64,000 bases of DNA, taken from positions 56,401-120,400 of the forward strand of contig CANQKC010000003.1 in NCBI GenBank assembly GCA_947624305.1, read 5' to 3'. Positions within the stretch are counted from its first letter, which is position 1, and every line of letters starts with the position of its first letter. Positions 1-64,000 of the stretch are shown here, in pieces. This DNA is from an uncultured Monoglobus sp. GTDB taxonomy: Bacteria > Bacillota > Clostridia > Monoglobales > Monoglobaceae. A program made the translations under genes and the position numbers. The notes under the pieces are model-generated. The model was not told the origin of the DNA. It did no database searches and was given only the letters and a program-made list of their open reading frames with translations.

Positions 1-234
1 AACCGTACAGTCCCGACAAGAAATTTTACTTTGTCCGATTTCATCGTCATAAAATTTTTAATATGTACTCCAAATATAATAATATGTTTTATTTTTCACA
101 TAATACTGCAAATGAATATCAAATATTATACAACAAAATGCGAATTTTGTCAATAGTAAATTTATTTACTAAACACCTTTATAAATTATATCCGTATGAT
201 ATGATAAAGAAAAAGTGAAAAGCGGTAATATAAT

Positions 235-435
235 ATGAAATATATCAAAAAAATCCGCGATCTGAGGGAGGATAACGATTTAACACAGGCTCAGGTCGCA
301 AAGCTCCTGGGCACGTCCCAGACAATGTATGCCAGATATGAGCGCGGCGCGAATGAGCTGCCCATTCATCACCTGGTCAAGCTGTGCGAAATTTATGACG
401 TGTCCGCCGACTATATCCTGGATATTGAAAAATAA
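235..435 (+). CDS. Small XRE-family helix-turn-helix regulator
   Basis: 66 aa; LREDNDLTQAQVAKLLGTSQTMYARYERGANELPIHHLVKLCEIYDVSADYIL is a classic Cro/CI HTH. Confidence 0.9.
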   Translation: MKYIKKIRDLREDNDLTQAQVAKLLGTSQTMYARYERGANELPIHHLVKLCEIYDVSADYILDIEK

Positions 436-460
436 AAAGCGCCCTCGGCGCTTTTTATGC
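434..460. terminator. Bidirectional intrinsic terminator between XRE gene and typA
   Basis: AAAAAGCGCCctcgGCGCTTTTT stem-loop with A/T tracts. Confidence 0.75.
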
Positions 461-2272
461 TTTTGCGCGCGCTTTGGCGCGCAGCTGATTGTTCAGTATC
501 TTTTTTCGTATTCTGAGATGGTTCGGCGTTACCTCCAAGAGCTCGTCGTCGGCCAGAAACTCGAGGCAGGCCTCAAGGCTCATCTGTATCGGCGGCGTGA
601 GCTTTAAGGCCTCGTCGCTGCCCGACGCGCGGGTGTTGGTTAGCTGTTTTTTCTTGCAGACATTGACGTTTATGTCCTCGGCCTTGGGATTGACGCCCAC
701 GACCATGCCCTCGTAGACCTCGACTCCGGGGCCGATAAACAGAGAGCCGCGGTCCTGAACCTTAAACAGGCCGTATCCCACGGCCTCGCCGGTCTCAAAT
801 GCGACAAGCGAGCCTGTGTGGCGGCTGTGGATCTCGCCCTTATACGGCTGATAGTCATAGAACACCGAGCTCAATATTCCCTCGCCCTTGGTGTCGGTCA
901 AAAACTCGCTTCTGTAACCCAAAAGTCCCCGCGACGGAATGAGATACTCAAGACGCATGCGCGAGCCCTGCGGCGCCATCGACTGCATCTCGCCCTTTCT
1001 GCTGCCTATTTTTTCCATGACCGCGCCCACGCTTTCCTCGGGCACGTCGATCACGAGCTTTTCGATCGGCTCGCATTTTTGGCCGTCGATCTCCTTATAA
1101 AGCACCTTGGGGGTTCCGACCATGAACTCATAGCCCTCGCGGCGCATGGTCTCGATCAGGATAGAGATATGCATCTCGCCTCTGCCCGCCACGCGGAAGC
1201 TGTCGGTGGTCTCGCCGTCGGAGACGCGCAGCGACACGTCCTTCAAAAGCTCGCGGCTGAGCCTGTCTCTTATCTGTCTTGAAGTGACAAACTTGCCGTC
1301 TCTGCCCGCGAACGGGCCGTCGTTTACAGAGAAGGTCATCTCGATCGTCGGCTCGCTTATCTTCACGAACGGCAGCGCCTCAACGCGGTCGGGCGCGCAG
1401 ATCGTGTCGCCTATGGTGATGTCGGGAATACCCGAGAAGCAGATTATGTCGCCCACCTCGGCCTCGTCAACAGCCGTGCGGCCAAGGCCGTCTATTTGAT
1501 AGAGGTTGACCATTTTGGCCTTGTAGGGCTCGTGGTTCTCGTGGTACTCGGCCACCTCAACCTCCTGGTTCTGCGTTATTCTGCCGCGCTCGATGCGGCC
1601 TATGCCTATTCTGCCGACATAGTCGTTATAGTCTATCGAGGACACCAGCATCTGAAGCGGGCCGTTCTCGTCGCCCTCGGGCGCGGGGATATAATTTTTT
1701 ATGGTCTCAAAGAGGACCTTGAGGTCCTTTCCTTCCTCATACTGCGAAAGCGACGCGGTGCCCGCTCTGCCCGAGCAGAACAATATCGGGCTTTCAAGCT
1801 GCTCGTCGTTCGCGTCAAGGTCAATAAGCAGATCGAGGATCTCGTCGGGGATCTCGTCAAGTCTCGCGTCGGGACGGTCTATCTTGTTGACCACAACGAT
1901 GACCCTGTGGTTCATCTCAAGCGCCTTTCCGAGCACAAATCTTGTCTGCGGCATGGGGCCCTCGGCGGCGTCCACCAAAAGGATTACGCCGTTCACCATC
2001 TTGAGTATGCGCTCGACCTCGCCGCTGAAATCGGCGTGTCCGGGCGTGTCGATGATATTCATCTTTATGCCTTCATAGTAAACCGAGGTGTTTTTTGAAA
2101 GGATAGTTATTCCCCTCTCGCGCTCAAGGTCGTTGCTGTCCATGACACGCTCCTCAACCACCTGATTTTCGCGGTACACGCCGCCCTGCTTGAGCATCTC
2201 GTCGACCAGCGTGGTCTTGCCGTGGTCAACGTGGGCGATTATCGCTATGTTTCTTAAATCCTCTCTTATCAT
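455..2272 (-). CDS. typA: Ribosome-associated GTPase TypA/BipA
   Basis: [39 protein letters not shown]-terminal BipA domain; start taken at MIREDLRN (ORF extends to 2281). Confidence 0.95.
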   Translation of the reverse strand: MIREDLRNIAIIAHVDHGKTTLVDEMLKQGGVYRENQVVEERVMDSNDLERERGITILSKNTSVYYEGIKMNIIDTPGHADFSGEVERILKMVNGVILLVDAAEGPMPQTRFVLGKALEMNHRVIVVVNKIDRPDARLDEIPDEILDLLIDLDANDEQLESPILFCSGRAGTASLSQYEEGKDLKVLFETIKNYIPAPEGDENGPLQMLVSSIDYNDYVGRIGIGRIERGRITQNQEVEVAEYHENHEPYKAKMVNLYQIDGLGRTAVDEAEVGDIICFSGIPDITIGDTICAPDRVEALPFVKISEPTIEMTFSVNDGPFAGRDGKFVTSRQIRDRLSRELLKDVSLRVSDGETTDSFRVAGRGEMHISILIETMRREGYEFMVGTPKVLYKEIDGQKCEPIEKLVIDVPEESVGAVMEKIGSRKGEMQSMAPQGSRMRLEYLIPSRGLLGYRSEFLTDTKGEGILSSVFYDYQPYKGEIHSRHTGSLVAFETGEAVGYGLFKVQDRGSLFIGPGVEVYEGMVVGVNPKAEDINVNVCKKKQLTNTRASGSDEALKLTPPIQMSLEACLEFLADDELLEVTPNHLRIRKKILNNQLRAKARAKA

Positions 2273-2446
2273 AAAAACCAAAGTCTCCTTTACGTCAGAG
2301 CCCGCGCGGATACCCGCGGGTTAAAATTTTCCAAAAAGAAGCGCCCGTTTAAAGCGCTTCTGATATTATAGCACATATGAAATTGTCTGTAAATGCCAAA
2401 TATAATCAAAAATCACGCCGCTCGGGCCCCGCGATTGGTCATTTTC

Positions 2447-3301
2447 CTACACAACCCACAGCCCGCCGCGGTCGGGGACCGCCGCCGCGAATTTTTCCTT
2501 TGCCGCCTCCGCGGCTCCGCGGCTGTCAAATATCCCGAATACCGCGCTGCCGCTGCCGCTCATCAGGGCGTATTCCGCGCCGAGGGCCGAAAGCCGCTCC
2601 TTATACTCCGCGATCTCGGGGCAGACGGGGATCGAAACACCCTCAAACACGTTGCCCATGCTTTCAAACATTCCGCGCCTGTCGCCGCGCCTAATCGCGT
2701 CGACCAGTCTGTCAACGTCCATTCCGTCGGGCTTTTTTGAAAAATCGAGGTTTTCATAGGCCCATTTGGTTGATATGCTCTTTTCGGGCTTCGCGATAAC
2801 AAAGCTCATCGCGGGCGGATCGGGAAGCGGGGTCAGTTTCTCGCCTATGCCCTCGGCGAGGGCGCAGCAGTCCATAACGCAGAACGGCACGTCGGCGCCG
2901 AGCCTGAGCCCGATCTCAAGCCTCTTTTCGAGGGAGAGCGGATTTCCCAGAAGCTCGTCAAGCATGTTTATGACTCCGGCGGCGTCCGCGCTTCCGCCCG
3001 CCATTCCCGCGCCCATAGGCACCCGCTTTTCAATAAATATATCGCAGCCGCAGTCCGCGCCCGCGGCGGCGAGCGCGGCCTCGGCGGCCCGATAGGCTAT
3101 GTTCTCGCGGCCACGGGGCATGTCCGCGTCGCTGCCCGCGAGGACGATTTTTCCGTCGCTTCTTAGCGACACCCGGACCTCGTCTCCGAAGTCCACGCGC
3201 ATCATTACCATGCGCACCGTATGGTAGCCGCTTGGCAGCCGATCGAGCACGTCGATCGCCAGATTAATTTTCGCTTTGCAAAGTCTTGTCAATGAATTCA
3301 T
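2447..3301 (-). CDS. ispE: 4-diphosphocytidyl-2-C-methyl-D-erythritol kinase
   Basis: KAKINLAIDVLDRLPSGYH, KRVPMGAGMAGGSADAAGVI (GHMP kinase motif), MSGSGSAVFGIF. Confidence 0.95.
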   Translation of the reverse strand: MNSLTRLCKAKINLAIDVLDRLPSGYHTVRMVMMRVDFGDEVRVSLRSDGKIVLAGSDADMPRGRENIAYRAAEAALAAAGADCGCDIFIEKRVPMGAGMAGGSADAAGVINMLDELLGNPLSLEKRLEIGLRLGADVPFCVMDCCALAEGIGEKLTPLPDPPAMSFVIAKPEKSISTKWAYENLDFSKKPDGMDVDRLVDAIRRGDRRGMFESMGNVFEGVSIPVCPEIAEYKERLSALGAEYALMSGSGSAVFGIFDSRGAAEAAKEKFAAAVPDRGGLWVV

Positions 3302-3471
3302 AATTTTTATTTACGGGTTTACGCGGAGCTGCGTTCCCGACGCTGTCGTTTTTCACGACGAACCAAAGCCAAAAATCTTTTCATAACATTTCTCCCTTAA
3401 AATTGCTGTTACCGTAATTATAACTCAAACGCGCGTTTTCGTCAACAATTTTCGCGAAATATGCGAAGGTT

Positions 3472-4848
3472 TTATTCGTTCAAAAATCTTCGCATTATGT
3501 TCCTCGCTATCGGGGCGGCGGTTCGGCCGCCGGGCGTGCCGTTGTTCTCAAGCAGCACTGCCACGCAGATCCTCGGACTTTCAGCCGGGGCGTAGCCCAC
3601 GAACCACGAATGATCCTCGCCGCTCTCGGTCTCGGCCGTGCCGGTCTTGCCCGCGACGGTGATCCCGTCGATCTGCGCCGTTGTTCCGGTACCTTCCTCA
3701 ACGACCCCGATCATCATATCCTGCACATACGCGGCGCATGCCACGCCCGCGCTCTCATAGAGCACGCTCGGACGCGTCTGGCCTATCACCGTCCCGTTCT
3801 CGGTGGTCACGGTCTCGACCAGATACGGCTTCATCATCCGTCCGCCGTTGGCTATCGCAGCTCCCATCATGGCGACGTGCAAAGGCGTCATAACAAGCCC
3901 GCCCTGACCGATCGACACTAAAGCCGCGTCGAGGTCGGTCATTCTCTTGTACTGAATTTCGCTTTTTGATGTGGGTATGTCAAATTCTATATCCTTGTTC
4001 ACGCCGAATTTTTCCGCCTCGGCTCTGACCCCGTCCGCGCCCATTTCATAGCCCAGACTGCAGAACACATAGTTGCTCGACTCCTCAAACGCGGTTTTTA
4101 TGTCAATGCTGCCGAAGGCCTCGCCTCCGTAATTGCTGACCTCGACGTCGCCCTTTTTGAACACGCCGGGATCGTCGAAGGTCTCGGTCGTCCTGCCGTT
4201 TTCGTAAACCGCGGCGGAGGTCGCTATCTTATAGGTGGAGCCCGGCGGGTAGAGGCCGCGCGTGGCGCGGGCCAGAAACGGCGAGTCGGGGTCCTCCATT
4301 ATTTCCTCCCAATCCTCCTCGATCGAGCTCGGGTCAAAATCCGGAAGGCTGACCATGGCCAAGATCTGGCCTGTCGTGGGCTCGATCGCCACGATCGCGC
4401 CGTGTCTGCCGTCAAGCTGGTCATAGGCGTACTCCTGGAGATAATCGAGGATCGTCAGATGCAGATCGTTGCCCGGGCGAATATCGCCGATAGTCAGGCC
4501 GATGTTCCCCTTGCCGATAAGGTCGCTGTCGCGGGTCATCTCAAGCTGCGTCTTGCCGTAGACCTGAGACGAATAGCCGATAACATGCGAGTACAGCCTG
4601 CCGCGCGGATAGCGGCGGATGCGCGAGCCGTCGCTGCCTATCTCGGTCTCGGCAAGAAGCTCGCCCTCGCTCGAATATATGCTGCCGCGCTTTATCTTCT
4701 GCTCGCTCTCCCACTGGCGGCGGTTGTATGAGTTGGTGTAAACGCTCTGCGCCCTGAACATATTGAACCAGAGCAGATACGAGGCCAACGCCAAAAACAG
4801 CAGCGCGATGACTACCAGAACTCTTATGATGCGCTTATTAACGTTCAT
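3472..4848 (-). CDS. Penicillin-binding protein 2 / FtsI-like D,D-transpeptidase (PbpA type)
   Basis: Signal anchor, TRGLYPPGSTYKIATSAAVYE (SxxK), SSNYVFCSLG (SxN), VAGKTGTAET (KTG). Confidence 0.93.
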   Translation of the reverse strand: MNVNKRIIRVLVVIALLFLALASYLLWFNMFRAQSVYTNSYNRRQWESEQKIKRGSIYSSEGELLAETEIGSDGSRIRRYPRGRLYSHVIGYSSQVYGKTQLEMTRDSDLIGKGNIGLTIGDIRPGNDLHLTILDYLQEYAYDQLDGRHGAIVAIEPTTGQILAMVSLPDFDPSSIEEDWEEIMEDPDSPFLARATRGLYPPGSTYKIATSAAVYENGRTTETFDDPGVFKKGDVEVSNYGGEAFGSIDIKTAFEESSNYVFCSLGYEMGADGVRAEAEKFGVNKDIEFDIPTSKSEIQYKRMTDLDAALVSIGQGGLVMTPLHVAMMGAAIANGGRMMKPYLVETVTTENGTVIGQTRPSVLYESAGVACAAYVQDMMIGVVEEGTGTTAQIDGITVAGKTGTAETESGEDHSWFVGYAPAESPRICVAVLLENNGTPGGRTAAPIARNIMRRFLNE

Positions 4849-6121
4849 CCCGTTCCCCCTTTCGCTCGTTCGCGGCGTTGCCTGATTCTGCCAATTCGGT
4901 CTTTGCCGAGATCGCCTGGATTATGCCCAGCGAGGCGAAGCTTATAACTATCGAGGTTCCGCCGTAGCTTATGAACGGCAGAGTTATTCCGGTCAGCGGT
5001 ATCATCTTGGTGACACCGCCGATTATTATAAAGGTCTGAAGCGCGAACATGACCGTCACGCCGAAGCTCACCGCCTTATCAAACGGGTCCTCGGCCATGA
5101 TAGATATTTTAAAGCAGCGGTACGCGATAAGGAAGAACAGCAGGATCACCGCCACTCCGCCGAAAACGCCCATTTCCTCACAGATCGCGGCGAATATGAA
5201 GTCCGAGTGCACCAGCGGGATATAATACGGCGAGCCGTTCCCGAGTCCGCTGCCGAAATAGCCGCCCGACGCGATCGCGAACAGCGACTGCGAGATCTGA
5301 TAACCCCTGTTTGAGATGTCGGACCACGGGTCGAGCCAGTTGGCTATCCTCACCTGAATATGATAGAGGAATTTCCAGCCGAGAAGGCCGATAACGACAA
5401 GCGCGATTATGTTAAGGACCAGCAGCTTGCGGTCGGGCTCATAGACGTATATCATAAACAGATAGATCGAAAACATGACGAGTATCGTGCCCCAGTCGCG
5501 CTGGAGCACCAGAAATCCCACAAAGATATATGTTATGATGAGCGCCGCCCATTTCGGGGCGACCTTGCCGAAAACGGGCTTTGACCAGCTCCCGCTCGCG
5601 TAGCAGGCGAGGCACATAATAAACAGTATCTTGGTGATCTCGGACGGCTGGAACGATATGGCGGAGCCTATCGAGATCCAGTTGCGCGAGCCGTTCACCG
5701 TGTCGCCCAGAACCAGAGTTATCAGAAACAGCAGCGTTCCGCCGATGAAATACAAATACCAGAGCTTGTTCCAGACCCTGACCTTGTAATAGACAAAATA
5801 CGCGATAAAAAACACCGCGCCGCCCGCCAGTATCCAGACGATCTGCCTGAAGCCGTAGCTCAGATCGATCCGGCACAGCAAAAGAACGCCGATGGAAATC
5901 AGCATAAACACCATCAGCATAATAAACTTGTCCCCCATGCGGCCCAGCACCAGCACTGTGTACATCGTCAAAAACAGCGCGAGCACCGCGGCGCCGGTAT
6001 AGAGAACGTTTAAGTTATAATCCTTGTTCATGAACAGCAGCAAAAACCCCAGCGCGTCAAGCAGAATGAGAAGATACGCGGGCTTGCGGTAGCTCACGGA
6101 CTTAAGGCGTTCTATTCCCAT
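4838..6121 (-). CDS. FtsW/RodA/SpoVE family SEDS protein
   Basis: Multi-TM; NGSRNWISIGSAISFQPSEITKILFI and PLTGITLPFISYGGTSIV motifs; overlaps downstream PBP gene. Confidence 0.93.
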   Translation of the reverse strand: MGIERLKSVSYRKPAYLLILLDALGFLLLFMNKDYNLNVLYTGAAVLALFLTMYTVLVLGRMGDKFIMLMVFMLISIGVLLLCRIDLSYGFRQIVWILAGGAVFFIAYFVYYKVRVWNKLWYLYFIGGTLLFLITLVLGDTVNGSRNWISIGSAISFQPSEITKILFIMCLACYASGSWSKPVFGKVAPKWAALIITYIFVGFLVLQRDWGTILVMFSIYLFMIYVYEPDRKLLVLNIIALVVIGLLGWKFLYHIQVRIANWLDPWSDISNRGYQISQSLFAIASGGYFGSGLGNGSPYYIPLVHSDFIFAAICEEMGVFGGVAVILLFFLIAYRCFKISIMAEDPFDKAVSFGVTVMFALQTFIIIGGVTKMIPLTGITLPFISYGGTSIVISFASLGIIQAISAKTELAESGNAANERKGERDER

Positions 6122-6132
6122 AGTATCACTCC

Positions 6133-6579
6133 TCAGGTTTCAAACACGAAGTTAAGGCCGCCGATCGAGATCACGTCCTCGGGATCTAAGATGACCTCGT
6201 TTAAAATGCGCTTCCCGTTGACCGACGTGCCGTTTCTGCTGCCAAGGTCCTCAAGGTACCATTCGCCCTGTTCGAACCATATTATAAGATGCTTTTGCGA
6301 TACGAACCCCTCGTTTATCACAATGTCGCAGTCGGGGCTCCTGCCGATCACCGCCTCGCCGTAAATGTTGTACCTGCGCTTTAAAGGGCGCGTCGGCTCG
6401 GTGCGCGACTTTGTCGGCCTCAGACTGGCGCAGGCCTCGTCGGCAATGCTGTTGTCCTCAAACCTGCTCATTTTTTTAACGTCAAGATATATCAGCCTGA
6501 TCACGAAAATTATAAACACATAGATTATAACCGTGAAAACATAGCTTAAGATCGTGGATATAAAGCTGTAAACCGTCAT
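6133..6579 (-). CDS. Membrane-anchored FHA-domain protein
   Basis: N-terminal TM; AVIGRSPDCDIVINEGFVSQKHLIIWFEQGEWYLEDLGSRNGTSVNGKRI. Confidence 0.92.
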   Translation of the reverse strand: MTVYSFISTILSYVFTVIIYVFIIFVIRLIYLDVKKMSRFEDNSIADEACASLRPTKSRTEPTRPLKRRYNIYGEAVIGRSPDCDIVINEGFVSQKHLIIWFEQGEWYLEDLGSRNGTSVNGKRILNEVILDPEDVISIGGLNFVFET

Positions 6580-6606
6580 TGCCTTCCTCCTTTGCCGGAA
6601 AGGGCC

Positions 6607-8907
6607 TTAATACTCGTTCCAGTAATCGTCGTCCTCGCGCGAATCCGCGGCGTTCTCGTTGACTATCTTATGCTTCTTCTGCATTATGTATAATATTATC
6701 GCGAAAAGTATTCCCACGCCGAAGCATATCAGATAGAGATACACGATCGGCGGTGTTTCAAACTTCATGGTCGAAAGCGGGTTGTAAAACGCCGTGCTTG
6801 ACTTATATCCGCTCTCGCCCGCGTCAAACCCGGTCGGAGCCACCTGACACATGCGGTCAAAAAGGCGGTACAGGAACTCGGCTGCCGAAGCACGGTCAAA
6901 CCGGTTCTCGGTGCTGCACAGCGCCATGCCGTCGTTTATTATTCCCTCGCGGGCGCCAAGTGCCAGCGCGGGAAGCGACTCCTTGTCCATGTACTGGACG
7001 TCGGGATAGTTGATATAAGGGCTCGCGTACGGTCTGTCGCTGTCGTTTCCCATGTCCGGATAGTAATATCCCTTATAGTCCACAAGCAGCGCGAGGCTTT
7101 TGACAAAGCTGTCCTCAAGCCCCACCGCGGAATTGCCGTTGAACCTGAGCCCGCCCTGATCGGTGTAGAGCTGAATATCCGCCTCATCGATCGAGGCGAC
7201 GTAGACCGCCTGCGGGTCCGACTCGTCAATATCGCTGTAGTCAACTCTGGCGTCAGTGTCAACCGTGAAAAGCATTCCCGCGACGGCTCTCGCGGCGTCA
7301 TAGTTGGTGTACTGATCGTCCGGACGGAAACGCGTTCCCGTGGCCGTGAAGTAATCCTTTGAAACGAGCCGCTTGATATGGCTCTGCTCCTCCTCGCCGA
7401 GGCCGTCAATGTCCGTGATCCTCGGCTCGTTCGTCTTGGTCTTGTAAAGCCCGGCGGAGTTGGTCTTAAACTCTATCGCGCCGTTTATCGCGTCATAAAT
7501 GCCGCCGATATTGAAATCCCTGCCGTCACAGGTGTTGTAAACGCTGTCATACTCGCCGCTCGCGGGAATGGCGAAATTCACCTTGGTCGGCAGCTTCTCT
7601 ATGGCGTTTCCCTGCTCGTCGAAAAATTTGATTATATATCCGCCGCCCATCGCCGCGCCCATCTCGACCGAGAACGCGCCGTGGTTTTCGATTATCAGAT
7701 TGCAGGTCGGCTTGTCCATGATAAGGCTGTGGCTGTTGTCGCCGATCAGCACTCTCATGTTGGATATTCCCATATCGTCGTCCCCCAGGCTCCTGTCAAA
7801 CACGATCTTCGGCGGCGAATTTTCGTCAAGCCCCGTGACAATGAGCTGGACCGGCCGCACAATATCCTTGTTCGGGTGAACACCATGCAAATCGGCCAGT
7901 TCCCACAGCTCGCTGCTTGTGCGCACCGCGGCCCCCGCTGCGTCGCGGACGCTGTCCGCCGTAATCGTGACGGTGTTGCCCTCGGCCTTAAGCTCGGTTT
8001 TTGAGTTCCTGAGGCAGGCAGCCGTGATATAAGCGGCGATCTCGTTGACCGCCGGACCGTTCGGGGAGTTTTCCCCGAGCCCGCTCAATATCTCGCCGAG
8101 ATAATTTTTGTATTCCTCGATCGTGGTATAATCCGCGGTCTTCGCGTAGTCTATCTCAATGTTTGACTTGGTCTCGGTCCCGTCCTCGGCGTCCTCCAAA
8201 AAGCCCATTTTTATTATGCTGTCGTCAAGCGCCGAAACCGTGCCGATCTCCGTCGCGGCGTAGCCGCACGAGGTTCCGGCCTTTTTGAGCTTGGCGTAAT
8301 AAAGCGAGCCATTGTGCATTCCGCTTGCGGACTCGAGATACTCGGGAATGTAATGCACAATATATGTGCCGTCGCCGAATTCCGCGAAATACTGTATCTT
8401 GCAGCTTTCGGGCGAGCGGGTCCACATGGTTCCGCCCGGGTCCTGCTGCGGCGGATGATAGTTTCCGTCGGTATGGTCGATATAATACTCGTCGGCCACG
8501 CTCAGAACCGCGCCCGGGGTCGAGTCAACATCAAAGGTGTTTTTAACGCATCTACGCAGCGTCTCAGGCGTGACAAGCTTGGTGCTTCCGTATATCGGCG
8601 CGTTCGGATTGAGTCTGTCAGTCTTGCTGTATGCCAGAAACTGCCACCATATTATCTCGGACATTTTGTCGCTCCAGTTGTTCGGGTCAAGCGTCAGCTT
8701 GCCGCCGTTATCGCTCTCAAACTCGGTGGTGTAGCACGCGCCGAAGCGGCAGAGATAGCCCGAGAGCGCCGCTTTCTGCTCAAGGCTCATTGTCCCGCCG
8801 ACGCTGTGATATTCCGCGCCCTCATCGGCGCGCGCCGGCACAGACGGCAGAGCAGCCGCAAGGACAAATATTAAAATAATCAGATTGGTGATTTTTCTCG
8901 CAAACAT
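6607..8907 (-). CDS. Secreted/membrane-anchored protein with SLH-like repeats and C-terminal TM
   Basis: Signal peptide; FRPDDQYTNYDAARAVAGMLF and NRFDRASAAEFLYRLFDRM resemble SLH repeats; C-terminal YLYLICFGVGILFAIILYIMQKK. Confidence 0.6.
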   Translation of the reverse strand: MFARKITNLIILIFVLAAALPSVPARADEGAEYHSVGGTMSLEQKAALSGYLCRFGACYTTEFESDNGGKLTLDPNNWSDKMSEIIWWQFLAYSKTDRLNPNAPIYGSTKLVTPETLRRCVKNTFDVDSTPGAVLSVADEYYIDHTDGNYHPPQQDPGGTMWTRSPESCKIQYFAEFGDGTYIVHYIPEYLESASGMHNGSLYYAKLKKAGTSCGYAATEIGTVSALDDSIIKMGFLEDAEDGTETKSNIEIDYAKTADYTTIEEYKNYLGEILSGLGENSPNGPAVNEIAAYITAACLRNSKTELKAEGNTVTITADSVRDAAGAAVRTSSELWELADLHGVHPNKDIVRPVQLIVTGLDENSPPKIVFDRSLGDDDMGISNMRVLIGDNSHSLIMDKPTCNLIIENHGAFSVEMGAAMGGGYIIKFFDEQGNAIEKLPTKVNFAIPASGEYDSVYNTCDGRDFNIGGIYDAINGAIEFKTNSAGLYKTKTNEPRITDIDGLGEEEQSHIKRLVSKDYFTATGTRFRPDDQYTNYDAARAVAGMLFTVDTDARVDYSDIDESDPQAVYVASIDEADIQLYTDQGGLRFNGNSAVGLEDSFVKSLALLVDYKGYYYPDMGNDSDRPYASPYINYPDVQYMDKESLPALALGAREGIINDGMALCSTENRFDRASAAEFLYRLFDRMCQVAPTGFDAGESGYKSSTAFYNPLSTMKFETPPIVYLYLICFGVGILFAIILYIMQKKHKIVNENAADSREDDDYWNEY

Positions 8908-9035
8908 ATTTTTTCCTCTGTTATTGAAATTTGTTACAATATATCATGGTAATTATAGCACAGATCAAAAAATTTTTCAATATCTATTTTAAATATATTA
9001 TGTCGGCCATCCGCCTTCCCTCGGGCAAAAGGCCG

Positions 9036-9068
9036 ACAAAAAAAGGAACCCCGAAGGGTTCCTTCAAA
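9036..9068 (-). terminator. Intrinsic terminator downstream of cohesin-SLH gene
   Basis: aaaaaaAAGGAACCCcgaaGGGTTCCTT hairpin with U-tract on the minus strand. Confidence 0.75.
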
Positions 9069-9088
9069 ATCGAACTGATTTTTACTTC

Positions 9089-11455
9089 TTATTTAGAAGC
9101 GGGTGTGCTTGAAGCCTCGGGAGCGCTTGAAGCGTCGGGAGCCTCAGTTTCCTCGGGAGCAGCAGTGGCTGTGGGAGCCTCTGTAGCTGTTGTTCCTGTC
9201 GAAAAGCCGCTGTTATTGCTGGGAGCAGCTGTCGGAGCTTCTGTCGTCTCGGGAACATCCTCGGGAACCTCTTCGCTTCTTGTCAGAACATATACTCTGT
9301 CGAGGAGAGCCGAAGCCTCGGAACGCGCGGCGTTAGCCTGCGGTCTGAAGTTTCCTGTCTCGTCGCCCTGGAGCAGACCGTTCTCGGTCAGGCCGGCAAC
9401 ATACTCCTTAGCATAGTCGGAGATCGACGCAGCGTCGGGATATGTCATAGCCGCAGTTGAAGTCATGTTCATCTGACGACCGATGATCGTGGCCATCTGC
9501 TCACGAGTGATGTCAGCGTTGGGAGCGAACTCGTTCTCGGAAATACCGTTTACGAGGCCGGCCTCTGTAGCAGCGATTACATAAGGTGCGAACCAGTCGG
9601 AAGCATTAACGTCGCTGAACTGCGAGGTTGTCGAAGCAGCCTCGAGGCCGAATACGTTAACCGCGATCTTTGTGAACTCTGCACGCGTGATGTTGTTCTC
9701 AGGCATATACAGATTTGCTGTCTCGCCGTTTACGATACCCGCGTTGTAGAGATCCATGATGTAATCATAAGCCCAGTATGTGGGAGGTACATCGTCAAAT
9801 ACCTGCGCGCCTGTGTTATTGGGAGGCGTTACAACAGGCTCGGATGTGCCTGTGGGAGCAGCCGTAGCCGGAGAACCGCCGCCTGTGCCGAACGTTGAGT
9901 TGCCGATCGAAGCCTTGCCGCCCGTTGTGTAGCGATACTCAACCGAACCCTCGGAAGCAGCAACTTCTGTTCCGTTGAGGTAATACTTCGCGTTCTCTAA
10001 CGCTGTGTCAAGCTCATGCTCGGGCTTGAATGTGATAACAGCCTTGTATTCTGTTCTGTAATCAGCCTCATAGCTGTCAGCCGTAACAGGAGTTTCACCG
10101 TTTTCGGTTATCATGTACCAAGCCGTGTCAACCGTGTAATGTCCGGGCAGAGAAACCTCCGCTGAAGGCATTACCTGATTGGGAACAGGATTCTTGATGG
10201 TCGCGCCGAATTCGCTTATTGTTCTCTCAACCTTGATATACTTGTCAGCCGCAACGCCCTTGTAGATTACCATAATGTTATGGTCGTCAACAAGACGCAG
10301 GTCGAAGTCGCCCTTTGTGGCGTCATTGTATACAACGTCCTCAACCGTGGGCTCGCCGCCCGCAACGGGAGTTGTAACCGTAATCGTAAACTCGGGGATC
10401 GAGCCCATAACATCAGCGTCGGCCTGCGCGCTAATCTTAACATCGTCCTTCAAAGCAACTGTGAAAGCGTCCTCGCCTTCCTTCTCAACGATAACAACGT
10501 TGTTGTCAGTCTCGGAGAATGTCAGCTCACTCTGTACAACATCAAGAGGCAGAGCGTCGCCGTTCTCGTCTCTGATCTCAACAACACTGTATGTCTTGCC
10601 CTTGGGCAGAGTCTTTGTGAAGTCACCGTTCTCGTCTCTTTCAATAACAATGGAATCATCTGAGTCGATATCGGACTTTACAACAAGGCTCTTAACGTTC
10701 TCGGGAACGCTCTTGCCGGGGATCGTGATCGTGAACTCGGTATCGCTTACAGGAGGCTGTGTAACAACAGGAGCCTCTGTGGGAGCCGCGGTCGGAGCCT
10801 CTGTAGCAGGCGCCTCGGTCGCGGGAGCCTGTGTAGCCGGAGCTTCCGTAGCGGGAGCCTCTGTGGGAGCCGCAGTCGGAGCCTCTGTAGGAGCCTCTGT
10901 CGGAGGAGCAGCCTGACCTATTGTAACAGTTCCGTTAACAGTGTTTTGTGTAATGAAATCTGTGTCTTTGTTAGAAGCACCGGTTCCAACAACAGTAAGC
11001 GTCTGTTCGCCGTCAGGAGCGCCGTCCTTAACCTTAAGCTCTACAGTACCGGCAGCCAAATATCCGGGATCTGATTTAGGTGTTATAAACGAACTAAGTG
11101 TACCAAATACGAACTTAGGAACTGCTTCATTGGTGTTCCAGCCGGAGAGCGCTTCCCAGTCAGAAAGCATGCCCTGTCTGCCTGCGTCATAATATGTGAA
11201 TTCAACACCCTGATAATCGAACACGTCCGTGTTGAAACGCAAATCAAAACCGATGATGCCGGAAGTGAATGAATCGCCGTCGGATGTTACATCCAAAGTT
11301 ACTTTTACCGTGTCACCGGGCGCAGCCGTTGTCTTGTCGGGAACGGCAGTAACAGTAAGGCTTTCACCGGCAGCGAAAACAACGCCAAATGACATAATGC
11401 TGAGAACCATAGCAAGCGCAACAACGATTGCCGTATATTTTCTCAAATTTCTCAT
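9089..11455 (-). CDS. Cohesin-domain protein with Pro/Thr linkers and three C-terminal SLH domains
   Basis: N-terminal ESLTVTAVPDKTTAAPGDTVKVTLDVT..GIIGFDLRFNTDVFDYQGVEF (cohesin-like), APTEAPATEAP linker, FDDVPPTYWAYDYIMDLYNAGIVNGE... NITRAEFTKIAVNVF... SLH repeats. Confidence 0.85.
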   Translation of the reverse strand: MRNLRKYTAIVVALAMVLSIMSFGVVFAAGESLTVTAVPDKTTAAPGDTVKVTLDVTSDGDSFTSGIIGFDLRFNTDVFDYQGVEFTYYDAGRQGMLSDWEALSGWNTNEAVPKFVFGTLSSFITPKSDPGYLAAGTVELKVKDGAPDGEQTLTVVGTGASNKDTDFITQNTVNGTVTIGQAAPPTEAPTEAPTAAPTEAPATEAPATQAPATEAPATEAPTAAPTEAPVVTQPPVSDTEFTITIPGKSVPENVKSLVVKSDIDSDDSIVIERDENGDFTKTLPKGKTYSVVEIRDENGDALPLDVVQSELTFSETDNNVVIVEKEGEDAFTVALKDDVKISAQADADVMGSIPEFTITVTTPVAGGEPTVEDVVYNDATKGDFDLRLVDDHNIMVIYKGVAADKYIKVERTISEFGATIKNPVPNQVMPSAEVSLPGHYTVDTAWYMITENGETPVTADSYEADYRTEYKAVITFKPEHELDTALENAKYYLNGTEVAASEGSVEYRYTTGGKASIGNSTFGTGGGSPATAAPTGTSEPVVTPPNNTGAQVFDDVPPTYWAYDYIMDLYNAGIVNGETANLYMPENNITRAEFTKIAVNVFGLEAASTTSQFSDVNASDWFAPYVIAATEAGLVNGISENEFAPNADITREQMATIIGRQMNMTSTAAMTYPDAASISDYAKEYVAGLTENGLLQGDETGNFRPQANAARSEASALLDRVYVLTRSEEVPEDVPETTEAPTAAPSNNSGFSTGTTATEAPTATAAPEETEAPDASSAPEASSTPASK
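10755..10912. repeat. Pro/Thr-rich linker minisatellite (APTEAP/ATEAP) inside the cohesin-SLH gene
   Basis: Repeated GGAGCCTCTGT.GGAGCCGC.GTCGGAGCC units. Confidence 0.8.
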
Positions 11456-11523
11456 ATAAATATTACTCCTTCCAAAATAATGAATTTACTCTTTTTGTCT
11501 ATCCAATGCCAATAGCTTTAGAA

Positions 11524-12414
11524 TTATTGTTCTGCCGGGAATTTTGTAATCTTGCCGGAAGCGTATTGCATAATGTAAATCGCATCGGTTGCATCGATGG
11601 AATCATTTGCATCAACATTAGCTCTAAGCTGTTCATCAGCGGACAGAGTCGTCTTTCCCGATGCATGCTGCATAACAAGAATAGCGTCTGTAGCGTTAAC
11701 ACCGTCTTTATTGTCAACATCACCGTATGTTACTTCGGGTGTGGGGCCGCCGGCTGTCAGCGTGAACGACTTAGCGTCGGGTGTGGCAACATCTGTGCCG
11801 CCGATCTTAACAACGATAATGTCGCCTTCATTATTGGCGCTCTTCGCAAGCTTAAAGGTATATGTGCCGCTTCCGCCTGCGGGACCCGCATACTGATTGA
11901 TATAGCCTACGGGTGTCTCGGCGGTAAAGCCAACCGTGTTGTTCTGGTCGCCTGTGATGCCCGTGATATTGTAAACAAACAATGTCATCTGGCTGGGAGC
12001 CGAGCTTACAGTGAACGGAACGCTTACCGTGTAATAAGTATCATCTGCTGTCGCAGAAATATCGCCGATAGCGATAACCGAACCTGTGGCAACGTCGTCA
12101 ACCTTGGCAGCAGCCTCGGCAACGTCCTCAGCCGTAATGTCTTTTGTCTCCAGCGGAACCGCAACTTCCTCAACAGGAGCCTCAACGTCCTCAGCATCCT
12201 CTGCGGGTGCCTCCGCATCCTCGGCAGGTGTCTCAACTTCTTCGGCAGCTTCCTCTGCGGGAGCAGCCTCGTCAACTGTTTCCTCAACAACGGGAGCCAC
12301 TGCTTCGGGAGCGGCCTCGTCAGCCTCAGCCGCAAACGCGAGACCGGCGGTTGCCGAGCAAATCATCAATGCGGCGGTGAGAGCCGCACCAAATTTAAAA
12401 ATTCTCTTTTTCAT
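11524..12414 (-). CDS. Secreted dockerin-domain protein
   Basis: Signal peptide, E/A/P-rich segment, C-terminal duplicated Ca-binding motif YGDVDNKDGVNATDAILVMQHASG...NVDANDSIDATDAIYIMQYASG (type I dockerin pattern). Confidence 0.85.
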   Translation of the reverse strand: MKKRIFKFGAALTAALMICSATAGLAFAAEADEAAPEAVAPVVEETVDEAAPAEEAAEEVETPAEDAEAPAEDAEDVEAPVEEVAVPLETKDITAEDVAEAAAKVDDVATGSVIAIGDISATADDTYYTVSVPFTVSSAPSQMTLFVYNITGITGDQNNTVGFTAETPVGYINQYAGPAGGSGTYTFKLAKSANNEGDIIVVKIGGTDVATPDAKSFTLTAGGPTPEVTYGDVDNKDGVNATDAILVMQHASGKTTLSADEQLRANVDANDSIDATDAIYIMQYASGKITKFPAEQ

Positions 12415-12715
12415 TTAATTATCCTCCTAATTTTGCCGTTTTATAAAATCGTCGATTTCTTCCCAATTAAATCCGCAATTTTACTTACCATCTCAAAATT
12501 CGAGGTTATCCTCCTTTCCCCAAAAATTCTCGCGGCATCAAACGCTTATGTACAATACCGCATTTTAAATTTTCTCTATTATGACACGGTACTATTATAC
12601 ACCCACATAAAATAAATTTCAAGTCTTTTTTTAAAATTTCTTGCAATTTTTCAAAGATATTAAAAAAAACTGACAATATGTTGACATTTTGCACAGTTTG
12701 AATATAATAATATTT

Positions 12716-13675
12716 ATGAAAAGAACGTTTTACTTAATTTTATCAGCGATAATTGCCGCGGCTGCTCTATCCGGCTGCGCCTCGACGCTCGATCAAAAGC
12801 GCGCCTCTGACACGCGTTTTTTGCTTGACACGGTCTGCACCGTGACCGTGGGCGGCGATAACGCCGAGGCCGCCGTCTACGACATCTTTGACATCGTTTC
12901 AAAAATCGCGGGCGAGATCGACTATTACGACCCCGGTTCCTCGGTTTCAAAATTCAACTCGGCGCCCGCGGGCGAGGCGGTCAGGCTCAGTGAGAGCTGC
13001 GCCGAGATCGTCGCGGCGGCGCTTGACGTTTCGTCGGCCTCGGGCGGCGCGTTTGACATAACGACAGCTCCGCTCAAGGACCTGTGGGATTTTAAGTCGG
13101 AAAGCCCCGAGGTCCCCGCGCCCGAACGGCTCGCCGAGTCGCTCGCTCATGTGGGATACGAAAAGCTCGCGTTTGACCCCGCCGCGCGGACGCTTTCAAA
13201 GACCGAGGACGGCGTCAAAATCGACCTCGGCGGCTGCGGAAAGGGCTATTGCTGTCAGGCGGCGATCAATTATATGGAAGAAAAGCATCCCGACTGCTTC
13301 GCGATAATCGACCTCGGCGGCAACGTCGGCGTGTACGGCGCCAATCCGCGGACATCGGACGGCTCATTCACCGTCGGTATTCAAAGCCCCGGCGGCGAAG
13401 GCGGCGAATATTCGCGCACCGTCAGCCTCACGTCTGGACAGAGCGCGGTCACGAGCGGCACCTATCAGCGCCATTTTGTGAAGGACGGCGTGAATTACCA
13501 CCACATTCTCGACCCCGCAACCGGAATGCCAGCGTCAAACGGCTTTGAAAGCGCCACGATAATTTGCGGCTCGGGAGTGACCGCGGACTGCCTTTCGACC
13601 GCGTGCATGGTTCTGCCCGAGGACGAGGGGCGCGCGCTCGCCGAAAAATATGGCGCGGAGCTTATATATCAATAA
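12716..13675 (+). CDS. apbE: FAD:protein FMN transferase (ApbE family lipoprotein)
   Basis: MKRTFYLILSAIIAAAALSGCAS lipobox; KIDLGGCGKGYCCQAAINYM; YHHILDPATGMPAS; start placed at 12716. Confidence 0.9.
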   Translation: MKRTFYLILSAIIAAAALSGCASTLDQKRASDTRFLLDTVCTVTVGGDNAEAAVYDIFDIVSKIAGEIDYYDPGSSVSKFNSAPAGEAVRLSESCAEIVAAALDVSSASGGAFDITTAPLKDLWDFKSESPEVPAPERLAESLAHVGYEKLAFDPAARTLSKTEDGVKIDLGGCGKGYCCQAAINYMEEKHPDCFAIIDLGGNVGVYGANPRTSDGSFTVGIQSPGGEGGEYSRTVSLTSGQSAVTSGTYQRHFVKDGVNYHHILDPATGMPASNGFESATIICGSGVTADCLSTACMVLPEDEGRALAEKYGAELIYQ

Positions 13676-13703
13676 TAACCGATCAGGAGATCAGGAGGAT
13701 AAT

Positions 13704-14849
13704 ATGCTTATAATCAACGCTGAAATCATGACCATGAGCGACAGGCTCGGCGTGATCAAAAACGGATATATCGAGATCAAAGACAAAAAGATCGCCTCAA
13801 TGGGCGATATGGCCGACGCGCCCGAAATAGGCGGCGAGATCATCGACGCGGGCGGACGCCTTGTGACGCCAGGCCTTGTGGATGCGCACTCGCACATAGG
13901 AATGTGGGAGGACGGCCTGACGTTTGAGGGCGACGACGGCAACGAGGACACCGAGCCGATAACGCCGCACCTCAGAGCGATCGACGGAATAAACCCGCTT
14001 GACGCCACGTTTTCGGAGGCGCTCAGCGCGGGAATAACGACGGTCGTGACCGGCCCGGGAAGCGCCAACCCGATAGGCGGCCAGGCAGCCGCGCTCAAAA
14101 CGAGCGGCAGGCGCGTTGACGACATGATAATCAAGGCCCCGGTCGGCATGAAGATCGCCCTGGGCGAAAACCCCAAGACCACATATAATGACAAAAGCCG
14201 CTCGCCGGTGACAAGAATGGCCACCGCCTCGCTTATCCGCGAGGCTCTGCGCGAGGCGCTCGACTATAAAACCGCGCTCGAAAAATACGGGGCCGACCCC
14301 GAGAACGAGGACAAGCCCGACTATGATATAAAATCCGAGGCGCTGCTTCCGGTGCTGAGGCGCGAGATACCGCTTCACGCCCACGCGCACCGCGCGGACG
14401 ATATTTTTACCGCCATACGCATCGCGAGGGAATTTGACCTTGACCTGATCCTGGTTCACTGCACCGAGGGGCACCTTATCGCGGACGAGCTCGCGCGCGA
14501 GGGCTTCCCCGTCCTCTCGGGCCCGATCATGACCGACCGCAGCAAGCCAGAACTCAGGAACCAGACCGAGGCCTCGGCGGGGATCATGGAGCGCGCCGGG
14601 ATCGACGTTTCGATAATCACCGACCACCCCGAAACGCCCGAAAAATTCCTTCCGCTCTGCGCCGCGGTCGCCGCGAAATACGGCATGAGCAGGGACGGCG
14701 CGCTGCGGGCGTTAACGATCAACCCGGCCCGCGCCTGCGGCATTGACGACCGCGTGGGCTCGCTCGAGCCCGGCAAGGACGGCGACCTCGTGATCTGGAA
14801 CGGCGACCCTCTTTCAATCGAGGGTTCCCCATATAAAGTGATATGCTGA
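13704..14849 (+). CDS. Amidohydrolase family protein
   Basis: LVTPGLVDAHSHIGMW metal motif, HAHRADDI, ITDHPETP; SD AGGAGG before ATG at 13704. Confidence 0.9.
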   Translation: MLIINAEIMTMSDRLGVIKNGYIEIKDKKIASMGDMADAPEIGGEIIDAGGRLVTPGLVDAHSHIGMWEDGLTFEGDDGNEDTEPITPHLRAIDGINPLDATFSEALSAGITTVVTGPGSANPIGGQAAALKTSGRRVDDMIIKAPVGMKIALGENPKTTYNDKSRSPVTRMATASLIREALREALDYKTALEKYGADPENEDKPDYDIKSEALLPVLRREIPLHAHAHRADDIFTAIRIAREFDLDLILVHCTEGHLIADELAREGFPVLSGPIMTDRSKPELRNQTEASAGIMERAGIDVSIITDHPETPEKFLPLCAAVAAKYGMSRDGALRALTINPARACGIDDRVGSLEPGKDGDLVIWNGDPLSIEGSPYKVIC

Positions 14850-14850
14850 C

Positions 14851-14889
14851 AAAAAGAGAAGAAAAGCCGAAAGCTTTTCTTCTCTTTTT
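14851..14889. terminator. Bidirectional intrinsic terminator
   Basis: AAAAAGAGAAGAAAAGCcgaaaGCTTTTCTTCTCTTTTT between convergent genes. Confidence 0.9.
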
Positions 14890-14890
14890 G

Positions 14891-16528
14891 CTATTTCACG
14901 CTCGCGACGGTTTCAAGACCGCCGTAGGTTATCTTGACAATGTCGCCGTTTTCGCACAGGGCGTAAACAGTCTTTTTATCCGCGGAGCACACCGCCCGCA
15001 CATTATTAAGTGAAGCGTATTCCTCGGCGTAATAATGCTCATACTGTGAATGTCTGCGGCCCGAGATCACCGGGCTGTCGCCCCACATATATATCTTTCC
15101 GCCGCTTAAGGCCGCGAACTGGTACTCGCCGCAGGAGACCGAGGTCACTCTGAGCAGAATATGTCCCTCAAGCTCCCTCTTGTCAATATTATACTCGCAG
15201 TAAGGCATTCTTCTCGGGCGGTCGTATCTGTAATATCCGTCCTCGTCGGCGATTATCGGCATGTTCTCGTTTTTGTCGTGATACATTATATCCTCATCGG
15301 AGCCGAGCTCGCCGATATACACCGTGCCCCAGGCATAAACGCTGTTGTCGGCCCGTATAGCTGCCGCGCCCGCCGGGCCCGCGCTGACTGATTTGATATT
15401 GCCGATCTCGGTGATTTTCCCCGGAAGCGGCGAGCTTCCGAGCTTCGCGTTTCCTCTGCCCAGCTGGCCCTCGCCGTTCTCGCCCCATGTGTAGATCTTG
15501 CCGTCCGAGGTCACGGCTGCGGCGAACCCGTCGCCCGCGGCGATGTCGACCGCGCCGCCTAAGCTTACCTCGGTCGGCACGGCGGAATTTTCGGTCGTGC
15601 CGTTGCCAAGCTGGCCCTTGTCGTTCCTGCCCCAGGCGTAGATTTCTCCGTTGCGCGTGAGCGCGACGCCGAAATACGCGCCAGCTCCTATCTCTTTTAT
15701 GTTTTCAAGGCCCTCGATTTTCCGGGCCGTTCCGTCGGGCTTAATGTCCGCGCCGCCGAGCTCGCCGTAATCGTTCGAGCTGCCCCACGAATACACCTCA
15801 CCGCCGTCGGTCAGGGCATAGCCGCCGTTTTTGCCGAGGGCGACCTGCACCGCCCGCTCGACGCCCGGGACCTTATTTCCGCCGAGCATATACACGCCGC
15901 CGTCGTCCTTGATATAAGCAACGCGGTCACGATAGGAGGATATCCGCGCGCCGTCCGATATTTTTGACGGATCGAACGCGGGCGCGGCGCTCTGCGCGGG
16001 CGTCGGAACCGAGGCAGCCGTCGGAGCGGCGGTCACGGCCTGCCCCCCGGCCTTGGCGGATGTTATCGTTACCACATAAGTTTTTTCGTCCCACTCAACC
16101 TTGCAGTCAAACGCCTCGGACACCGCCCGAAGCGGCACCATGGTCGTGTCGACATAGCTGTCATACGGCAGCAGCTCGGGCGGGATCTCGAGCCGCACCG
16201 TTCTTGTGTTTCCGCCGCTCGTCACCGACATCTCGCCGCGGCCGATCCCCAGCGCAATCTCTATTCCCTCTCTGCGCGCCGTTATGGACTGTCCGCTCTC
16301 GTTCCATATCACCTCGGCTCCCATTGCCTCAAAGGTTTTGCGCATCGGAACGAGCGTCCTGCCGTTTTTTATGACGGGCTCATGAACACCGGAATATATT
16401 ATTTCCTTTCCGTCAAGCATGACCTTGACCCCCGTTTCATACACGTCCGCGGCAAAGGCCTGCGCCGTCAGCATCACAAAGATCAGGACCGCCGATATGA
16501 CTGTTTTAATTGTTTTCATTTGCATCAC
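14891..16528 (-). CDS. Copper amine oxidase N-terminal-like domain + RCC1-repeat protein
   Basis: VKVMLDGKEIIYSGVHEPVIKNGRTLVPMRKTFEAMGAEV...; repeated YSWGSSNDYGELGG / YAWGRNDKGQLGNGT / YTWGENGEGQLGRG RCC1 repeats. Confidence 0.9.
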   Translation of the reverse strand: MMQMKTIKTVISAVLIFVMLTAQAFAADVYETGVKVMLDGKEIIYSGVHEPVIKNGRTLVPMRKTFEAMGAEVIWNESGQSITARREGIEIALGIGRGEMSVTSGGNTRTVRLEIPPELLPYDSYVDTTMVPLRAVSEAFDCKVEWDEKTYVVTITSAKAGGQAVTAAPTAASVPTPAQSAAPAFDPSKISDGARISSYRDRVAYIKDDGGVYMLGGNKVPGVERAVQVALGKNGGYALTDGGEVYSWGSSNDYGELGGADIKPDGTARKIEGLENIKEIGAGAYFGVALTRNGEIYAWGRNDKGQLGNGTTENSAVPTEVSLGGAVDIAAGDGFAAAVTSDGKIYTWGENGEGQLGRGNAKLGSSPLPGKITEIGNIKSVSAGPAGAAAIRADNSVYAWGTVYIGELGSDEDIMYHDKNENMPIIADEDGYYRYDRPRRMPYCEYNIDKRELEGHILLRVTSVSCGEYQFAALSGGKIYMWGDSPVISGRRHSQYEHYYAEEYASLNNVRAVCSADKKTVYALCENGDIVKITYGGLETVASVK

Positions 16529-16618
16529 CTCATATAATAAGACTGCTTTGACATCAAAAAAGTTCCCGCTATCAAAACGGAGCGCGGAAGATCCGCGCCC
16601 CGATCAACATTCGTTATA

Positions 16619-17797
16619 TTATTCCTCCGCATCGGGAGAGGCCGCCGCGCCGCTCGTCTCCGACGGGGCCTGCGCGTTCTCCTGTTCCTCAAGATACGCT
16701 TCCCACTCGTCGCGTTCCCTCGGCAGGAACACGTTGCTGACAAGCTCTCTGGTGCCCGGAATATCCTGCACATAGTACCACACATCGTTGATATAGTCAT
16801 AATCTCCCGGGAGCTGATATGACCTGATGTCATCAAGATTAATGTTTGTCAGCGCGTTAAGATTTTTTATCACGTCGGTAACGGTCAGGTTAGTCCTCAC
16901 GTTGTTGCGGAACACGTCGCCGATCTCATCAAGCTTTGAAAGATAATACGGATTGAGCTTCTGCCTCACGACCTCTTTGATAAAGCGCTGCTGCCAGTAG
17001 ACCCTGCCCTCGTCGCCCATGACATACTCGCCGGGCGCGGTGCCGTCGTTGTTGTGGCGGAAGCGCACAAAGTCATGGGCATGCTTGCCGTCAAGGTGCT
17101 GCGGGCCCGCCTCAAGGTGAATGTGGAGGCTCTGAACGGGGTCATCGTAATCCATGTCATACGGAACGTCAAAATCAACTCCGTCAAGCGCGTTGATAAG
17201 CTCCACGAACCCGTCAAAGTCGACCGTCACAAAATAGTGAATGGGCAGACCCGTGATTTCCTTTACCTTGTTTATCAGCAGATCCTCATGTCCCTCTGTG
17301 GTGCTGAGCTCCGAGCGGTATTCCCAGATAAGGTTTCCGTTCTCGTCGGTGGGAAGCGGAAGCGGGGTAACGACCGGTTTTATATCCGAGTCAACATATG
17401 TCGAGTCCGTATCTTCGGAATTATCCTCATCGGACTCCCCCGACGGGCGCGGCGTTGAGAACGCCGCGAAGGCCATTGTCGCGTTTATTTTTTGGGTGCT
17501 TCCGTTTATCTTGACCATGGTGTCGCGCGGAATTGATAAAATGCTCACGCGGTCGGAATAATCGTCAAGCGACACAAGCATGATCGTGTCGCTCCTGTAG
17601 CCGTCCTCGTCAACGCCTATAAGCAGAACGTTCATCATTCCTACGCTGCCGTTTATATCGTCAAGCGAAAGATAACCGAGCGTGTCCCCGAGCGGCAGAC
17701 TGTTCAGCTTCTGGGCCGCCAGCACTCCGCCGTAAGTGGAAAACGCCATGGTTATTATTGATATGATAATCGCAATTACTTTAAATCTTTTCGTCAT
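16619..17797 (-). CDS. LytR-CpsA-Psr (LCP) family cell-envelope protein
   Basis: MNVLLIGVDEDGYRSDTIMLVSLD, SIPRDTMVKING, HLDGKHAHDFVRFRHNN. Confidence 0.93.
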   Translation of the reverse strand: MTKRFKVIAIIISIITMAFSTYGGVLAAQKLNSLPLGDTLGYLSLDDINGSVGMMNVLLIGVDEDGYRSDTIMLVSLDDYSDRVSILSIPRDTMVKINGSTQKINATMAFAAFSTPRPSGESDEDNSEDTDSTYVDSDIKPVVTPLPLPTDENGNLIWEYRSELSTTEGHEDLLINKVKEITGLPIHYFVTVDFDGFVELINALDGVDFDVPYDMDYDDPVQSLHIHLEAGPQHLDGKHAHDFVRFRHNNDGTAPGEYVMGDEGRVYWQQRFIKEVVRQKLNPYYLSKLDEIGDVFRNNVRTNLTVTDVIKNLNALTNINLDDIRSYQLPGDYDYINDVWYYVQDIPGTRELVSNVFLPRERDEWEAYLEEQENAQAPSETSGAAASPDAEE

Positions 17798-17957
17798 ATT
17801 CCGTCCTTTTAGCCTTTCAATAATCCCGTGTTATATTCTATATGCGCGAGCGCGCTTAAATAACATCTGTTATCCGACAAATTCTACTTAATTATAACAT
17901 AACGAAGTTTAATGTCAACAAGTGCAATAAATATTTAACCGAATATTTACAAAAGGT

Positions 17958-18668
17958 TTAATAATTCGTGATAACGACCATGAACACCTCGCCGCGGAAA
18001 CCCGCGAGCACCGAGGAGCCGTCCTTCGCGTATATGCGGTATTCCCCCGTCTCATGCACGGAATAGCCCTCGCCGCGCATAGCCTCGGAATATTTATCCG
18101 CCATCTCCGGCGTCACGTTCATGTAGCAGTACACTGTGTTGTTTTCAAGCACCGGGTCGGGGGTTATCCCCACGATCTGCCCGAAGTCGGGCACGCCGCC
18201 CGAGCCCTCGTAAACCGGTGTCGTCTCCGCGGCTGAGGGCGCCGGGGTCACTATGAAAACGCTTTCGCTCTCATCGCTCCAGGTCACAACGCAGCCGAGG
18301 GCCTCGGACACCGCGCGCAGCGGCACAAAGGTCGTGTCGTAATCAAGGGCCGGGGAAACATCGAGTTTGACAGAACTGCCGTTGACATACATGACCGGCG
18401 AGCCGATCGTCATGATCACCGTGTCGCTTCCTCTCTCGGCGGTCACGCTTCCGAGCGCCTCGTCCCATATCACCTCGCAGCCGAGGCTCTCAAAAATTTT
18501 GCGCATCGGCACAAGCACTCTGTCGTTTTCGGTATAGGGCGGCTTTTCAAAATCAAGCGGGTTCCCGTCGATGTAGACCGATATGTTTTCATCGGCAGAC
18601 GCCGCGGCAATCGAGAGCGCCGCGCACAGCGCCAAAGCCGCGGCTGTTATTCTTCTGATAAGCTTCAT
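17958..18668 (-). CDS. Copper amine oxidase N-terminal-like domain secreted protein
   Basis: MKLIRRITAAALALCAALSIAAASA signal; NDRVLVPMRKIFESLGCEVIWDEALGSVTAERG; start reassigned from 18896 to 18668. Confidence 0.8.
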   Translation of the reverse strand: MKLIRRITAAALALCAALSIAAASADENISVYIDGNPLDFEKPPYTENDRVLVPMRKIFESLGCEVIWDEALGSVTAERGSDTVIMTIGSPVMYVNGSSVKLDVSPALDYDTTFVPLRAVSEALGCVVTWSDESESVFIVTPAPSAAETTPVYEGSGGVPDFGQIVGITPDPVLENNTVYCYMNVTPEMADKYSEAMRGEGYSVHETGEYRIYAKDGSSVLAGFRGEVFMVVITNY

Positions 18669-18681
18669 AATATATCTCCTT

Positions 18682-20562
18682 TTAAACAATGACCGCGCTG
18701 TCGCTCGGCATTCTCCAGTCGCCTCTCGGCGACAACGTGACAGAGCCGACCTTCGGCCCGTCGGGAACGCAGGAGCGCTTGAACTGGTTCTTGTAAAATC
18801 TGTCATAAAACGTGTCGAGCCATTTTGCAATCGTCTTTTCATCATACTCGCCGCGAAACGCGAGAACCGCCATGCGGTATATTTTGGATTTTTCAAATCC
18901 GAACCTCAAAAAGTGATAGAGGAAAAAGTCGTGCAGCTCATAGGGCCCCACAAGGTCCTCGGTCACCTGCGAGATCACTCCGTCCCTGGGCGGCAGCAGC
19001 TCGGGGCTGACCGGAGTGTCCAGAATATCGAGCAGCGTCTTTTTCAGCTCGCCGCCGCTCGTCTCCGCCACATAGCCCACCAGATACCGCACCAGGGTCT
19101 TGGGAACCGAGCAGTTCACGCCGTACATCGACATGTGGTCGCCGTTATACGTCGCCCAGCCGAGGGCCAGCTCGCTCAGATCGCCCGTTCCGACGACTAT
19201 GCCGCCGCTTTCGCCCGCGTAATCCATAAGGACCTGGGTCCTCTCGCGCGCCTGCGCGTTCTCATAGGTGGTGTTGTGATTGTTTATGTCGGCGCCTATA
19301 TCCCTGAGGTGCACGGTCACGGCCTCGCTTATTGGGATCTCGATAAGCTCGGCGCCCACGCTTTTAACGAGCCTTCTGGCGTTCCCCAAAGTCCTGTCGG
19401 TGGTGCCGAAGCAGGGCATTGTGATTGCCTTTATGCCGCCTGTTTCAAGGCCCAGCATCTCAAAGGCGCGCATCGAGACAAGCAGCGCCAGAGTGCTGTC
19501 AAGCCCTCCCGAAATTCCTATCGTCACCGACTTCGCGCCGATATGCTCAAGCCGCTTGCGAAGGCCTTCGGCCTGCATGGTGAATATAAGCTCGCACCGC
19601 TCGCGCAGCTTTTCTCTGTCGCGCGGCACAAACGGGCGCGGGTCGATAAAGCGCTCGATCCGCGTCTCCTCGATCTTTATGTCAAATTTAATTCTTTTGT
19701 ATCCGTCGTCGAACCCGTTTTTATAGGTGCTTATTTTTCTTCGCTCGAGGGCCAGACGGTTCACGTCGATGTCCGCATAGATTATGCCGTTTTCAAACAG
19801 CGCGGACTGCGCCAATATCGTTCCGTTCTCGCAGATCAGGTTGTGGCCCGAGAACACCATGTCGGTAGTGGATTCGCCGTCGCCCGCGTCGGCGTAGACA
19901 TAAGCGCATACAGCCCTCGCGGACTGCGAGGTGACGAGCGTCCTCCGATACTCCGCCTTGCCGATAACCTCGTCGCTCGCCGAAAGGTTCAGCACGACCG
20001 AGGCGCCGTTCGCCGCGTGTCCGCCCGACGGCGGCTCGGGGACCCACAGATCCTCGCATATCTCAACGCCCGCGACAAAATCGGGCATGTTTTTCGCCTC
20101 AAACAGCAGCTTGGGGCCGATCGGGTATTCGCGCCCGTTCAGCGTGACAGTCGTGTTTTTGTCAAGAGCCGCGAAGTGGCGCGCTTCGTAAAACTCGGAA
20201 TAATTCGGGATATGCGTCTTTGACGCAAAGCCCAGGACCTCGCCGCCCTTTATGACCGCGGCACAGTTATAAAGGCTGCCGCCCAGCGGGATCGGGACTC
20301 CGACGGCGATAAGAATATCAAGATCGCCGGTCCTCCGCGCGATCTCAAAGACGGCGTCCGCCGCGTTTTTGATCAGCCTGTCCTGCAGAAACAGATCGCC
20401 GCAGGTGTACGCCGTGACGCAAAGCTCGGGCAGGGTGATAATTTTCGCGCCATGCCCCGCCGCCTTTTTGACGAGCCTTATTATCTCCTCCGCGTTGTGC
20501 CTCGTGTCGCCGACCTTGATCTTCGGCGTGGCCGCGGCGCATTTTATAAATCCGTCCCTCAT
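18682..20562 (-). CDS. nadE: Glutamine-dependent NAD+ synthetase
   Basis: N-terminal carbon-nitrogen hydrolase (TLPELCVTAYTCGDLF, EICEDLWVP), C-terminal SVTIGISGGLDSTLALLV, GTGDLSELALGWATYNGDHMSMYGVNC. Confidence 0.95.
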   Translation of the reverse strand: MRDGFIKCAAATPKIKVGDTRHNAEEIIRLVKKAAGHGAKIITLPELCVTAYTCGDLFLQDRLIKNAADAVFEIARRTGDLDILIAVGVPIPLGGSLYNCAAVIKGGEVLGFASKTHIPNYSEFYEARHFAALDKNTTVTLNGREYPIGPKLLFEAKNMPDFVAGVEICEDLWVPEPPSGGHAANGASVVLNLSASDEVIGKAEYRRTLVTSQSARAVCAYVYADAGDGESTTDMVFSGHNLICENGTILAQSALFENGIIYADIDVNRLALERRKISTYKNGFDDGYKRIKFDIKIEETRIERFIDPRPFVPRDREKLRERCELIFTMQAEGLRKRLEHIGAKSVTIGISGGLDSTLALLVSMRAFEMLGLETGGIKAITMPCFGTTDRTLGNARRLVKSVGAELIEIPISEAVTVHLRDIGADINNHNTTYENAQARERTQVLMDYAGESGGIVVGTGDLSELALGWATYNGDHMSMYGVNCSVPKTLVRYLVGYVAETSGGELKKTLLDILDTPVSPELLPPRDGVISQVTEDLVGPYELHDFFLYHFLRFGFEKSKIYRMAVLAFRGEYDEKTIAKWLDTFYDRFYKNQFKRSCVPDGPKVGSVTLSPRGDWRMPSDSAVIV

Positions 20563-20566
20563 TTTA

Positions 20567-21865
20567 TTATCTCCCTCCGATATTTATTATTTCGCTTTCG
20601 CCCGAGGCCGAAAAAACGATCTCCGCCTCCGCGCCCTCAAGCCCGGGCTCGGCCCTCATATACGCGTCCATATAGTTGGGCGTCGTGCCGTGATACACGC
20701 CGTTTTGCCGTTTTTCAAGCAGCACTGGCAGAACGGCACCGTCATATTTTTTATAAAAACTCTCTCTCATGCGCTCCGCGAGCCTGATCACGCGGCGGCT
20801 GCGCTCCTCTTTGACCCGCTCGCTGACATGGTTCGGCAAACGTTCCGCCTCGGTGCCGTTGCGCACCGAGTATTTAAACACATGCATCCGCATAAAGCCG
20901 ACCTTCTCGCAAAATCCGTATGACTCCTCAAACTCCTCATCGGTCTCGCCGGGGAACCCGACCATCAGATCGGTCGTTATCGAGGCGTCGGGGATCATCT
21001 CCCTCAGCATGCCAACCGCCCGATAATACTCGTCGGGCGTGTATCGGCGCTTCATCCGCCTCAGGGTCTCGCCGCAGCCGCTCTGAAGCGACATATGGAA
21101 ATGCGGGCACAGGCTTTTGAGCCTTGAGGCGCGCTCCACAAAGCCACGGGTTATGACCGGCGGCTCGATCGAGCCGAGACGGACGCGCTCAACGCCGCTT
21201 ATCCCGTTAAGCGCCTCCAGAACGTCGATCAGCGACAGGCCGCTCTTTAAATCCTTTCCGTAAGAGCCGATATGTATACCCGTAAGCACGATCTCGCGGT
21301 AGCCCGCCTCCGCCAGCGTCTCCGCCTCGGCGGTTATATTCTCAAGCGGCCGCGAGCGCACCGGGCCGCGGGCGTAAGGAATAACGCAGTAGGCGCAGAA
21401 ATTGTCGCAGCCGTCCTCGATCTTGAGGTTGGCGCGGGTGCGGCTCTGTCCGACCGCCGTCGGCAGCTCCTCATATTCCCGAACCTTCATTATATCGTCC
21501 ACAATATCGCGCCGCCCGCCCGAAAGCGCGGCCTCGGCGAGCTCGACGATGCGGCTCCTGCCGTCGTTTCCGATAATAATATCGGCGCCGATCCCGCGCA
21601 CCTCGTCGGGCTCGGTCTGGGCGAGACAGCCGGTCACAGCGATCACCGCGTCTGGGTTTTGGCGCTTCGCGCGCCTCACGGCCTTGCGCGATTTTCCCGC
21701 GCCCGTACCCGTGACGGTGCAGGTGTTAATGACGCAGACATCGGCGGCGGCTCCGCCGCTTACGACCTCATGTCCGCTCCGCCTAAACAGCTCCGCCATG
21801 GCCTCGCTCTCATATATATTCGTTTTGCAGCCTAAAGTTATAAATTTTACTGTAATTTCAGTCAC
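20567..21865 (-). CDS. mtaB: tRNA t6A37 methylthiotransferase MtaB
   Basis: FITLGCKTNIYESEAM, CDNFCAYCVIPYARGPVRSR radical SAM motif, RVRLGSIEP. Confidence 0.93.
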   Translation of the reverse strand: MTEITVKFITLGCKTNIYESEAMAELFRRSGHEVVSGGAAADVCVINTCTVTGTGAGKSRKAVRRAKRQNPDAVIAVTGCLAQTEPDEVRGIGADIIIGNDGRSRIVELAEAALSGGRRDIVDDIMKVREYEELPTAVGQSRTRANLKIEDGCDNFCAYCVIPYARGPVRSRPLENITAEAETLAEAGYREIVLTGIHIGSYGKDLKSGLSLIDVLEALNGISGVERVRLGSIEPPVITRGFVERASRLKSLCPHFHMSLQSGCGETLRRMKRRYTPDEYYRAVGMLREMIPDASITTDLMVGFPGETDEEFEESYGFCEKVGFMRMHVFKYSVRNGTEAERLPNHVSERVKEERSRRVIRLAERMRESFYKKYDGAVLPVLLEKRQNGVYHGTTPNYMDAYMRAEPGLEGAEAEIVFSASGESEIINIGGR

Positions 21866-23712
21866 ATCCTCGGTTTTTTTCGATTTTTATATTGGCTTAT
21901 CAAATCCACGAACACCGCCCCGTAACGATCGAGCTTCGCGGCTCCCACGCCGGGAATATCCGAAAACTCGGCCAAAGTCTCGGGCATTGCCGCGCACATT
22001 TCGCGCAGCGACGCGTCTGTGAATATGACATAGGCGGGCACGCTCTGCGCCTTGGCCAGCTCCAGCCTGAGCGCCTTGAGCTCGCCCATGAGGCCCTCGT
22101 CGATTTCGGCCGCCGAAGGCTTTTTACTGCGCGGCTCTTCCTTCGGTTTCGGCTTCGGCATACGCATCGTCAGCGTTTCATCGCCGCGGAGCAGGGGTGC
22201 GGCCTTGCGGCACGGCGCGAGAACGCCGTATTTATCGCCCTTCACCGAAAGATAGCCTTTTTCGAGCATAAAGTCGATGATCCGCAGTATATCCTTCTTT
22301 TTATGATCCTTCATAATGCCGTAGGTCGTGAGCGTGTCAAGGCCCCGGTCCGTTATTTTTTCGTTTTGCGATCCCGCCAGAACGTCGGCGACCGTGATCC
22401 GCCCGTAGGATGTCCCGCGCCGCATCATCCGCATGACGCAGCTTAAGATCATTCTCGCGGGCTCTGTCACGTCGCGGATCTCAAAGCCCTCAAGGCAGTT
22501 TGAGCAGTTCCCGCACTCGCTCCCCGCGGTCTCGCCGAAATATTTCAATATAAATCCGCGCAGGCAGTCGTCGGTCGTCGCGTAAAACGTCATTTGCCTG
22601 AGCCGCTCGTAATCCCGCTCGCGGATAAACTCCCGCTCCTCATCCGAAAGCTCCTCGTTTTCATCGGTGTTGTCGATCAGGAATTTGTTCGTTCTCACGT
22701 CTCCGGGCGCGTAAAGCAGCAGACAGTCGGACGGGCTTCCGTCGCGGCCCGCCCTTCCGGCCTCCTGATAATAGCTCTCTATATTTTTCGGCATGTTGTA
22801 ATGCACCACAAAACCGACGTTCGACTTGTCGATCCCCATGCCGAAAGCGTTGGTGGCGACCATGACCGTCTTGCGGTCGTACAGAAAATCGTCCTGATTT
22901 TTCCGCCGCTCCTCGGGGCTGAGCCCCGCGTGATAGCGCGTGGCGGCAAATCCGCGTTCGCACAGCTCATCGCACACGCTCTCAACCGTCTTTCGGCTTA
23001 TGGCGTACACTATTCCGCTTTTGCCCCTGCCGCGGCCGCCGAGAAAATACACAAGCTGATTGAGCTTGTCCTTCGCCTTGGGGCGCTTTACTTCAAAATA
23101 CAGATTTTTTCTGTCAAAGCCCGTTACCGCCACTTTGGGCTCTTTCAGCTCAAGCAGCTTTATTATGTCGCGCCTTACCTCCTCGGTGGCCGTCGCGGTG
23201 AACGCGCCGATCGGCGGGCGGTATGACAGACTTTTTATATACTCGGTGATCTTCAGATACCCCGGTCTGAAATCCTGTCCCCACTGCGAAACGCAGTGCG
23301 CCTCGTCGACCGTCACCATGGATATTTTCACAATTTCCGAAAACCGCAGGAAATCCGCGGTGCAAAGCCGCTCGGGCGCGGCGTATATTATCTTATACTC
23401 TCCGGCCTCGGCTCTTTCATACGTTTCCTTAAGCTCCCGATAATCCAGCGAGCTGTTGACATACGCGCACGGAATTCCGTTTTCGCGCAGAGCGCCCACC
23501 TGATCCTTCATCAACGATATAAGCGGCGACACCACCACGGTCACACCGTCCATCAGCATGGCCGGAACCTGATAGCACACCGATTTTCCCGCGCCCGTCG
23601 GCATAATTCCGAGAACGTCTCTTCCGCCGAGAACGCTGTCAATAAGCTCCTCCTGGCCCGGGCGGAAACCGTCGTGCCCGAAATAACGCTTTAAAACTTC
23701 AAGCTTGGTCAT
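21862..23712 (-). CDS. recQ: ATP-dependent DNA helicase RecQ
   Basis: FGHDGFRPGQEELID, MPTGAGKSVCYQVPA, VDEAHCVSQWGQDFRPGY, QEAGRAGRDG, HRDC C-terminus. Confidence 0.95.
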   Translation of the reverse strand: MTKLEVLKRYFGHDGFRPGQEELIDSVLGGRDVLGIMPTGAGKSVCYQVPAMLMDGVTVVVSPLISLMKDQVGALRENGIPCAYVNSSLDYRELKETYERAEAGEYKIIYAAPERLCTADFLRFSEIVKISMVTVDEAHCVSQWGQDFRPGYLKITEYIKSLSYRPPIGAFTATATEEVRRDIIKLLELKEPKVAVTGFDRKNLYFEVKRPKAKDKLNQLVYFLGGRGRGKSGIVYAISRKTVESVCDELCERGFAATRYHAGLSPEERRKNQDDFLYDRKTVMVATNAFGMGIDKSNVGFVVHYNMPKNIESYYQEAGRAGRDGSPSDCLLLYAPGDVRTNKFLIDNTDENEELSDEEREFIRERDYERLRQMTFYATTDDCLRGFILKYFGETAGSECGNCSNCLEGFEIRDVTEPARMILSCVMRMMRRGTSYGRITVADVLAGSQNEKITDRGLDTLTTYGIMKDHKKKDILRIIDFMLEKGYLSVKGDKYGVLAPCRKAAPLLRGDETLTMRMPKPKPKEEPRSKKPSAAEIDEGLMGELKALRLELAKAQSVPAYVIFTDASLREMCAAMPETLAEFSDIPGVGAAKLDRYGAVFVDLISQYKNRKKPRM

Positions 23713-24629
23713 CAGCTTATTAATCCTTCCAAAAATCCGGCGAGAATTCCTTCCTTCAGTCCCGCGGACGAGATGATCACCTCTTCGGCCCCGATCTTGT
23801 CGATCAGCTCGATTATCGGCGACACTCCGGCGGGAACTGTGTCGGCCCTGCCGCGCTCTATACCCTCGTCCTCGCGCTCAAACTCGGACATCTCAAGTAT
23901 TCGTTCGTATGTCTCCCTGACCGCGTCCGGGCTCATGGAATAGCCGTGCAGCCGCGCGCGGTCGATCCCCGGCTCTCCGTTTTCCACCACGGCCAGATTG
24001 AATATGCTGCCGCCCATGCCGACTATCGGCAGACACTCGGCGTCATCGAGCCAGTGGATCTTGTCAAGGCAGCTGCTGACGTAATCCGACATCGCGGAAA
24101 GCGCCTCGGGGCTCTCGCCGCGGAACAGGAACCGCTCGGTCATGTTGACCGCGCCGACGGGAATGCTCGTGCGCGCAAGCGGCTCGCGGTCGTTCACAAG
24201 AATGATCTCGGTGCTGCCGCCGCCGGTGTCAACGATCACGCAGTCGTCAATGTCGAGCGTTGACGTCACGCCCAGAAAGTCGTACTCCGCCTCCTGCTCG
24301 CCCTTGATGACGCGGACCCCTATGCCTGTCTCGTCGTGGACGCGGCGGACAAACTCGTCGCGGTTCCCCGCGCCCCTGACCGCCGCCGTGGCCACCGCTA
24401 TTATGTCCTTCGCGCCGTGCTTTTCTATCGTCTTTTTAAAATCCTTGAGCGCCTCTATCGTCCGCTCCACGGCCTCGGGCTGCAGGCAGCCGTCGATCCC
24501 CATGCCCTCGCTGAGCCGCGCCATTATGCGCCGCCGCTCCGCGTAGCTGTATTTTCCGGTATTCTCGTCTATATCGGCAATATCCATCCGTATTGAGTTT
24601 GATCCTATATCTATTATCGCTGCTTTCAT
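23712..24629 (-). CDS. Ppx/GppA exopolyphosphatase family protein
   Basis: MKAAIIDIGSNSIRMDI, VIVDTGGGSTEIILV, IISSAGLKEGIL; start placed at 24629. Confidence 0.9.
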   Translation of the reverse strand: MKAAIIDIGSNSIRMDIADIDENTGKYSYAERRRIMARLSEGMGIDGCLQPEAVERTIEALKDFKKTIEKHGAKDIIAVATAAVRGAGNRDEFVRRVHDETGIGVRVIKGEQEAEYDFLGVTSTLDIDDCVIVDTGGGSTEIILVNDREPLARTSIPVGAVNMTERFLFRGESPEALSAMSDYVSSCLDKIHWLDDAECLPIVGMGGSIFNLAVVENGEPGIDRARLHGYSMSPDAVRETYERILEMSEFEREDEGIERGRADTVPAGVSPIIELIDKIGAEEVIISSAGLKEGILAGFLEGLIS

Positions 24630-24648
24630 AATGTCCTCCGTTTTAAAT

Positions 24649-26199
24649 TTACGCCGCATCGTTCTGCCACAGCGCGTCATAAAGACGGCGCAATCTGCCG
24701 GGCGAGCCGATGTCGGGGCGAACCGTTATTGTTATAAATCTGCTCATGCTGTCTCCGCCGCAGCTAAGCTCCGCCTTGAGCTGGACCTGCTTGGCGCCCT
24801 CGAACACCGACGGCGGGTTCACATGTCCCGAGCCGGTAACGATCCTTTTGCGCATAGTCAGCAGATCGCCGAACGAAAAGTTCTCATTCTCGCTCCACCT
24901 GATAGCCACGCGCTCTCCGTTTGAGGCCGCGTACACGGACGGCAGATCGGCTGTTATGTCGTCAAAGGACGCGTTGGAGCCCTTGAGGTTCGCGAGCGCC
25001 TCTCTTATCGCCACGGTCTCCGGGTCGTCGGTGCAGGTTATTCGGAGCTCGGGCGCGCCCGAGTCGGAATATGTCGAGCGCAGCAGCAGTGTATCAGTTG
25101 AAGCCGTCGGCGTCCTCGATCCGTCGAGAACGAAGCTGACAAAGGATTTTCCTCTCGCCGCCGCCTCATAGACAACGTCCGTCACGTCAATTCTTATTAC
25201 GCCGTCCGCGTCGACCCCGGGTAGCGAGCGGATCTCGACCGCCGTTCCCTCGGGCCTTGAGTCAAAGCTTACGCTTCCGCTGTTCCAGTCGTCATTGTCA
25301 AGGAAGTAAATGTCCGTCACTGTGTTGACCGCTCCGCTCTCAGGCCGCAGTCTCAGCTCCGCCGAAGTAACCGCGCCGATTATATTCTGAAGGTTCAGCC
25401 CGAATTTGAGATACGCGGCCGAGCCGTTGTCAACCGCGAGCAGTCCGCTGTTTTCGCGGGTCAGCTCGTCCGCTTTCGCCTCGGGTCTCGCAGCCGAAAC
25501 ATAGCCGCTGTCAGCCGGACGGGATTTTTTCAGATCGGGCGGATCGCTGTCGCCGGCGTCGCCCACCACGATCTTGAGGTACGGGCGGTATGACGGGTCG
25601 GGGCTTGCGGTCGAGCCGAGCCGCACGGGAGCGCTGTTGCTCAGACTGGGGCTGAGCTTTAAGGTTATCATCTTGTCCTCAAAGCCCGCGGTCTCCGCGA
25701 TGAACTCCGACAGGTCGATCTCGATAACGCCGCCGTTTTCCGCGCCTCCCGCGGTGCAGAGGTACTGCTCCTCGCCCATCGGTCTGCTGTCCCATGTCAT
25801 GCCGCCGTTCCAGTTGTTGTTGGCGACATAGCTCACGTTAAATGTCGCGTCGCGGCTCTCGGGCGAGATCATCCCGGTGTCAACCACCGCGAGACGCAGC
25901 TTCGCGCTGCGCAGATCGGCCCGCTTAACGTTGCCGAGCGGCGTCAGGTCAAATTTAAAGTATGTGTTCCAGTAATTGCCCACTACCAGATTTTCGTTAT
26001 CGAGCCTTTCGCGGCTCTTGTTTTTGGCGTCACTGTATACAAAAGTCTCATCGGCGGGCGAAAGGCGGATAACGCTGTCCTCCGCTATAACCGGGGTCGC
26101 GAAATACAAAAGCCCCACCGGAACGACGCCCAGCACCAAAAGCAGCGCAAGAACAGTGCCGATTATTTTCTGAAATAATCCGACCTCCATATTAAGCAC
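24649..26199 (-). CDS. DNRLRE-domain (CBM96-like) secreted protein
   Basis: Two repeats with TYFKFDLTPLGNVKRADLRSAKLRL and AAYLKFGLNLQNIIGAVTSAELRLRPES; N-terminal signal/TM. Confidence 0.75.
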   Translation of the reverse strand: MLNMEVGLFQKIIGTVLALLLVLGVVPVGLLYFATPVIAEDSVIRLSPADETFVYSDAKNKSRERLDNENLVVGNYWNTYFKFDLTPLGNVKRADLRSAKLRLAVVDTGMISPESRDATFNVSYVANNNWNGGMTWDSRPMGEEQYLCTAGGAENGGVIEIDLSEFIAETAGFEDKMITLKLSPSLSNSAPVRLGSTASPDPSYRPYLKIVVGDAGDSDPPDLKKSRPADSGYVSAARPEAKADELTRENSGLLAVDNGSAAYLKFGLNLQNIIGAVTSAELRLRPESGAVNTVTDIYFLDNDDWNSGSVSFDSRPEGTAVEIRSLPGVDADGVIRIDVTDVVYEAAARGKSFVSFVLDGSRTPTASTDTLLLRSTYSDSGAPELRITCTDDPETVAIREALANLKGSNASFDDITADLPSVYAASNGERVAIRWSENENFSFGDLLTMRKRIVTGSGHVNPPSVFEGAKQVQLKAELSCGGDSMSRFITITVRPDIGSPGRLRRLYDALWQNDAA

Positions 26200-26283
26200 C
26201 GCCTTTCGTGCATACTTTCATATGTTAATTATAACACAACACCCCGTCCATAGCAAGAGCAAAATTTTTTTAAAAAATAGTCA

Positions 26284-26317
26284 AAAAAACCTCCGGAGGG
26301 TGCTCCGGAGGTTTTTG
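26284..26317 (-). terminator. tuf intrinsic terminator
   Basis: AAAAACCTCCGGAGggtgCTCCGGAGGTTTTT. Confidence 0.9.
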
Positions 26318-26329
26318 AGTCGGATCTGA

Positions 26330-27532
26330 TTATTTAATGATCTCGGTAACAACGCCCGAACCAACGGTTCTGCCGCCTTCGCGGATAGCGAAACGCAGTC
26401 CGTTCTCGATAGCGATGGTCGTTGTCAGCTCAACCGTCATTGTAACGTTGTCGCCGGGCATGCACATCTCTGTGCCCTCGGGCAGATTAACAACGCCCGT
26501 AACGTCGGTTGTTCTGAAATAGAACTGGGGTCTGTAGTTTGTGAAGAAAGGTGTGTGACGTCCGCCCTCATCCTTTGTCAGAACGTAAACCTCACCCTTG
26601 AACTGTGTGTGGGGTGTGATCGAACCGGGCTTAGCCAGAACCTGTCCTCTTTCGATCTCCGTGCGGGCAACACCGCGGAGCAGCGCGCCAACGTTCTCAC
26701 CGGCCTCGGCATAGTCCAGAGTCTTTCTGAACATCTCAAGTCCGGTAACAACAACCTTGCGGATCTCATCGGACAGACCAACGATCTCAACCTCGTCACC
26801 GGTCTTGATCGTACCTCTCTCTACACGGCCTGTGGCAACTGTGCCGCGGCCCGTGATCGAGAAGATGTCCTCGATAGGCATAAGGAAGGGCAGATCGCTC
26901 TGTCTGTCGGGTGTGGGAATGTAGCTGTCAACAGCGTCCATAAGCTCGTGGATGCAAGCGTACTGAGGATCGTTGGGATCTGTCGAGTCGCACTCCAGAA
27001 CCTGCAGAGCCGAGCCCTTGATGATCGGGATATCGTCGCCCGGGAACTCATACTCTGTCAGCAGCTCTCTGATCTCCATCTCAACCAGCTCAAGCAGCTC
27101 TTCGTCGTCAACCTGATCAACCTTGTTCATGAACACGATGATATAGGGAACGCCAACCTGACGCGAAAGCAGGATGTGCTCTCTTGTCTGGGGCATCGGG
27201 CCGTCGGCGGCCGATACAACCAGGATAGCGCCGTCCATCTGAGCCGCGCCTGTGATCATGTTCTTAACATAGTCGGCGTGTCCGGGGCAGTCAACGTGAG
27301 CGTAGTGACGCGTCTCTGTCTCATACTCAACGTGAGCCGTAGAGATCGTGATACCTCTTTCTCTCTCCTCGGGAGCCTTATCGATCATGTCATAAGCCTC
27401 GTACTGAGCCTTGCCCTCCATAGCCAGAACCTTTGTAATAGCGGCTGTAAGAGTTGTCTTACCGTGGTCAACATGGCCGATAGTACCAATGTTAACATGG
27501 GGTTTGGTTCTTTCGTATTTTTGCTTTGCCAT
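26330..27532 (-). CDS. tuf: Elongation factor Tu
   Basis: [54 protein letters not shown], full-length EF-Tu. Confidence 0.98.
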
Positions 27533-27715
27533 TTTACAATGACCTCCTTATTTTATTTTTATAATTTTTAACAAATATATTTATGCAATATAAAATCAAT
27601 TCCCATTGTACTATTAAACTTGAAAAAATTCAAGCCTTTTTTGTGAAAAATTTTAAAATATTTGCATAAAAGTTATAATATTCCGACCAAATCGGTCGTT
27701 TTTGCCGACGCGGAA

Positions 27716-29797
27716 CTAATCGTTCTGCGATCTTTCCTTAATAATCTTCTCGGCGATGCTCTTGGGCAGCTCCTCGAAGTGGCTGGGCTCCATGGAATAC
27801 TGACCGCGGCCCTGCGTCCTCGAGCGCAGCTCCGTCGCGTAGCCGAACATCTCGGAAAGCGGCACGTTGGCCGTGATCTCCTGAGCTCCGACTCTCGCCT
27901 CCATACCCTGGATCTGTCCGCGGCGCGAGTTAAGGTCGCCCATAACGTCGCCCATGTACTCCTCGGGAACGGTAACGACAACCTTCATGATAGGCTCAAG
28001 AATAACCGGACTGCCCTTCTTGCAGCCGTCCTTAAAGGCCATCGAGCCCGCGATCTTAAACGCCATTTCCGACGAGTCGACCTCGTGGTACGAGCCGTCA
28101 ACCAGCGTGCACTTCACGTCAACAACCGGATAACCGGCCAGAACGCCCGTCTGCATCGCGCCCTGGATACCCGCGTCAACAACGGGGATATACTCCTTGG
28201 GGATCGCTCCGCCGACGATCTTGTTCTCGAATACATAACCCGAACCGGGCTCCAGAGGCTCCATATCCATAACAACGTGTCCGTACTGTCCTTTTCCGCC
28301 CGACTGGCGCGCGTACTTGTGGTCAACATGCACGGCCTGTCTGATAGTCTCGCGGTAGGATACCTGCGGATTTCCGACGTTGGCCTCGACCTTGAACTCG
28401 CGCAGCAGTCTGTCAACGATGATCTCAAGGTGAAGCTCGCCCATTCCGGCGATGATCGTCTGACCCGTCTCGTCGTCCGTATAGGTTCTGAACGTGGGAT
28501 CCTCCTCGGCCAGCTTCGCCAGCGCGATGCCCATTTTCTCCTGACCTGCTTTGGTCTTGGGCTCGATCGCGACGCGGATAACCGGCTCCGGGAACTCCAT
28601 AGACTCAAGAATAACCGGATGGTCCTCGTCGCAAAGCGTGTCGCCCGTGGTGGTGTTTTTAAGTCCGACCGCCGCGGCGATGTCGCCCGAGTAAACCATG
28701 TCGATATCCTCTCTGTGGTTTGAATGCATCTGAAGGATACGTCCGACTCTCTCTTTGTTGCCCTTGACCGAGTTGTAAACGTGCGAGCCGCTCTTGAGCG
28801 TTCCCGAGTAAACTCTGAAGAAGCAGAGCTTGCCCACAAACGGGTCGGTCATGATCTTAAACGCAAGAGCCGCGAAGGGCTCCTCGTCCGACGAGTGGCG
28901 AACCGTCTCCTCATCGGTTCTGGGAACGGTTCCGGTGATAGGCGGAACATCCAGCGGCGACGGCATAAAGTCGATAACCGCGTCAAGCATGTTCTGAACG
29001 CCCTTGTTCCTGTATGACGAGCCGCACAGAACGGGAACCATCTCGTTGGCGATCGTGGCCTTGCGGATCGCGGCCTTGATCTCGGCCTCGGTCAGCTCGA
29101 CGCCCTCGAGGTACTTGTCCATGAGCTCCTCATCGGTCTCGGCGACCGACTCAAGCAGAGCCTCTCTGTACTCCGCGGCCTTGTCCGCCATGTCGGCGGG
29201 GATCTCCTCAACGCGCTCGTCCTGTCCGAGCTCGTCATAGTAAACATAAGCCTTCATCTGGATAAGGTCGATGAGACCCTTGAACTCGTCCTCGGCTCCG
29301 ATAGGGAGCTGAATGGGAACCGCGTTGCACTTGAGGCGGTCCTTCATCATGTCAATAACGTTATAAAAGTCGGCGCCCATAATGTCCATTTTGTTAACGT
29401 AAACCATTCTGGGAACCTGATATTTGTCAGCCTGACGCCAAACGGTCTCAGACTGAGGCTCAACACCGCCCTTGGCGCAAAGAACCGTTACACTGCCGTC
29501 CAGTACACGGAGCGAACGCTCAACCTCAACCGTGAAGTCAACGTGTCCGGGTGTGTCGATTATATTAATTCTGTGGTTCTTCCACTGCGCGGTAGTAGCG
29601 GCGGAGGTAATCGTAATACCACGCTCCTGCTCCTGCTCCATCCAGTCCATGGTTGCGGCGCCCTCGTGCACCTCGCCCAGCTTGTGGACACGGCCCGTAT
29701 AGAACAGAATACGCTCGGTGGTCGTAGTCTTACCGGCATCAATATGAGCCATGATGCCTATATTTCTGGTTTTCTCCAATGAAAACGCTCTACCCAT
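27716..29797 (-). CDS. fusA: Elongation factor G
   Basis: [46 protein letters not shown]. Confidence 0.98.
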
Positions 29798-29813
29798 AAA
29801 AAACTCCTTCCAA

Positions 29814-29849
29814 CAACGTAGTGATTAGCGATTAGTGAATAGCGAACAG
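29814..29849. repeat. Dispersed repeat copy upstream of fusA
   Basis: CAACGTAGTGATTAGCGATTAGTGAATAGCGAACAG; related to the reverse complement of 33330-33374. Confidence 0.7.
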
Positions 29850-30138
29850 AAAGAACATTCGCAGGTCACACGCAAAAACATTACGTTGTCAAATTCAATA
29901 ATGTCTGATCTTGTAGTTAAAATTGTAACGTTAAAAATTTACCGCCGGCCGGATGTGGGCATCCGGCCCTACGAATAAAACGTAGTCATTTTGACGTTAC
30001 ATGAATTGTAGTTAAATTTTGTAACACTCGGCTTTCGCAAAGAAATTTTGCCCGGATTTGCCGCTGCAGGCGTCCGCCGCGTATCGAGATACGCAAGGAC
30101 GACGAAGCGGTGAAGACGGGTGAAATTTCACAGCGAGA

Positions 30139-30609
30139 TTACCATCTGAAGCTTGCGAAGGCCTTATTAGCCTCTGCCATTCTGTGAGTGTCTTCTTTTC
30201 TCTTGTACGCGCCGCCTGTGCTGTTCGTGGCGTCCATGAGCTCGTTCGCGAGTCTCTCGGCCATCGTTCTTTCGCCGCGCTGTCTTGAGAACTGTGTTAT
30301 CCATCTGAGTCCCAGTGTCTGGCGTCTCTCGGGTCTTACCTCGATCGGCACCTGATAGTTGGCTCCGCCGATACGGCGCGCCTTAACCTCTAAGACCGGC
30401 ATAACATTGTTCATGGCGTCCTCAAAAACGTCAACGGGATTTTTACCCGTCTTTTCTTTTATAATGTCAAAAGCATCATAAACTATTCTCTGAGCGACGC
30501 CCTTTTTTCCGTCGAGCATGATATTGTTGATAAGTCTTGTCACGGTCTTGTTGTTGTAAACAGGATCGGGCAAAACATCCCGACGGGCGATATGACCTCT
30601 TCTTGGCAC
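30139..30609 (-). CDS. rpsG: 30S ribosomal protein S7 (GTG start)
   Basis: [48 protein letters not shown] upstream of GTG at 30609; ORF track start is over-extended. Confidence 0.95.
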
Positions 30610-30748
30610 TTTCTTCCCCTCCTTACTTCTTAAGCGGCTTATCGCCGCCAAGGTACTCAATGTCTTTGATACACTGTCGCGCACATAGGTCATATATAGG
30701 GATTATATATAAACATATGCACACATTTTACTTTTCGCACGGCGAGAC

Positions 30749-31159
30749 TTACTTGGGTCTCTTTGTGCCGTACTTCGATCTTCCCTGTCTGCGCGTGTCA
30801 ACGCCCGAGGTATCAAGCGTACCGCGGATGATGTGATAACGCACACCGGGGAGGTCCTTGATACGTCCGCCGCGGATCATGACAACGCTGTGCTCCTGCA
30901 AATTGTGTCCTATTCCGGGGATGTACGCGGAAACCTCAATACCGTTTGTAAGACGAACTCTGGCAACCTTACGCAGGGCCGAGTTAGGCTTTTTGGGCGT
31001 CATGGTTCTAACCGAAGTGCAAACGCCTCTCTTTTGGGGAGAGGACTGATCGGTCGGGCGCTTCTTGATGGTATTCATACCCTTCTGCAGCGCGGGAGCC
31101 GTTGACTTTTTCTCAACCGTGGATCTGCCCTTTCTTACTAACTGGTTAAATGTCGGCAT
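30749..31159 (-). CDS. rpsL: 30S ribosomal protein S12
   Basis: [12 protein letters not shown]...[56 protein letters not shown]. Confidence 0.97.
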
Positions 31160-31420
31160 ATGTTCACCTCCATGCATATAGATTTGTCGGCGCCTTTTGG
31201 GCGCAATGCGCCTAAGGAGCGACTTTAATATTATAACACATTATCCCTGTTTGTCAAGCATTTTTTGGAATTTGTGCGTTATAGCCAAACAAAGCAAAAT
31301 TTATTTTTCCCGCGCGGTAAACTTGCCCATATAAACACTTGAAAACCGGAGTTTTTTCTGATATAATAAAAGCGGTTCGGCAATATCCGACAAAAACCCC
31401 GAAAGGAGAACATGAATTCA

Positions 31421-32515
31421 ATGAAGAAAAAAACGCTTATAATCCTTGCCGCCGCGCTGCTTCTTGTCACGGCTGCGGTCTCGGCGCGGGAATATTGCAA
31501 AACCGTGACGGTCTACCGCCCCGGCGAGAGCATCGAGGTTCCCGGGCGCGATGCCGAGGCTTATTTAAACGACGGATGGTACGGCGCGCCGGTCGTGAAT
31601 ATTTACAGCGCCGACGGAACGTCCTCCTGCGTTTACGAGAGCGACGCCGAAAACTATCTTACAAACGGCTGGTACAGCGAGCCCGTGACTCTGCTCTACG
31701 ACCCGGACGGACACGGCGAATACATAAAGCAATCCGAGATCGCGGAATATTCCGAAAACGGCTGGTCAGCCGACCCGCCCTCAAGAGAGGGCCTGAGCGA
31801 GCTCCGCGGCACGATCGCGGAATACCTCGACGGCCGCGCCGGCGAATGGGGCGTTTTCGTAAAGCGGACCGACACCAACGAATATCTTTCGATAAATGAA
31901 AAGGCCTATTCCAGCGCGAGCCTGATCAAGCTGTTCTGCATGAACGCGGTATATTCCGAAATAAACAACGGCGAGCTGGCCGAGACCGACGAGATCGACA
32001 GCGACCTTAATCTGATGATAACCGAGAGCAGCAACACGGCCTTTAACCGCCTGACAAAGGTGCTGGGCGGCGGCAGCACTGTCGCGGGTTTTGAAAAGGA
32101 TGACGAGCTTATCAAGTCGCTGGGCTTTAACAACACACAGCACATGTCCGAGCTTGTTGACGGGCGCGGCCAATACGCGATATATATCGCGTCAAACCTT
32201 ACGTCGCCGATGGACTGTGGCCTGCTGCTTGAAATGATATATGACAAAAAACTGGTCTCGCCCGAGGCGAGCGACGCCATGCTCAATCTGCTGCTAAATC
32301 AGACGCGCAGATATAAGATACCCGCCTCTCTGCCCGAGGGAACGGTCACGGCGAACAAAACCGGAGAAAACAGCAAAGTGGAGGCCGACGCGGCGGTCGT
32401 ATATTCCCCGGCCTGCGACTATATAATATGCGTGATAGGCAACGGCGACATGTCCGCCGGCGTGGAAACAATACAAAAAGTCTCGCGCATGACCTACGAT
32501 TTCCTAAACCCGTAG
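31421..32515 (+). CDS. Class A beta-lactamase-like serine hydrolase with N-terminal sequence repeats
   Basis: SSASLIKLFCM (SxxK), ITESSNTAFNRL (SxN), TANKTGENSK (KTG); N-terminal AEAYLNDGWY / AENYLTNGWY / IAEYSENGW repeats. Confidence 0.8.
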   Translation: MKKKTLIILAAALLLVTAAVSAREYCKTVTVYRPGESIEVPGRDAEAYLNDGWYGAPVVNIYSADGTSSCVYESDAENYLTNGWYSEPVTLLYDPDGHGEYIKQSEIAEYSENGWSADPPSREGLSELRGTIAEYLDGRAGEWGVFVKRTDTNEYLSINEKAYSSASLIKLFCMNAVYSEINNGELAETDEIDSDLNLMITESSNTAFNRLTKVLGGGSTVAGFEKDDELIKSLGFNNTQHMSELVDGRGQYAIYIASNLTSPMDCGLLLEMIYDKKLVSPEASDAMLNLLLNQTRRYKIPASLPEGTVTANKTGENSKVEADAAVVYSPACDYIICVIGNGDMSAGVETIQKVSRMTYDFLNP

Positions 32516-32810
32516 GAGGCGTTCCGCGGCGGCATATGGGCATGCGCCCTACAATGTAGGGGCGGATATTATCCGCCCGCGGGACGCCGAGATCGTCGTC
32601 CCCTACGACCAAAACGCGCAAAACACCGTAGGGGCGGACGACCCCGGCCGCCCGTTTGGCTCCCCTTGAGGGGAGCTGGATTTCCGCCGTAAGGCGGAAA
32701 GACTGAGAGGGGATATAACCAATGAGAACCCCTCTCCGTCGCCTTCGGCGCCACCTCCCCCGAGGGGGAGGCAAAAAAACGCCTCCCTCTTTGAGTGAGG
32801 GGGGACTGGG

Positions 32811-32898
32811 GCCGGAGCCGCGGAGCGGGTGCGTTGCATCACGGTATTCCGTTTCCACGGATAAACGGGGCCACAAATCATTAATATTTGCGGACATG
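32811..32898. repeat. 88-bp direct repeat, copy 1
   Basis: GCCGGAGCCGCGGAGCGGGTGCGTTGCATCACGG...GCGGACATG; 84/88 identical to 33180-33267 by eye. Confidence 0.9.
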
Positions 32899-33179
32899 GG
32901 CGGACGACCCGGCCGCCCGGCCGAAAGGCTTCCCCTTAAGGGGAAGAGTACGGCTCCCTCCGGGAGGTAGCTGTCGCCGAAGGCGACTGAGGGAGATCGG
33001 CGCGCTTACTCCTTCCACCGCTATCGCGGTCCCCCTCCCTCAAAGAGGGAGGCGTTTACGACTCCGTTGCCTTTGGCGCATATCAGCAAGGGGCGAAGAC
33101 AGGCGGCATGCCTACATGCCGCCGCGGGCGGATAATATCCGCCCCTACGGTGTGATGAAATTCGTAGGGGACGGCTGCG

Positions 33180-33267
33180 GCCGGAGCCGCGGAGCGGGTG
33201 CGTTGTACCACGGTATTCCGTTTCCACGGATAAACGTGGCCACAAATCATTAACATTTGCGGACATG
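33180..33267. repeat. 88-bp direct repeat, copy 2
   Basis: GCCGGAGCCGCGGAGCGGGTGCGTTGTACCACGG...GCGGACATG. Confidence 0.9.
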
Positions 33268-33386
33268 AGCCCTCGACGTCCCGCCTCGCCCCTTGGGGAG
33301 AGGTGCCCGCGCAGCGGGCGGAGAGGGGTCCTATTCCCTATTCACTAATCGCTACGTTCACTAATCACTATGTTGAGGTGACTTTT

Positions 33387-33836
33387 ATGACAAAACCGGA
33401 CAAAGCTGAAAAACTGTTCAAAAGCGGCTATAACTGCGCGCAGGCGGTGCTGTGCGCCTTCGCCGAAGACTTCGGCATAGACGAGACGACCGCCGCGAAG
33501 CTCGCGGAAGGGCTCGGCGGCGGCATGGGCCGGATGCGCCTGACCTGCGGCGCGGTTTCCGCTATGGCGGTCTGCGCCGGGCTTATGCTGAGCCGCGGCG
33601 AGGCCGGCGACACCGAGACCCGCCAAAAGGTCTACGCGCTGACGCGAAAAATGGCCGCGGAGTTTAAAGAAAAAAAAGGCTCGATAATCTGCGGCGAGCT
33701 GCTGGGCGCCGCCCTGCCAAAGGACAGCGGCCCCGCGCCCGAAAAGCGCACCGCGGAATATTACAAAAAGCGGCCCTGCGCCGAGTATGTGCGCTGCTGC
33801 GCCGAAATATTAAGCAAAGAAGCCGCGGGCCTTTGA
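33387..33836 (+). CDS. C_GCAxxG_C_C family (putative redox) protein
   Basis: FKSGYNCAQAVLCAF...GLGGGMGRMRLTCGAVSAMAVCAGL...CAEYVRCCAEIL. Confidence 0.85.
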   Translation: MTKPDKAEKLFKSGYNCAQAVLCAFAEDFGIDETTAAKLAEGLGGGMGRMRLTCGAVSAMAVCAGLMLSRGEAGDTETRQKVYALTRKMAAEFKEKKGSIICGELLGAALPKDSGPAPEKRTAEYYKKRPCAEYVRCCAEILSKEAAGL

Positions 33837-33849
33837 TCCCGCGGCTTCC
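33820..33849 (+). terminator. Strong hairpin at gene 3' end
   Basis: GAAGCCGCGGGcctttgatCCCGCGGCTTC; no long T-tract. Confidence 0.5.
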
Positions 33850-33854
33850 CTCGC

Positions 33855-34148
33855 CTATTCCCTGCCCTCGAGCGCCTTGATCCTCTCGTCGTGGCGCCCG
33901 AGCTCCTGACTGTGCTTGCTGAGCATTCTGCTCATTTCGTCGATCTCATGGCTGTGCGAGTTGAGCCGCCTTTCGTGCTTCTCATAGTTCTGGTTAAGCT
34001 GATCGATCGCGTCCGTGAGCCGCACGATGTTCATGTTGAGATCGCTTATCGGCTTGAAGCATTTAAACAGCAGGGCGGCGAAGCCTCCCACCGTTACGAG
34101 CGCCGCGATAAGCATGCCCAGAAACTCGCTGCTGTTCATTTGTATCAC
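33855..34148 (-). CDS. Small TM + coiled-coil protein
   Basis: 97 aa; N-terminal TM (FLGMLIAALVTVGGFAALLF) and heptad-rich C-terminus. Confidence 0.6.
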   Translation of the reverse strand: MIQMNSSEFLGMLIAALVTVGGFAALLFKCFKPISDLNMNIVRLTDAIDQLNQNYEKHERRLNSHSHEIDEMSRMLSKHSQELGRHDERIKALEGRE

Positions 34149-34498
34149 CTCATTTTTTCATCTTTTTTCGCCCCGATAATATTATATTGCGTACGCCGTG
34201 CCCGCGTGTGCCTTCCCTTTTTGTGTAGTTTTTCGGTTTAAGCCTGTTTTTTAAGCCCATCGACAAGGCGCGGCCCCGTTTTTTGATTTAAAAATCACGA
34301 AAAAATAATAGTTACCAATTAATGCGCAACACGAAAAATATTTATTTACAAACGCATAAGTATATGTTATAATTATCGTGCGGCAGTGTATGTACACGGC
34401 CGCCGCGCGAACAGCGCGTTTTGTCATCGAAAACAATCAATTTCCAATTACAAACATCAACAATTTACAGCAAGGATTTGCAGAAAGGAAGGAAGTTT

Positions 34499-37400
34499 AT
34501 GAAAAAGTACAGGAGAAAGATAATAAGCCTGCTGCTCACGGCGGCAATGCTTATAACGGCGGTTCCGATCCTGGCCGCGCCCGACGGGGATGATTACCCC
34601 TCCGCGCCCGATGAGATCGCGCAAACCGAAGCAACAGCCGCGGAAGCAGCCGAGGCGGAAACAACCGAAACAATTTTAACGACAGAGCCCGAAATCGAGG
34701 CGATCGACACAGCGGCAAACGACGGTATCGAGCCCGCCGCCGAACTCGCGACGGCGGCTCCGACTCTTGACCCGAAAAAAGAGGCGATCTACATAGTCGG
34801 CGCGAATTTCCGGGAACACCCGTCCACATCAAGCATTTTTGATGAGGAAGTCCCGAATAAGCTGCTCTGGGTGGAATTTTCAAACAGAATTGATCATTCG
34901 GCGGATTTTGACCAGAAATCAAGAACATATACGCTCGACGGCAAATATTATCAGCTTGTTGTCAAGCGTCCCGAGCACGGCCCGAAAGACTCTCCGCATC
35001 CCGCCGCGACAATGATCCCGGACAACGGCATCGAAGGCGGGATCAGCGACCTGGTTACGACCGATAATACCAAACACCGCTATCACGGCTGGCAGCTCGG
35101 AACAGACGAGATGTTTGACAAAGACGACACGCCCGAATATCAAGTGGGCGAATATACCGTCAGCCTGATGAGACTTTATCCGGGTGATAATGAAAAAGAA
35201 GGCGAAGCCCTTATGAACTGCAAAAACAGGGCTTTGGTTAATGAAAAAACTCTTAACATCGTTCAGATCACATACACGCTCAGCGAAAATGACAAAAATA
35301 ATGGATATAAACTTATCTGCGCAAATCATCCGGGAGAGAAACAGACCGAAATAACAGAACTCGCCATGGTCGGCGACTGGATAACGATTATCGACCCGAG
35401 CCTTGACTGCTCCGAAGCGCAAGCCAAGAACGTGTCTATATCCGGTTGGAAAATCGTTAAAAGCGACGCGGAAAACGAGAACGCGGGCGCAACCGTTCCC
35501 GCGGGAAATAAAGACGGCACGGATGACAACCGGATAACACTCGAGGCGGTGCTTAAAGCGCCTGCGGATTATTCTTATCAATACCAAAGAAATGCTGATG
35601 ATGAAAGCACATCGGCTTTCCCGACCGCGCCTCCCGCGACATCCGAGGCTCCAAATCCCACAGCGCCCCCGGCGTCGTATAATATGCTTGCGGGCGACGG
35701 CAGCACGCCGAAGAATATCGAATATGAGGCTGATACAACGATCGAGCCGCTGACGCTTCGCCTTGTGAACACTGGAAATCAGCGCTCGTATATTCCCGTT
35801 TATTCATCGAACGACACCTTCACCGTTAAGGTGAAAAACCTAAACACAGACGATGAGGCAAAAAAGAGTTACGCCGACGGCGGCCTTGACGCGAATAAAA
35901 CTTTGTTTTATATTCCTTCTAAGGCTGATATAAAAAACGGTCATTCTAACTGGAAAAACTACGCCATCGTGGAGATCACGCCGAAAAAAGGCTTGAGCGT
36001 CGGAACGCATCACGGTCAGATATGCTCTTATAACTCAACCAGCCGTTACCTTGTTCCTCAAAAGTATGATATTGACATCACGATCAGCACGAAAGAGGTT
36101 GATATTGAGCCGCAGTCCACGACAAAACCTTACGGCAAAGAGCTTACTGCGGCGGATATAATTTGTGATGTTTACAACAGAAACGGAGAAAAGCTTGAGA
36201 CCGCCAAGACCGCGGCGGAACTGGGCGTTGTGGTCCAAAGCGAAGGAATGAGCGCGGATGCGGCTGTAAACGGCGGACAGCCATACACTTTTACCATCGG
36301 CGAAGGGCAAAGCTTCGGAAATTATAACGTGAAGCTAAAGGAAGGGTCCAACACCGGCATAACTGTTGAAAAAGCGACTCCGAAACTGCACAACGTAAAA
36401 GCGACCGCGGTCAACGACGGAACTAAGCTTTCGACGTCACACCTGTCGGGCGGATACATTAATCCGGATTCGCACCTGTCGGTAGAGGGAACACTTGAAT
36501 GGGTAAATCCCGAGTATGTTATCCCGGCCGGCACAATGGGAACTATTCAACAGCAATATCAATTTAAGCCGTCGGATAAGGAAAACTATAATGATCCCGC
36601 CCCTGCGTCGGTAACCATCACAGTTTCCAGCAGAGCAGACTCAAACCTCACTTTATCAAGTCTTGATAAGACCTATAACGGCCAAGAACAGAAGCCGACC
36701 GTTAGGTGGTCAAGACCCGGCTCTATCGAGATAGGAACAAATGTCGATGTCTTCTACAAAAAGATCGAAAGCGACGCTGACAGAGAGTTTGGCGCCGATG
36801 AGCAGTTTGATGAGGGAAACGGATATTTGGCTCAGGCACCCAAAGAGGCGGGCGTATACAAGGTACACGCCGAGACCAGTGCCAACAGTGATTATTATGC
36901 TCCGGATTCCGCGAACGCGATCATGACGATCAAGCCGTATACTCTTGAACTGTCACTTAAATCCGGAAGCGTAAAGAATAAAATGTATGACGGCACCACG
37001 ACCGCTGAGATAGACCCGTCAAAGGTTGGTTTCAGGAAAAAAGCCGTAGCCTCGGACGATGTTTCGGTCAAGGCGAGCGCGTTTACCGCGTCGTTCAGTT
37101 CGGCATATATTGAGCCGTTCAGCCCCAAGATCGTAACTGTTAACGTTAACGGCGAGAACGCTCTTGAGGGCAAAGACGCGGCGAATTACACGCTCGCGAC
37201 AGCCAAGCTCAGCACCACGGGATATATCTCGATCCAGCGTCCCATAAAGCTTGAGCTTAAGAACACCATTACAAAGCATTACGGCGAGACTTATTCGTTT
37301 ACAGCCAATGATTATAAAGCTGCGGAAATCCAGCCAAGTCCCGGCGGACTCGCGGCGAGCGACTCTATTGAAAACGTGCGCGCAACGCTTAAAGCTGAAA

Positions 37401-39937
37401 AGAACGGCGTTGACGGAGCGGCGGCAAACGCCCCGGTCGGCGAATACACCGTGACCGCGTCCGCTCTCAAGACCGATAATTACAATTACGAGATAACATC
37501 TGACGCTCTCGGAACACTCAGCGTTTTAAAAACACAACCGCAGGAGGTCTCGGTAAATGCGGATAACGGTTTGGCCGGAAACACCCTGCAAAGTCTTGAA
37601 GATGAGCATTTCACCGGCACGTTCCAAAATCCGTACAACCACGAGGACGTGGAAGGAACGATCGAATGGGTAGATCCGAACGAGGTTCTCAGTAAGGACA
37701 AGAGCGAATATGATTACAGATTTACGCCTACCGATTTAGAGAATTATGAACCTGTTACCGGAAAAATAAAAATTGTTGTCTCTGACAAAGAAAAGGCAGC
37801 GATCGCGGAATGGAGCGTTCCGGCCGCGGCGCCGTATGACGGACAGCCGCGTATCGCGACTATCAAAGCGGAGTCGCTGAACGCGCGCACCACGGTTGAA
37901 TATAAAAAGACCGATATAGAGCCGCGCGACATGGACGATGGCGACGGATGGTCGCCCGAACCGCCGGTAGACGCAGGAACATATTTGGTTCGCGGCACAA
38001 TTTACGCATATGACGATTTCGCCGATAATTCTGTTGAAGGAACAATAGAAATACTTCGCGCTGAGCCCAAAGGCTCGGTTACCGCGTCAAATGTGAATAA
38101 GTGGGCGCATCTTAGTGATTCACAGCTCACAGCCGACTTTACCGGAGTGGACAACAGTCCTCTTGTCGGCGAGGCGACATGGAATACTCAGGATGGAGTT
38201 TCTCCAAATTTGATTTTGGTAACTTCCGGCACGGAATATGAGTGGATATTCATTCCGGCAGACAAGAACTATAAGCCCGTGACCGGCAAAACAACCGTCG
38301 GATTTAATGTTGACACCCGCAAGGCCGAGGCAAAAATATACAATCTGCCGGCTAACTATGACGAGCTCGGGGATTACGCCTATGTGAACGTTGACGGAAC
38401 AAATCTCAGACCCGGCGACTCTGTCCGCTTCTACGGCGATGAGGAAATGTCAAATCCCGAAAGCTCAAGCTTTGCAATAACAGACGAAATTCAAGGATGG
38501 ACGCTTGTAAATATTGACGACGATGCTCTGAATGATCAAGGCGGCACTCTTTATCTGAACATCGAAGGTTCAACCGCCGTCGCTCCGATAACATACATTG
38601 CGGAAATAGGATTTACGCTTGACCCGGCTCAATTATATTTGAAGGAAGGCGAAAGCGCTGATATAACGGTTAAAAAATCCGACGACAGCTATGATATCAA
38701 CAGTATCAACTGGACTCTGGAACAGAACGACATAGCGGAGCTTCAGGGAGATAACTCCAAAGTCTCGATAACCGGCACAAAAGACGGTTCCTCAAGATTG
38801 ACGGCGAACGCGGAATTTAAACATCCCGACCCGGAAAAGGCAGACAAAAGTGTTGCGGTAAGCGGTAACGCGCTTGTTAACGTGACTGCACAGGAGCCGC
38901 CGAAGTATAAGTACACCACCAACGACGCGACGGATATTACCGAAACAGGCGCGACGCTGAACGGACACGTTGAGATAACGCTTCCCGAGGGCTCGACGAT
39001 CAATCCCGTGGCCTCGTGCAAATTCGAGCTTTGGGAAAACGGCAGCGACGAAAGAACCATATACGACTCTGAACTCTTCCTTAGGGAGAGCGGCGATTAC
39101 AGCGTGACGGTCGACGGCTTAAAGCCCGGCACCGAGTATTGCTACCGCGCGTTCGGAGCGGCGTCCGACGAGGAAGCCGAGACCAAGATGTTCACAACGG
39201 GCTCGACGCCCGTTCCGACGGAAGCGCCTTCGGCTACGCCCGCGCCTCCCACGGAAGCGCCTTCGGCCACACCCGCGCCTCCCACAGAAGCGCCTTCGGC
39301 AACACCCGCGCCTCCCACAGAAGCGCCTTCGGCAACACCCGCGCCTCCCACAGAAGCGCCTTCGGCTACGCCCGCGCCTCCCACGGAAGCGCCTTCGGCT
39401 ACGCCCGCGCCTCCCACGGAAGCACCTGCAACGGCAACACCTGCGCCTGCAACGGAAGCGCCTTCGGCAACACCCGCGCCTGTTGAGACGGCAACACCTG
39501 CGCCTGCAACGGAAGTGCCTTCGGCAACACCCGCGCCTGTTGAGACGGCAACACCTGCACCCGACGAGACAGCGACACCTGCTCCCGACGAGACGGCAAC
39601 ACCTGCTCCCGACGAGACGGCAACACCTGCACCGGTTGAGACGGCGACGCCCGATCCCGGAGCTCCGGTAAGATATGACGCGGCTCCCGTTCTTAACAAT
39701 GACACGGCGACAGCCACGATCACCAACAACTCCGGAAAGAGTGTTTGGTTCATCTCCGCGGCATACAGGAACGACGTTCTGATCGACATCAAGTTCGTCG
39801 AGGTTCCCGAGGGAACCAATCCGGTAAGCGCTAAGCTTAACGCCGATTATTCGGCTGACAACAGCGTTTCGGTAACGTTCTATCTCTGGGAGAAAGACAC
39901 TCTCAAGCCCTGTGCCGATCCCGTGCACGGCAAATAA
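34499..39937 (+). CDS. Giant secreted surface protein with MBG/YDG-like repeats and Pro/Thr-rich C-terminal stalk
   Basis: Signal MKKYRRKIISLLLTAAMLITAVPILA; repeated NKMYDGTTTAEIDPSKV / KTYNGQEQKPTVRW / APYDGQPRIATIKAE modules; PTEAPSATPAP repeats. Confidence 0.8.
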   Translation: MKKYRRKIISLLLTAAMLITAVPILAAPDGDDYPSAPDEIAQTEATAAEAAEAETTETILTTEPEIEAIDTAANDGIEPAAELATAAPTLDPKKEAIYIVGANFREHPSTSSIFDEEVPNKLLWVEFSNRIDHSADFDQKSRTYTLDGKYYQLVVKRPEHGPKDSPHPAATMIPDNGIEGGISDLVTTDNTKHRYHGWQLGTDEMFDKDDTPEYQVGEYTVSLMRLYPGDNEKEGEALMNCKNRALVNEKTLNIVQITYTLSENDKNNGYKLICANHPGEKQTEITELAMVGDWITIIDPSLDCSEAQAKNVSISGWKIVKSDAENENAGATVPAGNKDGTDDNRITLEAVLKAPADYSYQYQRNADDESTSAFPTAPPATSEAPNPTAPPASYNMLAGDGSTPKNIEYEADTTIEPLTLRLVNTGNQRSYIPVYSSNDTFTVKVKNLNTDDEAKKSYADGGLDANKTLFYIPSKADIKNGHSNWKNYAIVEITPKKGLSVGTHHGQICSYNSTSRYLVPQKYDIDITISTKEVDIEPQSTTKPYGKELTAADIICDVYNRNGEKLETAKTAAELGVVVQSEGMSADAAVNGGQPYTFTIGEGQSFGNYNVKLKEGSNTGITVEKATPKLHNVKATAVNDGTKLSTSHLSGGYINPDSHLSVEGTLEWVNPEYVIPAGTMGTIQQQYQFKPSDKENYNDPAPASVTITVSSRADSNLTLSSLDKTYNGQEQKPTVRWSRPGSIEIGTNVDVFYKKIESDADREFGADEQFDEGNGYLAQAPKEAGVYKVHAETSANSDYYAPDSANAIMTIKPYTLELSLKSGSVKNKMYDGTTTAEIDPSKVGFRKKAVASDDVSVKASAFTASFSSAYIEPFSPKIVTVNVNGENALEGKDAANYTLATAKLSTTGYISIQRPIKLELKNTITKHYGETYSFTANDYKAAEIQPSPGGLAASDSIENVRATLKAEKNGVDGAAANAPVGEYTVTASALKTDNYNYEITSDALGTLSVLKTQPQEVSVNADNGLAGNTLQSLEDEHFTGTFQNPYNHEDVEGTIEWVDPNEVLSKDKSEYDYRFTPTDLENYEPVTGKIKIVVSDKEKAAIAEWSVPAAAPYDGQPRIATIKAESLNARTTVEYKKTDIEPRDMDDGDGWSPEPPVDAGTYLVRGTIYAYDDFADNSVEGTIEILRAEPKGSVTASNVNKWAHLSDSQLTADFTGVDNSPLVGEATWNTQDGVSPNLILVTSGTEYEWIFIPADKNYKPVTGKTTVGFNVDTRKAEAKIYNLPANYDELGDYAYVNVDGTNLRPGDSVRFYGDEEMSNPESSSFAITDEIQGWTLVNIDDDALNDQGGTLYLNIEGSTAVAPITYIAEIGFTLDPAQLYLKEGESADITVKKSDDSYDINSINWTLEQNDIAELQGDNSKVSITGTKDGSSRLTANAEFKHPDPEKADKSVAVSGNALVNVTAQEPPKYKYTTNDATDITETGATLNGHVEITLPEGSTINPVASCKFELWENGSDERTIYDSELFLRESGDYSVTVDGLKPGTEYCYRAFGAASDEEAETKMFTTGSTPVPTEAPSATPAPPTEAPSATPAPPTEAPSATPAPPTEAPSATPAPPTEAPSATPAPPTEAPSATPAPPTEAPATATPAPATEAPSATPAPVETATPAPATEVPSATPAPVETATPAPDETATPAPDETATPAPDETATPAPVETATPDPGAPVRYDAAPVLNNDTATATITNNSGKSVWFISAAYRNDVLIDIKFVEVPEGTNPVSAKLNADYSADNSVSVTFYLWEKDTLKPCADPVHGK
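39211..39650. repeat. 33-bp (TEAPSATPAPP) and 24-bp (DETATPAP) coding minisatellite
   Basis: ACGGAAGCGCCTTCGGCNACNCCCGCGCCTCCC tandem units followed by GACGAGACGGCAACACCTGCTCCC units. Confidence 0.9.
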
Positions 39938-39947
39938 AGAGTAAACC

Positions 39948-39977
39948 ACGGCGGCCCGCAAACGCGGGCCGCCGTTT
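39948..39977 (+). terminator. Intrinsic terminator of giant surface protein gene
   Basis: ACGGCGGCCCGCaaacGCGGGCCGCCGTTTTGTTT. Confidence 0.85.
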
Positions 39978-40032
39978 TGTTTGACGTTTTTAAAAGTATG
40001 TGGTATTATAAGCATAAAGGAGCGTTAAAATT

Positions 40033-40572
40033 ATGAAGATGATCAAATGCGGCCCCGGGCATCTGGACGAGGCCGCGGAGTTTTACGACACAGTGACCGC
40101 CTATCTGGCGGAGCATATTAATTATCCCAAATGGACGCCCGGCGAGTATCCGGGCAGGGCGAGCGCCGCCGAGGCGATAAAAGGCGGCAGCCTTCACGCC
40201 TGCGTCGACGACGGCGGAAAAATCATCGGCGCGTTTGTCATCTGCGAGGACCCGCAGGGCGATTACTCGCGCGGGAACTGGACGCGCGTCCTTGAGCCGC
40301 ATGAGATCCTGACCGTTCACGCCCTCGCCTCCGACCCGCGGATATACCGCAAAGGCGTCGGCAAAGCCATGGTCCGCGAATGTGTGAGGATCGCGAAAAG
40401 CGAGGGCAAAAAGGCGCTCAGGCTCGACGTGGTTCCGACCAACACCCCGGCGCGGCGGCTTTATGAGAGCATGGGCTTTAAACATGCCGGAACAATGGAC
40501 CTTGGCCGCGGAATCCCCGAAATTCCGGAGTTTTGTCTGTATGAGCTGAATTTTCAGCCAGCGCGGCCCTGA
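40033..40572 (+). CDS. GNAT family N-acetyltransferase
   Basis: LASDPRIYRKGVGKAMVRECVRIAKSEGKKALRLDVVPTNTPARRLYESMGF. Confidence 0.92.
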   Translation: MKMIKCGPGHLDEAAEFYDTVTAYLAEHINYPKWTPGEYPGRASAAEAIKGGSLHACVDDGGKIIGAFVICEDPQGDYSRGNWTRVLEPHEILTVHALASDPRIYRKGVGKAMVRECVRIAKSEGKKALRLDVVPTNTPARRLYESMGFKHAGTMDLGRGIPEIPEFCLYELNFQPARP

Positions 40573-41959
40573 GTCGCGCGATATCCTCCTCTCCCGTTCC
40601 CGCGTAGCCCGCGACGAGCGTGTTCGTCGGCTTTTCGGGCGGAGTAAAATAATAGTCGTCAAGGCGGTAGAGCTTAACGCCGCCCTCGGCGGCTTTTTTT
40701 AATATTTCCTCCGCGTCGGGCGACTTTATCAAAAGATGCAGCCCCGCGCGGCTGCCGCTTATCTCGACCTGATAGGGCGACTCCTTAAAGGCCGCGGCCA
40801 GCAGGTCCCTGCGCTTTCTGTACGCGTTTCTGAGGCGGCTCAAATGGCGTGAAAGATAGTCCTCGGAAATGAACCGCGCAAGCGCCCGCTGCTCGAACCT
40901 CGGCACTGTTGAGGAGTAGTCCGAGAACTTCGCGTTAAACAGCCCCAGCAGCTTTTTCGGCAGCACCATGTACGCTATTCTTATCGACGGCGCAAGCACC
41001 CTCGAAAACGTGTTCATGTATATCACGTTCTCGCTGCCGCTTATCCCCTGCACCGCGGTCATAGGCCGTCTTAAAAAATTAAACTCGCCGCTTATGTCGT
41101 CCTCGATTATATAGCGGCCCTCGCGGGCGGCCGCCCAGCGCAGCAGCTCGGCGCGGCGGTCCATCGGCATTATCACCCCGGTCGGGAACTGGTGCGACGG
41201 GGTTATATACACCGTGTCCGCGCCCGATTTTTCGAGCCCGGCGGGCGATATTCCCTTGCCGTCAAGCGGAACATAGCGGACCCTCCGACCGCTGTTTTTT
41301 ATTATCAAGTCGATCTTCTTATAGCCCGGATTTTCTATCGCGAACGTCCTATCGGGCGATGACAGCGAGCACACGAGCATCAGCAGATACTCCATGCCCG
41401 CGCCGACGATTATCTGCGAGGGCGAGCAGCTCACGCCGCGGAACTCCCGCAGATACTTGGCGATTGCCGCCCGAAGCTCGCGGTCGCCGCGGACGTCGCC
41501 CGCGCCCAGAAGCTCCGGCCCGCCGCCGTACATGACCTCTTTCACAAGCTTGATCCACGTCGCGTAGGGGAATGACCCCACGTCCGCGCCGCTCGTTTTG
41601 AAGTCGGCGGCGCTTTTTTCACGCGGCGGCTCCTCCTCGTCTTCCTCCGCCTCTCCGCCCCGGGGCGGCGGCGCGTCTGCGCGGCGCGCGTAAAATCCGC
41701 TTCTCGGCACCGCCTCAAGGTACCCTTCCTGCGCGAGTATCTCGTAGACGGTCCCGACCGTGTTGACGCTGACCCCGAGATGCGCGGCCAGCGCCTTTTT
41801 CGACGGCACGCGCTCGTTTTCCTCAAGTCTGCCGCCGCGTATCTCCTCGGCGATATGCTCGTAAATCTGCTCGTAAAGCGGCTTTTTCGCGCTCGCTTTC
41901 AGTTCGATCGTAAAGTTATACATAAAATCTGACCCCATAAAATATTTGTATTTTGACAC
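40478..41959 (-). CDS. pdxR: PdxR-type MocR/GntR transcriptional regulator with aminotransferase-like domain
   Basis: GntR wHTH (KKALAAHLGVSVNTVGTVYEILAQEG), PLP aminotransferase fold (IIVGAGMEYLLMLV, YIEDDISGEFNF); divergent to pdxST. Confidence 0.85.
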   Translation of the reverse strand: MSKYKYFMGSDFMYNFTIELKASAKKPLYEQIYEHIAEEIRGGRLEENERVPSKKALAAHLGVSVNTVGTVYEILAQEGYLEAVPRSGFYARRADAPPPRGGEAEEDEEEPPREKSAADFKTSGADVGSFPYATWIKLVKEVMYGGGPELLGAGDVRGDRELRAAIAKYLREFRGVSCSPSQIIVGAGMEYLLMLVCSLSSPDRTFAIENPGYKKIDLIIKNSGRRVRYVPLDGKGISPAGLEKSGADTVYITPSHQFPTGVIMPMDRRAELLRWAAAREGRYIIEDDISGEFNFLRRPMTAVQGISGSENVIYMNTFSRVLAPSIRIAYMVLPKKLLGLFNAKFSDYSSTVPRFEQRALARFISEDYLSRHLSRLRNAYRKRRDLLAAAFKESPYQVEISGSRAGLHLLIKSPDAEEILKKAAEGGVKLYRLDDYYFTPPEKPTNTLVAGYAGTGEEDIARLRAALAENSAHTDKTPEFRGFRGQGPLFRHV

Positions 41960-42034
41960 TTTTAATAGTATCAGTTCGTGATATAATTATATCAAAAAAT
42001 AAAATAATGTCAACTCGAAAACGGAGGTAATTTT

Positions 42035-42910
42035 ATGATCAACGAACGATTTGAGCTTAACAAGAACCTGGCGCAGATGCTCAAGGGCGGCGTCATTATG
42101 GACGTGACCACGCCGGAGCAGGCGAAGATCGCCGAGGCCGCAGGAGCCTGCGCGGTAATGGCGCTCGAGCGGATCCCCGCCGACATCAGGGCGGCGGGCG
42201 GAGTCTCGCGCATGAGCGACCCGAAAATGATCAAGGGAATACAGGACGCGGTCTCGATCCCGGTCATGGCAAAGTGCCGCATAGGCCACATCGCCGAGGC
42301 GAGAATTCTTGAGGCGATCGAGATCGACTACATAGACGAGAGCGAGGTCCTCTCGCCCGCCGACGACAAGTACCACATCGACAAAACGGCCTTCAAGGTG
42401 CCGTTCGTGTGCGGAGCGAGAGATCTGGGCGAGGCGCTGAGACGGATAAACGAGGGCGCCGCGATGATACGCACCAAGGGCGAGCCGGGCACCGGAGACG
42501 TGGTACAGGCGGTGCGCCACATGCGGATAATGCAGGCCGAGATACGGCGGCTGGGCTCCTTGAGCCCCGACGAGCTGTTTGACGCGGCGAAGGATCTGGG
42601 CGTTCCGTATGAGCTCGCGCTTTATGTTCACGAGAACAAAAAGCTGCCGGTGGTCAACTTCGCGGCGGGCGGCGTGGCGACTCCAGCAGACGCGGCGCTT
42701 ATGATGATGCTCGGCGCCGAGGGCGTGTTCGTCGGCTCGGGAATATTCAAGTCGGGTGATCCCGAAAAGCGCGCCGCCGCTATTGTCAAGGCGGTGACAA
42801 ACTTTGAGGACGCCGCGGTTCTGGCGGAGCTTTCGGAGGATCTGGGCGAGGCCATGGTCGGCATAAACGCGCAGGAGATCGAGCTCATAATGGAAGAGCG
42901 GGGCAAATAA
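42035..42910 (+). CDS. pdxS: Pyridoxal 5'-phosphate synthase lyase subunit PdxS
   Basis: [58 protein letters not shown]. Confidence 0.97.
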
Positions 42911-42911
42911 C

Positions 42912-43484
42912 ATGAAAATAGGAATACTGGCGCTTCAGGGGGCCTTTGCCGAGCATGAAAAAATGCTCGGCTCCCTCGGAGCCGAGACGTTTGAGATAAG
43001 ACAAAAGCATGATTTACGCCGCCGGTTTGACGGGCTGATCATTCCGGGCGGCGAAAGCACGGTCCAGGGCAAGCTGCTCGCGGAGCTCGGCATGCTTGAT
43101 GACGTAAAATCCGCGATCGAAAGCGGACTGCCGACCTTCGGGACATGCGCCGGGCTGCTGCTTATGGCCAAAAAGATCGAGAACGACAGCCGCGCATATC
43201 TGAAAACTATGGACATAACCGCGGTGCGCAACGCCTACGGGCGGCAGCTCGGCAGCTTCTCGACTGTGGCCGCGTTCGGGAGCCTCGGAGATATTCCGAT
43301 GACATTCATCCGCGCGCCCTACATAAGCGAGGCGGGCGAGGGCGTTGAGATACTTTCAGAAGTCGGAGGCCGCATCGTCGCCGCGCGCCAGAAAAATATG
43401 CTCGCTGCCGCCTTCCACCCGGAGCTTACCGACAACACAACGGTTCACCGATACTTCATAGACATGGTCAAAAACCCGCGCTGA
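42912..43484 (+). CDS. pdxT: Pyridoxal 5'-phosphate synthase glutaminase subunit PdxT
   Basis: KIGILALQGAFAEHEKML, GLIIPGGESTVQGKL, TFGTCAGLLLMA, AAAFHPELT. Confidence 0.97.
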   Translation: MKIGILALQGAFAEHEKMLGSLGAETFEIRQKHDLRRRFDGLIIPGGESTVQGKLLAELGMLDDVKSAIESGLPTFGTCAGLLLMAKKIENDSRAYLKTMDITAVRNAYGRQLGSFSTVAAFGSLGDIPMTFIRAPYISEAGEGVEILSEVGGRIVAARQKNMLAAAFHPELTDNTTVHRYFIDMVKNPR

Positions 43485-43522
43485 CGCGCGGGTCTTTGCC
43501 GATTGCTCCCAAATATCGTTTT

Positions 43523-43810
43523 TTATTTTTTCGCATTGATCGGAACGATTGAGATAGTGTAACCCAACGGATTTAATACTTTGAATAAGGTGTCGATTTG
43601 CGGGGTCGTTTTCATGCTTTCAAGCCTCGCGATCGCTGGTTGCTTCACTCCGCTGAGCTCGGCAAGCTCTCGCTGTGATAATCCTTTTTGCTCACGGGCT
43701 TCGACCATTTTGCCGATAAGTTCAATTTCAAATTTTATTTTTTCTCTCTCGGCGGGCGATACCCTTTCTTCATCATTCATATATTCGGAAAATGTTTTTA
43801 CCTGTTTCAT
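43523..43810 (-). CDS. HigA-type XRE antitoxin
   Basis: SQRELAELSGVKQPAIARLESMKTTPQIDTLFKVLNPLGYTISIVP; follows a HigB-like fragment on the same strand. Confidence 0.85.
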   Translation of the reverse strand: MKQVKTFSEYMNDEERVSPAEREKIKFEIELIGKMVEAREQKGLSQRELAELSGVKQPAIARLESMKTTPQIDTLFKVLNPLGYTISIVPINAKK

Positions 43811-43824
43811 ATAGCATCATTACT

Positions 43825-43953
43825 TTATGCGAGAATTTTTTCTCTGTTTATTCTGTCTGTTTTACTTGTTTTTGATTTTGCTTTCAGCGCATCAAGAAAA
43901 TCAACGATTTCCGATTTTCCGTTCTTGTCATAGTAAAACTCTACCTCGTACAA
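43825..43953 (-). pseudogene. Truncated HigB/Gp49-like toxin N-terminus
   Basis: My minus-strand translation from TTG: (M)YEVEFYYDKNGKSEIVDFLDALKAKSKTSKTDRINREKILA*; ends just before the antitoxin ATG. Confidence 0.7.
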
Positions 43954-43977
43954 CCTATGCACCTTCTTTCTGTTATA

Positions 43978-43997
43978 TGATAACATATTTGTTATCA
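43978..43997. promoter_or_regulatory. Perfect inverted repeat, candidate antitoxin operator
   Basis: TGATAACAtattTGTTATCA just upstream of the HigB-like fragment. Confidence 0.65.
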
Positions 43998-44028
43998 TTA
44001 GTCAATATGCTTATTAAAAATTTTTAAG

Positions 44029-44068
44029 CAAAAGAGCAGCCTTTCGACTGCTCTCGATTGCGGTGTTC
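44029..44068. repeat. Direct repeat/hairpin copy A
   Basis: aaAGAGCAGcctttcgaCTGCTCTCGATTGCGGTGTT. Confidence 0.75.
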
Positions 44069-44106
44069 AAATTTTTGCTTGTCAAATGAGGATCTGAATT
44101 ATTGTT

Positions 44107-44742
44107 TTATAAGAATTTATCAACGAAGTCCTTTAAGTCAATAAAATCCAATATGAAAACGCAATTATCATATTGTGCGATCTCTGTTTGATGGTCTTTA
44201 TAATAGTTTTTCACTTTTTCTTGTATTCGTCTTGTCGCTTCTAAAAAACCGGGCGAGTTTTTATAGCTTGCTCCATAGTATTTTATCTGTTCGGGCTTAG
44301 TTTTCGCCATCATGTATTTAATTATCTCAAATCTTGAGAATATAATCGAATTATCATGTTCGTTTCGCAGGACACATACACTTAATTTTTCGGGCATGAT
44401 TGTCATATTGGTACAGCCGTTTTCAAAATTTCTTTCATTCTTGATTCCTGTTCCGTCAAACCGTAAATAAACTCCCTCGCCCAAAAAATCAGAGAGATCG
44501 TTCGATTTCAGAACTTTCTTTTTTACGGATTCATCTGCCGCATTCATCTGTTCTTTTCGTATTTTACGAAATACAATATCAAAATCCACATATAGAGCAA
44601 TCGCGCCCTCAAATCCCTCAGAGAAAAATACCTTAATTTTTTCATCTCCGATCAGTTTGCCGTTAGTTTCATTTTTAGGCACCAATCCCTGTGCCGCAAT
44701 AGAACAAAGATTGTTTAACGCTGTCATATGATAATAATACAT
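44107..44742 (-). CDS. Hypothetical protein, possible ADP-ribosyltransferase-like (DarT-like) N-terminus
   Basis: MYYYHMTALNNLCSIAAQGLVPKN resembles the YHxT..NL.sI...GL start of DarT-like folds; no confirming motif recognised. Confidence 0.4.
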   Translation of the reverse strand: MYYYHMTALNNLCSIAAQGLVPKNETNGKLIGDEKIKVFFSEGFEGAIALYVDFDIVFRKIRKEQMNAADESVKKKVLKSNDLSDFLGEGVYLRFDGTGIKNERNFENGCTNMTIMPEKLSVCVLRNEHDNSIIFSRFEIIKYMMAKTKPEQIKYYGASYKNSPGFLEATRRIQEKVKNYYKDHQTEIAQYDNCVFILDFIDLKDFVDKFL

Positions 44743-44840
44743 AATATTACATCCACTCCTTTACGCAAACACCAAGTTAATGTTCTGTTTGATTATGGAA
44801 TAATCATACTATGCTCAATGCAAAAAATCAATACAGCGGA

Positions 44841-44880
44841 ACAAAAGAGCAACCTTGCGATTGCTCTCGATTGCGGCATT
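44841..44880. repeat. Direct repeat/hairpin copy B
   Basis: acaaaAGAGCAAccttgcgaTTGCTCTCGATTGCGGCATT; stem differs from copy A by a compensatory change. Confidence 0.75.
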
Positions 44881-44912
44881 TGGTTTTTATCCGCTCGACA
44901 GACGAGAATTTG

Positions 44913-45611
44913 TTAAATTGAAGCTGCGAAAGCATTTATCAGCTTTTTACTGTCTTCATCAACATCATATGAAAATTCAGGATGCCATTGAACACCCACT
45001 ATAAATTTATGAGACGGCATATATATACTTTCGATTAAGCCGTCTTCCGATATTGCCATCTTCTTAAAAGCAGGCGACAGCTTCCTGATCGCTTGGTGAT
45101 GATAGCTGTTTACTCCCATTTGCTCCTTGCCCAAAATATCATAGAGGGGCGTATCGGTTAGTATTGTAACTTGATGTGCCGTCCTGTTGTACGGCGGCTT
45201 CATATGATGGTTGACGCAACTGTTATTTTCTGTTGCTAAATCTTGGTATAAAGTCCCGCCATAGAGAGAATTCATAAATTGAATACCCCGGCAGATACCT
45301 AACACAGATTTATCCATTTCTACTGCACTCGTTAAGATATATCGCTCCATTTCATCCCGTAATTTGCAGCATGGGCCGCACCACGGTTTGCGCTCGGCAT
45401 GATAAACGGTCGGAGACACATCATGTCCGCCGGTCAGCAAAAATCCGCCGCATATTTCAAGGAAATAATCTAACTCCTTTGTTTTAGAAGTAAGAGGCAG
45501 CATTAATGGTATAGCGTTTTCCGCCTCCAACATTTTCATGTATCCCGGCAGCATCCAGTAGCTCTTTTTTTCATCGTCATAAAGCGGCATGACACCGATT
45601 ACTTTTCTCAT
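44913..45611 (-). CDS. Gamma-glutamyl-gamma-aminobutyrate hydrolase family (class I GATase-like)
   Basis: GFLLTGGHDVSPTVY, KSVLGICRGIQFMNSLYGGTLYQDL, VGVQWHPEF. Confidence 0.92.
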   Translation of the reverse strand: MRKVIGVMPLYDDEKKSYWMLPGYMKMLEAENAIPLMLPLTSKTKELDYFLEICGGFLLTGGHDVSPTVYHAERKPWCGPCCKLRDEMERYILTSAVEMDKSVLGICRGIQFMNSLYGGTLYQDLATENNSCVNHHMKPPYNRTAHQVTILTDTPLYDILGKEQMGVNSYHHQAIRKLSPAFKKMAISEDGLIESIYMPSHKFIVGVQWHPEFSYDVDEDSKKLINAFAASI

Positions 45612-45689
45612 TTTTTTCGCCTCCGTAAATTCCGATTTGTACGCTTCATATTATATCACAACCTACTGTGCTGTTCAATCCGTTTTTTA

Positions 45690-46280
45690 TCATTGTCTGC
45701 GCGGGTAACGGTCTTTGTCGGCCTCGGTGATCTCACGCATAACGCGGCACGGAACGCCGACCGCGATAACGCCCGATGGAATGTCTTTTGTCACCACCGA
45801 GCCCGCGCCGATGACCGAGTTGTCGCCGATCGTAACGCCGCCCAAAATCGTTGAGCCCGCGCCTATCCAGACGTTGCTGCCGACGGTTATCGGAAGGGCG
45901 GCCTCAAGTCCCTCTTTCCTCTGATCGGGGTCGAGGGCGTGCTCCGCCGTTGTGAAGCAGCAGTTGGGCGCGATAAAAACATTATCGCCGAACGTAATCT
46001 TTCCGCCGTCCAAAATCTGGCAGTTGCGATTGGCGAAAAAATTATCCCCGACCGTTGTGTTATATCCGTAATCGCACCAAAACGGCGCGTTCACGACCGG
46101 GCTTTCGCCCGCCTTGCCGAAAATTTGCCGAAGCAGCTTTTCCTGCGCGCCGCGGTCGGACGGGCGGAGCTTGTTAAACTCAAAACATATATCATTGCAG
46201 CGGCTGATGTCAGCCAGAATTTCCTTATCATAATTGGCGTTGTATAAATATCCCAGCGCCGCTTTTTCTTTTTCGGTCAA
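45690..46280 (-). CDS. Maltose/galactoside-type sugar O-acetyltransferase (left-handed beta-helix)
   Basis: FWCDYGYNTTVGDNFFANRNCQILDGGKITFGDNVFIAPNC...IGAGSTILGGVTIGDNSVIGAGSVVTKDIP. Confidence 0.93.
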   Translation of the reverse strand: MTEKEKAALGYLYNANYDKEILADISRCNDICFEFNKLRPSDRGAQEKLLRQIFGKAGESPVVNAPFWCDYGYNTTVGDNFFANRNCQILDGGKITFGDNVFIAPNCCFTTAEHALDPDQRKEGLEAALPITVGSNVWIGAGSTILGGVTIGDNSVIGAGSVVTKDIPSGVIAVGVPCRVMREITEADKDRYPRRQ

Positions 46281-46415
46281 TTTTATCGCCTCCGTATTAT
46301 AGCGATTATACCATAAAAATTATTTTTATTCAATATTTTCCCGGCGCAATTTTTTGTACAATGCCTGTGATATACTTATATCATAAACAAAAAACAATTT
46401 ACGGGAGGAATAAAA

Positions 46416-46646
46416 ATGATAATACTTATCGCGATAATCTATTTCGGTTATCAATTAATTAAAGAGACTAATCAGGATATAGAGATGCGGCAATGGGCGA
46501 TAAGCAAAGGCTATGACTCGTACCCGTCAAACACCGGTCTCAGAGATGTCAGAACCAACAAGCCTTATGTAAGCAAACCGCGGCAAGGGCTAAATTCGCA
46601 CACCTGCACCCTGTCAAACGGTGAAAAAATTACATTTTATAAATAA
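46416..46646 (+). CDS. Small membrane protein
   Basis: 76 aa, N-terminal MIILIAIIYFGYQLI TM; SD GGGAGG upstream. Confidence 0.6.
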   Translation: MIILIAIIYFGYQLIKETNQDIEMRQWAISKGYDSYPSNTGLRDVRTNKPYVSKPRQGLNSHTCTLSNGEKITFYK

Positions 46647-46683
46647 AAATCTCCTATATTAAAATTTTTCTTCTCAAACCGAT

Positions 46684-46714
46684 GCGGGGCCGAGGCAAAA
46701 TGCCTCGGCCCCGC
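46684..46714. terminator. 13-bp perfect GC-rich hairpin downstream of small membrane protein gene
   Basis: GCGGGGCCGAGGC-aaaat-GCCTCGGCCCCGC; lacks T-tract. Confidence 0.5.
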
Positions 46715-46799
46715 GCTGCTATATTCCGAGAAAACATGTACATTTTTTTGTAAACAAAACGTGCTATAATAAAATCACGCAAACGGAACACAGACTATG

Positions 46800-46828
46800 T
46801 TGACACTCAGACGCGATTATGATATAAT
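46800..46828 (+). promoter_or_regulatory. Consensus sigma70/sigmaA promoter for the crRNA-like small RNA
   Basis: TTGACA (46800-46805) - N17 - TATAAT (46823-46828); predicted TSS about 46835. Confidence 0.8.
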
Positions 46829-46834
46829 ATAACC

Positions 46835-46938
46835 GATCCCGAAAAGGATCACCGCGCCTTAAAAAGCGCGTGAGTAGAAATTTTTAAAATTATTATATTG
46901 TTGTCGCGTCCCCATAAAGGGACGCGTGAGTTTTTATA
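46835..46938 (+). ncRNA. Putative crRNA-like small RNA: degenerate repeat 1 (46850-46881), 21-nt pseudo-spacer (46882-46902), degenerate repeat 2/terminator (46903-46938)
   Basis: GCGCGTGAGTAGAAAT vs array repeat 3' half GCGTGTGAGTTGAAAT (14/16); GTC-GCGTCCC-cataaa-GGGACGC-GTGAGTTTTTAT keeps the GTC-stem-loop-stem-GTGAGT architecture of the array repeat. Confidence 0.65.
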
Positions 46939-47008
46939 TCATGTGTTAGTCGATACAAATAAACATCAAAATACCTTTAAAAACATAAAAATAAATTTTA
47001 AAAAAGAC

Positions 47009-47038
47009 TTGACATTATATTATCAGATATGATATTAT
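47009..47038 (+). promoter_or_regulatory. Predicted cas operon promoter
   Basis: TTGACA (47009-47014) - N18 - TATTAT (47033-47038). Confidence 0.7.
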
Positions 47039-47040
47039 CA

Positions 47041-47069
47041 TTTTACAATTTTATATATTAATTGTAAAA
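47041..47069. promoter_or_regulatory. Perfect 9-bp inverted repeat over the predicted cas TSS/5'UTR
   Basis: TTTTACAAT-tttatatatta-ATTGTAAAA, just before RBS AGAGGTGAG. Confidence 0.7.
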
Positions 47070-47085
47070 GAGGTGAGATTAAATA

Positions 47086-49263
47086 ATGTCTACAAATTCC
47101 AACAACTACATAGCACATACATCCGATGACGGCAGGGTGCAGAGCGTTAAGGAACATCTTGAACAAACAGCGGAACTGAGCGCCGACAACGCTTTGCCGG
47201 AATTTAAAGAGCTCGCGCGCTGCTGCGGGCTGTATCACGACTTGGGGAAGTACTCACCGGAGTTTCAGAGATATATCAGGGGCTCGGGTCAAAAGGTTGA
47301 GCATGCGCGCTTTGGGGCTATGCGTCTTGCCCAAAATTGCGATACGTCCTATACCGCCATGCTCGCTTATTGTATCTGCGGTCATCATACGGGTTTGCCG
47401 GACGGAGGCGTATCGAATGATGAAAAGGGAGATCCAACACTTAACGGAATGTTAAAAAGAGAGCAATATGACTGTTCCGGGTTTGATAATGAGATTGGTG
47501 ATTGGTTTCCCGACGATTCTTTATTTGAGGTATTAAATAATTTGCCGGATAAAAAAGAATTGATCGAGGTTTACTCATTTCTCACGAGGTACATATACTC
47601 ATGTCTTACCGACGCCGATTTTATTGACACAGAGCGTTTTTGCAAGTCCAATGCCGAGAGAGGCCTTAAAGGTGATTTTGTTGCCGCTTATAAAAAGGTT
47701 TGCGCAAAATTTGAAGAATTCAAATCTGAAACGGAACTTCAAAAGGCGCGAAGCGGCGTTCAGCATCAGGTTTATGACAGCGTGGAAAACGGCGACGCGG
47801 ATGTATACATGATCGACATGCCGACAGGCAGCGGAAAAACTATGTGCAGCATCAAAGCGGCTTTGCGCTTGGCGATTAAAAAGAAAAAGAAAAGAATAAT
47901 CTATATAATGCCATACACAAGCATAATCGAGCAAACTGCAAAGGTTTTCAAGGATATATTCGGCGATTTGCTGCCGGTATTGCAGCACCATTCCAATTAT
48001 GACTTTGACAATTCAAGCAAAGATAACGATGAAAGTGTAACGACAAGCGAAAAATTAAAAAAGACTTGTGAGAACTATGACGCGCCTTTGATCGTCACGA
48101 CAAGCGTTCAATTCTTCGAATCACTCTACCATTACAAAAGCAGCAGACTACGAAAGCTGCATAACCTTGCGGACAGCGTGTTGGTGTTTGATGAGATACA
48201 CGCTCTGCCCGTTGAATATATCCAGCCGTGTCTGCGCGGGATAGGATACATAACGAAGTATCTTAACTCAACAGCGATCCTTATGTCCGCGACAATGCCC
48301 GACTACACGCGCTTTGCAGAAAAATATATTCCGAAATGCTCAATAGAATATGCAGTGAAGGACAAGAAACTTTTCGGGCGATTTAATAAATGCAAATATC
48401 AATATATCGGTCAAAGCGACATCGGATCGATAGCTGAAAAAGCGCTAGAACGGGAAAACTCACTTGTGATAGTCAATAAAAGAAGTACGGCAAGAGAGCT
48501 TTACAATATTTGCAAAAACAATCCCGATCATGAAGTGTATCACCTGTCAACATATATGACGCCGTCAGACCGCGCGAAAACCATAAACAGGATAAGAGAC
48601 AATCTTGATCGCGGCGATAATACGATCGTGATATCGACCTCGCTTATCGAGGCGGGCGTGGATCTTGATTTTAAGTCGGTTTTTCGCGAGATCGCGGGAC
48701 TTGACAGTATAGTTCAGGCGGGCGGCCGCTGCAATCGCGAGGGCAAAATGAGTTTCGGAAACGTGTTTGTATTTGAACTTGAGCCTTTAAAAGGAAATAT
48801 TGCCGTCAAAGCAAATGTCACACGAAAGCTTTTTAAGGAGTTTGAAAATGTTTCCTCACAGAATGCGGTCCGGGAATACTATGACAGAATTTTTGCATAT
48901 ACCGACACAAGCATAGAAAGCAATTCCATAACCAATTTTATGGGCAGAAGCATGGATCTGAGCGGAATTCCCTTTAGGACTTACGCGTTGGAGTTTAAAT
49001 TCATTGATACGGAAACGGTGGGTATAGTTATACCGTGCAAAGAAAACGAGAAGCTTATAAATTCCTTAGAATACGGCGCGCTTTCGGTTAAGCGAGAGCT
49101 TCAAAAATACTGCGCCTCGGTTTATTCCCGCGAACTTGAGTATATGATAGAAAAAGGAATTGCAAAAAATGTGTGTAATAATGTATATGTTTTGACTGTT
49201 CCCCAATATTACAGTAAGGAAACAGGACTTGATATAGGTAAAACTTTTGATCATTTTTTATAA
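47086..49263 (+). CDS. cas3: CRISPR-associated helicase-nuclease Cas3 (HD + DExH helicase)
   Basis: CCGLYHDLGKYSPEFQ (HD), MPTGSGKTMCSIKAAL, VFDEIHALP, STSLIEAGVDLDFKSVFRE, QAGGRCNREG. Confidence 0.97.
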   Translation: MSTNSNNYIAHTSDDGRVQSVKEHLEQTAELSADNALPEFKELARCCGLYHDLGKYSPEFQRYIRGSGQKVEHARFGAMRLAQNCDTSYTAMLAYCICGHHTGLPDGGVSNDEKGDPTLNGMLKREQYDCSGFDNEIGDWFPDDSLFEVLNNLPDKKELIEVYSFLTRYIYSCLTDADFIDTERFCKSNAERGLKGDFVAAYKKVCAKFEEFKSETELQKARSGVQHQVYDSVENGDADVYMIDMPTGSGKTMCSIKAALRLAIKKKKKRIIYIMPYTSIIEQTAKVFKDIFGDLLPVLQHHSNYDFDNSSKDNDESVTTSEKLKKTCENYDAPLIVTTSVQFFESLYHYKSSRLRKLHNLADSVLVFDEIHALPVEYIQPCLRGIGYITKYLNSTAILMSATMPDYTRFAEKYIPKCSIEYAVKDKKLFGRFNKCKYQYIGQSDIGSIAEKALERENSLVIVNKRSTARELYNICKNNPDHEVYHLSTYMTPSDRAKTINRIRDNLDRGDNTIVISTSLIEAGVDLDFKSVFREIAGLDSIVQAGGRCNREGKMSFGNVFVFELEPLKGNIAVKANVTRKLFKEFENVSSQNAVREYYDRIFAYTDTSIESNSITNFMGRSMDLSGIPFRTYALEFKFIDTETVGIVIPCKENEKLINSLEYGALSVKRELQKYCASVYSRELEYMIEKGIAKNVCNNVYVLTVPQYYSKETGLDIGKTFDHFL

Positions 49264-49273
49264 GGAGGACGGT

Positions 49274-50002
49274 ATGGGATACGGTTTCAAAATTATGGTA
49301 AGCGGCGATTACGCGTGTTTTACGCGGCCGGAGATGAAAACCGAAAGAGTGAGCTATGATGTGCCGACGCCCGGCGCGATGGAGGGGCTTATCAAGAGTA
49401 TTTATTGGAAGCCCGCGTTTCGGATAGTTGTGGACAAGATCATAGTATTCAATCCGATCAGGTTTATCAACATACGCCGCAACGAGGTAAAGGAGAAGGT
49501 GAGTTTTTCAAATGTGAAAAAGCAAATGAAAGACGGTGTACCGCGCGCCGAGTTGTACACCACGGACATTAAGACAAGAAGTCAGCGCGGCAGCATGATC
49601 CTCAAAGACGTTCTGTACGGCGTCGAGTTTCATTTTGAGCTTACCGGTATCAGGAGCGAGAATGACGACGAAAGCGAGGAAAAGCATTATAACATTATGC
49701 TCCGCAGATTAAAAAAGGGACAGCATTTCAGACAGCCGGTCTTGGGATGCCGCGAGTTTGCGGTGAAAAAGATTGAGCTTGTGGACGAGTTCCCGATGGA
49801 TCGTGTGTCAGACACACTGAACGGCGACACCGATCTCGGCTTTATGCTGTATCACATGAAATTCCGGGACAGCGGCATTCCGAAAGACAACGATTGGGAG
49901 ACGCGCAAGTTTTCCGACGAGGCGGATGCGGTGTTTTACCGACCGCACATGATCGACGGAGTGATAGATGTCGCGAAATACAAGGAGATGATGAAATGCT
50001 GA
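49274..50002 (+). CDS. cas5c: Type I-C Cas5c (crRNA-processing Cas5d family)
   Basis: FKIMVSGDYACFTRPEMKTERVSYDVPTPGAMEGLIKSIYWKPAF; SD AAGGAGG before ATG at 49274. Confidence 0.95.
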   Translation: MGYGFKIMVSGDYACFTRPEMKTERVSYDVPTPGAMEGLIKSIYWKPAFRIVVDKIIVFNPIRFINIRRNEVKEKVSFSNVKKQMKDGVPRAELYTTDIKTRSQRGSMILKDVLYGVEFHFELTGIRSENDDESEEKHYNIMLRRLKKGQHFRQPVLGCREFAVKKIELVDEFPMDRVSDTLNGDTDLGFMLYHMKFRDSGIPKDNDWETRKFSDEADAVFYRPHMIDGVIDVAKYKEMMKC

Positions 50003-51807
50003 TAAGCGCACTCAATGATTATTATGATATTTTATTAAAAAGAGGAGATACGGCAAAACCGGGAACCTCTCTGCAAAATATCACTCATATGATCATGCTG
50101 AGAGATGACGGAACAATAAGCAATATTATAGATGTTCGCAAGAGCGGAAAGCCCGACAAAAACGGCAAAACAAGGCTCATGCCCATTGAGGCAGTTTTGC
50201 CCACGCGGACTCAAAAGACGGCGATCGACGCGAACATAATCGAGCACCGCGCACCGTATATTTTCGGACTAAATTATGATAAGCAAACGAATGCTTTTAC
50301 TACTGAAGACGAAAAAAATAAGGCGAGGAAAGCACATGAGTGCTTTGCTAAAACGAATTTGGAGTATACCGAGGGAATGACATCCGATATTGTGACAGCA
50401 TATAGGAACTTTATCAAAAACTGGGTACCGGAAAACGAGACAAAAAACCCGCATCTTCTGAATATTGCCAAAGAATATCCCGGCGCGTATTTTATGTTTT
50501 GCCTTGACGGGCATCCTGAAAAAAGACTGCATGCCGACGATGGAGAGATAATGAAAAAAGTCAGGGACGCTATTAACACCGAAGAGCAAATTGACGGTGT
50601 CTGCGCTATAACCGGAAAAGCGGCGGAAATTGCAAAAATACACGACAAGATCAAAGGAATCCGCGGCGGACAACCCTCGGGCGGGCTTATTGTGAGCTTT
50701 AATGATTCTGCTTTTGAATCATACGGCAAGACTCAGTCATATAACAGTTCGATATCTAAATCCGTAATGAAACGATACACAGAGGCATTGAATTTTCTTA
50801 TAAAGGACTCATGGCATCATGAATATCTGGAGGATTTAACTGTCGTTTTTTGGGCGATGAATAAAAATGACATAGCTGAAACGAGTTCGTTTATGTTTAA
50901 TCTCGGCTTCGGGGGAAACAAAGCGAATGCAGACAAAACCGAAGAACTGCTGGGAAACGCGGTGAATAAACTTAGCGACGGCAAACACGCTGATTTGTCT
51001 ACTGATAATATTGATAAGAACGTGATGTTTTATGTTGTCGGTCTTGCGCCCAACAATTCAAGGATTGCGCAAAAATTCATATACCGTGACAGATACGGAA
51101 ATATTTTTAAAAATACCGAAAAGCATCAGGAAGACATGAAGATAGACGGCCTCAAAAAGCAGATATCCGTTTGGCGGATGCTCAATGAAATGAAGCCGCC
51201 GAAAAACCAAACCGAAAAAACGCCCGCGCCGGTCATAGCGGCGGTTTTCGGAGCTATACTGGACGGAACGCGGTACCCCGATACTCTGCTTGAAACAATA
51301 GTCAGAAGAGTCAAAACAGATAAAATAATAAATTATGCACGGGCAGGAATATTAAAGGCTTATATAAACAGAAATTTAAGATTAAACCAAAAAGAGGAGG
51401 AAATTACAATGGCACTTGACAAAACAAACACAAACGAAGCATATTTATGCGGAAGGCTGTTCGCGGTCCTCGAGCGCATCCAGAAGATCGCCGCGGATAC
51501 AGATCTTAACAAAACGATAAAGGATTCATATTTTGCTTCAGCGTGCTCGAGACCTATGTTGGTATTACCAAGACTGATAGAATTGGCTCAAAATCATCTT
51601 AAAAAATGTAAGTCCGGCAAAAAAATAGGAAGTGCGATATATTACAATAAACTTATGGGTGAGATCATTGACATGCTCGGAACCGATTTCCCGTCAACGC
51701 TGTCACTGCAGGACCAAGGCAGATTTATAATAGGTTACTATCAGCAGCGGCAGGATTTTTTCAAAGATAAAAATAATGAAAATAATAATACAGAAGGAGA
51801 GATGTAA
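49996..51807 (+). CDS. cas8c: Type I-C Cas8c (Csd1) large subunit
   Basis: MLISALNDYYDILLKRGD... VSFNDSAFESYGKTQSYNSSISKSVMKRYTEALNFL (Csd1 hallmark); start moved to 49996 from over-extended ORF. Confidence 0.95.
   Translation: MLISALNDYYDILLKRGDTAKPGTSLQNITHMIMLRDDGTISNIIDVRKSGKPDKNGKTRLMPIEAVLPTRTQKTAIDANIIEHRAPYIFGLNYDKQTNAFTTEDEKNKARKAHECFAKTNLEYTEGMTSDIVTAYRNFIKNWVPENETKNPHLLNIAKEYPGAYFMFCLDGHPEKRLHADDGEIMKKVRDAINTEEQIDGVCAITGKAAEIAKIHDKIKGIRGGQPSGGLIVSFNDSAFESYGKTQSYNSSISKSVMKRYTEALNFLIKDSWHHEYLEDLTVVFWAMNKNDIAETSSFMFNLGFGGNKANADKTEELLGNAVNKLSDGKHADLSTDNIDKNVMFYVVGLAPNNSRIAQKFIYRDRYGNIFKNTEKHQEDMKIDGLKKQISVWRMLNEMKPPKNQTEKTPAPVIAAVFGAILDGTRYPDTLLETIVRRVKTDKIINYARAGILKAYINRNLRLNQKEEEITMALDKTNTNEAYLCGRLFAVLERIQKIAADTDLNKTIKDSYFASACSRPMLVLPRLIELAQNHLKKCKSGKKIGSAIYYNKLMGEIIDMLGTDFPSTLSLQDQGRFIIGYYQQRQDFFKDKNNENNNTEGEM
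51409..51807 (+). CDS. cas11c: Cas11c small subunit from an internal start within cas8c
   Basis: In-frame ATG at 51409 (codon 472 of cas8c) preceded by strong SD AGAGGAGGAAATTACAATG; 132 aa product, as established for type I-C small subunits. Confidence 0.75.
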   Translation: MALDKTNTNEAYLCGRLFAVLERIQKIAADTDLNKTIKDSYFASACSRPMLVLPRLIELAQNHLKKCKSGKKIGSAIYYNKLMGEIIDMLGTDFPSTLSLQDQGRFIIGYYQQRQDFFKDKNNENNNTEGEM

Positions 51808-51808
51808 A

Positions 51809-52672
51809 ATGAAAGCAATTAATAACAGATACGAGTTTATAATGATTTTTGACGTTGAAAACGGGAATCCCAACGGTGATCCGGACGCGGGCAATATGCC
51901 GAGAGTTGATCCGGAAACAACGCACGGCATAGTCACAGATGTTTGCTTAAAAAGAAAAATACGCAATTTTGTCGAGCTGTGCAAGGAAGGCGAGCCGGGA
52001 TATAATATACTGATAAAGTCGGATAGGTCGCTCAATTCCAAGTTTACCGAAGCGTATGAAGCCGAAGGCCTTAAAACGGGACAAAAGGGCAAAAACGCCG
52101 ATGATGTCAGACAGGCGCGCGATTATATGTGCAGAAACTATTTTGACGTGCGCGCGTTCGGCGCGGTAATGAACACGGGCGAAGATCCGTGCGGCATCGT
52201 TCGCGGTCCGGTCCAGATCAACTTCGCCAGAAGCGTTGATCCGGTATATACTCAGGATATTACGATCACAAGACAGGCAAAAACAACAAATGACAGGATG
52301 AAAAGCGGAGAGACCGAAATGGGGAAAAAGAATATTGTGCCTTACGGCCTCTACAAGGCCGAGGGTTATGTGTCGGCAATGCTCGCGCAGAAGGTCACTG
52401 GTTTATCGGAAGATGATCTTGATCTGCTATGGAATGCCATAATCAACATGTTCGAGCATGATCACAGCGCAGCGCGCGGCAAAATGTGCATGAGAAAGCT
52501 CCTGATATTTAAGCATGAAAGTCCGCTCGGAAACGCTCCGTCGCATGTTTTATTTGATAAGATAGCGATCAATAAGAAATACGGCATTGAGTGCCCGAGA
52601 AATTATGAGGATTACGAGATCGCCGTTGACAGAGATATGCCCGAGGGCGTAACTCTTATCGAAAAGCTGTGA
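51809..52672 (+). CDS. cas7c: Type I-C Cas7c (Csd2) backbone subunit
   Basis: FIMIFDVENGNPNGDPDAGNMPRVDPETTHGIVTDVCLKRKIRNFV. Confidence 0.97.
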   Translation: MKAINNRYEFIMIFDVENGNPNGDPDAGNMPRVDPETTHGIVTDVCLKRKIRNFVELCKEGEPGYNILIKSDRSLNSKFTEAYEAEGLKTGQKGKNADDVRQARDYMCRNYFDVRAFGAVMNTGEDPCGIVRGPVQINFARSVDPVYTQDITITRQAKTTNDRMKSGETEMGKKNIVPYGLYKAEGYVSAMLAQKVTGLSEDDLDLLWNAIINMFEHDHSAARGKMCMRKLLIFKHESPLGNAPSHVLFDKIAINKKYGIECPRNYEDYEIAVDRDMPEGVTLIEKL

Positions 52673-53316
52673 CGATCAATATTCGCGCTATTCAGCACTA
52701 TATGTACTGTCCGCGCCGCTTTGGACTGCTTGAGTTAAACCAAGACTGGGCGGAAAACGCTTTTGTCGTGAAGGCGAACATCATGCACGAGCGCGTCCAT
52801 TCGGGTATGCATGAACGTCATTCAAAAGAAAAAATCGAACTCAGCTCGGTTTCGCTCTATCATGACGGGCTCGATTTGTACGGCGTAGCAGACTGTGTTG
52901 AATTCGTAAGAAGCAAAAACGGGGCTTACATAGAGCAGCTCGGCGACAATTTCAGCGTTAACATTGTCGAGTATAAGCCCCGTCGCCCCGCTTCCGGAAC
53001 GGTAAGCGAAACCGACGCGATACAGGTCTTTGCGCAAAAGCTTTGCGCGGATCATATATGGAAATGCGAAAGCGCGGGCTATATATACTACGGCGACGCG
53101 CACCGCAGGGTAAAGCTTGATCTTAACGAGGAGTATGACAAATACTATTCTCTGCTGCAAAAGCTGGTTTTTGAAATGAATGAAGTTCTTGAAAGCGGAA
53201 AGATACCGGATCGGGTCAAAGGGCAGAAGTGCAGCGGCTGCTCAATGAAAAATGTGTGTATTCCTCAGAACAAAAAATACACTGTCCGCAATCTTGTTAA
53301 GGAGGAATGTGTATGA
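52669..53316 (+). CDS. cas4: Cas4 exonuclease-family protein (GTG start)
   Basis: AIQHYMYCPRRFGLLE, C-terminal KCSGCSMKNVCIP Fe-S cysteines. Confidence 0.95.
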   Translation: MTINIRAIQHYMYCPRRFGLLELNQDWAENAFVVKANIMHERVHSGMHERHSKEKIELSSVSLYHDGLDLYGVADCVEFVRSKNGAYIEQLGDNFSVNIVEYKPRRPASGTVSETDAIQVFAQKLCADHIWKCESAGYIYYGDAHRRVKLDLNEEYDKYYSLLQKLVFEMNEVLESGKIPDRVKGQKCSGCSMKNVCIPQNKKYTVRNLVKEECV

Positions 53317-54335
53317 GGAAACTTTTGAATTCATTGTATATAACAGACGAAAATATATACCTCACTCTTGACGGAGAAAATATCGTATGCAGGAAGGATA
53401 ATGAAATTAAGCTCAGAGTTCCGTTTTCAAATATTGAGGCGGTTTACTGCTTCAGCTACCTTGGATGCTCGCCGGCTTTAATGGGAAAATGCGCGGAGTA
53501 TGGTATCCCGATAAGCTTCATATCCCCTCACGGCCGTTTTCTCGCGAGTGTTCACGGGCCGGCGCACGGCAATATACTGCTGAGAAAAGCGCAGTTTGAA
53601 CAATTCGCGGATCCTCCCGCGCTGCTGCGGCAGAACGTGGTCGCAGCCAAAATGGCAAATACAAGAAGCGTCGTGAAAAGAACGCTGAAGGATTATCCGT
53701 CCATAAATCCCGACGGCAGCCTTTCGCATTGCATCGAGCTGCTTGACCAATACATAGAAAACGTGTATGAAGCTCAAGATATAAACGAAATTCTCGGGAT
53801 AGAAGGGCAGGGCGCAAAGGCCTACTTTGATATTTTTGACAGCTTGATCCTGCACCAAAAGAATGACTTTAAGTTCTCAATGAGAACGAAACGTCCTCCG
53901 CTTGACAGAGTAAACGCCGTTTTGTCATTCTTGTATACGATTTGGACAAACGATTATGCCTCGGCGCTTGAAAGCGTGGGTCTGGACAGTTATTTGGGAT
54001 TTTATCATTCTGTGCGTCCGGGCCGCGCTTCGCTCGCGTGTGATCTTGTTGAAGAAAGCCGCTGCATTATTGAGCGATTTGTGCTGACTATGATCAACCT
54101 GAAAATATTAAACGCGGATGACTTTGAAACACAGGTCAGCGGGGCGGTATTTCTTAACACTGACGGCAAAAAGAAGATACTTTCAAAGTGGCAGGAGAAA
54201 AAACGAAGCGATATTGTGCATCCCTATCTTAAGCAAAAGATAGACCTCGGCCTTTTGCCATACGCGCAAAGCATGCTGCTCGCGAAATATATCCGCGGCG
54301 AGATCGAGGAATATCCGTGCTATATCGTAAAATAG
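53313..54335 (+). CDS. cas1: Cas1 integrase (type I-C)
   Basis: MRKLLNSLYITDENIYLTLDGENIVCR; GLDSYLGFYHSVRPGRASLACDLVEESRCIIERF. Confidence 0.97.
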   Translation: MRKLLNSLYITDENIYLTLDGENIVCRKDNEIKLRVPFSNIEAVYCFSYLGCSPALMGKCAEYGIPISFISPHGRFLASVHGPAHGNILLRKAQFEQFADPPALLRQNVVAAKMANTRSVVKRTLKDYPSINPDGSLSHCIELLDQYIENVYEAQDINEILGIEGQGAKAYFDIFDSLILHQKNDFKFSMRTKRPPLDRVNAVLSFLYTIWTNDYASALESVGLDSYLGFYHSVRPGRASLACDLVEESRCIIERFVLTMINLKILNADDFETQVSGAVFLNTDGKKKILSKWQEKKRSDIVHPYLKQKIDLGLLPYAQSMLLAKYIRGEIEEYPCYIVK

Positions 54336-54347
54336 GAGAACAAAATT

Positions 54348-54638
54348 ATGATGTGTGTAGTGAGCTATGACGTGTCAACGATCGACTCCGCGGGGAAGCG
54401 AAGACTCAGAAAGGTCGCCAAGGAATGTCTTAACTATGGCCAGCGTGTGCAGAATTCGGTTTTTGAGGTTGATGTTGATTACTCGACCTTTCTGAAGTTG
54501 AAGGACAGACTTGAAAAAATTATTGACAGCGATAAGGACAGCCTCAGAATATACTACCTCGGCAATAATTGGAAAAGACGCGTTGAGCATATCGGAGCCA
54601 AATCGACCTACGACCCGGAGGGCGCGTTGATTTTATAG
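54348..54638 (+). CDS. cas2: Cas2
   Basis: MMCVVSYDVSTIDSAGKRRLRKVAKECLNYGQRVQNSVFEVDVD. Confidence 0.97.
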   Translation: MMCVVSYDVSTIDSAGKRRLRKVAKECLNYGQRVQNSVFEVDVDYSTFLKLKDRLEKIIDSDKDSLRIYYLGNNWKRRVEHIGAKSTYDPEGALIL

Positions 54639-54782
54639 CAAACGCGGCGAACCCTAAGCAATACAAAAAATCCAATAAGGTTCGCCGGAAAAAATATTTG
54701 ATTTATTAATAAAAGTGTGTTAAAATTTTAAAGAAGTCCGCCATATTGCGAGGCAATATCCGTATATTATACAATATATAGG
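54639..54782 (+). promoter_or_regulatory. CRISPR leader with predicted array promoter
   Basis: TTGATT (54698-54703) - N17 - TAAAAT (54721-54726); AT-rich; cas2-proximal and opposite the degenerate terminal repeat. Confidence 0.75.
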
Positions 54783-57700
54783 GTCACGCCTCGCAGAGGC
54801 GTGTGAGTTGAAATTTTAATTTGGCGGTCAGAAATATAAACGCGACAGGTCACGCCTCGCAGAGGCGTGTGAGTTGAAATTTGGCGTGTATTCGTCCAGT
54901 TTCGGTTTTTCCAAGTCACGCCTCGCAGAGGCGTGTGAGTTGAAATTTGAGTATATGGGTCTTGCGAGCTGGTCTGTTGAAAGTCACGCCTCGCAGAGGC
55001 GTGTGAGTTGAAATTGTTCCTGCTCGTATGTTTGCCGCATATCAACAAGTCACGCCTCGCAGAGGCGTGTGAGTTGAAATTCGCTTGTAGGGCACTGACG
55101 GATTCTGCGCTTTTGTCACGCCTCGCAGAGGCGTGTGAGTTGAAATTTTTGATAATGTCATGGAAACCCTCAATCAAAGCGTCACGCCTCGCAGAGGCGT
55201 GTGAGTTGAAATCAGACCGTACCGCAAACAGCTACATGGGGGCTCCCGTCACGCCTCGCAGAGGCGTGTGAGTTGAAATCTCTAAAAAATTTATTGATTT
55301 ATTTTATGCTACTGTCACGCCTCGCAGAGGCGTGTGAGTTGAAATGCGTATTCGGGTGTGTATTCGGACAGCGAAAGCGAGTCACGCCTCGCAGAGGCGT
55401 GTGAGTTGAAATTTTTCAGAACCTCCGTGTACACTCGGTCGCTTTGGTCACGCCTCGCAGAGGCGTGTGAGTTGAAATAGAACGTCGTTTGACAAGGTTT
55501 TGAACAGCATGTGTCACGCCTCGCAGAGGCGTGTGAGTTGAAATGTTTGTTTATTTGCATTTCATCTTGAAAGAGAAAGTCACGCCTCGCAGAGGCGTGT
55601 GAGTTGAAATGTAGCAGATGCTACCGTTCCACCAGAAATATCCGGTCACGCCTCGCAGAGGCGTGTGAGTTGAAATTTTTCAGAAGTTCTCGCAGCGTTG
55701 CCGTCATTTTGTCACGCCTCGCAGAGGCGTGTGAGTTGAAATTCGAGACTGCGGGCGGAGAGAAGAACGTTATCGAGTCACGCCTCGCAGAGGCGTGTGA
55801 GTTGAAATTTTCTGAAGATCGCCCAGACGCTGCCTCACATATTGTCACGCCTCGCAGAGGCGTGTGAGTTGAAATTGTTCCGATTACCAATTCACCGGCG
55901 ACGCCGGTGGTCACGCCTCGCAGAGGCGTGTGAGTTGAAATCAATCGAGCGGACGCTGACGGGCGACACCGATAAAGTCACGCCTCGCAGAGGCGTGTGA
56001 GTTGAAATATAATCCGTTATGGAAAACGCTTATCGATAAAGGGTCACGCCTCGCAGAGGCGTGTGAGTTGAAATAAAATGCGCCTTATCAATGGCGTTTG
56101 AAATTGTTGTCACGCCTCGCAGAGGCGTGTGAGTTGAAATTTTCGCAAAAATACTTTCCGGAATATGCGCCAAGTCACGCCTCGCAGAGGCGTGTGAGTT
56201 GAAATGAGAGTGTTGACGCGGACATGAAGAAGTTCACGAGTCACGCCTCGCAGAGGCGTGTGAGTTGAAATTGAAATACTGAATATAACCCGTTATAGTT
56301 TTCGAGTCACGCCTCGCAGAGGCGTGTGAGTTGAAATGATGCGATGGCGGGCGAACTGCAATCACCGTTTTGTCACGCCTCGCAGAGGCGTGTGAGTTGA
56401 AATGAAGGTTGGAAAATGTAGAATTGCGCCATTCGGCGTCACGCCTCGCAGAGGCGTGTGAGTTGAAATTCCCCAAGGGGCGAGCCGGGCGGATAATATC
56501 CGCGTCACGCCTCGCAGAGGCGTGTGAGTTGAAATTTTTGATATTCGCAGTTATACGTATGCGCAGAAAGTCACGCCTCGCAGAGGCGTGTGAGTTGAAA
56601 TGACATCAGTTCTCCTTCACGGAGCCGCGCAAACGCGTCACGCCTCGCAGAGGCGTGTGAGTTGAAATGCTCAGCGGACGCTTAGTCAAAAAATACGGCG
56701 GGTCACGCCTCGCAGAGGCGTGTGAGTTGAAATGGCGCCGTCGTCATATTCGTCCGGGTCAAACTCGTCACGCCTCGCAGAGGCGTGTGAGTTGAAATAT
56801 ACGTTTATCTCGTTGAATATGCTCGTGCGAATAGTTCGTCACGCCTCGCAGAGGCGTGTGAGTTGAAATATACAGTCTGAGCGTCGCGGAGGCGCAGTCG
56901 TTAAGTCACGCCTCGCAGAGGCGTGTGAGTTGAAATTCCCGTTTCGGCATTGAATACCAAATCGAAGTTGGGTCACGCCTCGCAGAGGCGTGTGAGTTGA
57001 AATTCCGTTTTCGTGCAATATTCCCCTTGACATTCCGTCACGCCTCGCAGAGGCGTGTGAGTTGAAATCACGATGCCTTGATTGTTCCGCCCGACCAAAA
57101 ATGTCACGCCTCGCAGAGGCGTGTGAGTTGAAATGGCCGTCAGTAGTCCAGTCTATAGGCTCGGTGTTGTCACGCCTCGCAGAGGCGTGTGAGTTGAAAT
57201 TCAGCAGAAATGTTAGCAAACTCGGGGATCTCAAGTCACGCCTCGCAGAGGCGTGTGAGTTGAAATACCTGATGTCACTTCCTCTTAACCAAGCCATTGA
57301 GTCACGCCTCGCAGAGGCGTGTGAGTTGAAATGATGAGCCTTAACTTGCAGTTTTGCAAAAACATGTCACGCCTCGCAGAGGCGTGTGAGTTGAAATTTT
57401 TAATAACGCCTGTTTAATTTCATCGTCAATCGTCACGCCTCGCAGAGGCGTGTGAGTTGAAATATGAACGAGGATCACATCAAAGGGTTTCGGTTTTAGT
57501 CACGCCTCGCAGAGGCGTGTGAGTTGAAATATTTCATCTATACCGAGTAGCCAATCTGCGCTTGTGTCACGCCTCGCAGAGGCGTGTGAGTTGAAATTAA
57601 CCACGTCTGCAAAATGGGTCTGGGGAATACCTGTCACGCCTCGCAGAGGCGTGTGAGTTGAAATTCTCGTTAAAATCATACGCGGTCATTTGCAAATATT

Positions 57701-60700
57701 GTCACGCCTCGCAGAGGCGTGTGAGTTGAAATCTTGAAATGCTCCGAGACGTGGCACGGCGATATAGTCACGCCTCGCAGAGGCGTGTGAGTTGAAATTG
57801 AACTTGAGGCCAAAACACCCGATGAGGATTTCAGTCACGCCTCGCAGAGGCGTGTGAGTTGAAATGCCTCTGATAATTGGATTGTTCGGGTCAAATGTAG
57901 TCACGCCTCGCAGAGGCGTGTGAGTTGAAATGTAGTTGTATAATTTCCGACTGAAACAGCAATCAGTCACGCCTCGCAGAGGCGTGTGAGTTGAAATAGG
58001 ATTTCGGCACATCACAATCGGCCGCATTTTGTCACGCCTCGCAGAGGCGTGTGAGTTGAAATGACGAATACGGTCATTGCGCAACAGGAGCGCTACATGT
58101 CACGCCTCGCAGAGGCGTGTGAGTTGAAATGTGCGTTTCATGCGCAGCTTTGAGCACGTCTAAATCGTCACGCCTCGCAGAGGCGTGTGAGTTGAAATTC
58201 TTTCAATTTCGTTTTTTGCCGAATACGGGCATGTCACGCCTCGCAGAGGCGTGTGAGTTGAAATTCGCAATGGCAGATCGACGCGCACGGATATTGGCGC
58301 GTCACGCCTCGCAGAGGCGTGTGAGTTGAAATGGCCGAGGCCACCGAGAAAAAAAGGACGATTTTCGTCACGCCTCGCAGAGGCGTGTGAGTTGAAATCG
58401 GGGTTTCCTCCGTCGGGGTTTTAAGTGCTTTTTCGTCACGCCTCGCAGAGGCGTGTGAGTTGAAATTGTTGTCGTAGCTGTTGTTTACGCCCACATAGTG
58501 TCACGCCTCGCAGAGGCGTGTGAGTTGAAATTACGCGAACGGCGAGGACATAACCAAAATGGCGGGTCACGCCTCGCAGAGGCGTGTGAGTTGAAATATG
58601 AATATCCTCGCCGATCTCTTTGATCACCTCATGTCACGCCTCGCAGAGGCGTGTGAGTTGAAATGAGAAAAAAGTGCAGGAGCTTGAAAGCAGATTGAGT
58701 CACGCCTCGCAGAGGCGTGTGAGTTGAAATTATCAAACGTCACCATGCCGCGATCTGCCCGTTCGTCACGCCTCGCAGAGGCGTGTGAGTTGAAATAAAG
58801 AAACGCTCGGTATCTTCGAGGGTGAAACCGTCACGCCTCGCAGAGGCGTGTGAGTTGAAATCCGGTTGGCATTGGAGCGCGCTGCATAGTTTGTCAGTCA
58901 CGCCTCGCAGAGGCGTGTGAGTTGAAATGTGACACCTATCTTTACGTTGTGAAAAGAGTCAAGTCACGCCTCGCAGAGGCGTGTGAGTTGAAATCCGCTT
59001 TATTGAAGTAAATATCATCGCCGGGACCTGTCACGCCTCGCAGAGGCGTGTGAGTTGAAATAGTGGTGTGTCAATACTTTTTTTAAAAAATCTGCAGTCA
59101 CGCCTCGCAGAGGCGTGTGAGTTGAAATTCGGGATAAGGATTTCCCGTCTTATACGGCAGGTCACGCCTCGCAGAGGCGTGTGAGTTGAAATGATGCGAT
59201 GGCGGGCGAACTGCAATCACCGTTTGTCACGCCTCGCAGAGGCGTGTGAGTTGAAATCGTCCTCAACGCCTACGTTCAGCGAACGGAATACGTCACGCCT
59301 CGCAGAGGCGTGTGAGTTGAAATTAAGCGTGTATTTGTAGACCACGTCGCCGTTTTCGTCACGCCTCGCAGAGGCGTGTGAGTTGAAATAATTTTAACGA
59401 CGAGGGGCAGGACAGAGGCTACGTCACGCCTCGCAGAGGCGTGTGAGTTGAAATTTTGAAAAACTGCGGAGCATTTTTTGTACAGGAGGTCACGCCTCGC
59501 AGAGGCGTGTGAGTTGAAATATCAATGGCGTTCGAAATTGTTATCGCAGTCATTGTTACAAGTCACGCCTCGCAGAGGCGTGTGAGTTGAAATTCTCCTG
59601 ATTTGTGGGCGCGGAACAGCGGCTATCGTCACGCCTCGCAGAGGCGTGTGAGTTGAAATAATGCCCATATCGGCAAACTTGGCGCCCGTCTCGTCACGCC
59701 TCGCAGAGGCGTGTGAGTTGAAATGAGATGGGCACGGCAACAAATAACGTGCAAGGTGTCACGCCTCGCAGAGGCGTGTGAGTTGAAATTTTGGAAATCT
59801 TACCCGTATGATACAACGGTTTGCCGGTCACGCCTCGCAGAGGCGTGTGAGTTGAAATTGGACACGCTACACAGCGGTTGGTACGCCGGTAGGTCACGCC
59901 TCGCAGAGGCGTGTGAGTTGAAATGCGGAAGGTAATGTCGGTGATGTCACGGTCAATGGTCACGCCTCGCAGAGGCGTGTGAGTTGAAATATCGCAAACC
60001 CTATTCCTCTGCTAAGCGTTTTTGTCACGCCTCGCAGAGGCGTGTGAGTTGAAATGCTAAGATTATAGAGATAGGCGAGAGGCATAACGCGTCACGCCTC
60101 GCAGAGGCGTGTGAGTTGAAATATTGAGGAACGCTATACTCAGCAAGCCATGTATGCGTCACGCCTCGCAGAGGCGTGTGAGTTGAAATAATACTGTCAG
60201 CCAATTCCGACACATCGCCAACCGTCACGCCTCGCAGAGGCGTGTGAGTTGAAATTCCAGATCTGCGGGCTTCGCGATCCAGCAGACAAGTCACGCCTCG
60301 CAGAGGCGTGTGAGTTGAAATTTGTGTTTAGAACAATACTTCTCGTTGTGTTCAACGTCACGCCTCGCAGAGGCGTGTGAGTTGAAATTGTTTTCCACCA
60401 CGCAACGAATCGGAAAAATGGAGTCACGCCTCGCAGAGGCGTGTGAGTTGAAATGGGTTTACCTTTTCTATCATGCTATAACACCTCGTGTCACGCCTCG
60501 CAGAGGCGTGTGAGTTGAAATTGATCGGATTTGCGTATGTGCCCGCCGCGGGTGGTCACGCCTCGCAGAGGCGTGTGAGTTGAAATGTTTGAATATCGCC
60601 CGATGATACGTTCCACGATGTGTCACGCCTCGCAGAGGCGTGTGAGTTGAAATTCGGCCGCGCGGGAAACGCTTTGCCATTTGCGGGAGTCACGCCTCGC

Positions 60701-60921
60701 AGAGGCGTGTGAGTTGAAATGCTATATCAAACAACTCGGTGTATTTGGGGTTGTCAGTCACGCCTCGCAGAGGCGTGTGAGTTGAAATTCTGCACCGTTA
60801 AAGCAGGATAAAATCGCCTCGCGTCACGCCTCGCAGAGGCGTGTGAGTTGAAATTTTGTCAGGCGTGAGAAACGGGCATACTTCCATGTGTCACGCCTCG
60901 CAGAGGCGTGTGAGTTTTAAT
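54783..60921 (+). CRISPR. Type I-C CRISPR array, 93 repeats / 92 spacers
   Basis: 32-nt repeat GTCACGCCTCGCAGAGGCGTGTGAGTTGAAAT, near-invariant; I counted 93 copies; spacers 32-41 nt (mostly 33-36); last repeat (60890-60921) degenerate at its 3' end (GAGTTTTAAT). Confidence 0.99.
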
Positions 60922-60945
60922 AATAAAAATTAAGGAGAATGATTT

Positions 60946-61122
60946 ATGGCTACGATAACCAAGGATGAATTTAAAGTGATAGAGCAAAAAGCTCTTAATC
61001 CGAACGAAAAAGTTTTTTGCCCACGGTGCGGCAAAGAACTGATATATGATTTTGTCGGAAATTCGTATGAAGTAAAATGCCCGACAAAGGACTGCATAAA
61101 TGTCATATCACGAGGGTTATAA
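60946..61122 (+). CDS. 58-aa zinc-ribbon small protein immediately after the array
   Basis: MATITKDEFKVIEQKALNPNEKVFCPRCGKELIYDFVGNSYEVKCPTKDCINVISRGL; SD TAAGGAG; absent from ORF track because <60 aa. Confidence 0.7.
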   Translation: MATITKDEFKVIEQKALNPNEKVFCPRCGKELIYDFVGNSYEVKCPTKDCINVISRGL

Positions 61123-61133
61123 TATTTACATGG

Positions 61134-61370
61134 GTGATTGACATAGATAAAGATTTTAGAGCGATTTACAAAATACTTAAATATCTCAAATCAGCTATGG
61201 ATTATGACGAAACGGATATTGAGCAAATATCAAGCAAAGTGCTTGGAATAAGCGAAAACCGCTGGTTTAGCAGAATGGAAATGCTTGCAAACAATGGCTA
61301 GATTGAAGAAAACGAGGTAAAGCGCGGCGCACAAGACGACAGAATTTACATATATGTAATATTCACATAA
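61134..61370 (+). pseudogene. YjcQ-like protein interrupted by in-frame stop
   Basis: VIDIDKDFRAIYKILKYLKSAMDYDETDIEQISSKVLGISENRWFSRMEMLANNG*IEENEVKRGAQDDRIYIYVIFT*; TAG at 61299-61301. Confidence 0.6.
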
Positions 61371-61659
61371 CTTTGAAAGGTTAATATTTTTAGCTGAAAA
61401 TACCTGGATGAAAAACGCTGCCGATTATTATTTTATATAATTTAATATTATTTTCTTTAACTAAATCAAAGGTTTTGTTATACTTAATCATCTTACCAAC
61501 TTTCTGATATTAGATATTATATTGATCTATTTTGTTAATGTATTTCATCAATTCAAAAATCTTTTTTTGTGCAATTTTTCTTGACACATCCCTTTTTTCA
61601 TGTTATTCTGGATTTGCATGGTCGAGAGGCCCGAGCAAAACGGAAAGGAGGCAACGGGA

Positions 61660-61782
61660 ATGGCCGCCAAAAGAAAAAGCAACCGCAAGCACACACCCGC
61701 TGCGCACGAAAAACTGTTGCTTGCAGTTGCAATCATAAACGTCGTTTATTATGGTAACACATTTCCCGTAAAAAGTCAATGA
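61660..61782 (+). CDS. Possible 40-aa small hydrophobic peptide
   Basis: SD AAAGGAGG then MAAKRKSNRKHTPAAHEKLLLAVAIINVVYYGNTFPVKSQ. Confidence 0.35.
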   Translation: MAAKRKSNRKHTPAAHEKLLLAVAIINVVYYGNTFPVKSQ

Positions 61783-61857
61783 TTTTTTTACACATACTAC
61801 AAATTATTTTAAACGTGACGATAATAATTTTGATTTTGAGAAATGGCAAAAAATGAT

Positions 61858-61948
61858 TTACTCTTTATCTCCGCTGTCTTCGGGCGGCACATACTCCATC
61901 AGGTCGCCCGGTTGACAGTCAAGCGTCTCGGAAATTATAAAAAGGGTT
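61858..61948 (-). pseudogene. C-terminal remnant of an XRE regulator
   Basis: LFIISETLDCQPGDLMEYVPPEDSGDKE* resembles the ...ALDCQPGDLMEYVPDE end of HTH_26/YozG-type regulators; no HTH N-terminus present. Confidence 0.55.
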
Positions 61949-61984
61949 GAAAATAAGGATTTAATGCCTTTTCGATTTCGTGAA

Positions 61985-62455
61985 TTAAAAAATCTCTTCC
62001 ACTTCCGCGATATACATTCTGTGCGGCGGCTCGGCCGCATACGTGCTTGCGACAACCTCCGGCGGCATATTCGAGGTGTCGAGGTCTTGGTGATATATCT
62101 TTTTGCATACAAACGTCGTGTGCGCCTCGTTGAACGCCACGCCGTTGTTTACCGCCTTCGGAGTGATTTTCGTAAGCGCGAGCTTGTCGCCGTCTCTGCC
62201 GGATTTCGTGCCGAGCGTTAGCAAGTCCGCGCGGTATTCCTCCGGGAAAAAGCTCAATGTAAACCGGTCGTTATTTTCGATAAACCCGTATGTGTAACGA
62301 ATAGGCTTAACGTAAACCGTAACAACAGGCTTGCCCCAAAGTGTGCCCATGCCGCCCCAGCTTATCGTCATGGTGTTGAAGTTATCAATGCTTCCCGCCG
62401 TCAAAAGCGCCCATTCCTTGTCGAACGTACCGAATATATCTGTTTTGAAATTCAT
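61985..62455 (-). CDS. Flavin reductase-like domain protein
   Basis: FGTFDKEWALLTAGSIDNFNTMTISWGGMGTLWGKPVVTVYVKPIRYTYGFIENNDRFTLSFF. Confidence 0.88.
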   Translation of the reverse strand: MNFKTDIFGTFDKEWALLTAGSIDNFNTMTISWGGMGTLWGKPVVTVYVKPIRYTYGFIENNDRFTLSFFPEEYRADLLTLGTKSGRDGDKLALTKITPKAVNNGVAFNEAHTTFVCKKIYHQDLDTSNMPPEVVASTYAAEPPHRMYIAEVEEIF

Positions 62456-62530
62456 CGTAGTTCCCCTTTCATATTTAAGATTTATAATCTACATCGCGAG
62501 AATAATCGTCTCCGCAGTAATCAGCACAGC

Positions 62531-62968
62531 TCAAATGCCTAACACTTTTTCCATACGAACGCATCGGAATGTTTCGCCTTCTATAAAAGGTTCGCCGCAT
62601 TCTTTATAACCGATCAATCGATAAAATGGCACCTTATTATCCCGGCTTTCAAGAATTGCTCTTTGATACCCCAATTCCAGTGCCCACTGCTCACATTCTT
62701 GTATAACTCTTGTTCCGATTCCCCGATGTCTGTATTCCGGCAGAACAACCACTCTGCCAATCATAATACTTTTGCTGTCAAGCCGGTACATCCGCGCGGT
62801 TGCTATCGGAAAATCATTATCAAGAATGACTATATATTTCGTTTCCGGAGCATCGTGTTCATCAAACTCCTGCCGAAGTGTTATATGGTGCTTCTTTGCC
62901 ATTGCCTGTATTCTGACGTAATATGCCCCGGCCCGCTGCCACTCTTCTGCCGCTCTGATAATTTCCAT
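62531..62968 (-). CDS. GNAT family N-acetyltransferase
   Basis: IGRVVVLPEYRHRGIGTRVIQECEQWALELGYQRAILESRDNKVPFYRLIGYKECGEPF. Confidence 0.92.
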   Translation of the reverse strand: MEIIRAAEEWQRAGAYYVRIQAMAKKHHITLRQEFDEHDAPETKYIVILDNDFPIATARMYRLDSKSIMIGRVVVLPEYRHRGIGTRVIQECEQWALELGYQRAILESRDNKVPFYRLIGYKECGEPFIEGETFRCVRMEKVLGI

Positions 62969-63325
62969 TGGTATCACCTTCTTAGCTTTCAGAAGTATCT
63001 GCCGTTGATTTACAGTTCGCATACTCCCGATTTGTTTACCTCTGCGTTTTGATATACCGCATAGATCTTGCGGCTCCGATTTTCCTGATCGAGCCCCTTT
63101 TGACCAATGCTCCCGGTACCGCTTTCGCTCTCAGTTTCTGCATATGATTTTAGCATTTTATATGCATAAAGTCAAGCGACAGTCGCTGTTTCTGCATATA
63201 CTTTATGTATATCACATGCAGAAATCTTAGATCTTGTATTTCTTAAATTATCTCAACCGCAATAAAATTTCAATAATTATTTTACTTTTTTCATCGGTTC
63301 TGCTTAAGGATTAACAAAGTCGGGT

Positions 63326-63634
63326 TTGCCGTATCCCGGCAAGCTCGACTTGATAATATATGTTGATCCGCAAATATTAAATATATTCAAGCTGCCGCGC
63401 AACTTCGTTCTCACAGCTCCGCATGGCGAGAATTGTATCCCAAAGCTTGATATGCCGGAAATGAAAGAGATATTGCGCTTGCTTCGATATAACGGCAACA
63501 ACATAAATCAAATTGCGAAGCGGCTGAACGCAGATGAGGGCATTTATATCTCAGATATATCGGACATCAAGGGAAAGCAGGCGGAAATCTTGAAGCTAAT
63601 CAGAGGTATTTATTTGAAGCTGTTAAAGCTGTAA
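63326..63634 (+). pseudogene. MobC-like mobilisation protein C-terminal fragment
   Basis: MKEILRLLRYNGNNINQIAKRLNADEGIYISDISDIKGKQAEILKLI matches the MobC LRxxGNNINQIA pattern; no relaxase in window. Confidence 0.6.
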
Positions 63635-64000
63635 ATGGGAGGCATTGCGCCTCCCTTATTTCTTTATCAAACCTTTGACAATAGCCGATATATTTTCCAA
63701 CTGCTCATTGTCAAGCTGCTTTAAATCGTTAATAAGTGATTTTAATTTTTCGGGATTTTAAGATGAAGGCATTATAAAAGCCGCCGATTTTCGATAGATG
63801 AAATGAGCGGATTAATATCTAAAATTCTCGCAAAACTACAATGTTTTGCGAGAGATAAAATTCATAGAATTATTTAATATTTTATCACATTTCAACAAAA
63901 AAGCAATACCTTTTGGCAATTTTGCCACGCAAAACGCATGAAGATCAATCTCAAGAAAGCTACATAACATTATGTGGAATTAAAGCGCGAGCAGTTCTTT

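Follow-up and report, generated by a model that had tools for sequence, protein, structure and literature searches.

A short crRNA-like mini-array lies upstream of cas3 in the type I-C CRISPR-Cas locus described here, and comparison with related loci indicates that it encodes a CreR-type RNA through which the I-C Cascade would repress the operon that encodes it; we place the probability of this reading at about 0.92. An earlier sequence-only reading had called the element a type I-C Cas-autoregulatory crRNA-like RNA. That proposal is now supported by comparative evidence, in the form of a covarying, PAM-flanked target at the cas promoter region; the guide match to the cas3 promoter region and its PAM were absent from that reading and were found on follow-up.

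A mini-array at the head of a type I-C cas operon

The window, by which we mean the whole 64,000-nucleotide stretch of DNA that was analysed, holds a complete type I-C locus, as attested by its cas3-cas5c-cas8c-cas7-cas4-cas1-cas2 gene order and its array (Table 1). The array repeat, GTCACGCCTCGCAGAGGCGTGTGAGTTGAAAT, has its first copy from position 54783 and is related to the repeats of the mini-array. A genome-wide search for GTGAGTWGAAAT returned 94 matches, comprising 92 in the adjacent array, one in the mini-array element and one on contig C45; this contig of genome G000, which is not the one with the cas operon, has another group of array-like repeats belonging to the same family (11337-13926, minus strand). 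The spacers of the window array gave no match in 50,697 phage records, and a PAM inferred from spacers was not obtained; for the arrays of two relatives, the matches listed included only repeat-like sequence in two phage records.

The element stands some 150 nt upstream of cas3 (47086), its repeat-like sequences lying outside the array and beside the cas genes as in CreR. The promoter, the two repeat-like elements (psiR1 and psiR2) and the 21-nt pseudo-spacer (psiS) of the sequence-only reading were all recovered at the same positions, as were the 1/11 nt difference between the psiR1 handle and the array repeat handle and the run of psiR2 into TTTTTAT. The predicted psiR2 fold has an energy of -15.7 kcal/mol (z -4.7), and the predicted 107-nt transcript folds better than 200/200 shuffles (z -4.0). 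No Rfam family matched anywhere in the window. Upstream of the element lies a 76-aa ORF (46416-46646) with a hydrophobic start; it matched no NCBIfam model, and a similar sequence occurs upstream of the element in one relative only (L010).

Table 1. Positions in the window of the mini-array, its predicted target and the type I-C locus.
Feature	Position	Strand	Remarks
Promoter of the creR-like gene, TTGACA-N17-TATAAT	46800-46828	+	Perfect consensus, sigma-70-type; TTGACA 46800-46805, 17-nt gap, TATAAT 46823-46828; first transcribed base near 46835
5' leader hairpin, GATCC-cgaaaa-GGATC	46836-46850	+	Predicted fold; roughly conserved among group-A relatives
psiR1, degenerate type I-C repeat	46850-46881	+	3' end GCGCGTGAGTAGAAAT at 46866-46881
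Predicted 11-nt 5' handle, UGAGUAGAAAU	46871-46881	+	Expected after Cas5c cleavage of psiR1
psiS, 21-nt pseudo-spacer, TTTTAAAATTATTATATTGTT	46882-46902	+	Effective guide is nt 1-17 (46882-46898)
psiR2, second degenerate repeat	46903-46934	+	GTCGCGTCCCcataaaGGGACGCGTGAGT at 46903-46931; strong 3' hairpin then TTTTTAT, probable terminator
Predicted promoter of cas3 and operon, TTGACA-N18-TATTAT	47009-47038	+	Consensus match only
Protospacer of psiS, start of cas3 transcription unit	47053-47069	-	Pairs at guide 1-5, 7-11, 13-17
PAM CTC (GAG on + strand)	47070-47072	-	Overlaps Shine-Dalgarno GAGGTGAG
cas3	47086-49263	+	TIGR01587 and TIGR01596
cas5c	49247-50002	+	TIGR01876; expected repeat processor
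cas8c	49990-51807	+	TIGR01863
cas7	51776-52672	+	TIGR02589
cas4	52669-53316	+	TIGR00372
cas1	53307-54335	+	TIGR03640
cas2	54348-54638	+	TIGR01573
CRISPR array, handle TGAGTTGAAAT x92	54783-60916	+	Repeat search

Conservation of the element in related loci

The sequence-only reading had counted a lack of conservation upstream of cas3 in relatives among the results that would refute it; the element is in fact kept there, being present in 11 related loci and lying on the opposite strand in five of them. The nine first relatives (L001-L008 and L010, from rabbit-gut Clostridia and Monoglobus MAGs) carry it in the same intergenic region and fall, with the window, into two groups: in group A (window, L001-L003, L010) the element is on the cas3 strand, and group B (L004-L008) has it on the strand opposite cas3. 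A covariance-model search, likewise proposed earlier, separated the relatives from ordinary array units; trained on these ten sequences, the model scored the training loci at 89-100 bits and array units at 51 bits or less, and it retrieved two further members, L057 and L058, at 82 bits, a degree of conservation well outside chance. It gave no other strong member beyond these two related groups; the matches of the wider survey described below came instead from a rule that combines handle and target.

A perfect-consensus TTGACA-N17-TATAAT promoter precedes the element in 10/10 loci checked, on either strand, and is suggestive of transcription. The handle is kept as UGAGUUGAAAU in the nine model relatives although the psiR1 stem degenerates; some group-B psiR1 stems hardly fold, so that processing by Cas5c is uncertain for some group-B elements. 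In L001, L002 and L003 the array handle is TGAGTTGAAAC and the CreR handle TGAGTTGAAAT; in the window the deviating handle is that of the CreR (TGAGTAGAAAT).

Several loci depart from the common layout. In L006 (1012-1164, minus strand), psiR2 is followed by an ordinary spacer of full length and a third repeat, and the 3' end of psiR2 in L007 is still GAAAT; the two are possible intermediates between a small array and CreR. In L059 (genome G003, 1290-1690) handle and guide are lost, and the stretch with the cas3 promoter and target is missing; this apparent decay agrees with the guide-target rule described below, yet a single locus is an anecdote rather than a test. In L061 (genome G008, contig C121, about 1459-1552, minus strand), a group-A creR promoter and psiR1 run straight into a 34-nt spacer and an array-type repeat. 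This genome, of the same genus, has no Cas5c match, and it looks as though the whole cas operon was lost there via recombination between psiR1 and the array end.

The guide matches a PAM-flanked site in the cas3 leader

Scanning the pseudo-spacer against 190 nt around the cas3 start, with no PAM imposed, gave one best site, located 17-33 nt before cas3. Guide TTTTA-A-AATTA-T-TATAT and target TTTTA-C-AATTA-A-TATAT agree at 15/15 core positions, mismatches fall at positions 6 and 12, and pairing stops from position 18 on; on this pattern, the predicted pairing unit is 17 nt arranged as three 5-nt segments, rather than all 21 nt. In the I-E Cascade, the crRNA has its base flipped out at every sixth position (PMC5904413), and the free positions 6 and 12 thus match the footprint expected of a type I Cascade. 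The PAM in the window is CTC rather than the canonical I-C TTC; CTN has been reported as well (PMC8482600). Another candidate, a 10-nt seed match near 47000, upstream of the cas3 -35 box and with a CTT flank, was dropped in favour of the YTC site, which pairs at 15/15 positions and covaries.

The site at the cas3 leader is unique in the 2.68-Mb genome in a pattern search that left positions 6 and 12 free and allowed at most one mismatch. This bears on whether the RNA could be a CreTA-like antitoxin, repressing a toxin gene instead of, or besides, cas3. The psiR1-psiS-psiR2 layout is the same as that of CreA (PMC9458426), and the 76-aa ORF upstream might be proposed as the toxin. The genome-wide target search, however, found no cognate toxin gene with a guide-matching promoter; the gap between psiR2 and cas3 is too small for a toxin ORF, the 76-aa ORF resembles no NCBIfam family, and the upstream stretches read in L001-L003 hold no sequence similar to it. 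Because the interval from the element to cas3 has no room for a toxin gene and shows no sign of one, we favour CreR over CreTA and regard an antitoxin role as highly unlikely.

Guide and target co-vary

Each guide fits its own target. Over 12 loci, guide and own target match at 179/180 core positions (1-5, 7-11 and 13-17), whereas matches outside the core number 4/12 at position 6, 4/12 at position 12 and 0/12 at position 18. Although no PAM was imposed in the scans, the PAM is YTC (CTC or TTC) in 12/12 close loci. The mean core match is 14.9/15 for a guide with its own target and 12.2/15 with the targets of other loci, and when targets were swapped among loci the observed total was reached in 0/100,000 permutations, also with identical guides collapsed. 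In dinucleotide shuffles of the promoter region (8 loci x 2000), 15/15 was never reached with a YTC PAM, and was reached by 0-2 of 2000 when no PAM was required; the any-PAM shuffles averaged about 11/15, partial matches being common by chance since the region is AT-rich. The two loci retrieved by the covariance model, both found after the rule had been seen, match at 15/15 (L057) and 14/15 (L058, mismatch at position 15) core positions. On the cas3 tree, 18 core substitutions are inferred for the guide, and for 17 of these the target carries the mirrored change; position 6 shows no guide changes against four target changes. These comparisons argue that guide and target are co-evolving and that the element is conserved by selection, as would be expected of CreR.

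This co-variation weighs heavily against the idea that the element is left over from an ancestral array that has decayed, or is a displaced leader-end repeat, and is functionless now. The repeats are degenerate, to be sure, and both the extra repeat with its ordinary-length spacer in L006 and the GAAAT end of psiR2 in L007 suggest descent from a small array. Against this, relatives with the element in either orientation have retained its promoter, handle, guide and second hairpin, and co-evolution exactly at the Cascade-contacting positions is unexpected of a remnant, which we consider a most improbable explanation.

Position of the target and proposed mechanism

In both groups the target starts 32-41 nt ahead of the cas3 start codon. 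The cas3 promoters used for reference are predicted from consensus matches only. Measured against them, the group-B target starts at the -10 box, and that of group A starts about 20 nt past the point where the -10 box begins, inside the predicted 5'-UTR; repression in group A would therefore act by blocking early elongation. The target in L008 (group B) is at 9955-9971.

The position of the target also helps to weigh an ordinary antisense RNA, which would bind the cas3 mRNA leader and block its ribosome site without Cascade. Two features are as such an RNA would have them: the guide could pair with the mRNA strand, to which it is complementary, and the group-A target is in the 5'-UTR, its PAM falling within the Shine-Dalgarno sequence. 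Starting from the -10 box, however, the group-B target is probably mostly outside the transcript, and the free positions 6, 12 and 18, the YTC PAM and the kept crRNA handle are all unpredicted by antisense action, leaving it very unlikely.

The CreR-type reading can be set out as a sequence of steps. The element's strong promoter would give a short RNA of about 100 nt, in which Cas5c would trim psiR1 to the 11-nt 5' handle and the psiR2 hairpin would form the 3' end. Loaded into the I-C Cascade, this RNA would use guide nt 1-17 to bring the complex to the YTC-flanked site in the cas3 promoter or 5'-UTR, a step suggested by the match, the co-variation and the flipped-base periodicity seen on sequence comparison. 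With only 17 bp, the hybrid would not suffice to lock the R-loop fully or to allow cleavage by Cas3, and the bound Cascade would act as a roadblock that reduces transcription across the entire cas operon. As in the published CreR systems, by analogy, repression would be relieved when ordinary crRNAs compete for Cascade or an anti-CRISPR disables it. In type I-E, binding by Cascade is maximal with at most about 18 bp and interference needs more (PMC5904413); a 17-nt guide should therefore bind firmly without self-cleavage.

The same element might instead activate or time cas expression, as the direction of its effect is not readable from sequence. In most loci, however, the target is on or just past the -10 box, where bound Cascade blocks polymerase, and at a comparable site the I-C Cascade represses: in CRISPRi in Neisseria, a I-C Cascade with a TTC-flanked spacer over a -10 box is repressive (PMC10865793). 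We hold activation to be extremely unlikely.

A wider survey of type I-C loci

A search of 392 genomes of the same class for Cas5c gave 60 matches, from which 54 loci were taken beyond the close relatives; with seven more distant loci from the relative search, 61 loci outside the close group were surveyed. The survey rule called for a standalone copy of the repeat handle, followed by a guide fitting a nearby YTC site at 14/15 or more core positions. It was passed by 13/61 loci, compared with 3/370 scans with shuffled (decoy) handles, a result that is exploratory because the first matches were already known when the thresholds were fixed, and because the handle has two mismatches in four cases (the weaker L016, L078, L106 and L113). 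In an earlier pass made with no PAM restriction, TTC sites ranked first for most of the survey matches. The targets lie upstream of cas3 or cas5, and the guides are mostly unrelated to that of the window. The L016 match is on a Phycisphaerales contig. Neither L009 nor the Prevotella/Hallella loci L011-L015 gave a match to the handle-guide-target rule, and the feature is therefore not universal in type I-C.

Across the 22 distinct guides, core positions match in 20-22 cases each, while positions 6 and 12 give 6 and 7 matches, and 18 and 19 at most 4. We see an even chance that type I-C generally carries an unreported CreR class, marked by three 5-nt segments (17 nt, with 6, 12 and 18 free) and a YTC PAM, and maintained in Clostridia and on a Phycisphaerales contig as guide and target continually co-evolve. 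If so, the 17-nt three-segment guide would be a natural optimum, giving tight Cascade binding without Cas3 cleavage.

Significance and comparison with known systems

The element would extend RNA-guided cas autoregulation to type I-C, among the commonest CRISPR subtypes, on comparative evidence that is unusually strong. The 22 evolved guides amount to a natural measurement of pairing by the I-C Cascade, namely 17 nt in three 5-nt segments beside a YTC PAM; a guide length apparently selected for regulation without self-destruction should be useful for I-C CRISPRi. From each element of this sort one can also predict the local PAM, as well as a switch expected to be tripped by anti-CRISPR proteins.

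Related arrangements fall into several kinds. The crRNA-like mini-arrays of Shmakov et al. 2023 (NAR 51:8150) reportedly consist of a spacer with partial complementarity to cas promoters, flanked by two repeat-like sequences, and are said to belong mostly to type I systems; the tables of that study may well include I-C examples. With CreA of CreTA (PMC9458426), the element shares the psiR1-psiS-psiR2 layout, partial complementarity and a psiR1 more diverged than psiR2. CreA, however, represses a toxin, whereas the only target found here is the cas3 promoter region.

Racr RNAs, including RacrIC1 (PMC10651486), are similar in that they hold a standalone I-C repeat with its own promoter. They differ in being phage-borne decoys that inhibit Cascade, whereas this element, in each of 12 genomes, stands at the start of the cas operon that it appears to target. 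One Racr-like sequence came up in an unannotated human-gut phage contig (L129, phage MT836150.1, about 3735-3782), where a solitary I-C repeat is accompanied by promoter-like sequence, a 16-nt tail and a terminator; the tail matched none of the cas promoters of the loci studied and the 392 genomes. The type II-A long-form tracrRNA, as Workman et al. 2021 is cited in PMC10651486, is likewise a natural guide RNA, whose short match lets a Cas effector repress the promoter of its own gene, but it is a Cas9/tracrRNA system without crRNA repeats.

The closest counterpart is CreR (Liu et al. 2023, Cell Host Microbe 31:1481; see also PMC12737573), which in the summary given by PMC13131331 is known from I-B, I-E and V-A. 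All of the defining features of CreR that can be read from sequence are found here, PAM-flanked limited complementarity to the cas promoter region included, and no toxin gene appears under control, since the sole genomic target with at most one mismatch is at cas3. As CreR is summarised there, the two have in common a standalone mini-CRISPR beside cas genes, limited guide complementarity to a cas promoter, the lack of a toxin gene and a proposed Cascade-guided autorepression. Set against the same summary, this element differs in belonging to type I-C, with a crRNA made by Cas5c rather than Cas6, in its 17-nt guide of three 5-nt segments beside a YTC PAM, and in an orientation relative to cas3 that varies between clades. 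Of all this, the three-segment 17-nt rule across type I-C has the best chance of being new.

Follow-up and report, generated by a model that had tools for sequence, protein, structure and literature searches.

Shmakov et al. (NAR 2023, gkad495) reportedly described type I mini-arrays in which the repeats stand alone and the guides have partial complementarity to cas promoters. Guide positions 6 and 12 are known not to pair in Cascade. The cas-regulating RNAs known as CreR have been reported for types I-B, I-E and V-A (PMC13131331), and for type I and type V-A (PMC12737573). In haloarchaea, CreA pairs with its target at positions 1–5 and 7–11, tolerates changes at positions 6 and 12, and makes use of a PAM (PMC8501985). 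In type II systems, a long-form tracrRNA mediates the autorepression of Cas9 (PMC8730458). Type I-C Cascade has been used for CRISPRi, with repression of transcription by a spacer placed over a −10 box (PMC10865793).

The locus considered here lies in a stretch of 64,000 nucleotides (the window), which belongs to contig 3 in a genome of 2.68 Mb; the same-genus records retrieved by name are MAGs from rabbit gut, with the label Monoglobus or Clostridia. The window contains a complete type I-C system, with genes in the order cas3-cas5c-cas8c-cas7-cas4-cas1-cas2, called with NCBIfam models at their curated cut-offs (Table 1). An earlier note described a degenerate mini-array beside this operon, with a guide targeting the cas3 control region through limited complementarity, and this description was borne out; complementarity of such limited extent implies that Cascade would bind its target rather than cleave it. 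The mini-array is very probably a CreR-kind cas-regulating RNA gene of type I-C, the guide of which would steer Cascade to the start of cas3 and repress the operon.

Like CreR, the locus is an ectopic unit of two degenerate repeats and a spacer beside the cas operon, with a putative promoter of its own. Its guide has limited complementarity to the cas promoter region, with seed positions 1–5 and 7–11 paired, its target bears the PAM of the linked Cascade (CTC, the array-derived PAM being CTC or CTT), guide and target covary among relatives, and no toxin is involved. It differs from CreR in its type (I-C), in its 17-nt pairing in three segments and, in the clade of the window, in a leader target whose PAM falls within the Shine-Dalgarno sequence; repression is, here, a prediction. 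Judged by its sequence, the locus is a CreR of type I-C that has an additional paired segment. It also recalls the type I mini-arrays attributed to Shmakov et al., with their stand-alone repeats and guides partly complementary to cas promoters. With CreA of the CreTA modules (type I-B in haloarchaea, I-F in Acinetobacter), it shares a short guide flanked by two degenerate repeats, pairing at positions 1–5 and 7–11 with positions 6 and 12 free, and a PAM, but the target here drives cas3 rather than a toxin, and a third segment, positions 13–17, is also kept. The long-form tracrRNA is likewise a natural guide repressing its own cas operon, but its effector and RNA architecture are unrelated. Racrs (RNA anti-CRISPRs) are lone repeats carried by phages or plasmids, whereas two repeats and a conserved guide are found here, at the cas locus, in 12 genomes.

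Table 1. Features of the type I-C locus and its mini-array (positions within the window).
Feature	Positions	Strand	Details
Mini-array promoter	46800–46828	+	TTGACA, 17 nt, TATAAT; matches the consensus at 12/12 positions
Small 5' hairpin (GATCC...GGATC) of the predicted mini-array transcript	46834–46851	+	Stem reported on the minus strand
Degenerate repeat 1 (psiR1)	46848–46881	+	Handle TGAGTAGAAAT at its end
Pseudo-spacer (psiS)	46882–46902	+	Guide TTTTAAAATTATTATATTGTT, 21 nt
Degenerate repeat 2 (psiR2)	46903–46937	+	8-bp stem, then TGAGTTTTTA
Seed match of the earlier note	46994–47003	-	TTTTAAAATT, in an A/T tract upstream of the −35 box
cas3 promoter	47009–47038	+	TTGACA 47009–47014, 18 nt, TATTAT 47033–47038
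Conserved target (protospacer)	47053–47069	-	TTTTACAATTAATATAT; mismatches at positions 6 and 12 only
PAM of the target	47070–47072	-	CTC, complementary to the GAG of GAGGTG, the Shine-Dalgarno sequence of cas3
cas3 (HD and helicase)	47086–49263	+	TIGR01587, TIGR01596, above cut-off
cas5c	49274–50002	+	TIGR01876, 161.5 bits, above cut-off
cas8c/csd1	49996–51807	+	TIGR01863, 412.8 bits, above cut-off
cas7/csd2	51776–52672	+	TIGR02589, 329.9 bits, above cut-off
cas4	52669–53316	+	TIGR00372, above cut-off
cas1	53307–54335	+	TIGR03640 (type I-C), above cut-off
cas2	54348–54638	+	TIGR01573, above cut-off
Main CRISPR array	54783–60921	+	93 repeats, 92 spacers

The arrangement of the mini-array promoter is common to the relatives in which the array has the same orientation as in the window, and the small hairpin at the predicted 5' end of the transcript folds in both the window and the relatives. 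The handle of psiR1 is invariant among the relatives, the window differing by one base; the corresponding sequence of the main-array repeat is TGAGTTGAAAT. The guide is 21 nt long, versus 32–41 nt for the spacers of the main array. The stem and T-run of psiR2 also read as a potential intrinsic terminator. This repeat has a degenerate, T-rich 3' end (TGAGTTTTTAT) in common with the final main-array repeat (60890–60921; TGAGTTTTAAT); the mini-array may have originated at an array's trailer end. An Rfam scan yielded only irrelevant sub-threshold matches.

The guide of the window matches positions 47069–47053, on the minus strand in the cas3 leader, at 15 of 15 core positions (1–5, 7–11 and 13–17). 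The target starts about 15 bp past the −10 box and abuts the cas3 ribosome-binding site. In a search by pattern, this site was the single match in the whole 2.68-Mb genome, and the best site with an NTC PAM did not exceed 13/15 in 3000 dinucleotide shuffles of the 160-bp intergenic region. A near-match on the plus strand of the leader (TTTTACAATTTTATATA, PAM TCA) was rejected, with only nine of the 15 core positions matching. The uniqueness of the target also bears on a possible addiction module of the CreTA type, in which the guide would silence a toxin rather than cas; the guide and repeats have the same anatomy as creA (PMC8501985, PMC9458426), but the sole matching target lies on the promoter and leader driving cas3 directly, with no separate gene in between, which makes such a module extremely improbable.

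The earlier note had placed the operator elsewhere, 66 bp upstream of this target. The letters are as it described them: TTTTAAAATT, read on the minus strand from 47003 to 46994, is identical to the first 10 nt of the pseudo-spacer, is preceded by CTT (47006–47004), and ends five bases from the −35 TTGACA (47009). The significance of a 10-nt match is modest, as it arose by chance in 49 of the 3000 shuffles of the intergenic region. The window contains this 10-mer twice more, at unrelated positions (12629 on the plus strand and 27658 on the minus strand). The seed together with a CTC or CTT PAM was found in none of 400 shuffles, in a post hoc test in which shuffling disrupts the natural A/T tract. 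The note had entered as one caveat on its own site that CTT is not the canonical type I-C PAM; this caveat does not apply here, CTT being the PAM of four of the 11 informative array spacers (see below). Cascade parked on this site, with PAM CTT, as a main or second operator upstream of the −35 box, would thus have a real PAM of this organism and an exact seed, and in one relative (L004) the corresponding place bears a TTT and an exact seed match to that genome's own guide, which differs from the guide of the window. However, the window and L004 are the only two of 12 genomes with an exact seed there, and L005 and L006 have the guide of L004 without the site. Most guides fit the A/T tracts of other genomes as well as or better than their own, nothing comparable is found in the second clade (clade B), and the site agrees with the guide at only 12/15 core positions, with mismatches at positions 11, 12, 14 and 16. 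The site was rejected as the main operator because it does not covary with the guide; it could at most have a weak auxiliary role in this genome, at low probability.

The reading preferred here, Cascade guided to the conserved target in the cas3 leader, draws its main evidence from covariation. An intact mini-array is present upstream of cas3 in the genome of the window and in 11 others, the Cas3 proteins of which are about 70–78% identical to that of the window. These 12 genomes, mostly draft MAGs, carry 10 distinct guides. Each guide was scanned against its own upstream region, positions 6 and 12 being left out; in all 12 genomes, the best site was on the minus strand, immediately upstream of cas3, with a CTC or TTC PAM, and 15/15 core positions matched in 11 genomes and 14/15 in the other. 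Over the 10 distinct guides, guide and target agreed at 149 of 150 core positions, versus two of the 10 pairs at position 6, four at position 12 and none at position 18. Paired changes in guide and target were found at positions 2, 4, 5, 7, 8, 14, 16 and 17. As the target is A/T-rich, much of the guide is invariant and uninformative, and the case rests on these varying positions. When guides were paired with targets at random, the true score was reached in none of 200,000 trials, and within each clade the true assignment alone reached it. A scan without locus-specific input (any GAAAN handle and any NTC PAM, over 900 bp) recovered exactly this guide/site pair in 12/12 genomes, and found no such pair in other, distant Cas3 loci. 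In clade B, the mini-array is inverted and the pairing is kept. Self-repression of cas by the mini-array, as the earlier note proposed, is therefore strongly supported by sequence, through the covariation in 12 genomes, but the conserved target is 47053–47069 and not 46994–47003; conservation of seed/target pairing among homologues, the lack of which that note named as refuting, fails for its own site and holds for the leader target.

The same data bear on the view that the mini-array is a functionless remnant of a decayed or self-targeting CRISPR. The repeats are indeed degenerate, and in one relative (L008) the mini-array is damaged and the matching promoter/leader stretch is, by eye, gone. 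A remnant would not, however, be expected to have a guide and target changing together at core positions and drifting freely at positions 6 and 12 and after 17, nor to be kept in 12 genomes in both orientations, and this explanation is scarcely credible.

In another relative, L036 (about 980–1150, minus strand), the mini-array extends to a third repeat and includes a second spacer of full length, suggesting that the regulatory unit is apparently still able to grow or exchange in an array-like manner. In a same-genus genome with no type I-C genes detected (L138/L145, G009:C121), the mini-array promoter and first repeat are kept, and psiR1 runs directly into an ordinary spacer and array repeat (junction near 1522–1605, minus strand); beyond these comes sequence that in the window is located downstream of the array (95% over 240 bp). 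The arrangement has the appearance of a recombination of psiR1 with an array repeat, by which the whole cas operon was lost.

The PAM was determined from protospacers in same-genus genomes (matches outside arrays), because searches of viral contigs and phage records gave no match: viral contigs contained neither matches to four main-array spacer patterns nor a relative of the Cas3 of the window, and phage records contained no match to the main array. Eleven spacers were informative (1, 4, 5, 13, 26, 30, 35, 41, 45, 63 and 64), with CTC for seven and CTT for four. The CTC of the target is thus the PAM of the system itself. This CTC/CTT preference differs from the textbook TTC of type I-C, which is mostly seen in the sister clade. 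In one clade B genome (n = 9 spacers), the PAM was TTC for five, CTC for one and TTT for one, with weak matches giving TAC and CTG; the mini-array target of this genome has TTC, which is the PAM of three of the five clade B targets in all. The PAM of the target therefore seems to track that of each clade's system, although the clade B numbers are small (nine spacers).

In the clade of the window, the PAM coincides with the ribosome-binding site, so its conservation alone is no proof of DNA targeting there. A plain antisense RNA could, without Cascade, hide the ribosome-binding site of the cas3 mRNA, because the paired region of this clade lies in the leader beside GAGGTG, where RNA and mRNA are complementary. 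However, mismatches only at every sixth position are a signature of Cascade and would be pointless for antisense pairing, and the degenerate repeats are retained on both sides of the guide. Moreover, the clade B target overlaps the −10 box and should mostly not be transcribed, and its PAM, which agrees with that of the array, is kept independently of the ribosome-binding site. Antisense action alone is very unlikely.

In the Cascade mechanism favoured here, the mini-array would be transcribed from its own strong promoter as far as the stem and T-run of psiR2, and Cas5c would process the transcript into a short guide carried by I-C Cascade. Cascade would recognise the PAM CTC (47072–47070) and the guide would pair with 47069–47053 in exactly three five-base segments (1–5, 7–11 and 13–17), positions 6, 12 and 18 remaining unpaired. 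The incomplete R-loop would keep Cascade at the start of the cas3-cas5-cas8c-cas7-cas4-cas1-cas2 operon, without cleavage by Cas3, blocking transcription just downstream of the promoter or, in the sister clade, covering the −10 box; both positions are compatible with a Cascade roadblock. Repression would ease, and more Cas would be made, when Cascade was occupied by ordinary crRNAs or disabled by anti-CRISPRs.

This reading would extend RNA-guided cas self-repression to type I-C, which is unmentioned in the CreR literature consulted for types (PMC13131331, PMC12737573). The ten guide/target pairs constitute a natural experiment in which positions 1–5, 7–11 and 13–17 are held paired and positions 6, 12 and 18 onwards are not. 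Systems under such a guide would be expected to answer anti-CRISPRs by making more Cas, which is relevant to native I-C tools. More tentatively, and with somewhat less than even confidence, the locus may be a three-segment I-C CreR with an operator re-tuned in step with a drift of the Cascade PAM preference between genera (CTY versus TTC), and with a PAM that in this genus is buried in the cas3 Shine-Dalgarno sequence, locking the feedback; if so, mutations escaping through the PAM would also cripple Cas3 translation.

Several features of the surroundings were also observed. Spacers 24 (56338–56371) and 67 (59193–59225) of the main array have one common protospacer, and spacers 20 (56075–56108) and 72 (59521–59561) overlap, which suggests that the same elements have been met repeatedly. 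Spacer 34 (57004–57036) perfectly matches another contig of the same genome (C45, 13860–13892), and the last 24 nt of spacer 48 (57932–57965) match C45 at 13792–13815, 45 bases from the spacer 34 match; this contig probably represents a targeted mobile element, either resident in the genome or binned with it. A terminator-like inverted repeat is present in two 35-nt copies, 91% alike, after neighbouring genes (44029–44063 and 44842–44876).
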